64,000 nt of DNA from the NCBI GenBank assembly GCA_028710885.1, contig JAQTTG010000004.1, forward strand, positions 1 to 64,000, read 5' to 3'. The notes under the pieces are model-generated. The model did not search any database and was not told the origin of the DNA. It saw only the letters and a list, made by a program, of their open reading frames with translations. Made by a program: the position numbers and the translations under genes. This document shows positions 1 through 64,000 of this stretch, piece after piece (the first letter of the stretch is position 1; each line of letters opens with the position of its first letter). This DNA comes from Sulfuricurvum sp. (lineage in GTDB: Bacteria; Campylobacterota; Campylobacteria; Campylobacterales; Sulfurimonadaceae).

Positions 1-158
1 AATGTGCTCAAATAATCGGTAATTTTCCCATCGCCGCAGCCGACATCCAAAATCGATTCATCACCTCTCAAACCGATCTTTTCGATCAACTCTTTTGCCC
101 ATACCGCCTGCCCTTTAGAATGCGCCGCATACGCATCCGGTTTCCATGTCGGATTCAT
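1..158 (-). CDS. Class I SAM-dependent methyltransferase, N-terminal fragment
   Basis: The first 52 residues of a gene that runs off the left edge. The peptide begins MNPTWKPDAYAAHSKGQ and contains LDVGCGDGK, the glycine-rich motif I loop that binds S-adenosylmethionine in Rossmann-fold methyltransferases. The opening resembles trans-aconitate or ubiquinone-type methyltransferases, but the part that would fix the substrate lies outside the window. The ATG overlaps the stop codon of the upstream leuA gene by four bases (ATGA), so the two genes are probably translationally coupled and share the leuA promoter and leader. The substrate is unknown. Confidence 0.8.
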   Translation of the reverse strand, partial: MNPTWKPDAYAAHSKGQAVWAKELIEKIGLRGDESILDVGCGDGKITDYLST

Positions 159-1477
159 CTGTTCTCCTTTACAACCCTTATCATCCCCTCATAAATCCCC
201 AATACTTCCTCACTGCCGATCTCACCTCTGCGTGATTCGGATAGCCGTTTGACTTCGTCGGCTATCACCGACTGCATCTCTTTGGGGACGTCGATGCCGT
301 AGACCTCTTTGAGGATGTAGGCGACTCCCCCTTTGCCCGATTGGGAGTTGATACGGATTGCATCGGTGTACTTCCGACCTATATCACGGGGATCAATCGC
401 CAAATAGGGTACTTCCCACCGCTGCATCCCCTGCTCTCGGCGATGCTCGATCCCTTTTTTGATCGCGTCTTGGTGGGTACCCGAAAATGCCGTATAGATC
501 ATCGATCCCACATAGGGGTGACGTTCAGGGACACTTTGCTCGGTGATCGCCGTGATCTGCTCCAATATCTCATCGACGTTTTGGATATGAAGCTTCGGAT
601 CGATCCCCTGCGCGTAATAGTTGAATGCCAACGTGATAATATCGACATTCCCTGCACGCTCACCGTTGCCGAGCATCGTCCCCTCAACTCTCTGTGCTCC
701 TGCCAATACCGCCAATTCCGCACTCGCAACGGCGCATCCCCGATCATTATGCGGATGGACGCTGATAATGACGCTTTCGCGGTTGATGATGTGCTTGCCC
801 ATCCATTCGATACGATCGGCATAGATGTTCGGCGAACACGCTTCCAACGTGTTAGGGAGATTCAAGATCATCGGATGTTCTTGCGTCGGTTGCCATACGG
901 TTATCACGGCATTGGAGATGTCGCGGGCAAACTCCAACTCCGTTTGCGAAAAGCTCTCCGGCGAATACTCGAATACCACCTCTCCCTCAAACGCAACTGC
1001 TTCGCGTTTGATACACTCAACGCCTTGCAATGCCAAATCGATGATCTCCTCTTTGCTCCGTCTAAAAACCACGTCACGCTGATTGGATGCAGTCGGGTTA
1101 TAAAGATGCATGTTAATCCGCTTCGCCCCGCGTAATGCCTCGAAACTGCGGATGATATGACCCTCTATCGAGGGGACAAGGATACCGATCGTCACATCAG
1201 AGGGGATCAAGCCTCCCTCGATAAGGCGGCGGCAGAAATCAAATTCCGTCTGCGACGCGCTCGGATAGGCGATCTCGATCTCTTTGAATCCGAACTCGAT
1301 CAACGCCTTGAAATACTCTATCTTCTGCTCTATTCCCATCGGGTTGGCCAATGCCTGATTGCCGTCTCGTAAGTCGGTACTAACCCACATAGGGGCAACT
1401 GTGGCAGACTTATCCGCCCACTCTCGTTTATCCAATTTTACCGTTGGATACGGCGTGTATTTTGTATGCGTATGCAT
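155..1477 (-). CDS. leuA: 2-isopropylmalate synthase lacking the C-terminal regulatory domain
   Basis: Catalyses condensation of 2-ketoisovalerate with acetyl-CoA, the first committed step of leucine synthesis. The protein follows the long-type alpha-isopropylmalate synthase pattern: opening KYTPYPTVKL, then STDLRDGNQAL (metal-binding aspartate and catalytic arginine), VHPHNDRGCAVA (metal-binding histidines), LGNGERAGNVD, and NSQSGKGGVAY near the end of the catalytic region. It stops about 45 residues later, so the roughly 120-residue C-terminal domain that binds leucine in this family is absent. I place the start at the second in-frame ATG (position 1477, MHTHTKYTPYP) because AAGGA sits seven bases ahead and homologues begin at this motif; an upstream ATG at 1498 has no clear ribosome site. 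The gene lies behind a promoter and a leucine-rich leader peptide, and overlaps the following methyltransferase by four bases. Confidence 0.9.
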   Translation of the reverse strand: MHTHTKYTPYPTVKLDKREWADKSATVAPMWVSTDLRDGNQALANPMGIEQKIEYFKALIEFGFKEIEIAYPSASQTEFDFCRRLIEGGLIPSDVTIGILVPSIEGHIIRSFEALRGAKRINMHLYNPTASNQRDVVFRRSKEEIIDLALQGVECIKREAVAFEGEVVFEYSPESFSQTELEFARDISNAVITVWQPTQEHPMILNLPNTLEACSPNIYADRIEWMGKHIINRESVIISVHPHNDRGCAVASAELAVLAGAQRVEGTMLGNGERAGNVDIITLAFNYYAQGIDPKLHIQNVDEILEQITAITEQSVPERHPYVGSMIYTAFSGTHQDAIKKGIEHRREQGMQRWEVPYLAIDPRDIGRKYTDAIRINSQSGKGGVAYILKEVYGIDVPKEMQSVIADEVKRLSESRRGEIGSEEVLGIYEGMIRVVKENR

Positions 1478-1518
1478 AGAAGTATCCTTATATGACAATA
1501 GTGATGAAAATGCCGATG

Positions 1519-1538
1519 TGCGGACGTATTACGCCGCA
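1519..1538 (-). other. Hairpin in the leuA leader RNA
   Basis: Read on the minus strand, TGCGG and CCGCA form five pairs and CGTA/TACG extend the stem to about eight pairs with one bulged base and a tiny loop. It lies between the leucine-rich leader peptide and leuA. No clean U-run follows directly, so it is not a convincing intrinsic terminator by itself, but it is a candidate part of an attenuator. Confidence 0.35.
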
Positions 1539-1585
1539 TTCAGAGCAAAACTAAAAAATTAAAAATGAAACGGAAAAAAGAAAAA

Positions 1586-1672
1586 TTACAGCAGGTTCAG
1601 CAGGAGGAGAGAGAGGCTTGCGACAGTAACGTCGGTAGTGGGATGCGAAATAGACATAGTATGACTTTTCAT
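1586..1672 (-). CDS. Leucine-rich leader peptide upstream of leuA (leuL-like)
   Basis: A 28-residue open frame starting at an ATG with a strong ribosome site (AAAGGAGAGACC directly before it). The last nine codons encode LSLLLLNLL, seven leucines in nine residues, followed by TAA. It sits about 30 bases after a promoter-like sequence and 108 bases before leuA on the same strand. This is the layout of a transcription-attenuation leader, in which ribosomes stalling at leucine codons report low charged tRNA-Leu. The GGAGAGA of its ribosome site is complementary to the TCTCTCC within the leucine codons, so the leader RNA may also fold on itself. The peptide and its position are seen in the sequence; the attenuation role is inferred from the well-known leu leaders of enteric bacteria. 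Confidence 0.75.
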   Translation of the reverse strand: MKSHTMSISHPTTDVTVASLSLLLLNLL

Positions 1673-1699
1673 GGTCTCTCCTTTATATGTGTTAATGAA

Positions 1700-1728
1700 A
1701 TTGTAACGGATAATATAGTTTATTGCAA
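1700..1728 (-). promoter_or_regulatory. Sigma70-type promoter for the leu leader and leuA
   Basis: On the minus strand TTGCAA and TACAAT are separated by exactly 17 bases, placing transcription start near 1693, about 20 bases before the leader peptide ATG. The -35 box lies just past the stop codon of the upstream tetR-family gene, so leuA appears to have its own promoter. Confidence 0.6.
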
Positions 1729-1729
1729 A

Positions 1730-2305
1730 TTATTTTTTTCGGAAACTTTCGATGTATCCGATCAAACATTCAACACAATCCAAATAGTCTTGAGAATCTC
1801 CCGATGCTTTTGCCGCGAGGATCGCACCTTCCAATGCTGATGTCGTAAAAAGGGCGAGCTTAGTCGTATCGCAAGGTTGTAATTCTCTAACACTAACTGC
1901 TTTATCAAAGATAATTTTGACGCTTTGACGAAATTTCGCATATATTTCTTTCATCGCTGTATTAAAATCTTCATCGATATTTGACATCTCTTGTACGATA
2001 TTTGCAACCGGGCATCCACGACGGAAATCTCGTTGATTGAGGTCGCGTAAACCCTCAAAAAAATGCTTCAAATAATCTCCGTCTCCTCTGGCTATCGCCA
2101 AATAACGTGTTCCAAATCGCTCGGCAATTTTCTCTTTGATAGCGCATAATGCCATCTCTTTTTTGTTAGGGAAAAAGTGGTACATTGACCCCTTGTGTAC
2201 CCCTGCATTGGAGAGAATATTGGCAAGTGCTGCCCCCTGATAGCCATGAGAATAGACTTCTTCGTACGTTGCGTCAATTAATCGTTGTCGTGTATTTTGT
2301 TCCAT
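1730..2305 (-). CDS. TetR/AcrR family transcriptional regulator
   Basis: A protein of about 191 residues with the N-terminal TetR DNA-binding fold: RQRLIDATYEEVYSHGYQG, then ALANILSNAGVHKGSMYHFF and PNKKEMALCAI, the standard helix-turn-helix followed by the YxxFxxK signature. The C-terminal half should bind a small ligand, which cannot be predicted. It is divergent from a three-gene operon (fusion protein, GNAT, PPOX protein), with two palindromic sites in the shared promoter, so it most likely represses both itself and that operon. The ATG at 2305 is preferred over an in-frame GTG at 2323, since neither has a ribosome site but homologues start close to the helix. The minus-strand -10 box lies only seven bases upstream of this ATG, so the transcript could be leaderless. 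Confidence 0.85.
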   Translation of the reverse strand: MEQNTRQRLIDATYEEVYSHGYQGAALANILSNAGVHKGSMYHFFPNKKEMALCAIKEKIAERFGTRYLAIARGDGDYLKHFFEGLRDLNQRDFRRGCPVANIVQEMSNIDEDFNTAMKEIYAKFRQSVKIIFDKAVSVRELQPCDTTKLALFTTSALEGAILAAKASGDSQDYLDCVECLIGYIESFRKK

Positions 2306-2311
2306 TTTGAA

Positions 2312-2342
2312 ATTATAACACACCGCTTGACTATTTGGTCAA
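2312..2342 (-). promoter_or_regulatory. Candidate promoter of the tetR-family gene
   Basis: Minus-strand TTGACC (inside the first palindrome) and TATAAT are separated by 19 bases, longer than ideal. Predicted transcription start coincides with the ATG at 2305. Confidence 0.4.
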
Positions 2343-2355
2343 ATCGTTTTATAAT
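2327..2355 (+). promoter_or_regulatory. Sigma70 promoter of the tautomerase-isochorismatase operon
   Basis: TTGACT at 2327-2332 and TATAAT at 2350-2355 with a 17-base spacer, close to the sigma70 consensus. Bound operators at both ends would block it. Confidence 0.7.
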
Positions 2356-2376
2356 GCCACTTGACTGATCGGTCAA
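2327..2376. promoter_or_regulatory. Twin palindromic operators between divergent genes
   Basis: Two 16-base near-palindromes: TTGACTATTTGGTCAA at 2327-2342 and TTGACTGATCGGTCAA at 2361-2376, 34 bases apart start to start. Both have TTGAC/GTCAA arms of the kind TetR-family dimers bind. The first covers the -35 boxes of both divergent promoters; the second covers the predicted start of the rightward transcript. Binding of the adjacent TetR protein is inferred. Confidence 0.7.
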
Positions 2377-2397
2377 TTATTTAAAAGGGGAGTCAAT

Positions 2398-3372
2398 ATG
2401 CCTTATGTCAATGTGAAATTGTCTTCTAAAATTGATGCCCACAAAAAGCAAAATATTGCAAATGGGATTATTGATTTTCTTGTTGATATTCTAAAAAAAG
2501 AACGCTCACTATCATCACTTCTCATTCAAGAAACAGAGAGTGATTGGTATATAGGATCTGATTTACAAAATAAACAAATTCAAGTCTTTGTAGAAATCAA
2601 TATTACGGATAATACAAATACAGAGTTCGAAAAATCAGAAATGATTAAATCGACTTTTGATCTACTTGAAAAAGAGCTTGGATCTTTACCATTAGCTACC
2701 TACATCATAATTAAAGAACATAAAGCTACTGATTGGGGATATAGTGGAATAACTCCAAAGCAAAGGAAAATAAGCAATAATACCTTTCAAGGTCGTTATG
2801 ACGGTATGGGCAATAATGGAGCAAAAAGAGCTTTATTGGTTATCGATGTACAAAATGAGTATTTTACGGGAAAACTCCCCGTGTGTTATCCTGAAAACTC
2901 CTTGCCGAATGTTCTAAAATCAATTGAAGCAGCCAAGGAACATGACATTCCCGTCATCATGGTGCAGCACACACTGCTCTCACCCGAGGCCAAAGCATTT
3001 ATAAAAGGGACAGATGGATGGGAATTGCTCGATGAGATGAAATCGGTGAACTACGACTATTACATCGAAAAAAACTTCCCCAGTGCTTTCGTCGGTACCG
3101 ATCTGGAAACGTGGCTTCGGCAAAACGGGATCGATACGATCGTCATTAGCGGGTATATGACCCAGTTTTGCTGCGATACGACAGCACGATACGCGTATCA
3201 TCTTGGATTCAATGTCGAATTTTTATCCGATGCTACCGCAACGTTGTCATTTGAAAACAATGCCGGTAAAGTGAACGCGGAAGAGCTACATCGGGCGATC
3301 CTTGTCGTACAAGCCGCACGTTTCAGCCGTGTCATGAGTACACAAGAGTGGATTCAGTCTATCGATGCTTAA
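2398..3372 (+). CDS. Fusion of tautomerase-like domain(s) with an isochorismatase-family hydrolase
   Basis: Residues 1 to about 115 begin MPYVNVKLSS, with the Pro-2 that becomes the catalytic N-terminal proline in 4-oxalocrotonate tautomerase-like enzymes. This part appears to hold two tautomerase-like repeats, ending ESDWYIG and ATDWGYSG. From about residue 142 the protein becomes a cysteine hydrolase: ALLVIDVQNEYF supplies the aspartate, YYIEKNFPSAF the lysine and GYMTQFCCDTTARYA the nucleophilic cysteine of the isochorismatase/nicotinamidase triad. Such hydrolases cleave C-N or C-O bonds; the substrate is unknown. The ribosome site GGGG lies seven bases before the ATG. The first half is AT-rich (17 G/C in 2461-2520) and the second half is not (29 G/C in 3121-3180), suggesting the two parts have different origins. 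It is the first gene of the TetR-controlled operon. Confidence 0.8.
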   Translation: MPYVNVKLSSKIDAHKKQNIANGIIDFLVDILKKERSLSSLLIQETESDWYIGSDLQNKQIQVFVEINITDNTNTEFEKSEMIKSTFDLLEKELGSLPLATYIIIKEHKATDWGYSGITPKQRKISNNTFQGRYDGMGNNGAKRALLVIDVQNEYFTGKLPVCYPENSLPNVLKSIEAAKEHDIPVIMVQHTLLSPEAKAFIKGTDGWELLDEMKSVNYDYYIEKNFPSAFVGTDLETWLRQNGIDTIVISGYMTQFCCDTTARYAYHLGFNVEFLSDATATLSFENNAGKVNAEELHRAILVVQAARFSRVMSTQEWIQSIDA

Positions 3373-3382
3373 TGGAAACGAT

Positions 3383-3856
3383 ATGAATATAGTGTTAAGT
3401 TCACTTGAACCAAACGATATTACAATCATCCGCGAATGGAAACCTTATCCGGCAGAGTTTTCCGAGCTTGACTATGCCCTGCGTGAAGGAGGATGGCTTG
3501 ATGAATTTTATCCCTATCCGAATACACACCTTTTTACGGCAAAATGGGAGAATGAAATTATAGGATTTTCGCTGTTATCAATCCAAGGTGTTGAAACCGA
3601 ATTTCGTATCGCTCTCAAACCTGATAAAATAGGCAAAGGTTTCGGAAAAACTGTGGCTTTAGCCACCATAACAGAATTTTACAAACTGCATGAGGAAGAT
3701 TCACTTTATCTCATTGTACGATTGAGCAATACAGTTGCACAAAGCCTCTATAAAAGCATCGGATTTATTCCTGATCAAGAAGTCACCAAAGATATTCAGG
3801 GAATTCCAGTGCAATTTTTGAAAATGAAATACACTAAAGGATACATTTGTGGGTAG
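3383..3856 (+). CDS. GNAT family N-acetyltransferase
   Basis: A protein of 157 residues with the GNAT acetyl-CoA fold: a central strand EIIGFSLLSIQ, then RIALKPDKIGKGFGKTVALA carrying the pyrophosphate-binding loop (KIGKGFGK, a Q/RxxGxG-type motif), and NTVAQSLYKSIGFI, the usual C-terminal helix and strand. The acceptor substrate cannot be predicted. I choose the ATG at 3383 because GGAA lies about seven bases ahead; an ATG at 3365 inside the previous gene is possible but lacks a ribosome site. It is the second gene of the operon; the next gene overlaps it by eight bases. Confidence 0.8.
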   Translation: MNIVLSSLEPNDITIIREWKPYPAEFSELDYALREGGWLDEFYPYPNTHLFTAKWENEIIGFSLLSIQGVETEFRIALKPDKIGKGFGKTVALATITEFYKLHEEDSLYLIVRLSNTVAQSLYKSIGFIPDQEVTKDIQGIPVQFLKMKYTKGYICG

Positions 3857-4382
3857 TCAAAGCGGATCATTAAATGAATATGACAAAGAATTTATAACCG
3901 AACAGAAGATATTTTTCATTGCCAGCTGCAGCGGTAAGGAAGTGAACCTCAGTCCTCGCGGATATGACTGCTTTCGTGTCAGCGGAGACAACGAAGCGCT
4001 CTTTCTCGATTACGCCGGAAGTGGAAACCGTACCGCGCGCGACATCGAAAATGACGGCGAAGTAACCGTCGTATTTTGTTCATTCGGTCCAAAACCTCAA
4101 ATCCTCCGCCTCTTTTGCAAAGGGGAAACAATCGATCGAAGCGATGATGCGTGTCGAAGTTTGTTTGATTCCAACGATCTACGCGGTATGCGGCGGTTTG
4201 TCAAACTTCATATCTACTGCGTCGAACACAGCTGTGGAATGAGTGTCCCAATGTATGAGTTTAAAGAAGAACGCAAAACTATCAAAGAGTGGTGCGCAAA
4301 AGATGCTGATAACGGCAAAGTCGATGAGTACATCGCCGATCACGCCACACCTCCGGATCTGAGTGAATTTAGGCATTGGTAA
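3849..4382 (+). CDS. Pyridoxamine 5'-phosphate oxidase-like flavoprotein
   Basis: A 177-residue protein resembling the FMN-binding split-barrel (PPOX) family: FIASCSGKEVNLSPRG early on, then DNEALFLDYAGSGNRTARDI and EVTVVFCSFG, the strands that cradle FMN, and a C-terminal CGMSVPMYEF region. Members of this branch are usually annotated as pyridoxamine phosphate oxidase family proteins, but many have unrelated flavin-dependent reductase roles. The start is a GTG at 3849 with AAAGGA seven bases ahead; the GTG overlaps the GNAT stop (GTGGGTAG). It is the last gene of the operon. Base composition is richer in G+C than the start of the operon. Confidence 0.75.
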   Translation: MGSQSGSLNEYDKEFITEQKIFFIASCSGKEVNLSPRGYDCFRVSGDNEALFLDYAGSGNRTARDIENDGEVTVVFCSFGPKPQILRLFCKGETIDRSDDACRSLFDSNDLRGMRRFVKLHIYCVEHSCGMSVPMYEFKEERKTIKEWCAKDADNGKVDEYIADHATPPDLSEFRHW

Positions 4383-4391
4383 AAGAATAGA

Positions 4392-4406
4392 ACTCAAGAG
4401 TTTTTC
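4392..4406 (+). terminator. Weak terminator-like hairpin after the PPOX gene
   Basis: AACT and AGTT flank a CAAG loop and are followed by TTTTT, ten bases after the PPOX stop codon. The stem is only four pairs, so the call is tentative. The rest of 4383-4496 shows nothing recognisable. Confidence 0.3.
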
Positions 4407-4496
4407 GTACATTCTCCCGTACCCTGCTTTTAGAAGCGAAAAAGCTGTCATAAAATATATGAAAAACACTGTCAGTTTGACATAATAGTCATATAC

Positions 4497-5483
4497 TTAT
4501 ATTTGAGGTTTTTCGACATTTGAACTTTTGAATCTTCCTATAAAATGTTCACTTTGCCCACATTCACAAGTGTAATGCAATCCTTGTCCAAATATTCGGG
4601 TCATCTTCATCCTTTTGTCACAAAAAACACAGAAAAAATAAGGTCCTCTTTCGATCACATTTTTCCCCACAGGAATATCTTCTATTATTCTTTTTCGATT
4701 TTTTGCTTCTTCTCTGGCCTTTAGACATGCTTCTTGCAATTCGATTTGATAGTGCTTTTCTTCTTCCTCTTCTTGGAGTATTCTGAGGCGTTCTTCTTCA
4801 GCTTTTTGCAGTGCTTCAAGATGACGTTGCTCTTCTGTTTTACCGGAAATGTGCCCTACTCGTAAAATATTACTCACAACTGTAGCAAGATCTAAATTAG
4901 GATTATCATTGACCCAAAACTTGCTATCTTTTTCAGATACTTTGTAAAACTTCAACTGTTCCGTTTCATATAAATAACGCGGTGGAGAAGAAAAAAACCA
5001 ATGTACAATTTCTGCTCCGCCATTAATATAGTTCAAAGTTCTTTGGTGTGTTGTGACGTCATTTTGTGATGATAGCTGTATCTCAAATGTTACACAATCA
5101 AAATATTTGTCCGAAAGTAAATCATGCCCTTTTTTACACAACACATCAGCAATTGCCAAACCGCCAAATGGCCATACCATGCGAGCTTCCGTTGTTGCAC
5201 TCCATCCTGAGTCAATCGCAGCATGACGGATAATATTTTTTGCCTCAATATGCTGTCGTGTTTCTGGAGCGTAAAGAGTACAACCACCTTTAGCCTTATG
5301 AGCAAAAAAACACGTTCCATATTCAGAACGCACTTTTGGAATAGCTATAGCATCACAGCATGGTAATGTCAGAGGATTTTTTTTATATGTTTTACGAATT
5401 TCGAGCCATGCAGGATCATTCATACTGGTCGCATAAACATCCTTGCCGTCTCTTATTGCACGTATCGGCATCAAAACCGACAC
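4497..5483 (-). CDS. CoiA-like nuclease with C-terminal zinc ribbon
   Basis: A 328-residue protein. Residues ~55-160 carry the CoiA/competence-nuclease pattern: CFFAHKAKGGCTLYAPET, then HIEAKNIIRHAAIDSGW, LAIADVLCKKG and VTFEIQLSSQND with THQRTLNYI. These supply the acidic and basic residues of a restriction-endonuclease-like core (D in ADVL, ExQ in FEIQ). A charged, probably coiled-coil stretch rich in E and R/K follows (about residues 220-270), then CVFCDKRMKM and YTCECGQSEH, a likely four-cysteine zinc ribbon. Role: probably DNA processing; CoiA promotes recombination during natural transformation in firmicutes. The start could be the GTG at 5483 or the ATG at 5471; neither has a good ribosome site. 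It lies 43 bases downstream of the NERD gene on the same strand. Confidence 0.7.
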   Translation of the reverse strand: MSVLMPIRAIRDGKDVYATSMNDPAWLEIRKTYKKNPLTLPCCDAIAIPKVRSEYGTCFFAHKAKGGCTLYAPETRQHIEAKNIIRHAAIDSGWSATTEARMVWPFGGLAIADVLCKKGHDLLSDKYFDCVTFEIQLSSQNDVTTHQRTLNYINGGAEIVHWFFSSPPRYLYETEQLKFYKVSEKDSKFWVNDNPNLDLATVVSNILRVGHISGKTEEQRHLEALQKAEEERLRILQEEEEEKHYQIELQEACLKAREEAKNRKRIIEDIPVGKNVIERGPYFFCVFCDKRMKMTRIFGQGLHYTCECGQSEHFIGRFKSSNVEKPQI

Positions 5484-5526
5484 GATTCGACATGATTGAG
5501 TCGTCTTTTGGTAAATTCAGCGCTGT

Positions 5527-6309
5527 TCATGCGATAGGAGCTGTATGCTTGCATTTGGGATAATTACTGCAACCGTAAAACTCTTCACCGTTCTTTTTAT
5601 TCTGTCGTAAAATCATTGTACTTCCACATCGTTTACATGTCAACGTTTCGGTATTGAATGCTGGTGAATTATGACGTTCTTTAAGATTTTCTACATGTGC
5701 ACGATCGGTTGTAAAGCTTTGCTCTAATCGTTTACGTTGTAGCTTACTAAGGATTTGGCGAATTTGTAAGGGGTTCAATCTCTCTTGATCAAAAGACTTG
5801 ATGTATTTAGTATAAGAAATTCCTCGAAAGACATTCTCCGGCATTGTGGTTTTAAATGTGCATTCTCCAACGAATGCAATCACCGATGTCAAAGCTGCTG
5901 GTGGAACTTCCAATATCTCTTCGAGTGCTTTAATATGGCGATAGTTCTGATGGAGAGGGTTTTGAAATTGATGTTTTTGTTTGAAGTTTTGCTGCGTCCA
6001 TTGCTTTTGATGTTCGCCACCAAAAATCCACCCTTTCATATTTTTGGTCTCGATGACAAATAGGCCGTATTTGGAAACTAGGATATGATCGATCTGGGTA
6101 GTTGAGCCATCTGATAACTGCAACGTGACATTTTTAACCGGAGTATAAATCGTCTCATCCAGTACTACTGAATTAGTAAAATTGACAAGTCCCTCCCCCA
6201 TTTTTCCTTTCATGAACGGACTTTTAAAAAAAAGTATGACGATAATCAGAAGAAAGATTGGCCATGCGCCGGAGAATATTGAACTTAAAAGTGTAGAACT
6301 ATCGAGCAT
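5527..6309 (-). CDS. NERD-domain nuclease-related membrane protein with topoisomerase-type zinc finger
   Basis: A 260-residue protein. An N-terminal hydrophobic segment (WPIFLLIIVILFF) should anchor it in the membrane. Next comes a NERD domain: GKMGEGLVNF, TQIDHILVSKYGLFVIETKN and MKGWIFGG, with the D...E.K arrangement of the nuclease-like fold. The C-terminus has CKRCGSTMILRQ and FYGCSNYPKCKHTAPI, the four-cysteine finger found at the end of bacterial topoisomerase I, which should bind single-stranded DNA. Expected activity is DNA binding or cleavage near the membrane. The ATG at 6309 is preceded by GGA at suitable spacing. It probably shares a transcript with the CoiA-like gene and is divergent from rmuC. 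Confidence 0.8.
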   Translation of the reverse strand: MLDSSTLLSSIFSGAWPIFLLIIVILFFKSPFMKGKMGEGLVNFTNSVVLDETIYTPVKNVTLQLSDGSTTQIDHILVSKYGLFVIETKNMKGWIFGGEHQKQWTQQNFKQKHQFQNPLHQNYRHIKALEEILEVPPAALTSVIAFVGECTFKTTMPENVFRGISYTKYIKSFDQERLNPLQIRQILSKLQRKRLEQSFTTDRAHVENLKERHNSPAFNTETLTCKRCGSTMILRQNKKNGEEFYGCSNYPKCKHTAPIA

Positions 6310-6510
6310 CTATCAATCCAAAATCATTTTTAGCTATTGTACACTTTTTATAAACAAAAGTAGTTATTTTAAGCTAAGAGATATTACTCTATCGAATAGT
6401 ACAATTTATTCGAAAAGAGCCGCGTTGAGAATACCTCATAACTTCCCTTTCCTAAACCAAACAATCCGTTTGAATACTTCTCTTTCAAGAACTCAAAGTA
6501 AAGGATATAT

Positions 6511-8391
6511 ATGGAATTTGAAATAATAATTGCCGTATTAATTTTATCAGTCGTTGTCATAGGTTCAGTTGTCTGGATGCGAAAAAGCATTCAAAGTTCA
6601 CCTGATGCAACTCTACAAAACGAGCTTAATCAAAAACGTGATTTAGCCGCTCAAGTTCCTTTATTAACGCAGAGAATAGAAAATTTAGAGATTGAAAAAA
6701 ATGATTTGGCACGATCAATAGATACACAAAAAACTTATATATCTCAAAAAGATGTGACTATAGCTGAAAATGAAAAAGATCGAATTGAACTTTCAAAAAA
6801 ACTTGCAGATAAGGAAGATCAAGTTGTTAAACTCGAAAGTGAAAAAAATGAGTTACATAAATCGATCGAAGCGCTAAAAAGTCAGTTGCAACAAGCCAAT
6901 AGCAATATTGATAAAAAAGAGTATGAATTACAACAGTTAACTCTTGGTTTTCAAAAAGATACTGAACGCTTTAACAGCAAAAATAGCGATTTGCAAAATG
7001 AGATTAATACACACAAAGATGACTTAAAAACAGCACTAAAGAAAATAGATGCCTTGCTTGAAGAAAATACCACTTTAACCAGTCAAAAGTCAGTATTACA
7101 AGCTGATTTAAACGCCCTGAATGAAAATAAAAATGAGTTACTTCAGACAATCAAACTCTTAAAAGATGATCTTACTTCAGCTCAAGGCAAGATAGAAACG
7201 TTACAGGAAAACAACAGCGAACTTAAGGCAGAAAAATCTAAATTTCAGGCAGAACTTTCTGCTCAACAAGAAAACAACGAAAAACTGAAAAAAGATTTTG
7301 AAGAACAGAGTAAAAAGCTTGAGCTAAAACTCAACGAAATCATGCAGCAAAACCTTGATAGTAAACTCAAAAAATTCGATGAAACTTCGATGAAGTCACT
7401 TGATGGCTTACTAAAACCTTTCAAAGAAAATCTAGATACATTCAAGAAAAAGGTCGAAGACTCTCAAGAAAACAGTACCAAAAAGTTTGCCGAGCTTTCC
7501 AAAGAGATAGAGCAAGTTACCAAAGCAGGTATGAATATCAGCAAGGAAGCCGAAAGCCTTACAAAAGCGCTTAAAGGCAAGAAACAGATGCAAGGCAGCT
7601 GGGGAGAGATGATACTTGAAAGCGTACTTGAATATTCCGGTTTACGCAAGGGTGTACACTATGAAACACAAGAAAGCTATAAAGATGAGGAAGGAAATAC
7701 TAAACGCCCTGACGTGATCATAAAACTACCGCAAGAGCGAACTATCATCATCGACTCGAAAGTCTCACTCAATGATTATAACAACTATATACATGCAGAA
7801 ACAGATGAAGAACGGCTATTGGCGACAAATGGAATCGTTACTTCATTTAAAAACCATATAGACTCACTTGATAGCAAAGATTATGCTCATTACAAAGTAG
7901 GAACATTGCAATACGTCTTTATGTTCGTTCCTATTGAAGGTGCTTTTGCTATGGCCATACAGCAAGATCCAAAATTGTATGAGTACGCACTCAAAAAACA
8001 TATTGCCATAGTCAACCCTTCGACGTTGACCGTTTCACTCAGAACCATCTATCTTTATTGGCAGAGCGAGCAATCAAATACTTTGGCATCAAAACTGTTT
8101 GACGAGGCGGGGAAACTATATGACAAAATGGTTGGATTCTCTGATAGTTTTGGAAAAATTGGAAAACAGTTGCAGAGTGCAACAAATACATATGAGCATG
8201 CTCATAAGCAATTAACAGAAGGGCCCGGCAATTTGATGGGAAAAGTTGAAAACTTAAAACGCCTTGGTGCACGAACTTCAAAGACATTGAAAGATTCAAA
8301 AATGGAATTTCAAGATTTCGATGAAGTAGAAATGGAGATTGAATTGCTACCAGAACCTGTAGTCGAAACGCTTTCATCAGATGATGAGTAA
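6511..8391 (+). CDS. rmuC: DNA recombination protein RmuC homologue
   Basis: A 626-residue protein. Residues ~5-22 form a single membrane segment (IIAVLILSVVVIGSVVW). A long coiled coil rich in K, E, N and Q spans about residues 40-280. The RmuC domain follows: KGKKQMQGSWGEMILESVLE, VHYETQES, RPDVIIKLPQERTIIIDSKV (nuclease-like core with the D...DSK acidic/lysine set), FVPIEGAFAMA and a final helical region. RmuC proteins limit recombination at inverted repeats. AAAGGA precedes the ATG at 6511 at good spacing. It is divergent from the NERD/CoiA pair. A short open frame overlaps its last 11 bases. Confidence 0.9.
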   Translation: MEFEIIIAVLILSVVVIGSVVWMRKSIQSSPDATLQNELNQKRDLAAQVPLLTQRIENLEIEKNDLARSIDTQKTYISQKDVTIAENEKDRIELSKKLADKEDQVVKLESEKNELHKSIEALKSQLQQANSNIDKKEYELQQLTLGFQKDTERFNSKNSDLQNEINTHKDDLKTALKKIDALLEENTTLTSQKSVLQADLNALNENKNELLQTIKLLKDDLTSAQGKIETLQENNSELKAEKSKFQAELSAQQENNEKLKKDFEEQSKKLELKLNEIMQQNLDSKLKKFDETSMKSLDGLLKPFKENLDTFKKKVEDSQENSTKKFAELSKEIEQVTKAGMNISKEAESLTKALKGKKQMQGSWGEMILESVLEYSGLRKGVHYETQESYKDEEGNTKRPDVIIKLPQERTIIIDSKVSLNDYNNYIHAETDEERLLATNGIVTSFKNHIDSLDSKDYAHYKVGTLQYVFMFVPIEGAFAMAIQQDPKLYEYALKKHIAIVNPSTLTVSLRTIYLYWQSEQSNTLASKLFDEAGKLYDKMVGFSDSFGKIGKQLQSATNTYEHAHKQLTEGPGNLMGKVENLKRLGARTSKTLKDSKMEFQDFDEVEMEIELLPEPVVETLSSDDE

Positions 8392-8539
8392 TTTCTTTTG
8401 CTATTCATATCTTAAGGGCGCGGAATGGCGCATCCAGATCATAGAAGCGTTTCACACGATCATTGAATCGTACAGACTATTTTTAATCTCGCATGAAACG
8501 GAGATTAAAGAGATGTTTGAGATAGTTGTTGAATTATAA
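8381..8539 (+). CDS. Small open frame between rmuC and the PHP-ATPase gene
   Basis: A 52-residue frame starting MMSNFFCYSYLKGAEWR and ending FEIVVEL. It overlaps the end of rmuC by 11 bases in another frame and stops 15 bases before the next gene. I do not recognise it. The central part looks helical. Its base composition is richer in G+C than both neighbours, so it may be a remnant of an older gene rather than an active one. Confidence 0.3.
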   Translation: MMSNFFCYSYLKGAEWRIQIIEAFHTIIESYRLFLISHETEIKEMFEIVVEL

Positions 8540-8554
8540 AAAGGGGACGAGAAT

Positions 8555-10888
8555 ATGGTACCTATCTATTTGGATTTACATATACATACATCTGAGAATG
8601 AGGAAAATTTAAATCTTAATTACGATGTTGATTTATTATTAAGTAAAATAGCTGAAGTAAGTAGCAATTCAGATTTTTTAATATCACTAACTGATCACAA
8701 TACAATAAATAAAAATGCATATATAAGATTACTTGAAAAAACAAATAATGTTATTTTAGGTGTTGAGTTACATATTAAAAATGCAGAAACAAGACCTCCA
8801 TATCATTGTCATTTATATTTCAATTTAGATATGATTACCGAAGATGCAATAGATGACATCAATCATATTTTAGATGAACTTTATCCTGAAAAAATTATCA
8901 AACCTGCACGCATAGAACATGGTCAGTCTGTTCCAGAAACAAAAGTAGAAAATATTGAAACTATAATAAGAAAATTTGATCAATATGATTTTTTACTATT
9001 ACCTCACGGTGGACAAAATCACAGAACATTTGATGAATCTGTGGATGGTCATTTTAATACTCGTCTTGAAAAAAGCCTGTATTACAATCAATTTGATGGA
9101 TTTACCGCTAGAAACCAAAGAGGCTTAGAAAGAACAATAGCCTTCTTTAGTCGTCTTGGAATAAATGAATATATAAATTTGATTACATGTACTGATAATT
9201 ATAATCCTGTGCGTTATCCTAAAACAAAATCAGATGATGCAAGCGATTTTCTTCCTACTTGGATGCTGGCTAAACCTACCTTTGATGGTTTAAGACTATC
9301 ATTATCAGAACGCTCTAGATTAATTTATAGTGAAACAAAACCTGACTATTGGGCTGAATATTTAAAATCTGTTCAACTAGAAAATGATTTAATTAAAATT
9401 GATGTTTCTTTAACACCTGGGCTAAATGTTGTTATCGGAGATTCCTCCAGTGGCAAAACACTTTTTGTTGATGCAATTATATGTAAAACTATGAATGAAT
9501 TTTCGACATCAAACTACAAAAATTTTGGCATAGAAAACATTGAACTTGACAATCCTTCACATTGTATACCTCATTATATTAATCAAAATTACATTATGAG
9601 TTTAATAACTGGAAACAAAAATGAAATTGACAAGATTGATATTATAAAAAAAGTCTTTCCAGATGAAAAAGATGTAAGAGATAGAATTCAAAATGGTTTA
9701 TCAGATTTAAAAAGAGATATAAATGATTTGATTGATTATGTTGAAAAAATTGAAAAGTCAGAAAATGAAATATTAAAAATTCCATCTGTGAATAGACTAA
9801 TTCAAACTTCAGAAATAAAAGATAATATTATCAGATTTATACAACCTCCTGATGATCTAATAAACAAAATGGATTACTCAACGTCAGTTTACGAGCAACA
9901 TTTAAAATCAATTGATGAGCTTCAAAAATTTATGCAAAACAACGAATTTATTGAATATATTGATGCTGAACTGCAGCTAATAAGAGCTAAATTAGATAAT
10001 GCATATTTATTATCTAATTTTGAACAAGAAGTTAGAACACAAATTGAAATTGGGAAAAAGAGCTTAGATGATTTATTTTCTACATTAAATAAAGAAAGTC
10101 AGTCCAAAAAAGAAAATTATGAAAAATTAATCTCACAAATTACTCAATATACTGATAATTTGAATAAATTTAAAAAACAGCTAGAAAAAATCCAATCTTA
10201 CGATTTAACAATTCAAAGCCGTGTGATTGAATCGATGGGACATCAATTATCTATTGAATATACTTTTAAAATAGATCGGGATGTTTTTTTAAAAACAATT
10301 AATGAATTTCTAAAAAGTGAATCTAAAATTGGATCTTTGGAACAATTAAATCCAAGAGAACTATACGCTGCTAACTATAAAGATAGACCTAAAATTAATG
10401 GCTATGAAGAGTTCAAAACAAAAGTATACATTGAATTTGAAAACATGAATAAAAGAAAATATAGAATTATCACAAGAGATGGTAAAGAATTTGATTCATT
10501 AAGTGCTGGTTGGAAAACATCTGTGCTTTTAGACTTAATTTTAGGATATGAAGGTGACACGGCACCGTTGATTATAGATCAGCCAGAAGACAATCTAGCA
10601 AATAGTTACATTAATAAAGGATTGATAGATGCAATAAAAAAAATAAAAGAGCGCAAACAAGTTATTATCGTATCGCATAATGCTACGATACCTATGCTAG
10701 GCGACGCTCAAAATGTTATCTTATGTCAATATGATGAAAAAATATTGATTAAATCCAATCCTTTAGAAGGAAAAATACATGGTATTAGTGTAGTTGATCA
10801 TATTGCGACAATCACTGATGGTGGGAAAACATCTATAAAAAAGAGAGTTAAGAAATACAATATGAAAAAATTTGAGGAAATAGTATGA
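8555..10888 (+). CDS. PHP phosphoesterase fused to an ABC/SMC-type ATPase (TrlF-like)
   Basis: A 777-residue protein. Residues 1 to about 255 form a PHP-type metal phosphoesterase: LDLHIHTSE (H9, H11), SLTDHNT (D47, H48), GVELH (E71), LLPHGG (H151) and CTDNYN (D214). Residues ~285-777 form an ATPase of the SMC/Rad50 type: Walker A GDSSSGKT (295-302), a long charged coiled-coil-like middle, a signature-like LSAGWKTS (about 649), Walker B APLIIDQPED (about 670) and VSHNA as switch histidine. This matches proteins annotated as TrlF-family AAA-like ATPases. Related ATPase-nuclease fusions are common in anti-phage islands, but I infer a defence role from architecture and neighbours only. GGGGACGAGAAT precedes the ATG. 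The gene is strikingly AT-rich (14 G/C in 9661-9720), unlike core genes here, which suggests recent transfer. It is coupled to the next gene by an ATGA overlap. Confidence 0.8.
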   Translation: MVPIYLDLHIHTSENEENLNLNYDVDLLLSKIAEVSSNSDFLISLTDHNTINKNAYIRLLEKTNNVILGVELHIKNAETRPPYHCHLYFNLDMITEDAIDDINHILDELYPEKIIKPARIEHGQSVPETKVENIETIIRKFDQYDFLLLPHGGQNHRTFDESVDGHFNTRLEKSLYYNQFDGFTARNQRGLERTIAFFSRLGINEYINLITCTDNYNPVRYPKTKSDDASDFLPTWMLAKPTFDGLRLSLSERSRLIYSETKPDYWAEYLKSVQLENDLIKIDVSLTPGLNVVIGDSSSGKTLFVDAIICKTMNEFSTSNYKNFGIENIELDNPSHCIPHYINQNYIMSLITGNKNEIDKIDIIKKVFPDEKDVRDRIQNGLSDLKRDINDLIDYVEKIEKSENEILKIPSVNRLIQTSEIKDNIIRFIQPPDDLINKMDYSTSVYEQHLKSIDELQKFMQNNEFIEYIDAELQLIRAKLDNAYLLSNFEQEVRTQIEIGKKSLDDLFSTLNKESQSKKENYEKLISQITQYTDNLNKFKKQLEKIQSYDLTIQSRVIESMGHQLSIEYTFKIDRDVFLKTINEFLKSESKIGSLEQLNPRELYAANYKDRPKINGYEEFKTKVYIEFENMNKRKYRIITRDGKEFDSLSAGWKTSVLLDLILGYEGDTAPLIIDQPEDNLANSYINKGLIDAIKKIKERKQVIIVSHNATIPMLGDAQNVILCQYDEKILIKSNPLEGKIHGISVVDHIATITDGGKTSIKKRVKKYNMKKFEEIV

Positions 10889-11118
10889 AGCTAGTTTTTT
10901 CCAAAGAAGAAAATGAAATCAAAGTAAAGTTGCATGAGAATGGTACCGAAGTAGATTTTAATTACATTGAATGGATAAAATTTATTCATGAAGGCAATGA
11001 ACTAGAGGAAACAATCTATTGTGAAGAAATTACGCCTGAAGAAAGAGAAAAGGTTAATGTCATGATTTCTAAAATCAATGATGCAATTATAAGACAGACA
11101 GAAAGCACAGTTGTATAA
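10885..11118 (+). CDS. Small partner protein of the PHP-ATPase
   Basis: A 77-residue acidic protein of unknown family. It starts MKLVFSKEENEIKVKLHENG and looks like two or three beta strands followed by a helix (TPEEREKVNVMISKINDAII). Its ATG overlaps the stop of the ATPase gene (ATGA), so the two proteins are made together, probably in a fixed ratio. Low G+C content matches the ATPase gene, so they likely travelled as a unit. Function unknown; an accessory subunit, substrate adaptor or immunity-type protein is possible. Confidence 0.65.
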   Translation: MKLVFSKEENEIKVKLHENGTEVDFNYIEWIKFIHEGNELEETIYCEEITPEEREKVNVMISKINDAIIRQTESTVV

Positions 11119-11330
11119 ATCTGGATGTTTCTCTCCAAATCCCTCTGGCTGAAAAAGTACATCCCTGAGGTACTGACCCCATCCGATTTAGTAGTGAAAG
11201 TATGTTAAGACATTAATAAAATTTAGAGGTATATATGGAAACAATTCTCATTCAAGCGAAGTTTTTACCTAAGTTCAATTGGGGAGTCCAATCACTCTTT
11301 TCTTTTGCGTAGCTGTTCCCTTCTTGAATA
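11119..11330. other. Mosaic non-coding stretch between two accessory operons
   Basis: The 212 bases between the PHP-ATPase unit and the convergent GNAT gene hold no confident gene. A 27-codon frame at 11125-11208 (MFLSKSLWLKKYIPEV...) follows directly in frame after the small partner gene and is richer in G+C, and a 25-codon frame starts at 11235 after AGAGG. Both may be debris of lost genes or of an insertion sequence. No tRNA, clear terminator or direct repeat was seen. Confidence 0.4.
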
Positions 11331-11747
11331 TTACATGCTGCTCATAATTATTCTAAGATCATTAATAGAAATTACAAAATTTCTTCCATCCTCATCGTCA
11401 ATCTTTTGAAAGCCAAACTTATGTGCAAAACTGGCAGATTTTTCGTTAGTTGCTTCTATAATTAAGTAATCAAATTGATATTTGAAACTACATTCAATTA
11501 GAAAATCCAGAAAAGCTTTCCCATATCCTTGACGCTTTTTATAAAATCCAATTCTTGCTATAGTTAAATTTTTTGGAAAGTTTTTTGAAAAGTAAACCCC
11601 ATTCCATCGCAAATATATATCAAATTTTCTTGCAAATGCACTAATATTCGCATCAACAGCATGAGAGTAATTTTTTTTATACTTGAACGTTTTTTTTAAA
11701 TAGCTATTTAAATCTTCACAGAAATACGGAATGTTTTCTTTTTCCAT
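11331..11747 (-). CDS. GNAT family acetyltransferase at the end of the recombinase operon
   Basis: A 138-residue protein whose C-terminal two thirds fit the GNAT fold: LTIARIGFYKKRQGYGKAFL contains the acetyl-CoA loop (KKRQGYGK), followed by FDYLIIEATNEKSASFAHKF and GFQKID. The N-terminal part is lysine- and aromatic-rich. Its ATG follows the stop codon of the coiled-coil gene with no gap (TAAATG), so it is almost certainly translated from the same mRNA as the recombinases. Target unknown. It could modify a recombinase or be passenger cargo. A GNAT toxin is a weaker possibility, since no DUF1778-type antitoxin is beside it. Confidence 0.7.
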   Translation of the reverse strand: MEKENIPYFCEDLNSYLKKTFKYKKNYSHAVDANISAFARKFDIYLRWNGVYFSKNFPKNLTIARIGFYKKRQGYGKAFLDFLIECSFKYQFDYLIIEATNEKSASFAHKFGFQKIDDEDGRNFVISINDLRIIMSSM

Positions 11748-12230
11748 TTACTCACTCCATTTATTGTTAGCTGGAGTGCTAAAACCTGAAGAATCTATTT
11801 TTGACAGCAATCCCATATTATCATGCCGCAACACTTCGTTTTTTTGCACAAGTTTTCTATTTTTTTCATTGAGTTTTTTGATTTGCTCTTTAAGCTTTTT
11901 GATCTCTTTATTTGCATTCTTTAGTTCTTTTTGCACTTCAAGATATAGTCCAGCATCGATCACACCCTCATTTGGAAGCCCAATATATTTGCCTATACCA
12001 TAAGCCTTAAGTATCTCTTCAGCATGTTCCGTTGAAAAAGTCACATTAGAAAGCCCTTTTTTTTGAGGGTCTATAATTTTAGATATTTCGGCAAGTCGTC
12101 GATTCGATGCACTGCGCTCATGGTTAGAAATCGCATATTTGCAAGACTCCTCAACAAGCCACATTGTCTTTTTTATCTTTTCTTCTGCAAGTTTATCTGT
12201 ATGCTTTTTTTGTATGTCGCTTTTAGCCAT
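11748..12230 (-). CDS. Small DNA-binding/coiled-coil protein, GmtX/TnpC-like
   Basis: A 160-residue protein. The first half (KIKKTMWLVEESCKYAISN, then SASNRRLAEISKII and FSTEHAEEILKAYGIG) looks like a small helical DNA-binding domain. Residues ~103-145 are a strong coiled coil (LKNANKEIKKLKEQIKKLNE and onward). This layout resembles TnpC of Tn554 and the GmtX protein of Gamma-Mobile-Trio elements, which accompany their recombinases; the assignment is from pattern and position, not alignment. Its ATG overlaps the upstream recombinase stop by eight bases (ATGGCTAA). Confidence 0.6.
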   Translation of the reverse strand: MAKSDIQKKHTDKLAEEKIKKTMWLVEESCKYAISNHERSASNRRLAEISKIIDPQKKGLSNVTFSTEHAEEILKAYGIGKYIGLPNEGVIDAGLYLEVQKELKNANKEIKKLKEQIKKLNEKNRKLVQKNEVLRHDNMGLLSKIDSSGFSTPANNKWSE

Positions 12231-13812
12231 GTTCTACCTCCGAAAGATTGATAGTCTCTACGTCCTCAAGGACTTTCAATTCATCCTCAAATGTTCGCTT
12301 ATAAAGGCGGTAAAACTTCAATGCCACCGCCATTCGATCGTCTGCCAAATGGTTCTTACCGATTTCTGCAAGATTATCGGCCCGTCTCGAATATTCTTCT
12401 GCTTGTGAGTAATAATACTCACGCAATTTAGGAGATGGAACAAGGAAATCACAACCAAGGCATTCAAAGTGGTTTCCGCACTTACTCGCATCAGGGCAAA
12501 AACCATAATCGGGGAGTTGGTGTGCGAAAGGGTTTTCCATGATTTTAGGCATAATATGTCTCATATCATAGACACTTTCGCCTTTGAACGTTACAGAAAG
12601 ATTTGCCTTGAGCTCAAATTCCAATATCTTTTGTTGCAATTCTATCTGATCCTGCTTGGCAGGCTTAATATAGCGGTCTGTTGCTCCAAAGCTATGGTGA
12701 TTACCCACATCCCGCAAAGCATCGGCAGTATGTGTTCCCCATGTGGCACGTTTCGAAATGGCGGTATGTTTATATTCTTTCATCTTAGGTGATTTACCTT
12801 TTTCAAACAAAGAATTTATTGTTTTACTCCAATACGATTCTAATCCTTTGTTCATCACTATAACTCGTTTCACTACTTTATCTTTACCAAAAAAGGCAAT
12901 ATGAGTCAGTAAAAAATCTTTTTCCTGTACTTGATCTTGTAAACTTTTCGCAATGGCTTGCTGGGCTTTAATCAAGTCAAAGAGCATCTTTTGCTGCGGC
13001 TCTTCAAGATTCACCATAATCGTCTTATAGGGGCGTTCTTCATCCTCATCAATCTTGTCCGTTGCGCCGCCTTGCTTGCCAACCCATGTCTTCAGCGTCC
13101 CTATCTCACCCTCTTTTAATTCTTTAGCGCAATCGAGAGGAAAACTGAGCAAGTCTTCCGGCCTTGTTCCATACATACGCATGAGCCAATAGCATACACG
13201 ATAATGCATCGGCGTCTCTTCGGAAGAAAAATGGCGATCGGTAATATCCAATTTCCATTGTGGAATCTGCTCGTATTTTCCGACTACGGGTCTGCTACTG
13301 TATGGACTTTTCATCGCTTCTATATTTTTGATCGTGGCTACACCAGGATATCCCTGCATTACTTTTATAAAATCAAGAGTATTTTGATAACAAGCATGTT
13401 TATAATTTTCGCCTAAATCTTTTCGATTCAGATGATCTTGAAATGCCCTAAGCGTATCTTTTCCTATATTCTTCGGGTTCAACTTTTTCGATAATATAAA
13501 TGCAAAAAAAGAAGATAAGTAATGTGAACGTATATATAGCCTACCCATTCTTGCACTTTCTAGAAGCGCAAACAACTTCACGAGTTTCTGCCATGCAGGA
13601 TTAAACTCCTGAAAAGAACCAAAATGTGCTTCTCTTGAAAGCCGCTTGTTTTCAACCGGTTGCACCCATTTTGAATCATTGAAACTGCTATCGGTAAATC
13701 GTTTTAATTGATTGATAATGCGTCGTTCCACGGCTTCATGACTATTATCTTCTTGACTCAACCATGCAGAATATCGTGAATCATCTTGGCCGTATTGTAT
13801 TTTTTTATTCAT
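12223..13812 (-). CDS. Tyrosine recombinase C (529 residues) with cysteine-rich segment
   Basis: Third recombinase of the operon. The catalytic half shows RMYGTRPEDLLSF (box I arginine), then KHTAISKRATWG and VGNHHSFGATDRYI, which align with the box II arginine, the GH pair and the nucleophilic tyrosine (RYI). The first histidine of the usual HxxR is replaced by isoleucine in AISKR, so activity may be altered or shared with a partner. After the tyrosine comes CPDASKCGNHFECLGCDF, four cysteines that could bind zinc, and a helical C-terminus. Its start overlaps the previous gene by eight bases (ATGAATAA), and its end overlaps the next gene in the same way. It has no obvious counterpart in a simple Tn554 trio. 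Confidence 0.8.
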   Translation of the reverse strand: MNKKIQYGQDDSRYSAWLSQEDNSHEAVERRIINQLKRFTDSSFNDSKWVQPVENKRLSREAHFGSFQEFNPAWQKLVKLFALLESARMGRLYIRSHYLSSFFAFILSKKLNPKNIGKDTLRAFQDHLNRKDLGENYKHACYQNTLDFIKVMQGYPGVATIKNIEAMKSPYSSRPVVGKYEQIPQWKLDITDRHFSSEETPMHYRVCYWLMRMYGTRPEDLLSFPLDCAKELKEGEIGTLKTWVGKQGGATDKIDEDEERPYKTIMVNLEEPQQKMLFDLIKAQQAIAKSLQDQVQEKDFLLTHIAFFGKDKVVKRVIVMNKGLESYWSKTINSLFEKGKSPKMKEYKHTAISKRATWGTHTADALRDVGNHHSFGATDRYIKPAKQDQIELQQKILEFELKANLSVTFKGESVYDMRHIMPKIMENPFAHQLPDYGFCPDASKCGNHFECLGCDFLVPSPKLREYYYSQAEEYSRRADNLAEIGKNHLADDRMAVALKFYRLYKRTFEDELKVLEDVETINLSEVEHG

Positions 13813-16228
13813 GCCACTTTACCACCTTCATAACGCTAGGTTTGTCGATATTCATTAAGAGATTTGCATAGCTCTCAAGGATGCCAGATTGAACGACATA
13901 AAACTCATACTTTTCATACTGCTCTTCTGTATGTCCACGTTGCTCATAAAAGAGTCGCAATTTCAATAATTCTCTATATTGCAACATATATAGTTCTTCC
14001 CACTTTTTTCGATAATGTGGAGAAACTTTGATATTTTCGCATGGTGCACAGGCTGAAGCTTCATGGAGTTTGCCACATATCCCCTGGCTTGGGTGGCGGA
14101 TACAACGTCCATACGACATTTCACGGCTGGTCGCATAGAACATTTCGACGATCTCGTTAAGCTCTTCTTCGCTGTACTGGTCGATGGCTTCTTGGGACAG
14201 ATTCACTGCAAATTCTCTTTTGAAAAATTCTGTATTCATCTCCATGAGTTTTAGCTTTCTAGCCATAAAATAAGCATTTTCCATCGTACTTTCAGAATTC
14301 CATCCAAAGAAAGCCTTGAGTTGAGCATCGCTAGCCCCATTTTCGATCATTTCGACTACCAAGGATACCCGCAACTGATACGGGGTGTAATGCCATAATT
14401 GACCTGTATTAGGATTCAAGATGTTATGCATTTTGATGAGATTGTTGACAGCTCCTTTAAGTGAACTTGTTGTCATTACCCCATACACATTTGAATTATG
14501 AACTCTTCGGATGAATATCGAAGCATGCCCCGAAGCCTTTCTCGCATCTTCGCTTACTTTGACTTGTTCTCTAAAAGCTTGGATCGCTTCTGAAAAGTTC
14601 AAAGGAATTTCACGTATCGGTTTTTTCCCTTTGCGTCCTTTTGTTTTTTCTTTTTTGTACTCCCATATGCAGAGCACCAACTTGCCATCTTTTTCTATTA
14701 GAGAATCTGGCGTGATCCCCTCTAATTCGTTAGGACGCAAACCTCCGGCTGCGATCAGTTCAAACGCATGTTTATACGTAGCTTCAAGCTCCCCGATATG
14801 ACACATAATCTCTGTAAATACGCTTTCAGGTATTGGGATACGGTTTGAAACTTGATCGGGTTTTTTGACTTTGATATCCTTGCATATGTTGACAATTGGC
14901 GGTTCAGGAAGCGGTCCCATCAGCGGGAGTTTTCTGATTGATTTTTTCGCCATCAAAAAATCAATCATGTTGCTTAAAAATACTTTTGCATCTGAAGCAC
15001 CTTTTTGTGACATTCCCCCGTCGTTCAAAAAGTCGATCAAGTCTCCTTTGGTAATACCTCTGGTACTTAGATTTTCAGTTTTTGAACGCCGACTTACTAC
15101 AAAGTTCAAGATACCTAATGCTGCTTGTATAGTCACCACACGAATCCTGTCGTCAAGCGAAAGGATATATTCCGCCCACTCGGTAAAAATCGGCAAGTTA
15201 TTAAACTTAACCGCATAAGAGCGTTCTCTGATTAGGTTTTGATGCAAAAAGACAAGGCTGAAAGATGCTTTGCGTTCTTTGAGGATGTTTTGGTTGGAAG
15301 AGAAACGTCTATTCTTTTGTTTTTCTATCTTTATCTTAAGCAGAGATTCATACTCTTCTTTTAGACCTGAGAGACTAAAAGAATATCTTATATCCTTCTT
15401 CCGAGCCGTATATGGATCATATCCAAAAACTTTATAATATGCTTCGTGAGCAGAGACAATCGGCGTGTTTTCCAAGATCAGCCTTTCAAACTGTTCTTCA
15501 AGCTCGTTAAGTACTTTATCTGGATTAAATACTTCAAATAACTTGTCAAATATTCCGCCTAAAGCATTGTGCGTCTGTTTAATGTCAGCAAGCGTATTTT
15601 TGCTACTATAGATGTCCTCAACGAACTTTTTAAGACTGCTAAAATCCCTAAGTATCGTATATGATTGCTCATTATTGGTACTTTGTCTAATATCAACATT
15701 AATATTTTTATATTTGATAGTCATTAATGGGCCGGAGTTGGTTTTAACCTTAAAAGCCCCATCGTCTTCATCCCAATATCGGTCCATTGCATCCTCAATC
15801 ATTAATAAAGATTGAGGATATGACCATTGATTCCATAGACTGCTCCGGACACCACTTCCGAACCCTAGGTGTAATAGAACTTTCCAACGCGCATGAAAGT
15901 CCATCGTCGCATGAACTTGTACCTGTTTGTATAGATAGGCAGAGACTTTATCCTTTTTAATATAGCTTAAAAGTTCGAGTAAAAAACCTATTGTACGAGG
16001 TCTTGGCTCATGATGGGTGATACTTTCTATGAGTTTTGGAAACGGCTCTTCTGAAGTAGCGATCTTTTTGCAAAGTGGCTCCCAGCAGCTTAATGAAAAA
16101 CCATCATTTAAAAGATGCGTATAATTTGCTCGATTTGCTTTGGAATGTTCGATAATTGGCTCGAAATACTCCACCAGCGCCATATATTCCTTATTGTTTC
16201 TTTGGCCTGTCGCAATCGGCTTAGTCAT
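13805..16228 (-). CDS. Tyrosine recombinase B (807 residues), GmtZ/TnpB-like
   Basis: An unusually long recombinase. Residues 1 to about 400 are a large N-terminal region of unknown fold. The catalytic part shows LIAAGGLRPNELEGI (box I arginine), WHYTPYQLRVSLVVEM (box II arginine, with tyrosine in place of the common HxxR histidine) and FFGWNSESTMENAYFMA (tryptophan and candidate tyrosine nucleophile). A cysteine/histidine-rich tail, CIRHPSQGICGKLHEASAC followed by APCENI, probably binds zinc. Large recombinases with such tails act with a XerD-like partner in Tn554-type elements. It overlaps recombinase A by eight bases (ATGACTAA). Confidence 0.8.
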   Translation of the reverse strand: MTKPIATGQRNNKEYMALVEYFEPIIEHSKANRANYTHLLNDGFSLSCWEPLCKKIATSEEPFPKLIESITHHEPRPRTIGFLLELLSYIKKDKVSAYLYKQVQVHATMDFHARWKVLLHLGFGSGVRSSLWNQWSYPQSLLMIEDAMDRYWDEDDGAFKVKTNSGPLMTIKYKNINVDIRQSTNNEQSYTILRDFSSLKKFVEDIYSSKNTLADIKQTHNALGGIFDKLFEVFNPDKVLNELEEQFERLILENTPIVSAHEAYYKVFGYDPYTARKKDIRYSFSLSGLKEEYESLLKIKIEKQKNRRFSSNQNILKERKASFSLVFLHQNLIRERSYAVKFNNLPIFTEWAEYILSLDDRIRVVTIQAALGILNFVVSRRSKTENLSTRGITKGDLIDFLNDGGMSQKGASDAKVFLSNMIDFLMAKKSIRKLPLMGPLPEPPIVNICKDIKVKKPDQVSNRIPIPESVFTEIMCHIGELEATYKHAFELIAAGGLRPNELEGITPDSLIEKDGKLVLCIWEYKKEKTKGRKGKKPIREIPLNFSEAIQAFREQVKVSEDARKASGHASIFIRRVHNSNVYGVMTTSSLKGAVNNLIKMHNILNPNTGQLWHYTPYQLRVSLVVEMIENGASDAQLKAFFGWNSESTMENAYFMARKLKLMEMNTEFFKREFAVNLSQEAIDQYSEEELNEIVEMFYATSREMSYGRCIRHPSQGICGKLHEASACAPCENIKVSPHYRKKWEELYMLQYRELLKLRLFYEQRGHTEEQYEKYEFYVVQSGILESYANLLMNIDKPSVMKVVKWHE

Positions 16229-17441
16229 GTTTTTTGCCTTCTTGCTCTTTCAGCAATTCATCGAGCCTAGCGATGCGTTTAGAATGTACGTTTTCTAATC
16301 TTTTCTCAGCTTCCTCTTTGTAAACATGGTCATTATAAGGCTTGTGAGCTTCAAGCGATTTCCATCCCATGATAAGATTGATTTGTGCATCTGTTATCAC
16401 TCCTTGGTGCTCCAGCCTTGCTAACTCTATTGCTCTTTGAGATCGTCCCGTGTGTGGCTTTACCTCACCTTTAATTCCTGCACGTTTTGCTGCGTTTTTA
16501 AGGGTACTGCGAAAACTTTCTTGCGTGTATGGCGTGAAAGGGATCTCACCATTAACTGCTCGAAGTGTCACAAAAAGGTATTCGCTGTCCTTTCTGCCCC
16601 CTTTCAATATTTTGTTCAGGTCTGGCGTCCGTTCATGAAACATATAAAGATTAATGAGTTGTACCCCGTGAGGACCAATCACTACTGTTCGAATATCACT
16701 TTTTTTTCCTTTACGACCTTTTGACCGTGATGGTTGAACCGTCATCTTTTTTGGGTCGAAATCGCTTATTTTTATGGAAAGAACTTCATCTATACGCATA
16801 CCTTTGAGTGTCAAAAAGAAAATGCTTTTGAGCATCAGCGTCTTGAAAGAATGGTACAGTGCAGCCAACTCCTCATCCGAGTATTCTTTGATATAAACCT
16901 TATTATTAGTTTTATGTGTTGAGATTGAATATTTGCTACAGATTTTGGCTTCTTTGTGTATATCCTGCCATCTGGTCTTTAATTCTCCGATCATATCAAC
17001 TGCATGTCCGTCTGCAGTCACTGATATGGATTTCACTATGTCATTATCATAAAATTCGGTCAAGTATTTGTAGAAGTGGATAAGCGCCGTTTCATAGAGA
17101 TTGATCGTAGTGGTCTGAACTTTTGGTGCATCTTTATACTGCCCATTCTTATCCCAAAAAATCGTCTGTTCAAAGAAGTCACGGATGTCCTTAGGCTGTG
17201 CATTGTAATATTGCTTTTTTCGTTTAAACAAAAAGTTGCAAAAACGAACTACAACACCAAGGTAAGTGTGTGGTTTGTTTTGACTGGTCAAAGGAAGCAT
17301 TCTTGCCCATCTGCTTAAAGGAAATTCTACGCTTTGGTTTAGGCAGATCACGTAATAAAACTCATTAGAAGGCTCTCTTCCGATACCCCTACCATTTTTT
17401 TTAACCTCTACTGTAGATCTAGCTTTTTCAAGTACAAACAT
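16221..17441 (-). CDS. Tyrosine recombinase A (406 residues), XerD-sized, GmtY/TnpA-like
   Basis: First gene of the operon and the only recombinase with a full conventional catalytic set: R216 in LKGMRIDEVLSI, H330 and R333 in KPHTGRSQRAIE, W360 in IMGWKSLEA and the nucleophile Y369 in HKPYNDHV. The W-to-Y distance of nine residues equals that between the last histidine and tyrosine of XerD. Residues ~45-145 are an N-terminal SAM-like/core-binding domain. AAAGG lies six bases before the ATG. The upstream 120 bases carry a -10-like box and inverted repeats that may be both promoter and recombination site. It overlaps the next gene by eight bases. Confidence 0.85.
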   Translation of the reverse strand: MFVLEKARSTVEVKKNGRGIGREPSNEFYYVICLNQSVEFPLSRWARMLPLTSQNKPHTYLGVVVRFCNFLFKRKKQYYNAQPKDIRDFFEQTIFWDKNGQYKDAPKVQTTTINLYETALIHFYKYLTEFYDNDIVKSISVTADGHAVDMIGELKTRWQDIHKEAKICSKYSISTHKTNNKVYIKEYSDEELAALYHSFKTLMLKSIFFLTLKGMRIDEVLSIKISDFDPKKMTVQPSRSKGRKGKKSDIRTVVIGPHGVQLINLYMFHERTPDLNKILKGGRKDSEYLFVTLRAVNGEIPFTPYTQESFRSTLKNAAKRAGIKGEVKPHTGRSQRAIELARLEHQGVITDAQINLIMGWKSLEAHKPYNDHVYKEEAEKRLENVHSKRIARLDELLKEQEGKKHD

Positions 17442-17496
17442 TGGATACCTTTATAATTTTAACACTATAAAATCAAATATTTTTGTATATACACCT

Positions 17497-17524
17497 AATA
17501 AATTCCTATTTATAGGGATTTATT
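17497..17524. repeat. Inverted repeat upstream of the recombinase operon
   Basis: AATAAATTCCTAT (17497-17509) and ATAGGGATTTATT (17512-17524) pair at 12 of 13 positions around two bases. A minus-strand TATAAT at 17522-17527 touches it, so it would sit at the transcription start of the recombinase operon. Further out, CAGTTATTAT (17537) and CAGTATTAT (17561) form a near-direct repeat. These could be an operator or recombinase-binding sites at the element end. Confidence 0.5.
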
Positions 17525-17565
17525 ATATTTTCAATACAGTTATTATGATTTTGAACACAACAGTA

Positions 17566-18255
17566 TTATAGCTTAACCACAACATACGCCTCTTTCTCAT
17601 TAAGCGTATCACTTGACCAATAATACCGCTGCATCATCACTCCAAAAAATTTCATATCAACACTCGGACGGGTAAAAGAATAATCGACGATTCTATAAAG
17701 TTCTTCGATAGTTGGAAGACGCCATGATTTTCCGTAAAGAGTCAAATTATCGCACATCTCCTTGGCATCGTCATAGGTATACTTAGTCCTCTTATCCGTC
17801 GCATCAAGTGAGTGCCAGAGAATATTAGAATAAGAGTCTATCGTCCCCATAGGCGTTATTTTATACTCACGGATACGTTTGGGCTTCACCTCATCGGTAC
17901 AAGCGGCAGAGATCCGTTTCCATGTCGGTGAGAGGGTAATATTTCGCTCTTTTGGATAGAAGCTGTATCCGAGCATCGATGTTTTACTGCCATCTCCTTC
18001 ACTTCCGGTTCCGATCTCACTGTTATCAGCAGCCGTCTGATCAGATGACCAATAACTGTACTTCGGATTAAAAGGGGCAGTTTGAGGGAGAGTATAGATT
18101 TCGCCTATACTCATGAGATGCCATCCATTCCCCAAAGAACGACAATATTCCCCTGCACTCTCTTGAGTAAAATCTTCTATGATGGCTAAATGAGTCTCAC
18201 CCCATAAAAAAAATGGAAACAGTAAAAAAATATAAAGTGATTTAGCGCTCGGCAC
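17566..18255 (-). CDS. Secreted DUF1566 protein, C-terminally truncated
   Basis: A 229-residue protein with a signal peptide (SLYIFLLFPFFLWGETHLA). Two DUF1566 (Lcl C-terminal) repeats are visible: GNGWHLMSIGEIYTL with YSYWSSDQT, then KSWRLPTIEELYRIVDYSF with YYWSSDTLNEKEAYVVV. Such domains end about 30 residues later in a strand and an RCVR-type motif, as the other DUF1566 protein in this window does (CFIRCVRKIK at 34790-35209). Here the frame stops at VVVKL, immediately where AT-rich sequence ahead of the recombinase operon begins, so insertion of the mobile element probably cut off the end. DUF1566 proteins are surface or periplasmic and of unclear function. The start overlaps the DJ-1 gene by 14 bases. 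Confidence 0.7.
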   Translation of the reverse strand: MPSAKSLYIFLLFPFFLWGETHLAIIEDFTQESAGEYCRSLGNGWHLMSIGEIYTLPQTAPFNPKYSYWSSDQTAADNSEIGTGSEGDGSKTSMLGYSFYPKERNITLSPTWKRISAACTDEVKPKRIREYKITPMGTIDSYSNILWHSLDATDKRTKYTYDDAKEMCDNLTLYGKSWRLPTIEELYRIVDYSFTRPSVDMKFFGVMMQRYYWSSDTLNEKEAYVVVKL

Positions 18256-18808
18256 AGTTATCCGCTAATAAATCAGTGCGTAATTTAGTATATATACCAT
18301 CCCCAACAAGTTTTTTGACGATCGCAAGGGCAAAACAAATCGCCGTCCCTGGCCCGCGCGAAGTCATTACATTACCACTTTCAACAACCGCATGTTGATC
18401 CCCAACAAATCCGGCAGTACGGAGATCATCTTCGATACCGGGATAGCAGGTATATCCCTCTTTCAAAACACCTGCCGCTTCAAGCGCATACGGAGCGGCA
18501 CAAATAGCACCGATTGCTTTTCCTGCCCCGTCCATCGCTTGAAGGAGGTTTTGCACATGTGCATCGGCGGCAAGAGCTTTCGTCCCTCTCCATCCCCCCG
18601 GTAAAACGATCATATCGAGTTCATCGGTACCCAATCCCTTTATCGGACGATCTGCATGGATAGTGATACCGTGTGCACCCGTGACCATCAGATGTTCGTT
18701 TAACGTCCCTATAATCACCTCTATGCCCGCACGACGCAACACATCGATAATACTGATCGCCTCAATCTCTTCAAAACCCTCTGCAATAGGGACTAAAACT
18801 GTAGCCAT
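18242..18808 (-). CDS. DJ-1/PfpI family protein
   Basis: A 188-residue protein of the DJ-1 superfamily: MATVLVPIAEGFEEIEAI opening, with the conserved glutamate of FEEIE, LPGGWRGTKAL, and the nucleophile elbow AIGAICAAPYALEAAG carrying the reactive cysteine; TSRGPGTAICFAL follows. Members are described as glyoxalases/deglycases or redox-sensing chaperones; which applies here is not clear. The ATG at 18808 is chosen because AAGG lies eight bases ahead and the protein then begins at the family's usual start; 17 further codons upstream are unlikely to be used. It is followed by the truncated DUF1566 gene. Confidence 0.85.
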   Translation of the reverse strand: MATVLVPIAEGFEEIEAISIIDVLRRAGIEVIIGTLNEHLMVTGAHGITIHADRPIKGLGTDELDMIVLPGGWRGTKALAADAHVQNLLQAMDGAGKAIGAICAAPYALEAAGVLKEGYTCYPGIEDDLRTAGFVGDQHAVVESGNVMTSRGPGTAICFALAIVKKLVGDGIYTKLRTDLLADNCAER

Positions 18809-18935
18809 TTTATTAACCTTTTTTATCATTAAATACGGTAATTTTTTTATATTGTACACTGAAAATAAAAATGATTGGGGATTAATTTAGAAGAAAAAGT
18901 AGGTAATGTGCGGAAAAAATCCACACAAGAAAGTA

Positions 18936-19502
18936 TTATTTCACTTTCTCCATGTATTCACCCTCGACGGTGTTAACGCGGATAAGATCACCTTCGAGAA
19001 CGTGATATGGTACTTGAACTACTGCACCCGTTTCCAATGTCGCAGGTTTTTTAGAAGCACTTGAAGTGTCCCCTTTAAAGTTCGGTGGAGTTTCTACAAT
19101 TTTAAGTTCCATAATCTCAGGAGCTTCAACGCTGATTGCATTACCGTTATGGAAAATCATTTGAACGCTGGTGCCGTCTTTGATCCATTTCATAGCATCT
19201 TCACATTGATCGTACGTTAGACCGAGTTGCTCATAGCTCTCGTTGTCCATAAACTGAAGCATTTCACCATCATCATACAAAAATTGCATCGTTGTGTGAA
19301 CCAAATTAGGTACTTCAAATTTATCACCGGCATGGATCGTTTTTTCGATCACTTTTCCGTTTAGGAAACTTTTGACTTTACAACGGACAAATGCTGCCCC
19401 TTTTCCCGGTTTGACGTGTTGGAACTCAACAACTTTATACGGTACGCCCGTAATTTCAAGACGCACACCTTTTTTAATATCACCCATACCGATTGTTGCC
19501 AT
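18936..19502 (-). CDS. efp: Elongation factor P
   Basis: A 188-residue protein of standard EF-P length with three barrel domains. It relieves ribosome stalling at proline runs. The tip of domain I reads [11 protein letters not shown], with the lysine that EpmA modifies in many bacteria; the last domain contains [17 protein letters not shown] and ends [13 protein letters not shown] precedes the ATG. The gene stands alone on the minus strand, divergent from the efflux operon, with a short imperfect hairpin (GTGCGGA/TCCACAC, 18908-18926) after its stop. Confidence 0.95.
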
Positions 19503-19708
19503 GCTGATTCCTTACGACATTAATTATTAATTGCCCGAATTTTACCCGAATCGGCAACGAATTTCAAACTCAATGTAACTTATGGTATGATCTTAACAAT
19601 TTATCTCTCCGCTGTGTGAGGGTTTTTAGCTCTATTAAATCCGTTAAAGTGTATAATATTACTTATAAGATTGATTATAATCACAAATATATCAAAAGGA
19701 TTATGTTG

Positions 19709-21064
19709 ATGACAACCTTCTCTCGTGCTCTTAGTGCATCACTGCTGATTGGCTCGTGTCACCTTTGGGGAAGCGGACTACCACTCTCTTCTGCAATCGA
19801 ACTTTTACAGAACCAAAATCTCGAGATAAAAGCAGCAAATTTGGACGTCACAAGTGCCCACAGTGATGTTAATATCGCCAAAGGTTACAATTACGGTTCA
19901 CTCGATTTTACCCAAAGTGCAATGCGTTCAAATGATGCCGGAAATGTTTTCGGTTTTAAACTAAGCTCACGACAAGCGACTTTTGGGGATTTTGGATTTG
20001 CCGATTTTTCATTGACAAACCCTAACATACTTTCTGTACAACCAAAAGACCTAAACTACCCCGGCTACCAAAACTACTACCAAAGCAAACTCACCTATAT
20101 GCTTCCCCTCTACACCGGTGGAAAACTCAGTGCCTATTCGGATATCAGTGACAAGATGGAACAAATCAAAAAACTTGATGCTGACCAAGTTAAAACTGAA
20201 AAAATCTATGAAACCCGCAAAAGCTATTACGATATGGCGTTGCTTCAAAACTCAATCAATCATATGAATATTATCCATAATAATATTGCTACATTAGAAC
20301 ATACAACCGAAATGATGATCACCGAGGGATATGCTAAAAAAGTGGATTTACTCGAAGTTCAAGCAAAAAAATCAAATGTAGAACGTAGCATCACCGAAAT
20401 GGAAGCAAATAAAAAGCTTCTTTACCACTACCTCAGTTTTTTGCTTAATCAAAATGTCACTGAAATAGAACTCCCTAAAAACGATTATCCGGTTTCGGCT
20501 ATCAGTGAATCCGAAGTGCTCGCAAACAATACTGACCTTAAAAAAGCTTCCAATGGGCTTGATATTCGAGATAAAATGGTTGATGTCGCCTATGCACCTT
20601 TTCTTCCTCAAATCGGCGCTTTTGCTGAAGCTTCCAGTGCTGATAATGCTTTTTTAGGAAATTTCAACGAGCACAAAGCCTATACCATCGGTGCAAAACT
20701 CACATGGAACCTTTTTAACGGCAATGTAGATGAAAATACTCTCGAAAAAGCACGTGTCGAAAAGCTCAAAACTTCGACCCAAGTTGAACTGGCAAAAAAA
20801 GGGATCGCACTTCAATACGATAAAATTCGCACCGAAATAGAGAGTCTTAATGCACAAGTGACAAGCCTGGAAAAAGAACTCGAACTTGCCGATCAAATTT
20901 ACCAAAATTATGAAGGTCGTTATCATGAACATCTTACATCTATGTCTGATGTTATCATCAAACAATCACAGCAAATCGAAAAAGTTTTAAATCTGCAAAT
21001 GGTTAAAAATAAACGAAACGAGCGTATTTTTGCCCTCGAAAAACTTAGTAACGGAGTTAAATAA
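19709..21064 (+). CDS. TolC-family outer-membrane efflux protein
   Basis: A roughly 451-residue outer-membrane channel. It has a signal peptide (FSRALSASLLIGSCHLWGSG), then two OEP repeats of long amphipathic helices: LPLSSAIELLQNQNLEIKAA early, YMLPLYTGGKLSAYSDISD in the first half, and LTWNLFNGNVDENTLEKAR in the second, the usual two-fold TolC pattern. The start at 19709 is chosen because AGGA lies eight bases ahead and the signal peptide then begins directly; a GTG about 90 bases upstream would add a non-signal extension. It opens a four-gene efflux operon and its stop overlaps the adaptor start (TAATG). Confidence 0.9.
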   Translation: MTTFSRALSASLLIGSCHLWGSGLPLSSAIELLQNQNLEIKAANLDVTSAHSDVNIAKGYNYGSLDFTQSAMRSNDAGNVFGFKLSSRQATFGDFGFADFSLTNPNILSVQPKDLNYPGYQNYYQSKLTYMLPLYTGGKLSAYSDISDKMEQIKKLDADQVKTEKIYETRKSYYDMALLQNSINHMNIIHNNIATLEHTTEMMITEGYAKKVDLLEVQAKKSNVERSITEMEANKKLLYHYLSFLLNQNVTEIELPKNDYPVSAISESEVLANNTDLKKASNGLDIRDKMVDVAYAPFLPQIGAFAEASSADNAFLGNFNEHKAYTIGAKLTWNLFNGNVDENTLEKARVEKLKTSTQVELAKKGIALQYDKIRTEIESLNAQVTSLEKELELADQIYQNYEGRYHEHLTSMSDVIIKQSQQIEKVLNLQMVKNKRNERIFALEKLSNGVK

Positions 21065-21849
21065 TGAAATTTTGGATTACCTCTCTCGCTCTTGGAGCAA
21101 CACTTAGTGCCGCAGGGCTCAGTCTATCAGGAAGTGTTATCAGCGATAATCAAAAAATGATCACCAGCCGTAATATGGGGTTTGTAACATCAGTTAATGT
21201 TTCAGAAGGTTCACGTGTAAAAAAAGGAGACCTCCTCTATACAATCGATTCAAAAGAGATTGATTCTGCTAAAACACAGGTCGAAATGGGAATTTCCCAA
21301 GCCCAATTAGCACTTCAAATGCAACAAAATCAATATTCAAATCTCGAGCTTAATCTTGAGCGTAATAAACGTCTTTTAGAACAAGACATGGTTTCACGTT
21401 ATGAAGTAGAAAATCTCGAATTAGCCAAAAAAAATCTCAAAAATATGATTAATATTTCTGAGCAACAAGTAAACCAAGCCAAAGCGCGATTAAACGAAGT
21501 AAACAACCAATACAATTATCTTCGTATTACCGCACCAAACAGCGGAGTTATCGTCGCCAAAAATATCAAAGTAGGTGAAATGGCTATGCCGGGAATGCCT
21601 GCTATCGTCTTGTCCGATTTAAATGCCCTAAAAATCGAGGTTGAAGTTGCTGAAAGTAGTCTACAACTTGTACCAGTCGGACAAAAAGTTAAAGTAACTA
21701 TCCCTTCTGTCGGCTATATTGGAATCGGACGTGTAAGTGCCATAATACCAAGCTCCAATCCGATGACCCACTCATTTAAAATCAAAGTATCGTTCCAAGC
21801 AAAGCAAACCGTTTATCCAGGTATGTATGCCACTGTTGATATAGAATAG
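21064..21849 (+). CDS. RND efflux periplasmic adaptor (membrane fusion protein)
   Basis: A 261-residue adaptor, shorter than AcrA-type proteins (about 380). A signal peptide (WITSLALGATLSAAGLSLSG) is followed by a lipoyl-like half (FVTSVNVSEGSRVKKGDLLY), a coiled-coil hairpin rich in Q, N and K (about residues 70-150), the second lipoyl half (RITAPNSGVIVAKNIKVGE) and a beta-barrel region (LKIEVEVAESSLQLVPVGQ). The extra membrane-proximal domain of longer adaptors is absent. It would bridge the TolC-like channel and the RND pump. No lipobox cysteine is seen. Confidence 0.85.
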   Translation: MKFWITSLALGATLSAAGLSLSGSVISDNQKMITSRNMGFVTSVNVSEGSRVKKGDLLYTIDSKEIDSAKTQVEMGISQAQLALQMQQNQYSNLELNLERNKRLLEQDMVSRYEVENLELAKKNLKNMINISEQQVNQAKARLNEVNNQYNYLRITAPNSGVIVAKNIKVGEMAMPGMPAIVLSDLNALKIEVEVAESSLQLVPVGQKVKVTIPSVGYIGIGRVSAIIPSSNPMTHSFKIKVSFQAKQTVYPGMYATVDIE

Positions 21850-21858
21850 GAGAGATAG

Positions 21859-23448
21859 ATGCACCTACCTCACCCTTTTCAACCTAAAGATTCTGCCGGA
21901 AAGCTCGCAAAAGGCTTTTTACGCAACCCACTTACCCCGATCCTCGGGATATTTTTACTTGTTATAGGCTACATGGCACTCATGATGATGCCACGTGAAG
22001 AAAATCCACAAATGGTTGTCAGCGGATCAACTGTTATCATCGCCCTCCCCGGTGCTACTGCCAATGAAGTGGAAAATGTCATTGTAAAACCGCTGGAGCG
22101 AAAACTCAAAGAGGTCAAAGGGATCGAACACATTTATGGCATGGCAATGGACAATGTCGCCGTTATCAATGCCGCGTTCTTTATCGGTGAAGCTAAAGAG
22201 GGCTCTAACCTCAAAATCTATGACAAAATCATGCAAAACATGAGCATTCTCCCACAAGGGGCAATGCAGCCGATCATCAAACCTCTCGACATTGATGTCG
22301 ATATCCCTATTGTATCAGTTGCATTTTATGCGAACGATCCGAAAATGGATCCGACTACATTATACGATCATGTAAAAGAGATTCAACACCATATTAATGG
22401 CTTGCCAAATGTTGCTGTGACTGATATCAAAGGTGCTAAAAAACATCAATACAATGTCCAAGTCGATGTTAACCGTTTAGCCGGATACAATCTTTCACTC
22501 GGTCAAATTGTTCAAGCGACACAAGCACTCGCATACAATGTCCCTGAAATTAAAGGGAAAACGAAAAATAATGAAATCGTAATGATTGGTGTACGCAATG
22601 CTATAGACAGCGTAGAAGATGTCGGAAATATCATTGTTGCTCAGTATATGGGATCAGTTATTCATCTTCGTGATGTAGCGACGGTAACAGCCGGAGAAGA
22701 CATCCAAAACTTTAAATCTGCCCTCGTCAGTATCAAAAATGATCAAGGGAAATTTTCTCCTCTGAAAGATCAGGTCACACTTACCGTATCAAAATTACAA
22801 GGGACCAATGCTGTAAACATTTCCGAAGCGGTCAAAGAGGAGCTTGCAAAATATAAAGATCAAATGGCTGCCGAAGGGATAAACTACGTCATCACTCGTA
22901 ATGATGGTGAACGTGCCAATGAAGCCGTTAATGAACTAGTTTTTCATTTAATGCTCTCTATCGTCATTATTGCTATTTTACTTGTTTTCGTTCTAGGCTG
23001 GAGAGAATCATTAATCGTTACCTTTACTGTTCCTGCTATTTTAGCGATCACCCTTTTTATAGCTTATATGACCGGACAAACTATCAACAGAATTACCTTA
23101 TTTGCATTTTTACTCAGTTTAGGACTTTTGGTCGATGCGGCGATTATCGTTATCGAAAACATTCATCGTCATCTACATGCTCCAGGAGCAGCAGAAAAAG
23201 ATTTTGATGAGCTTATGATTGAAGCTACAGATGAGATCGGTGCACCAACCAATATTGCAACTCTGGCTATTATCCTGACCATGGTTCCGATGGCATTTGT
23301 CGGACAAATGATGGGACAATTTATGAAACCGATTCCGGCGAATGTTCCGGTAGCGCTTGTGGCATCACTTTTTGTTGCCTATATCTTCACCCCGTATCTG
23401 GCCGTACGATTGCTCAAAAAACCCGACCATCACGGAGATCATCACTAA
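21859..23448 (+). CDS. RND efflux permease, N-terminal half
   Basis: A 529-residue protein equal to the first half of an AcrB-type pump. TM1 is PILGIFLLVIGYMALMMM, followed by PREENPQMVVSGSTVIIALPG, the first periplasmic (pore) region, then TM2-TM6 from about residue 365 (IVIIAILLVFVLGWRESL onward). TM4 contains LGLLVDAAIIVIENIHRHL with the proton-relay aspartate; the second aspartate of AcrB is alanine here, as in several related pumps. The protein ends just after TM6 (LLKKPDHHGDHH), where full-length pumps continue. Its stop overlaps the start of the C-terminal half (TAATG), so the split looks designed rather than a frameshift. Confidence 0.9.
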   Translation: MHLPHPFQPKDSAGKLAKGFLRNPLTPILGIFLLVIGYMALMMMPREENPQMVVSGSTVIIALPGATANEVENVIVKPLERKLKEVKGIEHIYGMAMDNVAVINAAFFIGEAKEGSNLKIYDKIMQNMSILPQGAMQPIIKPLDIDVDIPIVSVAFYANDPKMDPTTLYDHVKEIQHHINGLPNVAVTDIKGAKKHQYNVQVDVNRLAGYNLSLGQIVQATQALAYNVPEIKGKTKNNEIVMIGVRNAIDSVEDVGNIIVAQYMGSVIHLRDVATVTAGEDIQNFKSALVSIKNDQGKFSPLKDQVTLTVSKLQGTNAVNISEAVKEELAKYKDQMAAEGINYVITRNDGERANEAVNELVFHLMLSIVIIAILLVFVLGWRESLIVTFTVPAILAITLFIAYMTGQTINRITLFAFLLSLGLLVDAAIIVIENIHRHLHAPGAAEKDFDELMIEATDEIGAPTNIATLAIILTMVPMAFVGQMMGQFMKPIPANVPVALVASLFVAYIFTPYLAVRLLKKPDHHGDHH

Positions 23449-25157
23449 TGTACAAAAAATTTGAAAATTATTTATTAGGGATTTTAAATACCCCTTCCAA
23501 GAAAAAAATAGTTTTATGGGGAACATTGATAGCTTTTATCATTGCTGTCGGATTGATTCCAACTAAACTTGTTCTTGCAAAAATGCTTCCCGGTAAAAAT
23601 AATGATACCTACTCCATTTATGTTGATCTTCCTAATGGCAGTTCTATCGAACAAACACGTCAAGTCAGTGAATGTGTTGTTAACATATTACAAAGTGAAA
23701 AAGAAGCCCTCGACACAGAAGTGTTTTTAGGTACAGGATCACCTTTGGATTTTGCAGGACTGATTAAAGGTTCCCATTTTAAAAATTCAGAAAATGTCTC
23801 TGAAATTGTCATCAATCTTACAAAAAAACATCATAGAGAGGAACCTTCTTACATGATGGTGCAACGACTCCGTCCTGTTGTGCTTAAACAATGTGAGAAC
23901 ATATATCCGCAAACCAGTATTAAATTTATCGAACCGCCGGCAGGCCCTCCAACAATGGCAGCAATTGTTGCCGAAATTTATGGTCCAAATGCAGAAGGTA
24001 TCCGTCATTTAAGTGATCGTGTCAAAGGTGTCTTCCAAAAAACTGACGGACTCGTTGATATCGACGTAATGCAAGATGAGATTTATGATAAATTTGAAGT
24101 ACGGGTAAATACTGATAAAATCTCAAAATCAGGGTTAAATGTCAAACAAGTCAATGATATTTTATATCTTGCCTTTGAGGGAATGGGAGTTGCGGTCAAA
24201 AATTCCCAACATGCAACCGAGCAAATCCCTATTTTCGTTACACTGACATCTGAGGGTAAAAAATTTGATTCACGAGACAAGTCGGCTATTGAAATGAAAC
24301 TTTCAAGTCTCAAATTAATGAATCAAATGGGGATGATGGTACCGATTACTGAAGTTGTTGATATTGTAACTGTAAAATCAAATCCAATGATTATGTCAAA
24401 AGATCTTCATCAAATGAGTAATGTTTTGGCTGAAACGGATATGGTTTCTCAAGTTTATCCGCTTATGGCATCGCGCAATGTTATTTTAAATACGTTCAAT
24501 GATGAGTATGATATCAGCAAAAGTGGCTTGTTTAATCTTCAACTCGTTGATAAAAAAACCAAACAGGTATATGATCTTAAATGGGATGGTGAGATGAAGG
24601 TAACATTGGATACCTTTGTTGATCTAGGTGGTGCATTTATCGCAGCACTCGTATTAATCTTTTTATTAATGGTTGTTTATTACAAAAGCTTTATATTGAG
24701 TGGAATTGTTCTTTTGGGAAGCTTTTTATCAATTATCGGGGTTATCTTTGGTCACTTTATTATGAATATTTTTACTGCAGACACCTTCTTTCTTACTGCA
24801 ACATCTCTTATCGGATTTATCGCTCTGATCGGTATCAGTTCACGTAATTCACTTCTCCTCATTGATTTTACTAAATCGTTGATGAATGAAAAAGGGTTAC
24901 ATAAAAAAGAAGCGATCGCGTATGCAACCGCAACCCGTGCAAAGCCAATTTTTCTCACCGCAGCAGCAATTATCCTTGCTTCAACTCTTCTTGCCAGTGA
25001 CGCCGTATTTGGAGGACTTGGGGTTTCATTAATTTTTGGTACAATATCGGCAGTAGTCGCTTCACTTGTGGTAGTACCTGTTCTCCTTGACAACTCTGAT
25101 TTGGAACGGCATTTTAATTTCCACGAACGTAAAGCAGTCTCAATAATGGAGCCATAA
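23448..25157 (+). CDS. RND efflux permease, C-terminal half
   Basis: A 569-residue protein equal to the second half of an RND pump. TM7 is IVLWGTLIAFIIAVGLIP, followed by SIYVDLPNGSSIEQTRQVSE, the second periplasmic region, and TM8-TM12 from about residue 390 (FVDLGGAFIAALVLIFLL onward). TM10 reads FIALIGISSRNSLLLIDFTK, matching the relay segment where AcrB has Lys940. With the preceding gene it makes a complete 12-helix pump as two polypeptides. Substrate is unknown; the HAE/HME distinction cannot be settled from these motifs. It is followed five bases later by a fapA-like gene. Confidence 0.9.
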   Translation: MYKKFENYLLGILNTPSKKKIVLWGTLIAFIIAVGLIPTKLVLAKMLPGKNNDTYSIYVDLPNGSSIEQTRQVSECVVNILQSEKEALDTEVFLGTGSPLDFAGLIKGSHFKNSENVSEIVINLTKKHHREEPSYMMVQRLRPVVLKQCENIYPQTSIKFIEPPAGPPTMAAIVAEIYGPNAEGIRHLSDRVKGVFQKTDGLVDIDVMQDEIYDKFEVRVNTDKISKSGLNVKQVNDILYLAFEGMGVAVKNSQHATEQIPIFVTLTSEGKKFDSRDKSAIEMKLSSLKLMNQMGMMVPITEVVDIVTVKSNPMIMSKDLHQMSNVLAETDMVSQVYPLMASRNVILNTFNDEYDISKSGLFNLQLVDKKTKQVYDLKWDGEMKVTLDTFVDLGGAFIAALVLIFLLMVVYYKSFILSGIVLLGSFLSIIGVIFGHFIMNIFTADTFFLTATSLIGFIALIGISSRNSLLLIDFTKSLMNEKGLHKKEAIAYATATRAKPIFLTAAAIILASTLLASDAVFGGLGVSLIFGTISAVVASLVVVPVLLDNSDLERHFNFHERKAVSIMEP

Positions 25158-25162
25158 ACACC

Positions 25163-26974
25163 GTGCCATTTTTCACTCCTACCATCAAATTATCTACCGA
25201 TGTTATGAGTGATTTGAATCAATTCGCATCTGATCATAAAATCCCGCTCAGCAGAATTGATTTTGACCTGATCTCTTATGAAACCTATTTCAAAGGGACT
25301 GTTGATGACGAATGGCAACTCCTTCATGGAAAAAAACTTTTCGAAGAGACAACAGAGATTGAATTAAGATCTTCCTTTTTTCTCCTCCGTCAAGAATATC
25401 AAATTAATATTCGAGAAGCTTCACCTCATCCGATGCTTGATCTGTATTTTACGATTGCATCTGATAAATATAAAAGCAGAACCGTTGCAATTATTGACCC
25501 AAAGTCAGTAATTCCCCTCAAAAAAGGGGTGCAAGAATGGATCAAAGAGAGCATTATCCGTAAGCAGCTCCGAAATGGGCTGATGATTGAAATTTTTGAT
25601 CGTTCACTCGATCAACAAATCAACCGTCTATTAATCAAGATACAAAAAGAAGGTCCTCTCAGCGAAGCTTATCGACTTCCACTGAGTGAAGCACTCCCAC
25701 CAATTCCTCCAATCAATGATTCTATTATTCTCCACTATAAACAAAACAAAAAAGAAAACTCTCTTATTGAAGGGGTACAACCAGACGATTTGATACTAGA
25801 GTACATCTTTCCTCAAAATGGTCGTGATGGTCGTGGATGTGATGGCCAATACATTATGATTCCAGAACCGGAAGTAAAATATAAAGAGTATCTTTTGATT
25901 GATGAACAAGCTATCAAAAGTGAAGAAGATCTCCACAGTATTCGATTTTATGCCAAAATTTCAGGTTTCATGCAACGCCGAAAAGGAAAATTTACCATTG
26001 CCCAAGAGTTGCAAATCGACTCTGCTAGTTTTAAAAAAACCGGTTCTATCGAAACAGGAATTGATAAAGATATTTCTCTCAAAGTAAAAAGCAAAATTTC
26101 AAATGAAGATTCAATCGGTTCTGGTGTTAGTATTGATGTGCAAAAACTTGATGTCAACGGAACGATTGGTGGCAATACGAAGATTCAAGCATGCGAAGTC
26201 ACTATCGGAGCTCAAACCCATAAAAAATCAGAAATAAATGTTACAGAAATCGCAAATATACACCTCCATCGCGGTAATTTAAAAGCAAAAGAAGCCAATA
26301 TCGATATTCTTGAAGCAGGGAAAATAGAAGCAGATATTGTCCGAATCAAACAAATGGTTGGGGGCGAGATTATTGCCCGTACTGTTCATATTGATGTACT
26401 TTATTCCAATGCACGTATCATTGCACTCGAATCCATTACGATCGATCAAATCAATGGAGAGGGAAACAATCTCATTATTGATCCGCAATCCGTCAATGCT
26501 TATCATGAAAATATCGCTGAATTAGAGATGGATATCCGTGATAAAACCTCGCGACTTCAAGAACATAGTAAAGAATTTATCACACGACAAATTTCATTTA
26601 AAGAAAAAAATGCTCGCATTAAACAATTTCAGCAACGTGTTATGGATGCTCAAAAAAATGGTGTCGAGCCCTTGAAAGCAGATACAGTCCGCGTCCAACA
26701 ATACAAAATTGAAGCGGAAGCTCTTAAACGAACAGCGGATCAATTACGAGAAGAAGACTCTCTCTTACACACCTTGAAAGAGCAATTAACTAAACTTTAT
26801 AATGCTGATCTTCATGCTGTAATCACCAACCATAGCCATTATAGCGGCCATGACCGTATAATATTTATAGATCCTAAAACCCATCAGGAATATGCTATTT
26901 CTCCTGAGGGGAAAACAACTCATATTCGATTACGTCAAGTTGGTGATGAAAAAAAACTTCTATTAGAATCCTAA
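25163..26974 (+). CDS. FapA family (DUF342) polymer-forming protein
   Basis: A 603-residue protein of the FapA/DUF342 family. A less conserved N-terminal third is followed by DLILEYIFPQNGRDGRGCDG, a family signature, then a beta-helix-like stretch of repeating short strands (about residues 240-450: VKSKISNEDSIGSGVSIDV, LDVNGTIGGNTKIQACEVTI and so on). A C-terminal coiled coil (NIAELEMDIRDKTSRLQEHS onward) ends the protein. Family members are linked to flagellar assembly and polar localisation in Vibrio; the role in this clade is unclear. The start is a GTG five bases after the RND stop, so it is probably in the same operon. Confidence 0.8.
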   Translation: MPFFTPTIKLSTDVMSDLNQFASDHKIPLSRIDFDLISYETYFKGTVDDEWQLLHGKKLFEETTEIELRSSFFLLRQEYQINIREASPHPMLDLYFTIASDKYKSRTVAIIDPKSVIPLKKGVQEWIKESIIRKQLRNGLMIEIFDRSLDQQINRLLIKIQKEGPLSEAYRLPLSEALPPIPPINDSIILHYKQNKKENSLIEGVQPDDLILEYIFPQNGRDGRGCDGQYIMIPEPEVKYKEYLLIDEQAIKSEEDLHSIRFYAKISGFMQRRKGKFTIAQELQIDSASFKKTGSIETGIDKDISLKVKSKISNEDSIGSGVSIDVQKLDVNGTIGGNTKIQACEVTIGAQTHKKSEINVTEIANIHLHRGNLKAKEANIDILEAGKIEADIVRIKQMVGGEIIARTVHIDVLYSNARIIALESITIDQINGEGNNLIIDPQSVNAYHENIAELEMDIRDKTSRLQEHSKEFITRQISFKEKNARIKQFQQRVMDAQKNGVEPLKADTVRVQQYKIEAEALKRTADQLREEDSLLHTLKEQLTKLYNADLHAVITNHSHYSGHDRIIFIDPKTHQEYAISPEGKTTHIRLRQVGDEKKLLLES

Positions 26975-27036
26975 AAAAAATCAACTGCTTTTATACACGA
27001 TATAAGGTTTTAACTTCTTAGGGTAAAACTCTTCTT

Positions 27037-28473
27037 ATGAAATTAACAAACTTGACCCTTAGCACCCCTTATTTATCTCTTGATCCAATTTTCTATGACG
27101 AAGTCGCCCCTTCTCCACTTAAAAATCCTTGTTTAGTAAGCCTCAATAATGATGCACTAAAACTTATTGGTCTTGACCCATCACAACTGAATATCAATGA
27201 ACTGGAAGGAGTGTTAAACGGTACTCTTTACTTGGAAGGTTCGCGTCCATTTGCCATGTGTTATGCCGGTCATCAGTTTGGTTATTATGTTCCACGGCTT
27301 GGAGATGGACGTGCTATTAATTTGGGATGTGTCAATGGCTGGAATCTTCAGCTAAAAGGCTCAGGGCAAACGCTCTATTCGCGACAAGGCGATGGTCGTG
27401 CCGTTCTACGCTCATCTATCCGCGAATATCTAATGAGTGAAGCAATGTACGCTCTTGGAATCCCAACAAGCCGTGCACTCGCCCTAATCAGTTCTGATGA
27501 AAAAGTAGCACGTGAGAGATGGGAGCGTGGAGCTATCGTTTTACGACTAGCCCATTCTTGGATACGATTTGGAAGTTTTGAGTATTTCTTCCATACCAAT
27601 CGTCATAAAGAACTTGAATCTCTTGCCGACTTTTTAATTGCCGAGTCTTATCCGCATTTGATCGGTACTGATGATCGATATCTTAAAATGTTTGGAGAGA
27701 TTGTCCAAAGTACAGCTGAACTGATAGCACACTGGCAATCGGTCGGATTTAATCACGGTGTAATGAACACGGATAATATGTCCGCCATCGGACTCACCAT
27801 CGATTACGGCCCTTTTGCCTTTATGGATACCTTTGAGAGCGGCTACATCTGCAACCATACAGATGAACAAGGACGATACAGCTATGACAATCAACCTCGC
27901 ATAGGGTTATGGAATTTAGAGCGCCTTGCCCATGCTTTATCCCCATTGATTACAGCGGAAAAGTTACAAACCGAACTTGAAAAATATCCCGTTTTTTTTA
28001 CGACTCATCTCATGAAACTTATACGTGCTAAATTAGGGCTTGAGAGCGAAAATGAGGGTGATAGTGATCTCTTTCGATCACTTTTTAGCGTTATGGAAAA
28101 CGGACAAATCGATATGACACCGTTTTTTCGTACACTAAGCCGATATAATGGAAATCGAGAGCCATTGTTGGCTCTGACGCTCGCTCCAAATCAGCTGAAT
28201 GAATGGCTTGAGCGTTACAATACACGTCTCAAATCCAACACAATGTCAACACAAGAACGTCATACTCAGATGCTCCGTACCAATCCAAAATACGTGTTGA
28301 AAAACTATGTCTTGCAAGAAGCGATTGATCTAGCGGAAAACAATGATTTTGCACTCGTGAACAATCTACTCAAACTTGCACAATCTCCATTCGATGAACA
28401 TGAAAAATTTGAGCATTATGCTATGCCAACACCAATGAAGTTTAAAAATTTAAAGCTTAGCTGTTCGTCGTAA
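27037..28473 (+). CDS. selO: SelO/YdiU family protein adenylyltransferase
   Basis: A 478-residue pseudokinase-fold enzyme that transfers AMP to proteins. Family motifs are clear: MCYAGHQFGYYVPRLGDGRA, NLQLKGSGQTLYSRQGDGRA (nucleotide-binding loop), RSSIREYLMSEAMYALGIP, the catalytic-loop region FNHGVMNTDNMSAIGLTID and DYGPFAFMD (metal-binding aspartate). The protein ends LKLSCSS; the CSS tail is the bacterial equivalent of the selenocysteine-containing end of animal SelO. SelO is linked to redox homeostasis. It starts 62 bases after the fapA-like gene. Confidence 0.95.
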   Translation: MKLTNLTLSTPYLSLDPIFYDEVAPSPLKNPCLVSLNNDALKLIGLDPSQLNINELEGVLNGTLYLEGSRPFAMCYAGHQFGYYVPRLGDGRAINLGCVNGWNLQLKGSGQTLYSRQGDGRAVLRSSIREYLMSEAMYALGIPTSRALALISSDEKVARERWERGAIVLRLAHSWIRFGSFEYFFHTNRHKELESLADFLIAESYPHLIGTDDRYLKMFGEIVQSTAELIAHWQSVGFNHGVMNTDNMSAIGLTIDYGPFAFMDTFESGYICNHTDEQGRYSYDNQPRIGLWNLERLAHALSPLITAEKLQTELEKYPVFFTTHLMKLIRAKLGLESENEGDSDLFRSLFSVMENGQIDMTPFFRTLSRYNGNREPLLALTLAPNQLNEWLERYNTRLKSNTMSTQERHTQMLRTNPKYVLKNYVLQEAIDLAENNDFALVNNLLKLAQSPFDEHEKFEHYAMPTPMKFKNLKLSCSS

Positions 28474-28606
28474 CATAGAAGCGATAAAATACGTTCTGTA
28501 CGTACATATGAATCTTTTTTTATCGGTAAATTATGGCAAGAATAAATGGCTTTTAATAATTATTTTGATAGCATAAAACATATTTAAATACTAAGGCTAA
28601 AGAAAA

Positions 28607-30019
28607 ATGATTAAAAATGTTGTAAGTTTGTCTACACTCTCTTGCTTTTTACTTTTTGGGAGTATAGTCTATGCTGATGAGCCACAATTGTCCCCATATG
28701 GTGAAATTGCTTATGCATATATGCAAGATGGAACTAAATTAGTAAAAATCACCACTCAACTCGAAGATTACAATAAAGATAATATAGAGATCATTCGCAT
28801 CACAAATGGCGGTTTTTATCCAAACTATTCCATGAACTCAAAAACTGAAGAAGGAAAAGGTGGTGAAAAAGGATGTTTGGCACACATGAGTGATGATAGT
28901 AAAGATCTAAGTTTTTGTCGAAGTCACTACACTAGCAGAGAAGCACTGATGACAGGATTTGCAACACTGTTTAATGCTGCAGCGACATTTACAACTGTAG
29001 GACTCAATGTTGCCACTGGGGCATTGGCTGACCCAAAATATTTTCACAAAAATGACTTTTTAGAGGTCGTCAAAAATTCAGATATACAAAAATACCGTGA
29101 GGCATTGATAGCATTAAATACTTATGCGATGAATAAAGGAAATGAGATCAATAATCTTTACACTCAAGCTTATAATGATTATACAGACAATAAAAAAATG
29201 ATCTCGATTATCTATACCCTCCAAGACAAATCTGATCTATTTCAGGCTAAAGAGATAGACGGTGGTTACTATGTGGAATTGAATGCTCCGCAGAGAAAAA
29301 CATATGAATATATGTCATTTTTAAACAAAGAAATATTTGCACAGGAAAATGACAATCTAGACACCCACATTGAACAAATCAAAAACAAAATCGACGATCA
29401 ATTCAATAAAGACATGAGTGAATATAAAAAATACATCACTGATAACTTCAAAAACTACAAGCTTATCGGCCAACCGTCGAAAATGTATCCTTATAATAAC
29501 AAAATATCGTTCTATGCATCGATAAAAACGCCAGCAAAAGAAATTCCTTACACTCTAGGCAAAAAAACAACGATCACAGTTCCCGTAACAGTCGAATACG
29601 CAAATGTTCAAGGTATGATCCCTCAAGAATACGCAATCCAAGACGGTAATTTCAATATGGTCATGAGAACGAATTCTGGATTAAGTGTTAATGGAATCAT
29701 GAGTAATAAAACACAATCATTCATTACCGTAAAATCATTGACAAGCTATTACCAAAGTCTTGTGTACAATGTATCCAATATGGACAAAGAGTTGGCACCC
29801 GAGGCTAGAGACTTAGATGATGGAACAAGTTATTCATTAATCACTACAGCGATGAGTGCTAAATCCAATTTTGAGAAAGTGACAAAAAACAGCGCTCAAA
29901 AAATTAAACTCAACTATGGATATGCTGTCAAATATAAAGTCAATGACACCAACATCGAAAAAGCGATTTACAATACTAAAAACTATTCATTGTACGATGT
30001 AATCCAACAGTACATCTAA
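28607..30019 (+). CDS. Secreted protein of unknown function
   Basis: A 470-residue protein I do not recognise. A signal peptide (NVVSLSTLSCFLLFGSIVYA) is followed by a mature region with no clear domain. Visible features are a short hydrophobic stretch (ATLFNAAATFTTVGLNVATG, about residues 120-140), a helical, charged middle (about 155-290) and a beta-rich C-terminal third (KKTTITVPVTVEYANVQG). Two cysteines (KGCLAH, SFCRSHY) lie about 30 residues apart and could form a disulfide. It stands alone, 133 bases after selO, and converges on the mutS gene. Confidence 0.6.
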   Translation: MIKNVVSLSTLSCFLLFGSIVYADEPQLSPYGEIAYAYMQDGTKLVKITTQLEDYNKDNIEIIRITNGGFYPNYSMNSKTEEGKGGEKGCLAHMSDDSKDLSFCRSHYTSREALMTGFATLFNAAATFTTVGLNVATGALADPKYFHKNDFLEVVKNSDIQKYREALIALNTYAMNKGNEINNLYTQAYNDYTDNKKMISIIYTLQDKSDLFQAKEIDGGYYVELNAPQRKTYEYMSFLNKEIFAQENDNLDTHIEQIKNKIDDQFNKDMSEYKKYITDNFKNYKLIGQPSKMYPYNNKISFYASIKTPAKEIPYTLGKKTTITVPVTVEYANVQGMIPQEYAIQDGNFNMVMRTNSGLSVNGIMSNKTQSFITVKSLTSYYQSLVYNVSNMDKELAPEARDLDDGTSYSLITTAMSAKSNFEKVTKNSAQKIKLNYGYAVKYKVNDTNIEKAIYNTKNYSLYDVIQQYI

Positions 30020-30026
30020 TAATATG

Positions 30027-30051
30027 CCGTTCGGCTTTCATCGTCGAACGG
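30027..30051. terminator. Hairpin between convergent genes
   Basis: CCGTTCG (30027-30033) and CGAACGG (30045-30051) pair perfectly around 11 bases, between the stop of the secreted-protein gene and the stop of mutS7. No strong T-run follows on either strand, so it may be a weak bidirectional terminator. Confidence 0.4.
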
Positions 30052-30061
30052 TTCCTAGTGC

Positions 30062-32989
30062 TTACTTTTTACTTTCTGAATAGCTCAGTCGTAAACCGTC
30101 TTCGCTCATCACGAAGCCGTGAATAGCAATTTTCCCCTCATGCACGAGCCTGTGGTGTTTAGCACACAGCGGAATGAGGTTATAGCGGTGATTCATACCG
30201 TAATGTCCAATGGAGCCGCCGTCATCTGCATTGGCTTGAGGGACGATATGGTGCACCTCATCGACCGCTTCGTCACACAACGCACATTTAGTAAGAAAGA
30301 GCTTGTTGTTGTAACGGCTCTTTTTCTCCCGTTTCAGCATCGACGCTTCATGGGTTTTGTCGGTAATCCGTCCTCGTATTTCGTAGGCCTTTTTCAAAAA
30401 GGTCTCATCCATGTGGAGCGATTTAGCGAATTCAAGTCCATAGAGAGTACTTCCGCTACCGCTTTTGAGCTTTCGATCATAGACCAGTTTGTCGCTCGCC
30501 TCGTCGTAATAAACCCCCAAATGGAGCAATACGATCTCTTTCGCTTTTTCGATCTCGGCGAGAGAGGAGAGCTGATGGAGATGGGTCGCAAAGATAAACA
30601 TACTCCCGATCTCGCGAAGTTTAAGGATTGCGCTCGCGACGATGGCGAGTGCCGATTCGGTCTCCGTTCCGTGGCTGATCTCATCTCCGAGGATAAGGGT
30701 ATTCTCCGTCGCACGGTTGAAGATATTACGCAGTTCGAGCATCTCTACCGCAAAGGTCGATAACCCTTTGTAGAGGTTGTCTTTGGAGACGATACGAGTG
30801 AGGAGTTTATCGACGGGGGCAAAGCGCATCATGGCACACGGAACAAAAAATCCCCCCTGCGCCATCACCACTGCCAAACCGATGCTCTTCATCAACGACG
30901 ACTTTCCGCTGGAGTTGATCCCATACAGAAGCACCCCTTTTACATCTTCGCCGTTCTCGATCGTCGGATGTTCTTCAAACGTATGCTGATCGACCGAGCC
31001 TAAAAATAGATCATTCGGAACAAAGATACCGTTCTCTTCGCGCGATTCGATCAACGGATGGCGCAATCCCACCGTCTCAATAAACGCTTTTGCGGAGGGG
31101 ATAATGGAGGGACGAACGTAGCGATAGTGCTTTGCGCATTTTGCACCGCTAAGCGATACGTCCACAACCGCCAAAAATGAGATCAGATGCTCGATGGCAT
31201 GGGAGAACCGACGCTCTACCTCTTCGAGCTGCTCACGGTAGCGCTCTTTGACCTGCGCGATCATCCGCGATTTCGCCCCCGCATTTTCGATGGAAAGCTC
31301 ATCGAGGAGCGGTGAAGTAAGTTTTACCGCCGTTTTGAGTTTACGTACCTGAAAATCACGGAAAAAATGGTGCTCCCCATCAAGGGTAAAAAAGCTGTTA
31401 TACAGTGCCTCTTCGACATTCACATAGCGATTACGGGTCATAAGAAGATGATACCCCTCGCTCTCCAGCCATCCGATAGAGGCATAGGAACCGCCCGACT
31501 CGAAAAAAGTATCGATGTGATCGATGATCCCCTGAAGTTTTGCCTCATTGTCATTTTGTAACTGTTCCAGCGCATCGATGGTGGGATCGATCCCCTCGTT
31601 AAATAAATTCTCATCTACCTGATCACGTCGAAACTTGGCGCACGCTTCGATATTAAATATCCGTCGCAACTCCGAGGCGCACAGACGGCACTCCTGAGCG
31701 CTTGATTTGTCATAACCAATCTTTAGACGATCCGCCTCTTCGAACAAGCTCTCCGCCGCACTGAGAGAGGCATGAAAATAGGCAAGCTCGAACGGGTGGA
31801 GTTTTCCGAGCTTGAGGCGTCGCAAAATCCGCTCCAGATCGTACACCTCTTTGAGCTTCGTCTCAAACGGTGCTATGTGCTCGCCCATCTTATCGATCAG
31901 ATCGTAGCGCTCTTCTAGAAGTTTAGCATCGCAGATAGGGTTCAATAACCGTTCGCGCAGCAGCCGTTTTCCCATCGCCGTAGAGGTTTTATCGATGAGT
32001 TTAAGGAGCGTCATCTCATCGGCATCGCGCGAAATAATCCCCAGCTGTTCAGCGGCGTTGTTCCCTAAATACATGTATCTGTTAGTTCCCAAGAATGTCG
32101 GACGGTTCATCTTCTCGATAATTGCCGCATCGTGATCGATGATGACATTGATGAGGATACACAGCGATTCGGAAGCATACGGGTATCGTTCCAAATCGAG
32201 GTATTCGATCGGGCTTAGGAGAGAGCGGATTTGATAGATACGTTCAAAAAGTTCGTTTTGGTAATCGATCTTCAGGCGTTTTTCGTTTTGAGAGGTGCGG
32301 TGGTGATTTTTGATCTCCAGATAGCGGCTTACCTCATCGCGGTCGATATCCCCCGCACAAAACGTCACCACCACTTCGGACGTTTGGTAGCTTTGCAGCA
32401 GCGTAAATACCTCATCGAGGGCATAGGTTTTGTCTTCGCGGGTGCCATGGATTTCGTTGATGAGGGTTTTCCCCGTCCCCACATCGATGGCAGAGTAGCC
32501 GATGGAGTAAACCCCGTTGTTTTGATCGATCAAAAGCGAGGCGATATAGTTTTCGCTCGCTTCGGCGATGTAGTCGAAGTTCGTCCCCGGAGAGATGATG
32601 TTGGAGATGTAGCGGCGGATATTCGGAACTTCACCCTGCTGACGGACGAGGACGATAGTGTATTTTTTCGATTGTACCAAACGGCTGAGATAGCGCTCAA
32701 TCGAGACAGTCGGAACCCCTGCGAGGAGAGGATTTTGGATCGAGTTTTCGAGGATGGTTTTGTTTTTGCGCGTGAGCTGGATATTCAAAAATTCCGCGAC
32801 TTCTTTCGCTTTTCCGATCTTGAGTTCAGCATTATTGACCTCATAGACCTCGAAAAAAGAGCCTACTTCGATGATGACCAGAGCATCGGGTCCATACTTG
32901 GCTTCGCACGCCGCTTGCAGTTCAAAATAGACTTCCGAGAGGAGCTTTTTTTTGTCTTGTAACAGTGCCCCGATCTCTTCTGTACTCAT
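30062..32989 (-). CDS. MutS7-type mismatch-repair ATPase with C-terminal HNH nuclease
   Basis: A 975-residue MutS homologue. The N-terminal mismatch-binding domain shows [10 protein letters not shown] (residues 41-50; F-x-E type mismatch probe). The core and clamp follow, with [20 protein letters not shown] and [16 protein letters not shown]. The ATPase has Walker [14 protein letters not shown] (about residue 690) and [19 protein letters not shown] (Walker B region), plus FATHLHQL. After the ATPase comes an HNH nuclease: [17 protein letters not shown] from residue 902, and [14 protein letters not shown], two cysteines and two histidines around a catalytic HH. This architecture defines the MutS7 lineage, known from Campylobacterota, octocoral mitochondria and giant viruses. 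The nuclease would let it nick DNA without MutL. GGAG precedes the ATG. It is transcribed alone. Confidence 0.9.
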
Positions 32990-33007
32990 TCACGCTCCGT
33001 ATTTTCT

Positions 33008-33055
33008 CGTCATTCCCGCGAAAGTGGGCATTGTGCCCCTTGTGGGTAAATCCAG
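33008..33055. repeat. REP-like palindromic element upstream of mutS7
   Basis: CGTCATTCCCGCGAAAG, then a G-rich/C-rich insert, ending TAAATCCAG. The outer parts match the dispersed CGTCATTCCCGCG...GGAATCCAG palindromes of many proteobacteria, here with an unusual internal extension (TGGGCATTGTGCCCC can pair within itself). Other copies are not in the window. Confidence 0.45.
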
Positions 33056-33105
33056 TTCTATTTTGGTTTTATTATAGCGAAGCCGGACTAAAAGGAGAAT
33101 TTTCT

Positions 33106-33789
33106 CTACTCAACAAACCGATACCCAATGCCTGTTTCGGTGACGATCCGTTTGGGCCGGGCGGAATCAATCTCAATCTTTTGGCGGAGTTGATTGATAA
33201 ATACGCGTAAATAATGGGTTTCATTTTGATACCCGATTCCCCATATCTCTTTGAGCAGCCATGCGTGGGTGAGTACTTTACCGTTGTTTTGCATCAACAT
33301 CTTGAGTAGCTCAAACTCTTTTGGGGTAAGTTTTAACTCTTCGTTCTCCAGCATCACCGTATGCGATAAAATATCCAGTGAGAGATTTCCGCTGATCAAC
33401 CCCGATGTCGAGTCTCCCACAGTGTTGTTACTACGGCGAAGTGCCGCTTTGATCCGTGCGAGGAGTTCTCCCGTGCTGAATGGCTTGGTAAGGTAATCAT
33501 CACATCCACCCTCTAATGCGGCTATTTTTTCACTCTCGCCTGAACGGGCGGAGAGGACGATGAGCGGGGCTTGGCTCCATTCACGGAAGCGTTCTAAAAA
33601 TACTTTTCCATCCATATCGGGGAGTCCCAAATCGAGCAGTACCAGTGCCGGTGCTTCAATCGCCGCACGGTTCAATCCCTCTTTCCCTGTAGCGATACAC
33701 AGCGGATGATACCCTGCCGCAGTGAGCGCCACTTCGAGCAGTTTACGAATCGCACTGTCATCGTCGATGATTAAAATTGTCTCACTCAT
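33106..33789 (-). CDS. kdpE: KdpE-like response regulator
   Basis: A 227-residue OmpR/PhoB-type regulator. The receiver domain has LIIDDDSAIRKLLE (acid pocket), LLDLGLPDMDGKVF (phospho-acceptor aspartate), VLSARSGESEK and DYLTKPFSTGELLARI (lysine switch). The C-terminal winged helix is clear: LTPKEFELLKMLMQNNGKVL and YLRVFINQLRQKIE, ending GIGYRFVE, as in KdpE. Its start overlaps the sensor kinase stop (ATGA). KdpE normally activates kdpFABC, which is not in this window, so the likely target is the adjacent kup operon itself. Confidence 0.9.
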   Translation of the reverse strand: MSETILIIDDDSAIRKLLEVALTAAGYHPLCIATGKEGLNRAAIEAPALVLLDLGLPDMDGKVFLERFREWSQAPLIVLSARSGESEKIAALEGGCDDYLTKPFSTGELLARIKAALRRSNNTVGDSTSGLISGNLSLDILSHTVMLENEELKLTPKEFELLKMLMQNNGKVLTHAWLLKEIWGIGYQNETHYLRVFINQLRQKIEIDSARPKRIVTETGIGYRFVE

Positions 33790-34823
33790 CCCTCACCCCT
33801 CTGCGGTAATCGCATCATCGCACAAAACTGCACGCCATCACTCATTGTTTCGACACTGCCGCCGTGCATCTGTGCAATCCGATAAGCGACATAGAGCCCT
33901 AATCCAATCCCCTCTTCGCCACGTACATTGCTCAATCTCGAAAATGCTCTCCATGCCATGGATGCCTCGTTGGCGGAGGGGATTGAACCGGTATTACAGA
34001 TACGGATCAGGATACCTTCTATATCATTGCTCACCGCAACATTTACAGCATTTCCATATTTAAATGCATTTTCTAGCAGGTTAAAGAGTGCTTGTTCGAT
34101 TAAAACAGCGTCTCCTTGAATCGAAACAATGTTTTTATCGATTGTGAGCGTCGCCGGAAATGTTTTCTCGCTTTTGGCTAAAGCACTTCCCAGTAAATCG
34201 GGAATGTCACACCCTTGTAGTTTGAGTTTCAACATACCGCTTTGGAGTCGCGCCGTGTCGAGGAGATTATCGATCAGGCGGTGCATCCGATGTGCACCGT
34301 TGTCAATTGTGGAATAAAGCTCTTTTTTTTGTTCGCTATTCAAATCGATCTCTTCGCTCAACAATCCCGATGATGCTCCCATGATCGCCGCAAGCGGTGT
34401 CCGGAGCTCATGAGATAGTGATCCCAACAGTGTCTCTTGAAGCTTCTCCGAGGTCTCCAGCTCTTTGGCAATAGCCGCACGTGCGCTGAGCCATGCGACG
34501 ATCTGCCCGACCGCGATCATAATGGCAAAGCTGAAAACATAACGAACATCATGTACTGTAAAGGTCAGAGTCGGTGGGATGAAGAAAAAATTAAATGACA
34601 AAACCGAAGCAATCGATACGATAAATGTGTCTCTTTGATTCAGTCGCATCGCCGCATACAAAATCGGCAATAGATGGATCATCCCGATATTAACGAGTTC
34701 AAGCTCCGCACTAAAGAGTTTAGAGAAAAACGCTAGAACAACCAGCAGTAAAAATGGGGGGATAATTGCGTACATGATTGAATTATATTCTATTTTATCT
34801 TGCGGACACATCGAATAAAACAT
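33786..34823 (-). CDS. kdpD: Short KdpD-like sensor histidine kinase (no N-terminal KdpD/USP domain)
   Basis: A 345-residue kinase. The membrane region (about residues 15-110: YAIIPPFLLLVVLAFFS, then FIVSIASVLSFNFFFIPPTL) matches the four-helix DUF4118 part of KdpD. It is followed by the phospho-acceptor helix GSLSHELRTPLAAIMG, the N box LFNLLENAFKYGN and GIGLGLYVAYRIAQMHGG of the HATPase. KdpD of E. coli is about 890 residues, with a large cytosolic KdpD/universal-stress domain in front; that part is absent here. The start is uncertain: the ATG at 34823 overlaps the upstream DUF1566 gene by 34 bases, and 34811 or 34775 are alternatives. Confidence 0.85.
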   Translation of the reverse strand: MFYSMCPQDKIEYNSIMYAIIPPFLLLVVLAFFSKLFSAELELVNIGMIHLLPILYAAMRLNQRDTFIVSIASVLSFNFFFIPPTLTFTVHDVRYVFSFAIMIAVGQIVAWLSARAAIAKELETSEKLQETLLGSLSHELRTPLAAIMGASSGLLSEEIDLNSEQKKELYSTIDNGAHRMHRLIDNLLDTARLQSGMLKLKLQGCDIPDLLGSALAKSEKTFPATLTIDKNIVSIQGDAVLIEQALFNLLENAFKYGNAVNVAVSNDIEGILIRICNTGSIPSANEASMAWRAFSRLSNVRGEEGIGLGLYVAYRIAQMHGGSVETMSDGVQFCAMMRLPQRGEG

Positions 34824-35209
34824 GAATAATCCAGACCAATCACATGCATACTTTTACCTGTTGCAAAATCGATAAAACTGACCCGATTATTTTGTTCTTT
34901 TTGTGTTGCCCAATAGCAATCGGTTGCAGTATGAGCAAAAACCGGAAAAATTGTTGGTGTACGTTCATTATCGATAATATGAAATAACTCTTGTTGCGTT
35001 GGCATACGCCAGTCGGTCATATCGCCTAGTCCGAGCGATTCGCAATAACTCAGGGCACTTTTATAACTCATCTTTTGCTCTGATACCTGTTCATCATCCT
35101 GCCACATTAAAGTCTCAGGATTTTGAATAACCGTTTGGCTTTGCCGCTCAGAAACAAAATCCGATCCGAAAAGTGACATACTCAGAAGAATAGAAGCCAA
35201 TATTTTCAT
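34790..35209 (-). CDS. Secreted DUF1566 protein in the potassium operon
   Basis: A 139-residue protein with a signal peptide (KILASILLSMSLFGSDFVS) and one DUF1566 domain: TLMWQDDEQ, MTDWRMPTQQELFHIIDNE, DCYWATQKEQ and the C-terminal FIRCVRKIK. It begins two bases after the kup stop and overlaps the kdpD-like gene, so it belongs to the same operon. Function unknown; its position suggests a periplasmic accessory to potassium sensing or uptake, which is inference only. Confidence 0.75.
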   Translation of the reverse strand: MKILASILLSMSLFGSDFVSERQSQTVIQNPETLMWQDDEQVSEQKMSYKSALSYCESLGLGDMTDWRMPTQQELFHIIDNERTPTIFPVFAHTATDCYWATQKEQNNRVSFIDFATGKSMHVIGLDYSCFIRCVRKIK

Positions 35210-35211
35210 CG

Positions 35212-37032
35212 TTAAATCTCCGCTCTGCGGGCAACTCCGATCAGTTTCTCATGCGGAAAATGGTAGAAGCTGACAAAATTCGGGGAAACATCTTTGATAA
35301 AGGCAAAAATTTTCCATACTAGGCTATCCGATACAATCTCCTCGTCTCCGTAAAAAATCGTCCGCTCATCAATCTGTTTATCCCGTAAAATATTTTCAAC
35401 GTTGAGTGTTTCCATATATCCCGGACGGATACTGAGTAGATCAAGCCCATCAGCCAGCGGTGAGAGTTCGCTATGAACTCCGTGAGGCTCATACGAGGGG
35501 TGCACTATCACGATGATGTTACGCTCATACATAATCCCGTTTTGAAACATTGTTTTGGAGATATAAGCGGGGATAGCGTCGGCATTACGGGCAAAAAACA
35601 GAGCCGTCCCTTCTACATAGAACCCTTGCGCATAACGTTTGGTATATTCACTTAAAAACAGTTCTTTATCGATTGGAACCAGTGAAGCATACAGACGTTT
35701 TTGCCCCTGAGTGTAGAGAATCACGATAAAAAGAGGAACTGATGCAATGATGAGTGACCAATACCCACCATGCGGGATTTTGAGCCAGCAGGAGACAAAG
35801 AAGACTAAACTCGTCAATCCTGCAATTACCGACACACCCATTTTAAAGTATTGGCGTTTATACATAAAAATCATGCTCATCAACCCGCCGGTAATGCTCA
35901 TCGCCCCAGCGACGGAAAGACCATAAGCCGCCGCAAGTTTCCCCGATTCACCGAAGATAAAGAGCATTGCGACGACACATACAAATAAGAACCAGTTAAT
36001 CGAGCCGACATAGATTTGACTACGCAGTTCATTCGACGTATAGTTGACGCTGAAATGGGGGAAAATACGGGTTGTCATCGCCTGATATAACACCGAAAAT
36101 ATCCCGCTGATCATCGCTTGGGAGGCTATAATCGTTGCTACAACGCTTAACAATAGCATTGGAACATACAATGAGGGAACAAGAGTATGATAGAGCTCAA
36201 AAAAGGGCGCTTTCGCCGCTTCAGGGTGTGATAGCAAAAATGCCCCTTGCCCATAGTACGAAATCAACAATGCGATGGAAGCGAATAGCCATCCTTTCAG
36301 TATCGGAAGACGTCCCAAGTGTCCCATATCGGCATAGAGTGCTTCCCCTCCCGTCGCACAGAGCAAGACGTCTGCCAAAACGACAAACGCGATATAGGGG
36401 TGTTGCATGATAAAACTTATGGCGTATATCGGAGAGATCGCTTTTAAAACCTCCGGGGACTGAAGTAGATAGTATCCTCCGCCTAGTGCAAGGGCAAAAA
36501 ACCATACCACCATAATCGGACCAAATGCGCTGGCGACCTTCTCAACGCCTCGTTTTTGGACGGCGAATAGAGCGAAAGCGACCCCTGCAGCGATAACGAG
36601 TAGGGTCAACTTCGGTGTATCTTCATACCCCGGTATCAATGCAATCCCCTCGACGGAACTCAAAATACTGATAGCGGGAGTGATTACACCATCCCCGATC
36701 ATCAGCGAAATTCCCACAAAGCCCAGTGCACTTACCAAAGCGGTAAGGCGTGCCCCTTTGAGATAGGGGAGTAATATTTGAACCAGAACAACTGTTCCCC
36801 CTTCTCCACGTTTGGAAAGACTGGTGGCAAGCCATGCGTATTGAACGGTGACAAGCATCAGCATAGTCCAAAAAACCATTGATAATATTTGAAATATTGT
36901 TTCCGTAGTTGGTTGTACCAACAGCAAAATGACGGCAAAAGTATAAATCGGACTTGTTCCAATGTCGCCGTAAACAACACCGAGCGATTTAATCACCATC
37001 AGCTCATTTTTTATCCGTTCTTGTAGTGTCAT
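35212..37032 (-). CDS. kup: Kup potassium transporter
   Basis: A 606-residue membrane protein of the KUP/HAK/KT family (proton-coupled K+ uptake). About twelve membrane helices occupy residues ~15-430: GVVYGDIGTSPIYTFA is the family signature, followed by WLATSLSKRGEGGTVVLVQ and VGISLMIGDGVITPAISILS. A soluble C-terminal region follows from about 450. The ATG is preceded by AAGAGAG. It heads an operon with a DUF1566 gene and kdpDE; a TATACT -10 box lies at 37066-37071. Confidence 0.93.
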   Translation of the reverse strand: MTLQERIKNELMVIKSLGVVYGDIGTSPIYTFAVILLLVQPTTETIFQILSMVFWTMLMLVTVQYAWLATSLSKRGEGGTVVLVQILLPYLKGARLTALVSALGFVGISLMIGDGVITPAISILSSVEGIALIPGYEDTPKLTLLVIAAGVAFALFAVQKRGVEKVASAFGPIMVVWFFALALGGGYYLLQSPEVLKAISPIYAISFIMQHPYIAFVVLADVLLCATGGEALYADMGHLGRLPILKGWLFASIALLISYYGQGAFLLSHPEAAKAPFFELYHTLVPSLYVPMLLLSVVATIIASQAMISGIFSVLYQAMTTRIFPHFSVNYTSNELRSQIYVGSINWFLFVCVVAMLFIFGESGKLAAAYGLSVAGAMSITGGLMSMIFMYKRQYFKMGVSVIAGLTSLVFFVSCWLKIPHGGYWSLIIASVPLFIVILYTQGQKRLYASLVPIDKELFLSEYTKRYAQGFYVEGTALFFARNADAIPAYISKTMFQNGIMYERNIIVIVHPSYEPHGVHSELSPLADGLDLLSIRPGYMETLNVENILRDKQIDERTIFYGDEEIVSDSLVWKIFAFIKDVSPNFVSFYHFPHEKLIGVARRAEI

Positions 37033-37147
37033 GTACTCTCTTTGGTTAAGATTATTAATAGATGAAGTATAGAGGTTTTTGTGTCAGTGAATTATCAAGA
37101 TAGGGGTAAATGGTGTAAAGAAAGTATAAAGAAGTAAAAATAAAATG

Positions 37148-37175
37148 CTAAAAAGTTCTCTCCTAAGAGAGAACT
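37148..37175 (-). terminator. Intrinsic terminator of serA
   Basis: On the minus strand AGTTCTCTC and GAGAGAACT form a perfect nine-pair stem around TTAG, followed by TTTTTAGC and further T-runs. It lies just after the serA stop codon and before the kup promoter region. Confidence 0.85.
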
Positions 37176-37180
37176 AAAAG

Positions 37181-38770
37181 TTAAATTCGTGCGTAAGAAA
37201 CGCTAATGCAGGCATTAAGTGCTGAAAGTTCTTTTAAAGTTTTATCGTTAACAGCTGAATCGACGATAATAACCGCCAATGCTTCACCGCTTTTATTACG
37301 ACCGAGACGGAAATCGGCAATATTAACTTCATGTGCGGCAAGTAAAGTGCCCACTTGACCAATAACACCCGGTACGTCGGTATTTTTGAAAAGGATCATA
37401 TTCCCTTTCGGCTCAACATCAATACCAAAACCGTTGATATCAACGATGCGTTGTACATCATCGTTAAACATCGTCGTACTGATTTCGATAACATCTTTAT
37501 CCGTTGTCAAACGAACCGTTACGAGGTTTTTATAGACCTGACTTGCAGGGAGCTCTTCCGTCTCCACTTTGATACCGCGCTCTTTGGCTACGAAATCAGC
37601 ATTTACGTAGTTAATAGTATCACCTGAAATATCAGCCAATGCACCAACAGTTACAAATGTCGCCAATGAATTAACATATTCAGCAATATCACCGCGACCA
37701 CTTACTTTAATCGAGATAATCGGTGCTTTGTTCATTTGTGATGCAAGGAAACCAATTTTTTGTCCCATTTCCAAAAACGGTTTAACGAATGCAGGAATTT
37801 TAGTTTCATCGATAGGGAGATTCAATGCATGAGGATAGGCGATCCCTTTTGCCGCTTCGATTGCTTGTTGCGCCGCTTCAAGAGCGATTCCAAGTTGAGA
37901 TTCAAATGTATTTGCTCCGAGATGAGGAGAAACACAGATGTTATCTAAATCAAGAAGCTTATTACTTGTAGCCGGCTCTTTGTTGAATACGTCAATCCCT
38001 GCAAAACGGATTTTTCCTGATTTAAGACCATCATAGAGTGCATCTTCATCGTATAATCCACCACGAGCACAGTTGATAAGAACCACGCCATCTTTCATTT
38101 TTGCGATTTCATCCGCACCGATCATACCAACTGTCTCTTTGTTTTTTGGAGTGTGGATCGTGATAATGTCACACGCTAAAATATCTTCAAAATTAGTGGT
38201 ATATTTAGCACCGAGATCGGTTGCTTTGGATGGATGAATATACGGGTCATAGGCGATAACATCCATCTCAAACGCTTTAGAGCGGATACCGACACGGCTA
38301 CCGATATTACCGAAACCGATAACACCGAGTTTTTTACCTTTAAGCTCGTAACCGTACCATTTTTCACGTTTCCAGATACGTTGGTTTTTCAAATGATCGT
38401 GAGAATATGGGAACATACGCATACAAGAGAGCATATGGGTCATAGTCAACTCTACTGCTGCGATAGTGTTCGCAGTAGGAACGTTCATCACGATGATCCC
38501 TTCTTTTGAACATCCCGGAATATCAACGTTATCAACACCGACACCGGCACGAACAATCGCTTTCATATTCCCTTTTACCGCATTGATAAATTTTTCATCA
38601 ACATCAGTTGAACTACGGGTAATCGCTACATCAGCATCTTTAATCACATCTAAAAGTGCTGTTTTATCCATATCAGCGGCAAAAATCATATCGACTTGAT
38701 CATCACGACGTAAAAGGTTTAATCCCTCTTCATGAATATGATCACAGACAACAATTTTAAATTTTTCCAT
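37181..38770 (-). CDS. serA: D-3-phosphoglycerate dehydrogenase
   Basis: A 529-residue enzyme of the long type, first step of serine synthesis. The NAD fold shows KKLGVIGFGNIGSRVGIRS, then INCARGGLYDEDALYDGLKS with the catalytic arginine, DVFNKEPATSN with the glutamate and SPHLGANT with the catalytic histidine. After residue ~320 come an intervening substrate-binding-like domain and a C-terminal ACT domain (MILFKNTDVPGVIGQVGTLL) that may bind serine. GAGG precedes the ATG, and a 7-pair hairpin lies just upstream. It is the last gene of the pheS-to-serA gene run. Confidence 0.95.
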   Translation of the reverse strand: MEKFKIVVCDHIHEEGLNLLRRDDQVDMIFAADMDKTALLDVIKDADVAITRSSTDVDEKFINAVKGNMKAIVRAGVGVDNVDIPGCSKEGIIVMNVPTANTIAAVELTMTHMLSCMRMFPYSHDHLKNQRIWKREKWYGYELKGKKLGVIGFGNIGSRVGIRSKAFEMDVIAYDPYIHPSKATDLGAKYTTNFEDILACDIITIHTPKNKETVGMIGADEIAKMKDGVVLINCARGGLYDEDALYDGLKSGKIRFAGIDVFNKEPATSNKLLDLDNICVSPHLGANTFESQLGIALEAAQQAIEAAKGIAYPHALNLPIDETKIPAFVKPFLEMGQKIGFLASQMNKAPIISIKVSGRGDIAEYVNSLATFVTVGALADISGDTINYVNADFVAKERGIKVETEELPASQVYKNLVTVRLTTDKDVIEISTTMFNDDVQRIVDINGFGIDVEPKGNMILFKNTDVPGVIGQVGTLLAAHEVNIADFRLGRNKSGEALAVIIVDSAVNDKTLKELSALNACISVSYARI

Positions 38771-38786
38771 TATTTTTCCTCTGTAA

Positions 38787-38805
38787 ACGGTGAAATTATC
38801 ACCGT
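38787..38805. other. Hairpin directly upstream of the serA ribosome site
   Basis: ACGGTGA (38787-38793) and TCACCGT (38799-38805) pair perfectly around five bases, about 17 bases before the serA ATG. No T-run follows. It could be an operator, an RNA processing site or a 5'-leader structure. Confidence 0.45.
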
Positions 38806-38845
38806 GATTTGGTAGGTTTTTAGTTTTGTTACAAGAGATGCAAGT

Positions 38846-39118
38846 TTATTTGGATGAATCATTTTTTTGATTATCCATATCTAAATTTATATTAACTTCA
38901 TTGACGGGATAAGCATACTCTTGATCGGTATTTATCGAAAAATGGTTTATCCAGCTCTTTATTTCATCATTAGTACTGATTGAGGTATTAGCCTCATCAG
39001 CATCCTCTCCTTGTACCAAACGAGGGACAGAAGGATTTATTTGAATCATAAAAACGATTATAAATGTTGCGACAGCTAAGGCTATAAGAGGGAACAGCCA
39101 ATAAGCACCGCGTCGCAT
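38846..39118 (-). CDS. Small single-pass membrane protein between rpsA and serA
   Basis: A 90-residue protein of unknown function. One N-terminal membrane helix (YWLFPLIALAVATFIIVFMI) follows a short arginine-rich start, so the acidic C-terminal 65 residues face the periplasm. It begins five bases after the rpsA stop, so it is cotranscribed. A small membrane protein sits at the same position in Campylobacter genomes as I recall (between rpsA and serA), which supports it as a real, lineage-conserved gene. Confidence 0.7.
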   Translation of the reverse strand: MRRGAYWLFPLIALAVATFIIVFMIQINPSVPRLVQGEDADEANTSISTNDEIKSWINHFSINTDQEYAYPVNEVNINLDMDNQKNDSSK

Positions 39119-39123
39119 TTGAT

Positions 39124-40779
39124 TTATTTCAATTGGTCTTTAATCAAATCACCGAGACTGTGTGAATCGTTATCATTGATCTCATCAAGCATCTCTTGGT
39201 CTTTGATACGTTCAAGTTTTTTAACAGAAAGACGAATACGGTCACGTTTAGCATCTATGAGCAAAATTGCTGCTTCAAGTTCTTGTCCAATTTGAAGTTC
39301 TTCAGCAATCAAAGGATAAAGATCTTCATTACGGATAAGAGCATCTACTCCGCCTTCAAGTGAAACAAAAACACCGAAATCTTTTACATCACGAATTGTA
39401 GCTTTTACAACTTCATTCATTTTATGCTTCATTGCAAATTGATCAATTGGAGACTCTTCGAGTGACTTTCGGTTCAAAGAAATTTTTTCATCTTCCGCAT
39501 TGATTTTTGCGATTTTTACTTCAACTTCATCGCCTACTTTTAAAGACTCTTTACATTTAGCATTTTTATCCCATGAGAGGTCTTGATTGTGCAACAAACC
39601 TTCTACTCCGCCTACTTTAACAAAAGCACCGAAATCAGTTAATGATGTAACAATCCCTTTTACAACATCACCTTCTTTGAATTTTTTACTAAATTCTTCA
39701 AACGGTTTCGGCAAAAGACGTTTATATGAAACACGCAATTTATGAGTTTTAGAATTAATTTCAATTACTTCAACATCAATTTCTTGACCAACAGTCAAGT
39801 AATCTTTAGGATGTTTAATATTTTTGTCCCAAGTAATTTCTGAAATATGCAAGAAACCTTCAATATCATTACCTAAATCAACAAATATACCATACGGTTC
39901 GATGTTGCTCACAGTAACAGTGATCGTATCACCCTCTTCCAATGCTTCCTCTACTTCTCTCCAAGGATCCGGCTGAACCGCTTTAATAGAAAGTGAAAGA
40001 TGACGCTTGTCTTTGTCGTATGCAATTGCTTTGACTGTAACAACATCACCCTCTTTGTAAAGTTTTGATGGATTAACCGGCCCTTTGTAGCTGATTTCAT
40101 TGTAATGAACAAGACCATCAATGCCACCTACATCTACAAACATTCCGTAGCTTGTGATTTTTTTGACAGTACCTTGGATAATTTTATCATCTTCCATCAA
40201 TGCATCAATCACTTCTTTTTTACGTTTACGCTCATCATTGAAAAGTTTACGGCGAGAGACAACGATTGATGCTTCAGCAGCATCAACTTTAACCACTTGC
40301 GCTTTGATAGTTTTCCCGACAACTTGGTCAGTATCTTTAAATGCTGCCAAAGAACGAGGAAGAAAGAAATGGACATCGTCCGCTTCAAGAAGGTATCCAC
40401 CTTTATTTTTCTTTGTCACCAATGCTTCAATAATGACAGATTCAAAATCTTCTTTATGTGCATTAATAAAAGCAAGCGTTTTTTCTTGCTCAAGAACTTT
40501 TTTATAGGAGATTTTTGGACGCTCATTGTAGTGCCCCATCACCATTACCATAATTTTATCGCCGACGTTAAAAAGAAGATTTCCCTGAGCATCACGAATT
40601 TCATCCAGTGGAAGGATACCTTCAAGTTTTTCACCGACGCCTACCAACGCGCGGTTATCACCCTCTTGGATCTCTACTACTTCACCTTCTGTAATACGTG
40701 TTGATTCTTGCTCTTTGAAAGATGCCTCTAACATCTCAGCAAAATTTTCTTCTTCGAACGATTCGTTATCGAAAGCCAT
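39124..40779 (-). CDS. rpsA: 30S ribosomal protein S1
   Basis: A 551-residue protein with six S1 RNA-binding repeats. Clear repeats include IIQGTVKKITSYGMFVDVGG, TITVTVSNIEPYGIFVDLGN, DVVKGIVTSLTDFGAFVKVG and VVKATIRDVKDFGVFVSLEG. It binds mRNA on the 30S subunit to help initiation. The N-terminal acidic stretch (ESFEEENFAEMLEASFKEQE) is typical. It lies 73 bases after ispH; the ispH-rpsA order is widely conserved in Campylobacterota and some other bacteria. Confidence 0.96.
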   Translation of the reverse strand: MAFDNESFEEENFAEMLEASFKEQESTRITEGEVVEIQEGDNRALVGVGEKLEGILPLDEIRDAQGNLLFNVGDKIMVMVMGHYNERPKISYKKVLEQEKTLAFINAHKEDFESVIIEALVTKKNKGGYLLEADDVHFFLPRSLAAFKDTDQVVGKTIKAQVVKVDAAEASIVVSRRKLFNDERKRKKEVIDALMEDDKIIQGTVKKITSYGMFVDVGGIDGLVHYNEISYKGPVNPSKLYKEGDVVTVKAIAYDKDKRHLSLSIKAVQPDPWREVEEALEEGDTITVTVSNIEPYGIFVDLGNDIEGFLHISEITWDKNIKHPKDYLTVGQEIDVEVIEINSKTHKLRVSYKRLLPKPFEEFSKKFKEGDVVKGIVTSLTDFGAFVKVGGVEGLLHNQDLSWDKNAKCKESLKVGDEVEVKIAKINAEDEKISLNRKSLEESPIDQFAMKHKMNEVVKATIRDVKDFGVFVSLEGGVDALIRNEDLYPLIAEELQIGQELEAAILLIDAKRDRIRLSVKKLERIKDQEMLDEINDNDSHSLGDLIKDQLK

Positions 40780-40852
40780 GCCTATTCCCTTGTAACTAAA
40801 AATTGGCTGATTATAGCGAAAAAATGCTTGTTTAGAGATTAGAGTCGTTAAA

Positions 40853-41686
40853 TTAGGAGTTTGTTAAAGAGTTAATTTTAGCTATTACATCATCAATAAT
40901 CCAGTCTGGAGTTGATGCTCCAGCACTGATACCACAATATTTTTTCCCCTCAAACCATTCTTGTAGAAGATCATTTTGACTCTCTATATGAAAACTATCA
41001 GGGCAATATTGCTGAGAAATTGAGTGCAGTTGCTTCGTATTAGAAGAATTTTTCCCACCAATAATTATCATAACATCAGCTTCTTGTGAAAGTTTTCGAA
41101 TCGCATCTTGATTATCAAAAGTTGCATTACAAATCGTATTAAATACCCGAACTTCATTATGCGTTGCCATTAACCGGCCAACAATTTCTTGGTACTCTTC
41201 AATTTTTCGAGTTGTTTGAGCGACAACAGCCACTTTTTCACGTAAACGTAATTTTTCAACTTCTTCGGGAGCATTGACAACAAATACTTTGCCAACTGCA
41301 TAACTTTTTACCCCTTTAATTTCAGGATGGCTTTCGTCTCCAAAAATAACAATATCGTATCCCTGTTCAGACATCTCTTCACATATCTGCTGCGGTTTAG
41401 TCACATAAGGACATGTTGCATCGACCACATTTACATTACGCTCATTTAAAATAGAAAGTTCTTGCTTAGGTATACCATGAGTTCTAATAACTGCAGTATT
41501 TCCTGCTTTAAACGTATTAATATCTTCACTTAAAGCAACATTGAAGTCATTTTTAAGCCGATCAATTTCATTGGAATTATGGATCAATGGCCCATAAGTG
41601 GAAGAGTTTTTATTCTCCTCAGCAATCTTTATAGCACGTTTAACACCAAAACAAAACCCATAACTTTCAGCTAATTGAATTTTCAT
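40853..41686 (-). CDS. ispH: 4-hydroxy-3-methylbut-2-enyl diphosphate reductase
   Basis: A 277-residue iron-sulfur enzyme, last step of the MEP isoprenoid pathway. The three cluster cysteines are visible in [24 protein letters not shown] and [18 protein letters not shown]-type substrate contacts appear as [12 protein letters not shown]. Its start overlaps the aroA stop (four bases), so the two are coupled. Confidence 0.96.
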
Positions 41687-42963
41687 TTTGAGACCTTGGC
41701 AAACGTTCCTAAAAGTTCAAAAAAATTGGGAAAAGAAGTATTGATACATTCGACATCATGAACTTCCATACCACATTTTAAACCTGCGATCAAAAAACTC
41801 ATCGCTATACGGTGATCTCCGTAACTATTGATAGTTGCAGATTGTAATACACCGCCATATACTGCATAACCATCACTATACTCTTCCGTCACAATAGCAC
41901 ATAAATTTAAGTTATCCACTACGCTTTTTATACGGTCAGATTCTTTAACACGTAATTCTTCAGCATTTTTAATGATGCTTTTCCCCTCCGCACACGCCAT
42001 CGCGATCGACAGAGCAGGAAGTTCATCAATAAGCCATGCGATATTCTCTTCTACAACAACCGCTTTCAATGGAGCACTTTTAATCGTTATTGTCCCAATT
42101 GGTTCATATCGCTCATCTGTTACACTATAACTGATCAATGCACCCATTTTCTCTAAAACTTTAAAAGCTTCTATACGAGTGGGGTTAAGAGTTACCCCTT
42201 CAATAATCGCGGATGAACCTGGAATGATCGCAGCAGCAACTGCAAAGAAAAAAGCACTTGAAGGATCTGCCGGAACACGGATATCCAATGGAAAAAGAGG
42301 CTTTTCCAACGGCCAAATTTTTGTTTCAAGACCATTAATTTCAACACGTGCTCCCATACCGCGCAACATCCGTTCAGTATGATCACGGCTTAGTTCCGGC
42401 TCACGAAATGTACAAACACCGTCGGAACGAAGAGCCGCAAGCATCATCGCACTTTTTACTTGCGCCGAAGCAACGGGAGAAGTATAATCAAACGCTTTTA
42501 GTGATGCACCACGTATAGAGAGTGGCGCAAGATCACCATTTTTTCTCCCATCAAGTTTAGCACCGATTGCACGTAATGGCTGGGTTACACGCTTCATAGG
42601 ACGTCGTTTTAAATACTCATCACCGCTTAAAACAAAATGTCCCTCTGCCGAAGATAAAAGACCGCAAAACAGACGCATACCGGTGCCTGAGTTACCACAA
42701 TCAAGAATTTCGCTGCTCTCTTGTATTCCATTCGACTTAATGGTAATAACAGACCCATCATCGGTAATCTTTGCCCCTAAATGAGCAACAATGTTTAGAG
42801 TGTTAAGTGTATCTTCTGCACGTAGAAAATTTTCAATACGGCTTTCACCTTCAGCAAGTACAGCGAACATAGCACATCGATGGGAAATCGATTTATCCGG
42901 TGCTATAGTGTCACTTTTAAATGCTATAGAGGTTTTTACAGCCTCAACACTCGCGTTCATCAT
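41683..42963 (-). CDS. aroA: 3-phosphoshikimate 1-carboxyvinyltransferase (EPSP synthase)
   Basis: A 426-residue enzyme of the shikimate pathway joining shikimate-3-phosphate and PEP. Motifs: [19 protein letters not shown] (phosphate-binding lysine and SHR), [34 protein letters not shown], and [11 protein letters not shown] near the C-terminal domain. Start at 42963 (MMNAS) or 42960; it overlaps the pheT stop. Confidence 0.95.
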
Positions 42964-45290
42964 CGTAGTCCTACTCCAAGTTCTTCTTTTAAACCATTTA
43001 AAATAGCATCCATTGCGACATTAATATCTTCTTCTTCTAATGTTTTATCATCTGATTGTAAAACAAAACGAAGAGTCAAACTCATTTGCTCACCCAAAGA
43101 TTCAGAAATATAACGATCAACAGGATAAAAACGTCTAATTTGTACTGTCGCATATTTTTGAATCGCTAATTTTATTGTCTCATACGTTAATTCTTTTGAA
43201 ATCAATAAACTTAAGTCTCGATAGGAGGCTTGATACTTAGAATATGGTTGCGCTTCAACTAATGCATAAGCGAGAACATCTGTTTTAATCTCACACATAA
43301 ATGTTTGCCCAAGATCATATTCTTCTTCAATCTGTGGATGAAGACGAAAAATTTCACCCGCTTTTTCTCCATTTATGAGTACTTTTGCACAAATATAAGG
43401 GTGTGCCAAAGTATGTTCTGGAGCAAATGAAACCAATTCGAATGAGCCTACCACATCCGCAATCAATTTTGTGAAAGCAGCAAAATCAATTACAGCAGGT
43501 TTTCCGGCATTTGAAATTTTTTCACTTTCCATGCTCCCAGAGACAATAAAAGAGATACGTTTTGATTCATGACGATTCGTATCAAAAATCATCCCTGATT
43601 CAAACAATGCAATCTTTTTTTGATTAACTTTCACATTTGCCGAAGCAGAGTTCAAAAGACCTACCAACAATGTAGGACGTAACGTATCGAAAGTTGCTGT
43701 AATAGGGTTTATCAATTCTTTAGATACATCGGTACAAGTAAATCCAAATTTTTCGACTTGGGCACGTTCGTTAAAAACGAAATGAACACTCTCATAAAAT
43801 CCGCTTTGAGCAGCACGTTGACGATACATACGTGTTTTTTTATACTCATTCAAATCATTATTCATTTGATTTGCCTCAGCAAAAACAAGTGGTTTTGAGG
43901 GGATATTGTCAATCCCTACAATACGAACGACTTCTTCGATAATATCTTGTTTGTTCACGATGTCATGACGAAATTTCGGAACAGAAATGGCAAATGTCGA
44001 ACCCTTAGGTTTACCGATGTCCATCCCAAGATTTTTAAAAATCTGGGTAATAGTTGTTTTATCAATTTTGAGCCCGATAAATGACTCAAATTCTTCTTCA
44101 CACATACTGATTATTCGTGGTTCGTATGACGTGGTCAGTTCAATATTACCGCCATACACTTGAGAAGCTGAATATTTTTCAAACAAACTTCCTGCATAAC
44201 GGATTCCCATGTCGATTTTCGGTTCACTTCCACGTGAAGAGCGATAATAATGCGGACAGCTTGGGATTTTTTTATCTCCCATTTTTTTAGCAATAATATC
44301 AGGGGCTATATAACTCGCTTCGATAACGACTAACCCTTCATTCGCACTAAAATGTGCCTCTTTAAGTTGAGAAACACCGATTACAGAAACTTTTTCTTTT
44401 CCATAAAGTGCGGCATACCCATCCTCATCATTCTCTAAAGTGATAATCCCTTTTGTTTCAATATCACCAAATTTTTCAAATGGATACGCACGTAACACGA
44501 CCCCGGTACTTTGCGTTGCATAGAGTAACAGAGCATCCACTGTTGTAGTATAAGCCTCTTCTATAATGGCTAAGCGCAATGCGATAGCAAAAGGGACATG
44601 GAATTCTTTAACTTCAATCGCACCGAATAAAAGATCTGCATTAAACGTATCCGTATGATGCAGCTGTAAAATACGTCCGATTCCTAAACGTCCATCTTGC
44701 TTCTCTTTATAGTTAACTTCACGAAGTTCACGTGCAAGAGCTGCACGCAAATCCCGTGCAATCCCGTGAATACTCAAACAGTCTCCACGATTGGCAGTGA
44801 GTTCAATCTCAATCACATCGTCATTAAATGCGCCGTATTCATTGAGATTTTTTCCGAGCACCAATTCACCGATACTCGGATCAAGAATCATAATCCCCTC
44901 ACCCATTGAGGGTAAACCTATCTCTTTAGATGAGCAGATCATACCATGTGACTCAATACCGCGGAGTTTTGCCTCTTTTATTTTGAGCCCGCCAGGAAGT
45001 TCTGATCCGACGGTAGCCAGTGCAATATGAATCCCCTCACGAACATTCGATGCACCGCACACGATTTGACGCACTTCGCTGCCAACATTAACTTGACACA
45101 CATTGAGTTTATCCGCGTCGGGATGTTTTTCACATTTCTCAACAAATCCGACAACAACACCGTCCGCAACACGGATAACTTCATGTCGATCAACTTCCAA
45201 TCCGATCGCATTAAACGTTTTACATAAAGTATCTGCACTGATACCGTCCAGATCGATCCATTCATTTAACCAATTTTTTGTAACGATCAT
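42960..45290 (-). CDS. pheT: Phenylalanyl-tRNA synthetase beta subunit
   Basis: A 776-residue subunit of the alpha2-beta2 enzyme. Domains in order: N-terminal tRNA-binding EMAP-type fold ([20 protein letters not shown]), the B3/B4 editing domain in the middle, B5 ([16 protein letters not shown] nearby) and the C-terminal ferredoxin-like anticodon-binding domain ([20 protein letters not shown]). It overlaps pheS by four bases. Confidence 0.96.
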
Positions 45291-46279
45291 CTAAACTGCT
45301 CCAATAATCTCGTATCTCCCTCAAACAAAGAGCGTAAATCACCGATTCGGTGAATCAGCATCGCGAAACGCTCAACCCCAAGACCGAACGCATAACCGCT
45401 GACATTTTCATATCCGACCGCTTTAAAGACATTCGGATCGACAATACCACATCCGAGAACTTCAAGCCAACCGGTTTTCGAACACACACGGCACCCTTCG
45501 CCGCCACAGAAAATACAGCTGATATCGACTTCGGCAGAAGGCTCTGTGAATGGAAAGAAACTTGGACGGAAACGGACATTGACCTCTCCAAACATCGTTT
45601 TAAGGAAGTCTTCGAGAATAAATTTGAGATTAGCAAACGACACTTTTCCTGCCTCTTCGACGACAAGCCCTTCTACCTGATGAAACATCGGTGTGTGGGT
45701 GATGTCGTAATCACGTCGAAACACGGCACCCGGAGCGATCATTCGAATCGGAGGCTTAGTTGAAAGCATGGTGCGAATTTGTACCGGTGAGGTATGAGTG
45801 CGCAACAACATCGAGTCTTTAAAATAAAAGGTATCCTGCATATCGCGGGCAGGATGGTATTTTGGAAGATTCAGTGCCTCAAAATTATGAAAATCATCCT
45901 CCACCATCGGTCCTGTTTGTACCGAGAAATTCATCGCAACAAAATACTCCACGATTCGATCCATCGTCTCCATGACCGGATGCAATGACCCACGCTCACT
46001 GGTTGGAGAATAAAGGCTCACATCGATCGCTTCCGCTTTCATCGAAGCTTGCAAATGTTCCATCGCTAAAAAAAGCTTGCGATCAAGTAACAGCGCGTTT
46101 AATCCCTCTTTGTGGATATTCAGTTCTTTGGCGAATGTCCCTTTTTCAGTATCAGGAATATCTTTCATACGGGCGAACTCAGCGTTCATTATCCCTTTTT
46201 TTCCGAAAATAGCAATTCGTATCTCTTCGATCTTATCAATCGAGTCGGCCGATTTTATAGCGTCATACCACTCTTGCAA
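45287..46279 (-). CDS. pheS: Phenylalanyl-tRNA synthetase alpha subunit
   Basis: A 330-residue class II synthetase subunit. An N-terminal coiled coil ([20 protein letters not shown]) precedes the catalytic core: motif 2 [20 protein letters not shown] and motif 3 [21 protein letters not shown] four-cysteine insert [12 protein letters not shown] probably binds zinc. The start is a TTG at 46279 with GGAG upstream; no in-frame ATG fits. It is divergent from the HIT gene and heads the pheST-aroA-ispH run. Confidence 0.95.
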
Positions 46280-46407
46280 AATAGAGTCTCCATTGATGAT
46301 TTTTTGAAAGTTTTAACGTACATGAATACAATTTTAAAAAGTACTCTCAATTTAAGGGATATTGTAGTCAAATCTCTTTTATAAATAGCTTCAAGGGATA
46401 AAGCATG

Positions 46408-46416
46408 TGCTACAAT
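46408..46416 (+). promoter_or_regulatory. Extended -10 promoter of the HIT gene
   Basis: TGC followed by TACAAT (46411-46416), an extended -10 pattern, lies 24 bases before the HIT ATG, with GAGG at 46429-46432 as ribosome site. No good -35 box is visible. Confidence 0.45.
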
Positions 46417-46439
46417 AGCAGTAAAAAAGAGGTTTAAAT

Positions 46440-46796
46440 ATGTGTATTTTTTGTAAAATCATCAAGAAAGAGATTCCATCAAACACTGTTGCAGAAAATG
46501 ATGAATTTTATGCTTTTCATGATATTAATCCTAAAGCACCTATACATGTTTTAGCAATTCCAAAAGCACATTATAAAAGTTTTAACGATATACCAGGTGA
46601 TGTTATGGGGAGAATGTCAACGTTTATGCAAGAGGTTGCAAAAGCGTGTGGAATCGATGAAAGCGGCTACCGCATAATCAGCAATATCGGAGAAAATGGC
46701 GGGCAAGAGGTAGGGCATCTCCACTTCCATATCCTCGGCGGCGCAAAGCTCAAATGGGGTCATTTCGCCGACGCTGATCCGAAGGATTTTTTTTGA
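46440..46796 (+). CDS. HIT family (HinT-type) hydrolase
   Basis: A 118-residue purine nucleoside phosphoramidase-type protein. The histidine triad is HLHFHILGG near the C-terminus, and a CIFCKIIKKEIPS opening is typical of HinT. It hydrolyses nucleoside phosphoramidates such as adenylated lysine. It is monocistronic and divergent from pheS. Confidence 0.95.
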   Translation: MCIFCKIIKKEIPSNTVAENDEFYAFHDINPKAPIHVLAIPKAHYKSFNDIPGDVMGRMSTFMQEVAKACGIDESGYRIISNIGENGGQEVGHLHFHILGGAKLKWGHFADADPKDFF

Positions 46797-46935
46797 TTTA
46801 AACGCCATCGGAACCAAGTCCCGACGGCTACATAAACGCTGAGTTCATTTCAGCAGTGAGCTATTGCAAAAGCCAATAACACCTCGCCGTTTAACATCAT
46901 AACAATCATCCAAAAATAAAACGTTCGAGATTGTA

Positions 46936-47625
46936 TTACGCTTGATCGCGCCCCAGATAGCGATAAATCGATGCCGCAATCAATGCACCGATGATCGGTG
47001 CCAGCCAAAATAACCATAGCTGCGATATAGCCCAATCCCCTACAAATAATGCAACAGCCGTACTTCTAGCAGGGTTAACAGAGGTATTCGTGACCGGAAT
47101 ACTAATTAAATGGATCAGTGTCAACGCCAATCCAATGGCAATCGGTGCCATCCCCTGAGGAGCTCTTTTGTCAGTCGAACCGAGAATGACAAACAAAAAC
47201 ATCATCGTCATAACAATTTCAGTTATCAATGCCGCTGCCAATGAATAGCCTCCCGGAGAGTGTTCACCGTATCCGTTTGATGCAAACCCCGCACTTAGTA
47301 CAAATCCTTCATGTCCACTAGCGATCAGAAAAAGAATCCCTGCCCCAACAGTTCCGCCGAGAAGCTGGGCTAATATATACGGCATTAAATCATGCGTTGG
47401 AAAACGCCCTCCTGCCCAAAGACCGATTGAAACAGCAGGATTGAGATGACATCCCGAAATATGTCCAATAGCATACGCCATCGTCAAAACACTCAGACCG
47501 AATGCCAAAGCCACTCCGACAAAGCCAATCCCTAAATCCGGAAACGACGCTGAAATTACCGCACTTCCACATCCGCCCAGCACTAACCAAAACGTTCCGA
47601 TTCCTTCTGCAATATATTTTTTCAT
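46936..47625 (-). CDS. aqpZ: Aquaporin Z-like water channel
   Basis: A 229-residue major intrinsic protein. Both NPA loops are present: [13 protein letters not shown] and [14 protein letters not shown]. The selectivity residues in TSVNPARS (arginine after NPA) and the small loop A favour a water channel. The ATG at 47625 is chosen because GAGGAGG lies five bases ahead; an ATG 60 bases upstream adds a non-homologous stretch. No operon partner is seen. Confidence 0.9.
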
Positions 47626-47721
47626 GATAGCCTCCTCTGTTATGAATGATAATAAAACGTACTGTAACATACGATTGTAATTCAAAAGTGAGAATTTAAA
47701 TAAGAAAAATTAATTTGGAAG

Positions 47722-47750
47722 AAAAAAGTCATCCCCTCTCAAAAGAGGAT
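47722..47750 (-). terminator. Terminator after osmC
   Basis: On the minus strand ATCCTCT and AGAGGGGAT pair around TTTG with one bulge, followed by GACTTTTTTC. It lies 13 bases after the osmC stop and ends the argH-osmC unit. Confidence 0.65.
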
Positions 47751-47762
47751 AACGAAGAAAAA

Positions 47763-48227
47763 TTATGCGTTGCACCCTTGCAACGTACCGAAATCAACAC
47801 TGCTTCCGCCGCCGCTGATCATTGCTTCATTTTCACGGATCACAGTTCCATTATGGATAATGGTATAAGTGATTGCTGTCGTATCACGGATCGTATTGAT
47901 CGTTGAGCAGTAAGTCTCGACACTCGCCATCACCCAACGAGCTGCGCTCAAATCATCCGCATCCGAATCGAACGAATATTCTAAATGCAATGTATTGAAC
48001 TTTCGAGGCGCAGTTTCGTTACGCACCACTTCTCCCGAAACGCTCAGATTTTTTACGGTATTACCGCTTTTTTGGGGAAGCATCACGATATCGGTCGCCG
48101 TACACCCAATAATCCCACTCAAAAAATACTCAATCGGAGAAATTTGCGGGCAGTCGATAATGAAGCTCCCCTTTTCGGTTTTCGCTTCAAATTTCATTTC
48201 ACTTTGGTGGCTAACGGTGATTTTCAT
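47763..48227 (-). CDS. OsmC/Ohr family protein
   Basis: A 154-residue protein of the OsmC family of thiol peroxidases. The two redox cysteines appear in [16 protein letters not shown] and [15 protein letters not shown], with the usual spacing of OsmC-like (YhfA-type) members. It would reduce organic hydroperoxides, though YhfA-like members may act differently. Its start overlaps the argH stop by four bases. Confidence 0.85.
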
Positions 48228-49609
48228 TTGACATCCTTGAGATAATGGTCAAAATAGATGATTTGTTCCAACGTCCGCACTTCCGCCGTTCCCCCTTGAG
48301 AAATTCTAGCATTCATGGAGTGTTCAATTGCCAAGAAACCGATCACATTCTCTTTGATACGGCTATCGATAGCATGAAGCTCGCTGTAGGCAATATCACT
48401 TAGATCGATACCGAGAACTTCGGCACGGGCAACAGCACGTCCGGTAATATGATGTGCTTCACGAAACGGAACATCGCAATGCTGGACCAAATAATCTGCC
48501 AAATCGGTAGCACTAAGATGACCGAGTTTGCAAGCACGCGCCATATTTTGCGGTTTGATTGTCATTGTTTTCAGAGCTTCACGCAAAATTTCAAGAGAAA
48601 TTTCAGCGGTTTCGACACTGTCAAAAACTCCCTCTTTGTCTTCTTGGGTATCTTTGTTGTACGCGAGCGGAAGCCCTTTCATGACGGTCAATAATCCCAT
48701 AAGATTCCCAAATACTCGCCCCGTTTTTCCACGAAGGAGTTCCGGTACATCAGGGTTTTTCTTTTGAGGCATGATCGAAGAACCGGTCGAATAGGCATCG
48801 GAAAGCTCAACGAAACGAAATTCATAACTCGACCAAAGAATAATCTCCTCTGCCAAACGGGAGATATGCATCATCAGCGTCGAGATATTAAAGAGAATTT
48901 CGAGTGCGAAATCACGGTCACTCACCGTATCAAGACAGTTAATACTCACCGAATCAAATCCGAGTGTTTTTGCCGTCATTTCGCGATTAATGTTATGCGG
49001 AGTACCTGCAAGGGCGGCACATCCGATCGGAGAGATGTTATTGCGCTCCGCAGAACTCTCAAAACGCTCTACGTCACGTTTGAACATCGATGCATAGGCA
49101 AGAAGATGAAATGCGAAATTGATAGGCTGAGCGTGTTGCAAATGGGTCATTCCCGGTAACAAAGTCGTGGTATGTTCACGTGCAATGTCCACAATCGCTT
49201 CCATCAATGATTTGATTTGTTCCACGATTTCATGATTTTTACGAAGTACAAAACGGCGAAAATCAAGGGCTACCTGATCATTACGGCTACGTGCAGTATG
49301 AAGTTTTTTCCCGGCTTCACCAATAATAGCGGTGAGGCGCTTTTCAATCGCCATATGCAAATCTTCATCACCGATCTTCCATTCAAAAGTACCGGATTCA
49401 ATTTCACTCAAAACCTGAGCCATTCCCGATTCGATCAAAGCTAGTTCAGCCTGCGTTAAAATCCCTTGATGGGCAAGCATTTGTGCGTGAGCAATTGATC
49501 CTTCAATATCTTCTCGGTAAAGCTTTTGATCAAACATAATGGATGCATTGAACTTTTCTAAAAGGGTTGACGCATCTTGTGCGAAACGTCCAGACCACAT
49601 TTTTTTCAT
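48224..49609 (-). CDS. argH: Argininosuccinate lyase
   Basis: A 461-residue enzyme, last step of arginine synthesis. It starts [20 protein letters not shown], the standard ArgH opening, and has [29 protein letters not shown] (catalytic histidine loop) and the fumarase-superfamily signature [14 protein letters not shown]. The ATG at 49609 has GGAG six bases ahead; the in-frame ATG 66 bases upstream is not supported. Confidence 0.96.
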
Positions 49610-49667
49610 GGTATCTCCGAATAATAAATAAGTTGGGTATTTTAGCGAAGTTTGGATTAGAAGAAAA

Positions 49668-49685
49668 TCATCCAAAAGAGGATGA
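49668..49685 (-). terminator. Terminator after the cytochrome c gene
   Basis: On the minus strand TCATCC and GGATGA pair around six bases and are followed by TTTTC. It lies about 8 bases after the cytochrome stop and ahead of the argH ribosome site. Confidence 0.6.
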
Positions 49686-49693
49686 AAAAAGGT

Positions 49694-50029
49694 TTAATTA
49701 CAAGCGGGTACATTACCACTATCACCGGAATATTCAACAAGGAAATCTTCCAAATGTTTAGCATCTTTAGCATAGCCACGATCATTAAAATAGGTCCATG
49801 AAGCTTCTGCTTTTTTAGAAGAAAGATGAATCTGAGCTAATTGCTCCCCTTTGTTGGCCATAATAACTTTCCAAATACGCTGTTTTTTTGAACCAGCTAA
49901 TGCCTGCCCTCCGCCATGACACCCTTTGCACGACTCAATGTAGACTTTTTGACCTTTATAGGTAGCCGCATTAAGGATGCTTGAGCCGACTAGAAGTGTA
50001 ATCGCTACTGTAGCATAAAACTTTTGCAT
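49694..50029 (-). CDS. Small periplasmic c-type cytochrome
   Basis: A 111-residue secreted protein. Signal peptide KFYATVAITLLVGSSILNA; one haem site C34-K-G-C-H38 (ESCKGCHGG). The likely axial methionine is not obvious; candidates are near VIMANKGEQL. The C-terminus carries a lone cysteine (VPACN). Probably an electron carrier to a terminal oxidase or peroxidase; the partner cannot be named. It is single-gene, with its own terminator. Confidence 0.8.
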   Translation of the reverse strand: MQKFYATVAITLLVGSSILNAATYKGQKVYIESCKGCHGGGQALAGSKKQRIWKVIMANKGEQLAQIHLSSKKAEASWTYFNDRGYAKDAKHLEDFLVEYSGDSGNVPACN

Positions 50030-50130
50030 CGGAATTACTCTTTTCTAGATAAATAATATTTGATCAATGTTACATTACGAATTCTAATAAAGCGCTTAAT
50101 AAGATACACTTCAAATAGAGAAAAATACTC

Positions 50131-51951
50131 TTAAAGCTGGTATTTTTTCTCTAATTTAGACTCTAAATCCCATAATGAAAGTTCTTTAAGACGTTGTACA
50201 ACAGAAGGTGTACATTCAACATCTCCCGGCCATTCACGTTCAAACCCATCTACTTTTGTTTTGGTAGTGCCATCAATTGCTATAATTGATTCAAAACTGT
50301 AAATATCGCGTGCAGCATCTATATTATTACTTACTCTCCATATAAGCATATACGGATTATGAATATCATTTTTTGCATCATCAACAATAATGACAATGCG
50401 TAAATAGATTTGAAGTTCTTTTAACAATCCAAAATACTCTTTTGGAGATCGTTTTTTGTTGATACTAATCACTGTAATTGGATTCGCTGTATGACGCATG
50501 TATTGTGTTACATTGCAAATCTCTGGTATCAATATTTGCAACCGCTCCATTAAAACAGAACTATCTATCGGTTCAGGTGTACTTGGTGAATGTGAAGCGG
50601 TGAAATCTATCCCTAATTTCCCACCTATCAAGCTTTCCGGGCTAGAGTGATCAAGCGCATCTGTAATCCCCTCCGAAATAAAAAGACATTTTGGAACAAA
50701 ACGATTTAATGCATAAGTTATCAAAGCTTCATAATTAGTCAATTTAGGAGCATCTTCTCCAAAAAATAGGGCATGTTTGACAAAACTCATCTGCCCGGAT
50801 CCCCAAAAAATATGCATAAACTGCTTTGCATGTCCTTTATATAAAGGCTTCATTTTTGCCAAAATAAGATTATGAAATACTCCATTTTCAGGCATATGAT
50901 AATCAATTAAATCAGCTGCATTCGTTTTCAACAATGGTAAAAATACACGTTCAGTTGCCCATCCCATGTATTTATCTTCCAATGGTGGTTTTCCTACAAC
51001 GGTAGCCAAATAATAAGGATTTTTACGATGTGTGATTGCACTAACTTCCATCACCGGATAATATTCTGCCAATGTATAATAACCGGTATGATCTCCAAAA
51101 GGTCCCTCTAAATGAAGTTTTTCCGTGTCAACCCATCCCTCAATAACAAAATCGACATCTTCAGGGATATAAAGAGGTGTTGTTATCGACTCTACCAATT
51201 TCGGAGACTCTTTTTTAATGAGCCCATATAACAATAGTTCATTAACGCCATATGGCAAAGGAGCAGTTGCACACCATGTATAAAGCGGATCTCCTCCGAT
51301 TGCAATCGATACCGGCATTTTTTTGCCTGCACGTTGGTATTGGTCAAAAAAGTGAGACGAATCTTTATGAATTTGCCAGTGCATCCCAAGATGATTTTTA
51401 TCATACACCTGTAAACGGTACATCCCCAAATTGACTACTGCTCCGTCCAAACTCTGGGTATACACCTGCCCCATTGTAATAAACGGTCCGCCGTCTTCTT
51501 CCCACGTAGTCAGAATCGGCAAATCGTACAAATCAACTTCATTACCTTGCTTCACAACTTCTTGGCAACTTCCGCGCTTTTTCAGCTTTTTCGGAAAAAT
51601 ATCTTTCATCGCAAACAGATCACCGAGCATTCCGACTTTCTCTTTAAGTCCTTGAGGTGGCTTCATATGAAGAAGTTTTTCAATTTCACTTGCAACACCT
51701 TCGACTTCACGTCCAAAAAGAAGCTCAGTTCGACGGTAAGAACCAAATAAATTCATCACAACAGGGATATTAAAACTTTGCCCCGTACTCTTATTTACCG
51801 GATGGGTAAAAAGAAGTGCTTTACCACCATCACTTTTTTTTACTTCAGCATATGCCAAATGAGGAATTTCAAGAGAAATATCCAAAGGGGTATCGATTAC
51901 GCGTAATTCATCTTTAGATTTCAATAAATCAATTGTTTTTTGCAATGTCAC
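50131..51951 (-). CDS. UbiD family decarboxylase, probably for menaquinone synthesis
   Basis: A 606-residue prenylated-FMN decarboxylase. Motifs fit UbiD: ALLFTHPVNKS, MNLFGSYRRTELLFGRE, ITMGQVYTQSLDGAVVNLGM, GMHWQIHKDSSHF, GGDPLYTWCATAPLPYG, EGPFGDHTGYYTLAEYYP (catalytic ExxxR/E region) and GGKLGIDFTAS. In Campylobacterota, which make menaquinone by the futalosine route, UbiD-like proteins in this neighbourhood are annotated as menaquinone biosynthesis decarboxylase (MqnL-type). Its start lies 3 bases after hemC. Confidence 0.85.
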   Translation of the reverse strand: MTLQKTIDLLKSKDELRVIDTPLDISLEIPHLAYAEVKKSDGGKALLFTHPVNKSTGQSFNIPVVMNLFGSYRRTELLFGREVEGVASEIEKLLHMKPPQGLKEKVGMLGDLFAMKDIFPKKLKKRGSCQEVVKQGNEVDLYDLPILTTWEEDGGPFITMGQVYTQSLDGAVVNLGMYRLQVYDKNHLGMHWQIHKDSSHFFDQYQRAGKKMPVSIAIGGDPLYTWCATAPLPYGVNELLLYGLIKKESPKLVESITTPLYIPEDVDFVIEGWVDTEKLHLEGPFGDHTGYYTLAEYYPVMEVSAITHRKNPYYLATVVGKPPLEDKYMGWATERVFLPLLKTNAADLIDYHMPENGVFHNLILAKMKPLYKGHAKQFMHIFWGSGQMSFVKHALFFGEDAPKLTNYEALITYALNRFVPKCLFISEGITDALDHSSPESLIGGKLGIDFTASHSPSTPEPIDSSVLMERLQILIPEICNVTQYMRHTANPITVISINKKRSPKEYFGLLKELQIYLRIVIIVDDAKNDIHNPYMLIWRVSNNIDAARDIYSFESIIAIDGTTKTKVDGFEREWPGDVECTPSVVQRLKELSLWDLESKLEKKYQL

Positions 51952-51954
51952 AGA

Positions 51955-52896
51955 TTATGCCTTGTTTGCCATAGCTTCAGCACGATTCAATAATTCCATC
52001 GCACCTTGTGCGATCAAACGCGCTGCCATCGCTTCACCAATGCCGGCAGTTTGATCTTTTGAAATGGTTATTGCATCTCCCATCACTTCACTTCCATCAG
52101 GAAGACCAAGTAATGAACGGACAATGACATCACCATTGGATTGAACACGTGCACTTACACCAATAGGAACTTGACATCCCCCTTGCAACGTATCAACAAA
52201 TCCACGTTCAATTGTCGTTTCAATTCGGCTGTTCGCATCTTCCAAAAAAGCTGCGATTTCTAAAACCCATGGTTCATTAACAGTCTCAATCCCAAGCGCA
52301 CCTTGTCCCATCGCAGGAAGCATCTCATCCAAAGAGATAGGATAGAAATGTTGAACCAATTCTGAAAAACCCAAACGATTGATCCCAGCTGCCGCTAGGA
52401 TAATAGCATCAAATTCACCCTCTTTGAGTTTACGAATTCGGGTGTCGACATTACCACGTAAATCTTTGATTATCAAATCCGGACGCTGTTTAACCAATTG
52501 CATACGTCGACGTAATGAAGATGTACCGACTACTGCACCATGTGGAAGTGAAGTAATATCAGGATAATTTTCACTCAACATCGCATCACGAACATCTTCA
52601 CGCACCGTGATTGCAGAAAGAAGCAATCCTTCCGGCATTACAGTCGGGACATCTTTAAGTGAATGAACTGCCATTTGCGCTTCACCACGGAGCATAGACT
52701 CTTCTATCTCTTTTAGAAAAAGCCCTTTCCCCCCAATTTTAGCCAATGGTACATCCAAAATCTTATCCCCAGAAGTAATTATAATTTTAAGTTCTACTTC
52801 TACATCGCTAAATTGTGATTCGATCACTGATTTAATATGGTTGGATTGCCAAAGTGCTAGTTTGCTTCCGCGTGTCGCAATGGTGAGTTTTTTCAT
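51955..52896 (-). CDS. hemC: Porphobilinogen deaminase
   Basis: A 313-residue enzyme that polymerises porphobilinogen into hydroxymethylbilane. It starts KKLTIATRGSKLALWQSNHI, has AVHSLKDVPTVMPEGL, GTSSLRRRMQLVKQRPDL (substrate arginines) and LQGGCQVPIGVSA, where the cysteine anchors the dipyrromethane cofactor. It sits between the thiol-disulfide protein and ubiD. Confidence 0.96.
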   Translation of the reverse strand: MKKLTIATRGSKLALWQSNHIKSVIESQFSDVEVELKIIITSGDKILDVPLAKIGGKGLFLKEIEESMLRGEAQMAVHSLKDVPTVMPEGLLLSAITVREDVRDAMLSENYPDITSLPHGAVVGTSSLRRRMQLVKQRPDLIIKDLRGNVDTRIRKLKEGEFDAIILAAAGINRLGFSELVQHFYPISLDEMLPAMGQGALGIETVNEPWVLEIAAFLEDANSRIETTIERGFVDTLQGGCQVPIGVSARVQSNGDVIVRSLLGLPDGSEVMGDAITISKDQTAGIGEAMAARLIAQGAMELLNRAEAMANKA

Positions 52897-52899
52897 GAT

Positions 52900-53736
52900 T
52901 TATTTGACCTTAATCTCTTTATATTTGTTTTTCGAAGGATCTTTTTGACCGTTTAGAAAAACGGTTGGAGTTCCATTTACCATCATTGACTGTGCCGCAT
53001 TTTGATCAAAATCAAATTGTTTTAATACGGATGGACGACGTATATCTGCACTGGATATTTTGGTTCCGAATACTTTATTAAATGCATCCAAAATAACTTG
53101 TTCATCTTTTTCATTAGGATTGATATCGATTTTATACAGTCCCAGAATAGCGTTATCTGTTCCATTTTGTTCTGCTGCAATAGCAGCTTTTGTCAATGTA
53201 ACCGAAGCAGGATGCAATGCGGCAAGTGGAAAATGGTAATAATAGACAGCAAATACTTTCGGATACTTCATCATATACGCTAGTGCTTCAGGAACATATC
53301 GTCGGCAAAATGGGCATAATGGATCAGAGAAAATCACAATCTTATTTTCTGAATTTGCATCTCCACTTATACGATTTGTTTTTGCGTAAAACGAATCATT
53401 AAAATCAGGAGCAATAGTATCATTAAAACGTTCTCCTGTTTTAAGATTTACCAATTCCGGAGCCATTACATTTCCACTAACAAAATAGGTGCCATTTTGG
53501 TTGATATGACGATTATCATTACCTTGTTTTACATCAGCTTCAATGTTGACAAAATAAGCCTGCCATCCACTCATTGCAGATATATTTTTTTTGCCGTTTA
53601 TTACTACTTGCAGATTACTGACATTTGGATTGTTACCAATCCCTTTTTTCAAAAATGAAACCACTTCAGTATCAGTGGCAGCCATAAGGCTAGCGGAGAG
53701 CAGGAGAATCGTCGATAATTTCGGCATCAATGACAT
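52900..53736 (-). CDS. Periplasmic thiol-disulfide oxidoreductase (DsbC/DsbG-like)
   Basis: A 278-residue secreted protein. Signal peptide [19 protein letters not shown], an N-terminal region that may be a dimerisation domain, then a thioredoxin fold with IFSDPLCPFCRRYVPEALA (CPFC active site) and MVNGTPTVFLNG (cis-proline). It resembles disulfide isomerases and may serve cytochrome c or other exported proteins. The ATG at 53736 is chosen because AAAGGATAACA precedes it. The start lies within the end of fxsA (47-base overlap). In the Campylobacter order I recall, no gene sits here between fxsA and hemC. Confidence 0.8.
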   Translation of the reverse strand: MSLMPKLSTILLLSASLMAATDTEVVSFLKKGIGNNPNVSNLQVVINGKKNISAMSGWQAYFVNIEADVKQGNDNRHINQNGTYFVSGNVMAPELVNLKTGERFNDTIAPDFNDSFYAKTNRISGDANSENKIVIFSDPLCPFCRRYVPEALAYMMKYPKVFAVYYYHFPLAALHPASVTLTKAAIAAEQNGTDNAILGLYKIDINPNEKDEQVILDAFNKVFGTKISSADIRRPSVLKQFDFDQNAAQSMMVNGTPTVFLNGQKDPSKNKYKEIKVK

Positions 53737-54097
53737 TGTTATCCTTTGGTTGAGTTTTAATATGGTATTTTCGCGAAAATCGGTTAACAATAAGCGAACT
53801 AAAAAGAGAAAATTGCATTAAAATCCCAATCATATCGCTCAAAAATCCGGGAATTATCAGAAGCAGCGCTCCAAACAATCCCATCATATTACGTTTTGAG
53901 AAACTTTCCATATCAATTTGTCGAGATTGAAGAGCAAAAAGATTTTCAGCTAACGTATGACGAAAATTCATCAAAATAACTATACCTAAAAAAGCACTTG
54001 CAACAATCTCTAAAAAAGTTGCAAAACCCCCGATACGTGAACTGATCTCTACAGTAACGATCACCTCCAAAAAAAGGTAGATCAAAAAATAGATCAT
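53690..54097 (-). CDS. fxsA: FxsA family membrane protein
   Basis: A 135-residue protein of the FxsA family (named for relief of F-plasmid exclusion of phage T7). Membrane helices: [20 protein letters not shown] and [20 protein letters not shown]; the motif between them and the [10 protein letters not shown] stretch are typical. Its start overlaps the proS stop by four bases. Cellular role is unclear. Confidence 0.8.
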
Positions 54098-55797
54098 CGA
54101 CGCAATTCCTCAATTTTGTCAAGTACATTTTCTGCATCAACTGTCAATATTTCACGACTTTCACGAATCATAATCTGAACTTGACCATTTTCAAGCTCTT
54201 TTCCAATAATAATTGTAAATGGGAATCCAATTAATTCAGCATCTGACATCTTAAAACCAAAACGCTCTTTACGATCGTCCAAAATAGTTTCGATACCGCG
54301 TGATAAAAGAGTATTATACAACTCTTCAGCATAAGCTAAATGAGACTCTTCTTTTATGTTTGAGACCATAACATTAACCAAATACGGAGCCGTAGCATGT
54401 GTCCAGATACACCCACGCTCATCATGATGCTGTTCAATGACTGCAGCAACTAGACGGCTGACACCCATCCCGTAAGTTCCCATAATAAATGGCTGTGCTC
54501 TACCATTTTCATCTAAAAACTCAGCTTTTAGCGGTGCAGAGTATACGGTTCCTAGTTTAAAGATATGTCCAACTTCAATCCCTTTGGTATGTTCCATCTT
54601 ACCACCGCAGTGAGGACATCCGTCACCTGCTTGTACCGTAACGAGATCAGCAAAAACAGCATCTTTCATAACGCTGAGATCAACACCTACAAAATGGTAA
54701 TCCATTTCGTTCGCACCGCAAATCATTGAAGTTGCATTGAGTGTATCTTTATCCATAACAAAACGGATTTTATCCTGATCAAGGGGCCCTATAAATCCTG
54801 GTATCAAACCGATTTCAGAGAGTTCTGATTCAGAGATATCAACCAGATCAATCGCCCCGACACTGTTACGCGCTTTTACTTCCTGAAGTTCATCACATCC
54901 ACGAATAAAGAAACAAACAGGTTCACTTCCCTCTGTATAAACAGCACGCATCACTACTGCTTTAAGTGTATAATAAGGGTCAACATGGAAAAAATTGCTC
55001 AAATCATCGATAGATTTGACATTCGGTGTTTTAAAACGGGAAAAATCAGCACTCGGCGCTTCAGGAAAGACGCTTCGTGGTGCACGACGTGCTGCTTCAA
55101 CGTTAGCTCCGTATTCACACGTATCACAAACTGCCAATGTGTCTTCACCACTTTGTGCCAATACCATCAGCTCTTTTGACCCTGTACCGCCAATAGCACC
55201 GCTATCAGCTTCGACAATGCGAAAGTTTAAACCCAAACGTTCCAGAATTTTCTTGTATGCCGCTTCCATCGCATCAAATTCACGATCTAAATCTTCAGTC
55301 GAAGAGTGAAAACTATACCCATCTTTCATCACAAATTCACGCGCACGCATAAGACCGAATCGAGGACGCGCTTCATCACGAAATTTGGTTTTTACCTGAT
55401 AAACATTCAAAGGAAGTTGCTTATAACTGGTAACACGGTTACGTACGATACTCACCATCATCTCTTCATGAGTTGGCCCAAGAACAAAAAGATTATCTTT
55501 ACGGTCACGAAAACGAAGAAGCTCTTTACCAAATTTCTCGATTCGTCCACTCTCTTGCCATAATTCTGCCGGAGTAACAAAGCTCAAATCAACCTCTAAT
55601 GCACCGCATGCTGACATCTCTTCATTAATAATATTTTCAATTTTACGAAGAACACGTTTCCCTAATGGTAAAAAATTGTAAAGTCCACTGGCAACCTGTG
55701 CTACAAACCCTGCCCGTGAAAGATAGATATGACTCGGGAGTTGGGCATCTTTAGGTGATTCTTTGGTTGTCGGGATATAGGCTCTTGAAAAACGCAT
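54094..55797 (-). CDS. proS: Prolyl-tRNA synthetase (bacterial type)
   Basis: A 567-residue class II synthetase with an inserted YbaK-like editing domain (about residues 225-395). Motif 2 is [20 protein letters not shown], the GLMRAREF segment being characteristic; motif 3 is [31 protein letters not shown] segment sits near the insert end. Overlaps hemA at its start by one base (TAATG). Confidence 0.96.
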
Positions 55798-57089
55798 TAC
55801 TTTCCTTTTGGATAATATTTACAACTGGTTTGGCTCATCTCTTCGCCCTCGTCTTGGTTCATTAAAAAACTCATCGATTCAATCAGAGTATCCACTCGCA
55901 TCGAATCTGACCCATCACGCATTCGACTTGCAAACGGATGAAGAAAACGCTTTAACGCTTGAAGAGTCGCTTTTTGTACCGCATATTCATACTCTTTTGG
56001 TATATATCCATTCTCAATAACACGGGTAGATTCTTCATGTGCTGATTGGTATGCACGGGTATATAAATTTTTGATTAACGGCTCGATTGTGAGAGTTTTA
56101 AGCCATTCAAAAAATCCAATTGTATGTCGACTAACAATTACATAGGAGAGCTTTGCCTCATCTTCACGGAGAGCAATATTTTCTGAAACAATCTCTTTTA
56201 AATCATCTACATAAAAAAGCTCAATTCCCCAAACACTTGGATCACATTCAATATCACGCGGAACCGCCATATCAAACCAAACACGATCATAAGCACAAGG
56301 GCGTATCATTTCTTCGGTAATAATTGGATGCAAAGAACCGGTAGAAGTAAATACAAGTTCATGTTCATTGATAGCGTATGAAATTTCTTCAAATGAACGC
56401 ACCCGAGCATTGCACTCTGAAGCGATTACTTCAGCTTTTGCAAATGTCCGGTTCATAATCGTGACATCTGCACCCTGAGCAACCAAATGTTTACAGGTAA
56501 TAACGGACATCTCTCCTGAACCAATAACAAGAGCACGTTTTCCACTTAAATCACCAATTTTTTCTTTTACCTTGGCAACTGCTACACTGGCAACAGATAC
56601 CGGCTTGGAAGATATATTTGTTGCATTACGAACCTCTGCAGCACATTTAAATGCATAACTCATCGCACGAGAAAGCTTTTGCCCTGAAAAACCATGATCT
56701 TGTGAAAGTTTAAAAGCCTCTTTTAACTGTCCGGCGATTTGTGTTTCACCGACTACCATCGAATCAAGTGAACTTGCAACGCTAAAAAGATGATGGATGC
56801 ATCCTTGATCATCAAAAACATCAGCTCGGGTACGCAGATCATCAAAACCCAAACCAGAACGCTTTGCCAACAAAGTAAAAATTGAGTCTGTTGCTGCTTC
56901 TGGATCATTGCAACTGCATAAAATCTCAACACGATTACAGGTTGATAGAATCATAGATTCACTGATATATGGTGTTTTAGATAGCTCATCCATTGCACTG
57001 AGTTGTCTAGCTTCATCCACAAAAGCGAGTTTTTCTCGGATAGCTAATGTCGAATTTTTATGTGAAAAACTAACAATTAAATAATGCAT
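55797..57089 (-). CDS. hemA: Glutamyl-tRNA reductase
   Basis: A 430-residue enzyme for the first step of C5-pathway haem synthesis. [14 protein letters not shown] holds the catalytic cysteine; [20 protein letters not shown] and [17 protein letters not shown] (NADPH fold) follow, and a C-terminal dimerisation helix. It lies directly after the prenyl synthase (no gap) and before proS. Confidence 0.96.
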
Positions 57090-57980
57090 TTAATGACTTC
57101 TTTGAATCACGGTTTCAATGATAGCACATAGAGCTATATCGTCTCCGATAGCACCAATTGCTTCATCACATAGCATTCTCGCATAAGAGTATGAATGTTC
57201 GATGATTTTAAACTCATCCATTTTAGAACGAATCCATACTTTTTCTTCTTGATCCAGCTGCTTAGCATGAGAGTGGAACAGCCGATCTCGTTCAAACCCT
57301 TCAAGAGTTTCATACAAATCGATATACGGCAAAGTTGTTTTTCCCTCGACAAAGTCATTAAGAGAAGGTTTCCCGAGTGTTTTTTCATCCGCTGTAATAT
57401 CAAGGATATCATCTACAATTTGAAATGCAAGCCCAAGATTTTTACCATATACTCCATATGCCGTACTATCTTTTCCAGCAAGAATAGCAGCACTGTAAGC
57501 TGATGCTTCAATCAATGTAGCCGTTTTAAGATAAAGCATCTTGAGATAAAGATCGCGATTGGTATTAAAAGTTTCTGCCATTTCGACATCCATCATCTCT
57601 CCGATAGAGAGGCGGGTAACTGATTGAGAAATTGAATAAGCAATCTGCGGATCAAAAGCGGTGAGTTCACTAAATGCTTTCGAATAAAGTATATCGCCCA
57701 ACATAATTGCCACTTTACTGCCATGTGTAGCATTCACCGATTCTACCCCGCGACGCATCATCGCTTCGTCAATCACATCATCATGCAATAAACTTGCCGC
57801 ATGTATCAATTCGACAATAGCACCTAACAATGGTGCACTCGGAGCATCGGGAGCAATGGTGAGAATTAAACGGGCACGTAAACGTTTGCCTCCGGAAAGT
57901 TTTTTAAACAGCTCCAATGCCGGAGGGTAATCAACTTCGTCTATGAGTTTGTAAATTATCTCTTCTACCCTGCGTAACAT
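57090..57980 (-). CDS. ispB: Polyprenyl diphosphate synthase
   Basis: A 296-residue all-trans prenyltransferase. The two aspartate-rich motifs are LLHDDVIDE and FQIVDDILDITADE; GGKRLRARLIL precedes the first. Product length is not certain (octaprenyl is usual for this clade) and it supplies the menaquinone side chain. First of the prenyl-hemA-proS run. Confidence 0.93.
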   Translation of the reverse strand: MLRRVEEIIYKLIDEVDYPPALELFKKLSGGKRLRARLILTIAPDAPSAPLLGAIVELIHAASLLHDDVIDEAMMRRGVESVNATHGSKVAIMLGDILYSKAFSELTAFDPQIAYSISQSVTRLSIGEMMDVEMAETFNTNRDLYLKMLYLKTATLIEASAYSAAILAGKDSTAYGVYGKNLGLAFQIVDDILDITADEKTLGKPSLNDFVEGKTTLPYIDLYETLEGFERDRLFHSHAKQLDQEEKVWIRSKMDEFKIIEHSYSYARMLCDEAIGAIGDDIALCAIIETVIQRSH

Positions 57981-57987
57981 CTCTAAA

Positions 57988-58398
57988 TCACTTCTCCGTT
58001 AAATAATCCACAACAACCCGTTTTTCTCTATCAATCAGAAAAAAATCCATTTGAGCTGTATGTGCTCCCTCATCAAATTTTTTAAAAACTACAAGAGCAT
58101 ACGGAACATCCAATTCGCTGTTTTTAGAATTCAACAAACGTTTGCGAAAGCTTTGACTTCCGAATCCAGTATACAGTATATGCTGTCCAACAAATCGATC
58201 ATAACTCTCATGAACTACCAATGCCTTATCGGTATAAAGAGTCCATCGAAATGTTAACAGATGCTCTTGTCCTTCACTTTTGAACAATATTTTGACCATT
58301 TGATCTTTTTGAAGATTATAACTTTTCGGCTCTACTAATTTTGCAGCTTGCAAACAAACCAAACTACTAACGAGCAGAAGTGAAAAAAAACTCTTCAC
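57988..58398 (-). CDS. Small exported protein next to the prenyl synthase
   Basis: A 136-residue protein with a signal peptide (SFFSLLLVSSLVCLQAAKL) and a beta-rich mature region (MVKILFKSEGQEHLLTFRWT, then TAQMDFFLIDREKRVVVDYL). I recognise no family. Its place between the DUF2018 gene and the prenyl synthase is shared with Campylobacter and Helicobacter as I recall, so it is probably conserved. It begins seven bases after the DUF2018 stop. Confidence 0.65.
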   Translation of the reverse strand: MKSFFSLLLVSSLVCLQAAKLVEPKSYNLQKDQMVKILFKSEGQEHLLTFRWTLYTDKALVVHESYDRFVGQHILYTGFGSQSFRKRLLNSKNSELDVPYALVVFKKFDEGAHTAQMDFFLIDREKRVVVDYLTEK

Positions 58399-58405
58399 AA
58401 TTTAC

Positions 58406-58690
58406 TTACTCATTTTGCGATAAAACATTTCCGACTGAAATAATATAAAGGTTTTTAGCCATCATATCGACCTCATTGGCACGTTCAAACTGAGCAGTAT
58501 GAATGACACGATCAATTCCATCTTCTCCATGAGCCTCTTGCAATAAAAGCTCCATTACTGCCATACGTTCCATCAAGCGTTCCAGCTCACTATGAACTAA
58601 ATCACGATTAGCATTAAAAACGATATCTAAAAACTTACTTTTCGGCGAACCTTGGAAAATATCATCTTCGTCTTCAAACAGATTATACAT
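58406..58690 (-). CDS. DUF2018 family protein (HP0242-like)
   Basis: A 94-residue helical protein: NLFEDEDDIFQGSPKSKFLD, ERLMERMAVMELLLQEA and FERANEVDMMAKNLYI. This family is restricted to Campylobacterota, and H. pylori HP0242 folds as a knotted dimer. Function unknown. It heads the leftward prenyl/hemA run. Confidence 0.8.
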   Translation of the reverse strand: MYNLFEDEDDIFQGSPKSKFLDIVFNANRDLVHSELERLMERMAVMELLLQEAHGEDGIDRVIHTAQFERANEVDMMAKNLYIISVGNVLSQNE

Positions 58691-58844
58691 TGTATCTCCA
58701 AAGTATCAATTTAAGTCGGCGATTATACCATCTGTATTCTTAGGTGACTAAAAAAAGGAAAACAAGGGAGTAAATAAAAAGAAAGGAAATAGCTAATATC
58801 TATAAGATAGATAAAAGAAAAATTCTAAAATCAATTAAAAATGG

Positions 58845-59123
58845 CTAAAAAAGCGTATCCGAAACCTGACTTTTATACTTCATTAATTCTACTTTTGCCT
58901 TTATGAGACGATTTTCTTCCAGTAATGAATCATGTTCATGACTGAGAGTAGAAATTTCTCGACTTTTGAAATATATCTGTGTATTTATAAATATTTTTGG
59001 AAATACAACAATCAAAATTAAAAATATACCAACAAATACATTACGTAAAAAACGAGGGCCCATCCCCTCTTCGGGCGAAATGATTGATTGGGTTTCTTCT
59101 AGTATGTCGTGTTTTTCGCTCAT
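58845..59123 (-). CDS. FtsL-like division membrane protein
   Basis: A 92-residue protein with a cytoplasmic N-terminus, one membrane helix (VFVGIFLILIVVFPKIFI) and a short periplasmic coiled coil (STLSHEHDSLLEENRLIKAK). Size, topology and place directly after rsmH match FtsL, whose sequence is poorly conserved; the identity is inferred. Confidence 0.6.
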   Translation of the reverse strand: MSEKHDILEETQSIISPEEGMGPRFLRNVFVGIFLILIVVFPKIFINTQIYFKSREISTLSHEHDSLLEENRLIKAKVELMKYKSQVSDTLF

Positions 59124-59128
59124 TTACC

Positions 59129-60079
59129 CTAGTCTCTTCTTATCTCAAATACCCGCAATTTTGCACTACGGCTTCGTGAGTTGGCGCGGAGTTCATCGTC
59201 TTGCGCTGTTAGAGGCTTTTTCGTAATCACTTTACCGATAGAGTGATTATTTCCGCATGTACATCGCATCGCTTCATCAGGACAGATGCAGTTTTTTGCC
59301 CATGTTGAAAAACGGTTTTTGACAATTCGATCTTCAAGAGAATGAAATGTTATAATCGCCACACGAAGTTTTTTGATTATTGAAGTTTCAATTGCATCGA
59401 GTAACCGGGTCAGTTCTCCTAATTCATCATTAACTTCAATCCGAATCGCTTGCATCACAAGAGTCGAAGGATGAATTTTTTTGCCCTTAGGCATAAGATG
59501 AAAAATTGCATTGGAAAGCTCTTTTGCCGAAGTAAATGGACGACGATGTACGATCGTCTCTGCCACTTTACGAGCATTGGTTACTTCACCGTATTCGTAC
59601 AATATCTTTTCCAATGCACCCTGTGAGTATTCATTAACCACTTCATCTGCACTAAGAAGTGCATTTGGATTCATCCGCATATCTAGGGTATCACTTTCAT
59701 ACGAAAAACCTCGTTCGCGTTGATCGAGTTGGAGAGATGAAACACCGATATCTGCCAAAATCCCGCATATTTTATCAGTATTTTCTTTCATAACCTCTAC
59801 GCAAACCTCTGAAAAACGGCCATGTTGAATTACCACACGTTTCCCATACGATGCTAACCGCTGTGATGAAAATGCAATTGCTGTCGGATCTTGATCGATC
59901 CCAATTAATGAAATAGCAGGTTTAGTATCAAGCAATAAGGAAGAGTGTCCGCCATATCCCATCGTACAATCGATAATTATCCCTTTTTCACATGGAGAAA
60001 AAGCGTCCACTACCTCGCGATAAAGGACTGGAATATGGGGAATTTCCTGCACTAAATTACCTTTGTCTTTAATAGCCAT
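59129..60079 (-). CDS. rsmH: 16S rRNA (cytosine-N4) methyltransferase RsmH
   Basis: A 316-residue enzyme methylating C1402 of 16S rRNA. HIPVLYREVVDAFSP, DCTMGYGGHSSLLLD (motif I), GILADIGVSSLQLDQRERG and ITFHSLEDRIVKNRF are diagnostic. Its start overlaps the LysR gene stop by one base (TAATG), so both share an mRNA. Confidence 0.96.
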   Translation of the reverse strand: MAIKDKGNLVQEIPHIPVLYREVVDAFSPCEKGIIIDCTMGYGGHSSLLLDTKPAISLIGIDQDPTAIAFSSQRLASYGKRVVIQHGRFSEVCVEVMKENTDKICGILADIGVSSLQLDQRERGFSYESDTLDMRMNPNALLSADEVVNEYSQGALEKILYEYGEVTNARKVAETIVHRRPFTSAKELSNAIFHLMPKGKKIHPSTLVMQAIRIEVNDELGELTRLLDAIETSIIKKLRVAIITFHSLEDRIVKNRFSTWAKNCICPDEAMRCTCGNNHSIGKVITKKPLTAQDDELRANSRSRSAKLRVFEIRRD

Positions 60080-60963
60080 TATGATAGCTTATGCTCACTA
60101 ACATATCGTTTAAAATCGGACATCACTCTACTCATTTTTTTCTCTTGACGCCATACCAAACGAAATTCTCTCTCAAATTTATACCCTTTAATAGAGACCT
60201 CAAAAATTTTTCTCTCTTTGAGCTCATCAGAAATACAAATACGAGGCAAACATGAAAGTGCCTGCATATCATTAAGTAAATAACCGATGATTGCTTCATT
60301 GTGTTCAAATTCCATATCAATATTGAGTTCTTGATCAATAGGTGTAATATGAGTAAGAAATATTTCTCGTGTCCCCGAACCACGTTCACGTAAAATCCAC
60401 CGTTTTTTAGCTAACTCATCAATAAAATATTCTCCATTTTGAAGAGCAGGATCACTGCTGATGACTACTAATTCATTTGTCATTAACGACTCTGATGAAA
60501 GTTCATCATCTTCGCTAAATCGCCCTTCGATAAACCCTAAATCGCAGATACCTTCTCGTACCATGGCCATAACTTCTGTACTATTGGCAGTTTTAAGAGA
60601 TACTTTAACTTGTGGATTTGAAAATCGAAAATTTCCAATCCATTTAGGAAGAAGATAGTTACTAATCGTAAAACTCGCAGCGATGGATAGATGTCCACCG
60701 CTGACATCAGCACGAAAATGTTCAAACAACGATTGAGAACGTTCTAAAATTCCCTCACAATGTTCTAAAAAATAACGACCGCGTTCATTGAGCATCAATC
60801 GTTTCCCAATCCGTTCAAATAATACGTCACCCAACTCTTTTTCGAGTTCACGTATAGACATTGAAACAGCTGAGGGACTCATTGCCAATTGCTCAGCAAC
60901 ATCAATAACACGTGATGATTGAGCCATTGCTACGAAAATTTCTACTTGACGCAATGTAAACAT
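60079..60963 (-). CDS. LysR family transcriptional regulator
   Basis: A 294-residue regulator. N-terminal winged helix: TLRQVEIFVAMAQSSRVIDV, AEQLAMSPSAVSMSIRELEK; then a periplasmic-binding-like effector domain (LSIAASFTISNYLLPKWIGN, VREGICDLGFIEGRF). The target genes are unknown; bioA lies directly upstream on the same strand. LysR genes near rsmH are not usual for a division cluster in general, but the arrangement may be normal in this clade. Confidence 0.88.
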   Translation of the reverse strand: MFTLRQVEIFVAMAQSSRVIDVAEQLAMSPSAVSMSIRELEKELGDVLFERIGKRLMLNERGRYFLEHCEGILERSQSLFEHFRADVSGGHLSIAASFTISNYLLPKWIGNFRFSNPQVKVSLKTANSTEVMAMVREGICDLGFIEGRFSEDDELSSESLMTNELVVISSDPALQNGEYFIDELAKKRWILRERGSGTREIFLTHITPIDQELNIDMEFEHNEAIIGYLLNDMQALSCLPRICISDELKERKIFEVSIKGYKFEREFRLVWRQEKKMSRVMSDFKRYVSEHKLS

Positions 60964-61002
60964 CGCTACTCCATTGTTAAATCTACTGTATAACTATACC
61001 GA

Positions 61003-62313
61003 TTAATTGTTGTTAGCACAAATCGTTCTCAAAGCACTTTCGATCGAATCAAAAATTTTACTGAGCTCTTCTTGAGTGATAATATAAGGCGGCATTACAT
61101 AAATCACATTTCCTAATGGGCGTATCAACACTCCCCTTTCTAAACAATGTTGGTGTATCTTTAATCCAATACGATCACTAGAATTAAATCCATTTAATTC
61201 GATTGCTCCGATCATGCCGCATTGACGGATCTCTTTAACACATTCAAACACTCCAAATCGGTCCAGCTGTTCAGCCATAAGTGCAATCATTTGTTGATTT
61301 TTAACCATCACACTATCGTTTTCAAATATGTCCAATGTAGCGTTAGCAGCAGCACAAGCAAGTGCATTTCCAGTATAACTATGTGAGTGGAGAAAAGAGC
61401 GTTTAGGATCATAATCGCAATAAAATGCTCCGTAAATATTATCGGTTGTTAGCACTACGGACAGTGGCAGATACCCCCCTGTAAGCCCTTTTGAAAGAAT
61501 CAAAAAATCAGGGGTGATCTGTGCTTGCTCACATGCAAACATCGTCCCTGTTCGACCGAATCCGACCAAAATTTCATCAGCAATAAAATGAACACCGTAC
61601 TCTTCACATATCTTTTTGGCTTCACTCAAAAACAGGGGATGATACATCTTCATACCCCCGGCCCCTTGAATCAGTGGTTCCACGATTAATGCCGCGATTT
61701 CATTTCCTCGTTCATGCAACAAAGTTCGAAATGCTTTTGCCGCATCAAGCGCTGCTTCGGTCGTTTGATCTTTGGGTGAAGGTGTCTGAATCGCACGGAT
61801 CAATAACGGTTCATAAGTCTCTTTGTACAGAGCAACATCCCCTACCGAAAGTGCCCCGAGCGTCTCTCCGTGATAGCTATCTGAAAGTGATACAAACAGA
61901 CTCCGTTCAACTCCTGCGTTTTTATGGGCGTGATAACTCATTTTTAATGCGACTTCAATAGCACTTGAACCATTGTCTGCATAAAAACAACGTGTTAGCC
62001 CACTCGGTGTCAATGCTACTAGCCGTTCAGAAAGGCGGATCACACTTTCATGAGTAAATCCTGCCAATATAACATGTTCTAGTGTAGAGAGCTGCTCAAT
62101 AATTTTTCCATTGATATATTGATTACAATGACCAAAAAGATTTACCCACCAGCTGCTAATCGCATCAATTATGCGATGACCGTCAAAATCTTCGAGATAT
62201 ATTCCATCCGCTTTCGCAATCGGTACCAATGGAATTGTTTCGTGATCTTTCATTTGTGTACATGGATGCCACAAAACGTTCAAATCCCGCTTTGACATCT
62301 CTAAATTATTCAT
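61003..62313 (-). CDS. bioA: Adenosylmethionine-8-amino-7-oxononanoate aminotransferase
   Basis: A 436-residue PLP enzyme of biotin synthesis. LWHPCTQMKDHE is the BioA-specific opening; RIIDAISSWWVNLFGHCN, FIADEILVGFGRTG (PLP-binding aspartate) and LILSKGLTGGYLPLSVVL with the PLP lysine follow. The ATG at 62313 has GAGG seven bases ahead; a longer in-frame start at 62361 has none. No other bio genes are in the window. Confidence 0.95.
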   Translation of the reverse strand: MNNLEMSKRDLNVLWHPCTQMKDHETIPLVPIAKADGIYLEDFDGHRIIDAISSWWVNLFGHCNQYINGKIIEQLSTLEHVILAGFTHESVIRLSERLVALTPSGLTRCFYADNGSSAIEVALKMSYHAHKNAGVERSLFVSLSDSYHGETLGALSVGDVALYKETYEPLLIRAIQTPSPKDQTTEAALDAAKAFRTLLHERGNEIAALIVEPLIQGAGGMKMYHPLFLSEAKKICEEYGVHFIADEILVGFGRTGTMFACEQAQITPDFLILSKGLTGGYLPLSVVLTTDNIYGAFYCDYDPKRSFLHSHSYTGNALACAAANATLDIFENDSVMVKNQQMIALMAEQLDRFGVFECVKEIRQCGMIGAIELNGFNSSDRIGLKIHQHCLERGVLIRPLGNVIYVMPPYIITQEELSKIFDSIESALRTICANNN

Positions 62314-62332
62314 CCGAAACCTCTTAATTTGA

Positions 62333-62348
62333 GTTATTATGTGATAAC
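62333..62348. promoter_or_regulatory. Inverted repeat upstream of bioA
   Basis: GTTAT and ATAAC flank six bases in the divergent bioA/ppiD-like intergenic region; on the minus strand a CATAAT box overlaps it. It does not match the BirA operator pattern I know. Possible operator or chance repeat. Confidence 0.3.
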
Positions 62349-62431
62349 ATGTGTTAGTCACACTCTATTTTCATCCAAGTTTAATGGTAAACTGAATAGA
62401 ATATCTGAATTTTACAATAGGATCGTTTAAT

Positions 62432-63898
62432 ATGATTACTTGGATGCAACGCCATCGAAAATACTTGGTCATTACGATCTGGGTCTCTACGATTGCCTTT
62501 ATCGGAGCCGGGTTCGTCGGATGGGGACAATATAGCTACGGAAATAAAGCCGGAGCAGTTGCCAAGGTAGGGGATGTTTCAATCACTTCTGGAGAACTTC
62601 AACGAAGTTACACTAATCTTTTCAATCAATACAACCAACTTTTTCAAGGGAAATTTGATGAAAAGCAAGCTAAACAATTTGGTCTGCAACGTCAAGCACT
62701 TCATCAACTTGTCAATCAAGCTCTCGTTTTAAATTTAGCGCACAGTTATGGTCTCATCGTCACGGATGAAGAGCTTTTGAGTCTCATCAAGTCTCAACCT
62801 GTTTTTGCAAAAGACGGAGCATTCGATAAATCAGTTTATCAAAATGTTTTAAGTCAAAATCGGATGACCATCAAAGAGTATGAAGAAGGGATGAAAAAAG
62901 AGTTACTGATCCAAAAAACGCTATATCTCCTCTCTTCAGGCAGCACCCCTATCGAAGAAAAATCTTTAGCTAGTGCAATGGGTATTTCTGACAAAATCAG
63001 CTATAAGCTTCTCACACCAAATATGATTTCGTTAACACCTAATGAAACTGAGCTCAAAGCATTCTGGGAAAAGAACAAACAGGAGTTTAAAACTGAACCA
63101 AGTTATACAATTAGCTATATAAAACAATCTCCAGTTTCACTCACACCATCAGATAAAGAAATTAGTGACTATTACGATAGCAACCGCCAATTGCTGAAAG
63201 ACCCTGCAGGAAAAGTATTAGAACTTTCACAAGCGCATTCAGCAATTATTCAATCACTTAATGACAAATCAACAGAAAAAGAAGCTCTACGATTATATAT
63301 TGATTACAAAAAAGGGACTCTCAAATCTGATATTCCTATTGAGAAAAAAACCTTTGTTGCTTCAGCATCGCCATTTACTCCGGAGCTAACAAAAGAGATC
63401 ACTGCACTCAGCAGTGATAAGCCTTTTCTTAAACCTCGTAAAGTTGGTAATGAGTATTTCATTGTAAAACTTGAAACATTCAATCCATCGGCAATCAAAA
63501 CATACGAAGAAGCAAAAACAAATGTTAGTGCTCTGTATAGTATTGAAGCCAAAAAAAGCAAACTCCAAGAGTTAGCTCAAAACAGTTATAAAAATTTTAG
63601 CGGTACGATAAGTGATTACTTAACACGTAATGATGGTGCTAAAATAGCACCATTGAGTACTCCTGAAGGAAATGAATTTCTCTCTAAACTTTTTGATTCA
63701 AAACAAAAACAAGGTTATATTACTCTCGAAAGTGGAAATGTTATAATCTATAACGTTTTGGAACAAAAGTTGCTTCAAAACAAAACAGCAGCCGATGAGA
63801 CAACCGTTGCGAAGCTCAAAGGGAGCTTGTTGGATGAGGGGCTTATGAAAGCACTTGAAAACAAATATCCAGTTGAAATCTATGTAGAGGGGATTTGA
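62432..63898 (+). CDS. PpiD/SurA-like periplasmic folding factor
   Basis: A 488-residue protein anchored by one N-terminal helix (YLVITIWVSTIAFIGAGFVG). A SurA-N/PpiD-type chaperone region follows (AVAKVGDVSITSGELQRSYT, LHQLVNQALVLNLAHSYGL). A parvulin-like middle is degenerate, so isomerase activity is doubtful. E. coli PpiD is longer (about 620). It precedes ftsA by one base, as in Campylobacter gene order. Confidence 0.8.
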   Translation: MITWMQRHRKYLVITIWVSTIAFIGAGFVGWGQYSYGNKAGAVAKVGDVSITSGELQRSYTNLFNQYNQLFQGKFDEKQAKQFGLQRQALHQLVNQALVLNLAHSYGLIVTDEELLSLIKSQPVFAKDGAFDKSVYQNVLSQNRMTIKEYEEGMKKELLIQKTLYLLSSGSTPIEEKSLASAMGISDKISYKLLTPNMISLTPNETELKAFWEKNKQEFKTEPSYTISYIKQSPVSLTPSDKEISDYYDSNRQLLKDPAGKVLELSQAHSAIIQSLNDKSTEKEALRLYIDYKKGTLKSDIPIEKKTFVASASPFTPELTKEITALSSDKPFLKPRKVGNEYFIVKLETFNPSAIKTYEEAKTNVSALYSIEAKKSKLQELAQNSYKNFSGTISDYLTRNDGAKIAPLSTPEGNEFLSKLFDSKQKQGYITLESGNVIIYNVLEQKLLQNKTAADETTVAKLKGSLLDEGLMKALENKYPVEIYVEGI

Positions 63899-63899
63899 T

Positions 63900-64000
63900 T
63901 TGAAACGAACCGTTTTAGCCATTGATATCGGCTCAACAAAAGTCTGTGCAATTATCGCAGAAATTGATGCTGATAACAGTGCACAAATTATCGGAGCAGG
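63900..64000 (+). CDS. ftsA: Cell-division protein FtsA, N-terminal fragment
   Basis: The first 33 residues of an actin-like ATPase, cut by the window edge: KRTVLAIDIGSTKVCAIIAE is the FtsA phosphate-1 motif. The start is a TTG at 63900, one base after the ppiD-like stop, with AGAGGGG upstream. FtsA tethers FtsZ to the membrane; ftsZ would be expected next. Confidence 0.85.
   Translation, partial: MKRTVLAIDIGSTKVCAIIAEIDADNSAQIIGA

Follow-up and report, generated by a model that had tools for sequence, protein, structure and literature searches.

Introduction

A four-gene set, comprising three integrases and a small coiled-coil/HLH protein, was catalogued as GInt in 2017 (PMC5385486). The cargo of these elements begins around the ginD stop codon, and each of the four genes is needed for excision and integration of the Pseudomonas stutzeri GInt (PMC5385486). 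GInts (Tn6571 family) are bounded by imperfect direct repeats of 10-17 nt, and they have been placed by the literature in Bacteroidetes, Firmicutes, Verrucomicrobia, and Alpha-, Beta- and Gammaproteobacteria. Text searches of open-access papers found no report of GInts in Campylobacterota.

Other multi-recombinase systems include Tn554, organized as tnpA-tnpB-tnpC, and the RIT (recombinase in trio) elements, which like the locus studied here have three adjacent tyrosine recombinases. RIT proteins are of ordinary size and, to our knowledge, RIT elements are without a small coiled-coil gene; we set them apart by description, not by sequence comparison. The Gamma-Mobile-Trio, or strand-biased circularizing element (SE; IntA-Tfp-IntB-Srap), also combines several recombinases within four core genes on site-specific islands with cargo, and its homologues have been reported only in Gammaproteobacteria (PMC10214605).

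Results and discussion

Organization of the recombinase operon

The window analysed here is a stretch of 64,000 nucleotides from Sulfuricurvum sp. (genome G000, contig JAQTTG010000004.1). A preliminary description of five consecutive minus-strand genes at 11331-17441 agreed with the open reading frames that we found, as did its reading of the junctions between them.

17441-16221, minus strand: gene 1, GinA-like tyrosine recombinase, 406 aa (PF00589 at 1e-11 and profile matches)
16228-13805, minus strand: gene 2, GinB-like large tyrosine recombinase, 807 aa (PF00589 at 4e-13 and profile matches)
13812-12223, minus strand: gene 3, GinC-position protein, degenerate tyrosine recombinase, 529 aa (alignment of relatives, profiles)
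12230-11748, minus strand: gene 4, GinD-position small protein, 160 aa (alignment of relatives, AlphaFold)
11747-11331, minus strand: gene 5, GNAT-like protein, first cargo gene, 138 aa (ORF, weak Pfam and PHROG matches)
16221-16228, minus strand: ginA/ginB overlap ATGACTAA, read from the sequence
13805-13812, minus strand: ginB/ginC overlap ATGAATAA, read from the sequence
12223-12230, minus strand: ginC/ginD overlap ATGGCTAA, read from the sequence
11745-11750, minus strand: ginD/GNAT junction TAAATG, read from the sequence

All three recombinase junctions have the 8-base ATGnnTAA form, and the overlapping start and stop codons imply putative translational coupling of the four genes. The three 8-base overlaps are kept in the relative G022, while those of G030 and G431 include 13 bases and 1 base, unlike the form in the window. 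Thus, tight coupling is general and its exact form is lineage-specific. The identical form says nothing on stoichiometry, and the fixed ratios in a recombination complex that had been read from it are not implied. A sigma-70 promoter scan upstream of ginA found none. The palindrome AAATCCCTATAAATAGGAATTT upstream of ginA (window 17460-17560), almost unchanged in G022, is a candidate operator.

Features of the individual proteins

Gene 1 has the full R-HxxR-W-Y set of conserved residues (R216, H330xxR333, W360, Y369). In gene 2 the set reads R-YxxR-W-Y (R498, Y617xxR620, W643, Y653), and a Cys/His motif (YGRCIRHP..CGKL..CAPC) lies at the C-terminus.

Gene 3 itself gave no match in Pfam, NCBIfam and PHROG searches. 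Its relative in G030 matches a PHROG integrase (1e-4), and profile alignment links gene 3 to Tn554 TnpB and canonical GinB. R217, H372 and Y381 are invariant in all five copies, and the Arg II position, where Tn554 TnpB has the second arginine, is occupied by lysine (K348) in 5/5 copies. The protein ends in the motif CPDxxxCGNHxECLxC; its AlphaFold model (pLDDT 43) was too poor for fold searching. Gene 4 encodes N-terminal helices and a long C-terminal coiled coil (93-147), modelled by AlphaFold with a mean pLDDT of 63.5 and 82-92 in the coiled coil. Gene 5 is weakly GNAT-like (Pfam IDM1_C at 0.001, under the cut-off; PHROG acetyltransferase at 3.5e-4).

Distribution of the four-gene order

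A search for the same gene order in other genomes, as had been suggested for this locus, was positive: the order A-B-C-D was found in G022, G030 and G431, and in degraded form in G282, where ginA is lost and ginB is broken. The copies in G030 and G431 have 28-38% identity to the window proteins. Given this recurrence, the gene order is far from chance. When gene 2 was searched in 41 genomes of the same genus, G022 (86%) and G030 (34%) were found besides the window's own genome. A gene 3 profile run over 397 genomes of the phylum had G000, G030, G282 and G431 among the matches listed; G022 was not. The operon is therefore rare in the phylum (4/397 genomes sampled), and this divergent branch occurs within Campylobacterota in Sulfuricurvum and two other genera.

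No GNAT gene adjoins ginD in any of the four relatives G022, G030, G431 and G282, which identifies the GNAT gene as cargo and rules it out as a functional part of the module. Of the five-gene module in the preliminary description, the four core genes that recur together were retained.

Insertion into an Lcl/DUF1566-like gene

The operon is preceded by the remaining head of a protein-coding gene.

17566-18255, minus strand: truncated target-gene head (Lcl/DUF1566-like), 229 aa, with the last ~25 native residues replaced by VKL-stop (alignment of relatives)
17560-17592, minus strand: attL, host GCGTATGTTGTG (codons AYVV) joined to the element end GTTAAGCTATAATACTG (alignment of relatives)
17442-17577, minus strand: conserved element left end upstream of ginA, with subterminal TTCAAAATCATAATAACTGTATT and the palindromic AAATCCCTATAAATAGGAATTT (G000/G022 comparison)
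Island right end: ..TTTAGTTTAATCC

Comparison of occupied and empty sites, another check proposed earlier, was also positive: the target gene is intact in relatives and interrupted in G000 and G022. Homology to ~19 intact relatives stops at codon 226 (17578) and is followed by VKL and a stop codon; in those relatives the gene runs on as AYVVGFKLGSVATV..RCVSE-stop (GFKLGSVATV..RCVSE-stop). G000 and G022 are cut at the identical codon, and their DNA is nearly identical from that codon inward.

The displaced tail of the target gene was searched within the window and is absent there. It lies in the same genome on another contig (attR, G000:C29 ~23430), directly before the malic enzyme gene, and is fused to a conserved AT-rich stretch at the right end of the island. 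G035 represents the empty site, with an intact target gene followed directly by malic enzyme. The right end in G022 is arranged as in G000, with the displaced tail before malic enzyme. A third right end, 73% similar, was found in G024, where the adjoining tail matches the type of that host; a search of the G024 assembly did not find the operon despite this right end. The AT-rich end of ~85 bp is kept in G000 and G022 and partly in G024. At the island ends of this lineage, we could not establish a clear direct repeat of at least 10 bases. Since attL and attR are on different contigs (C27 and C29), the interior of the window island is presumed, not assembled, and would include at least 17.5 kb of C27 and 23.4 kb of C29 if continuous.

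We also observed an intact paralogue of the target gene just inside the right ends (G000:C29 22566-23297, L071; G022:C49 98-862, L077), which looks as if the island carried a replacement for the gene that it breaks. The two island paralogues are 93% identical to each other, and the single G028 copy shares 85% and 83% identity with them; there is none beside the G024 right end. At all three right ends, an ATG of the element opens a frame (MKLTxxxFxLIL) that runs on into the displaced tail; the resulting short fusion peptide could be due to chance or be a small conserved ORF:

L071 ~9394-9507: MKLTxxxFxLIL fusion ORF
L077 ~2325-2429: MKLTxxxFxLIL fusion ORF
L135 ~1540-1650: MKLTxxxFxLIL fusion ORF

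Evidence for mobility

Between G000 and G022, identity is 75-88% for the Gin proteins and 58% for the target-gene protein. At pooled 4-fold sites of the gin genes, 352/554 (64%) are identical; for comparison, three host genes of the flanks give 35-42%, the target gene 48% and efp 53%, the last figure probably reflecting codon bias. The target protein of G000 groups with those of G021/G026 (74-75%), and that of G022 with G003/G012/G030 (67-70%). The cargo after ginD differs between the window and G022. The simplest reading of these comparisons is that the two islands arrived separately at the same site.

We also considered whether the recombinases, within a defence island, have been domesticated or are dead, with mobility lost. 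The presence of the operon in a handful of genomes only, the degraded copy of G282 and a gene remnant within the cargo are consistent with this reading. However, all four genes are intact in G000, G022, G030 and G431, the insertion point is identical in unlike hosts with different cargo, and synonymous divergence is lower than that of the hosts, which makes lost mobility quite improbable. Mobility of the island is supported comparatively; its excision and transfer, like the subunit roles, are inferred. In the parts read, no transfer machinery was found, so the island would depend on some other vehicle to pass between cells.

Presumed cargo of the island

Leftward of the operon, the following features were assigned:

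1-11330: presumed cargo to the contig end, with continuity over the contig break presumed
10885-11118, plus strand: 77-aa gene overlapping the PHP/AAA ATPase gene, presumed cargo
8555-10888, plus strand: PHP/AAA ATPase related to TrlF and the anti-phage protein Ppl, 777 aa, presumed cargo
6511-8391, plus strand: second RmuC (PADLOC RTasRmuC), presumed cargo
5527-6309, minus strand: NERD-like gene, presumed cargo

The RmuC gene was evaluated as the left chromosomal flank and rejected, because it is a second RmuC and the ordinary one sits elsewhere. Only two further genomes of the genus have close relatives of it, in surroundings of defence type. An island boundary between RmuC and the ATPase was ruled out as well: the pair of ATPase and 77-aa genes adjoins the same second RmuC in G023 too, without the operon.

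Between this cargo and the GNAT gene, window 11121-11230 is a likely gene remnant that resembles the start of an intact gene of G004 (495 aa, DUF2779-like by eye; 82% over 55 bases). In G030, a pair of genes encoding 400 aa and 130 aa (L037 15588-17179 and L036 62-478) lies beside ginA, and the 130-aa gene is found again next to ginD in G022. A PADLOC search with this pair gave no match. It is possible that these genes are an uncharacterised pair common to two island lineages.

A sister lineage at hup

In G030, G431 and G282 the ginD end of the operon abuts the 3' end of hup. The complete islands, measured to the displaced native hup end, span 26.5 kb in G030 (C4 61508 to 87993) and 19.4 kb in G431 (C8 12775 to 32196). 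Both have CTTAAAGA at each end, the candidate direct repeats of this lineage being CTTAAAGATTCAGT / CTTAAAGACAGCGT, and an island of this type provides a replacement hup end. Transcription of the operon runs toward the target gene, opposite to the orientation seen in the window island and in canonical GInts. The two lineages, with 28-38% identity between them, form a single protein family that has two targets and two orientations.

A TTGTACTATCAAATAGTACAA-like palindrome adjoins hup in all three genomes, with a similar form near the far end of the islands, and is a candidate binding site for a recombinase or helper:

L037 9540-9650: TTGTACTATCAAATAGTACAA-like palindrome
L085 12050-12200: TTGTACTATCAAATAGTACAA-like palindrome
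L086 10600-10720: TTGTACTATCAAATAGTACAA-like palindrome
L119 ~12700-12830: TTGTACTATCAAATAGTACAA-like palindrome

Comparison with GInts, Tn554 and the Gamma-Mobile-Trio

To obtain canonical GInts, we turned to ssb, whose end is a known target of these islands, and looked for E. coli genomes in which it is interrupted. In E. coli 2 HS-C, ssb is followed by genes of 415, 512, 677 and 139 aa and then by avs4. Alignments of 6-7 proteobacterial GInts were built with plasmid relatives from Xanthomonas, Pasteurella, Pseudomonas, E. coli and Bradyrhizobium; those of the window lineage were shallow (4-5 sequences), and off-diagonal controls of the profile-profile comparison stayed below 20%. With the single E. 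coli GInt as comparator the values were weak, and the 6-7-member alignments raised GinA and GinB, not GinC and GinD. The gene 1 profile matched GinA at 97.3% and TnpA at 95.7%, and the gene 2 profile matched TnpB at 95.3%, GinB at 93.5% and GinC at 24%. With the shallow alignments available, gene 3 matched GinB at 78%, TnpB at 60% and GinC at 13.5%, and gene 4 matched GinD at 5.9% and TnpC at 1.3%. A tblastn search of genes 1-3 against plasmids gave nothing real beyond faint Tn554-type matches, and plasmid-borne GInts were not matched. The relationship of the window proteins to canonical GInt proteins is remote.

The organization of the locus is close to that of GInts such as the one at ssb in E. 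coli 2 HS-C. Common to both are three genes of the tyrosine recombinase family with a small coiled-coil/HLH protein, site-specific insertion into the end of a protein-coding gene, an AT-rich right end and defence-type cargo. In the window and G022, ginA adjoins the target gene and cargo starts right after ginD; the hup lineage (G030, G431) is unlike GInts in that ginD, not ginA, faces the target. The third integrase is degenerate in both systems, but K348 is not at the residue reported missing in canonical GinC. The proteins of 406/807/529/160 aa compare with about 350-420/490-530/620-790/135-160 in GInts; gene 2 is far longer than canonical GinB (487-532) and gene 3 shorter than canonical GinC (616-786). 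The targets here are the Lcl-like gene and hup, and the host phylum is one unreported for GInts in the literature that we found.

Because this four-gene set is already catalogued, the 529-residue recombinase, described earlier as an extra component, corresponds to what would be GinC in a GInt. The proposal of an undescribed variant in Campylobacterota stands in that the branch is new and divergent, and without a report found from this phylum.

The resemblance to Tn554 noted in the preliminary description was borne out by the profile matches of genes 1 and 2 to TnpA and TnpB. In Tn554-type elements such as that of Listeria ivanovii pLIS48, TnpA and TnpB are like genes 1 and 2, the C-terminal Cys motif is common, and a small coiled-coil helper and site specificity are found as in the window island. 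This raises the alternative of a Tn554-type transposon (TnpA, TnpB, TnpC) that gained one recombinase and is not a branch of GInts. In its favor, gene 1 matches TnpA strongly, gene 2 is slightly nearer to TnpB than to canonical GinB (95.3 vs 93.5, Cys motif included), and gene 3 also resembles TnpB. However, canonical GInts show Tn554 matches of the same strength (GinA 97.6, GinB 94.8, GinC 94.3), so this likeness cannot tell the two readings apart. Since canonical GInts relate to Tn554 as the window genes do, GInts, Tn554 and the window family form one superfamily. The Listeria module consists of three genes, none of them a counterpart of gene 3. Gene 2 of the window far exceeds TnpB in size, and gene 4 gave no match to DUF6262 (TnpC type). 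The four-gene order, gene 3, long cargo and a protein-gene target are GInt-like, and we consider the gain of a recombinase by Tn554 unlikely.

The Gamma-Mobile-Trio or SE shares with this locus several tyrosine recombinases, a small coiled-coil helper and site-specific islands. The likeness suggested earlier did not extend to sequence: the window proteins had no match at E<=0.01 to GMT-named NCBIfam families, including the GmtY model, which does match other recombinases. Furthermore, the degenerate recombinase is third here and second in SEs, whose reported homologues are all gammaproteobacterial. That the locus is an SE is thus very improbable.

Weighing this evidence, we hold with high confidence that genes 1-4 are a ginABCD-like module at the left end of a GInt-type island of a divergent branch, that this island has inserted close to the 3' end of an Lcl/DUF1566-like gene, and that the GNAT gene and the genes leftward of it are its cargo. 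The window island appears to work like a GInt, with genes 3 and 4 unmatched to canonical GinC and GinD by profile. A further reading, which we regard as possible yet doubtful, is a parallel family outside the GInts, whose large second and lysine-substituted third recombinases evolved independently from Tn554-like TnpA/TnpB and whose operon lies in either orientation at the island end.

Proposed mechanism and significance

By analogy with GInts and Tn554, GinA and GinB of this GInt-type island would be the catalytic tyrosine recombinases, cutting attL and attR and rejoining them into a circle. For integration, they would recombine the circle joint with attB. GinC, with lysine at the second catalytic arginine in 5/5 copies, is probably a DNA-binding or architectural protein and mainly a structural subunit of the synaptic complex, and the coiled-coil protein GinD may be a TnpC-like helper. 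The overlaps of start and stop codons would keep the four proteins coupled in translation.

These results extend three-integrase islands to Campylobacterota, a phylum for which the literature gave no report. They provide natural island ends, empty sites and, in a single protein family, two target specificities (the Lcl-like gene and hup), which makes the role of the third, degenerate recombinase and the importance of operon orientation at the island end testable. The island also explains how a constant position in Sulfuricurvum chromosomes comes to receive accessory and defence-type genes.
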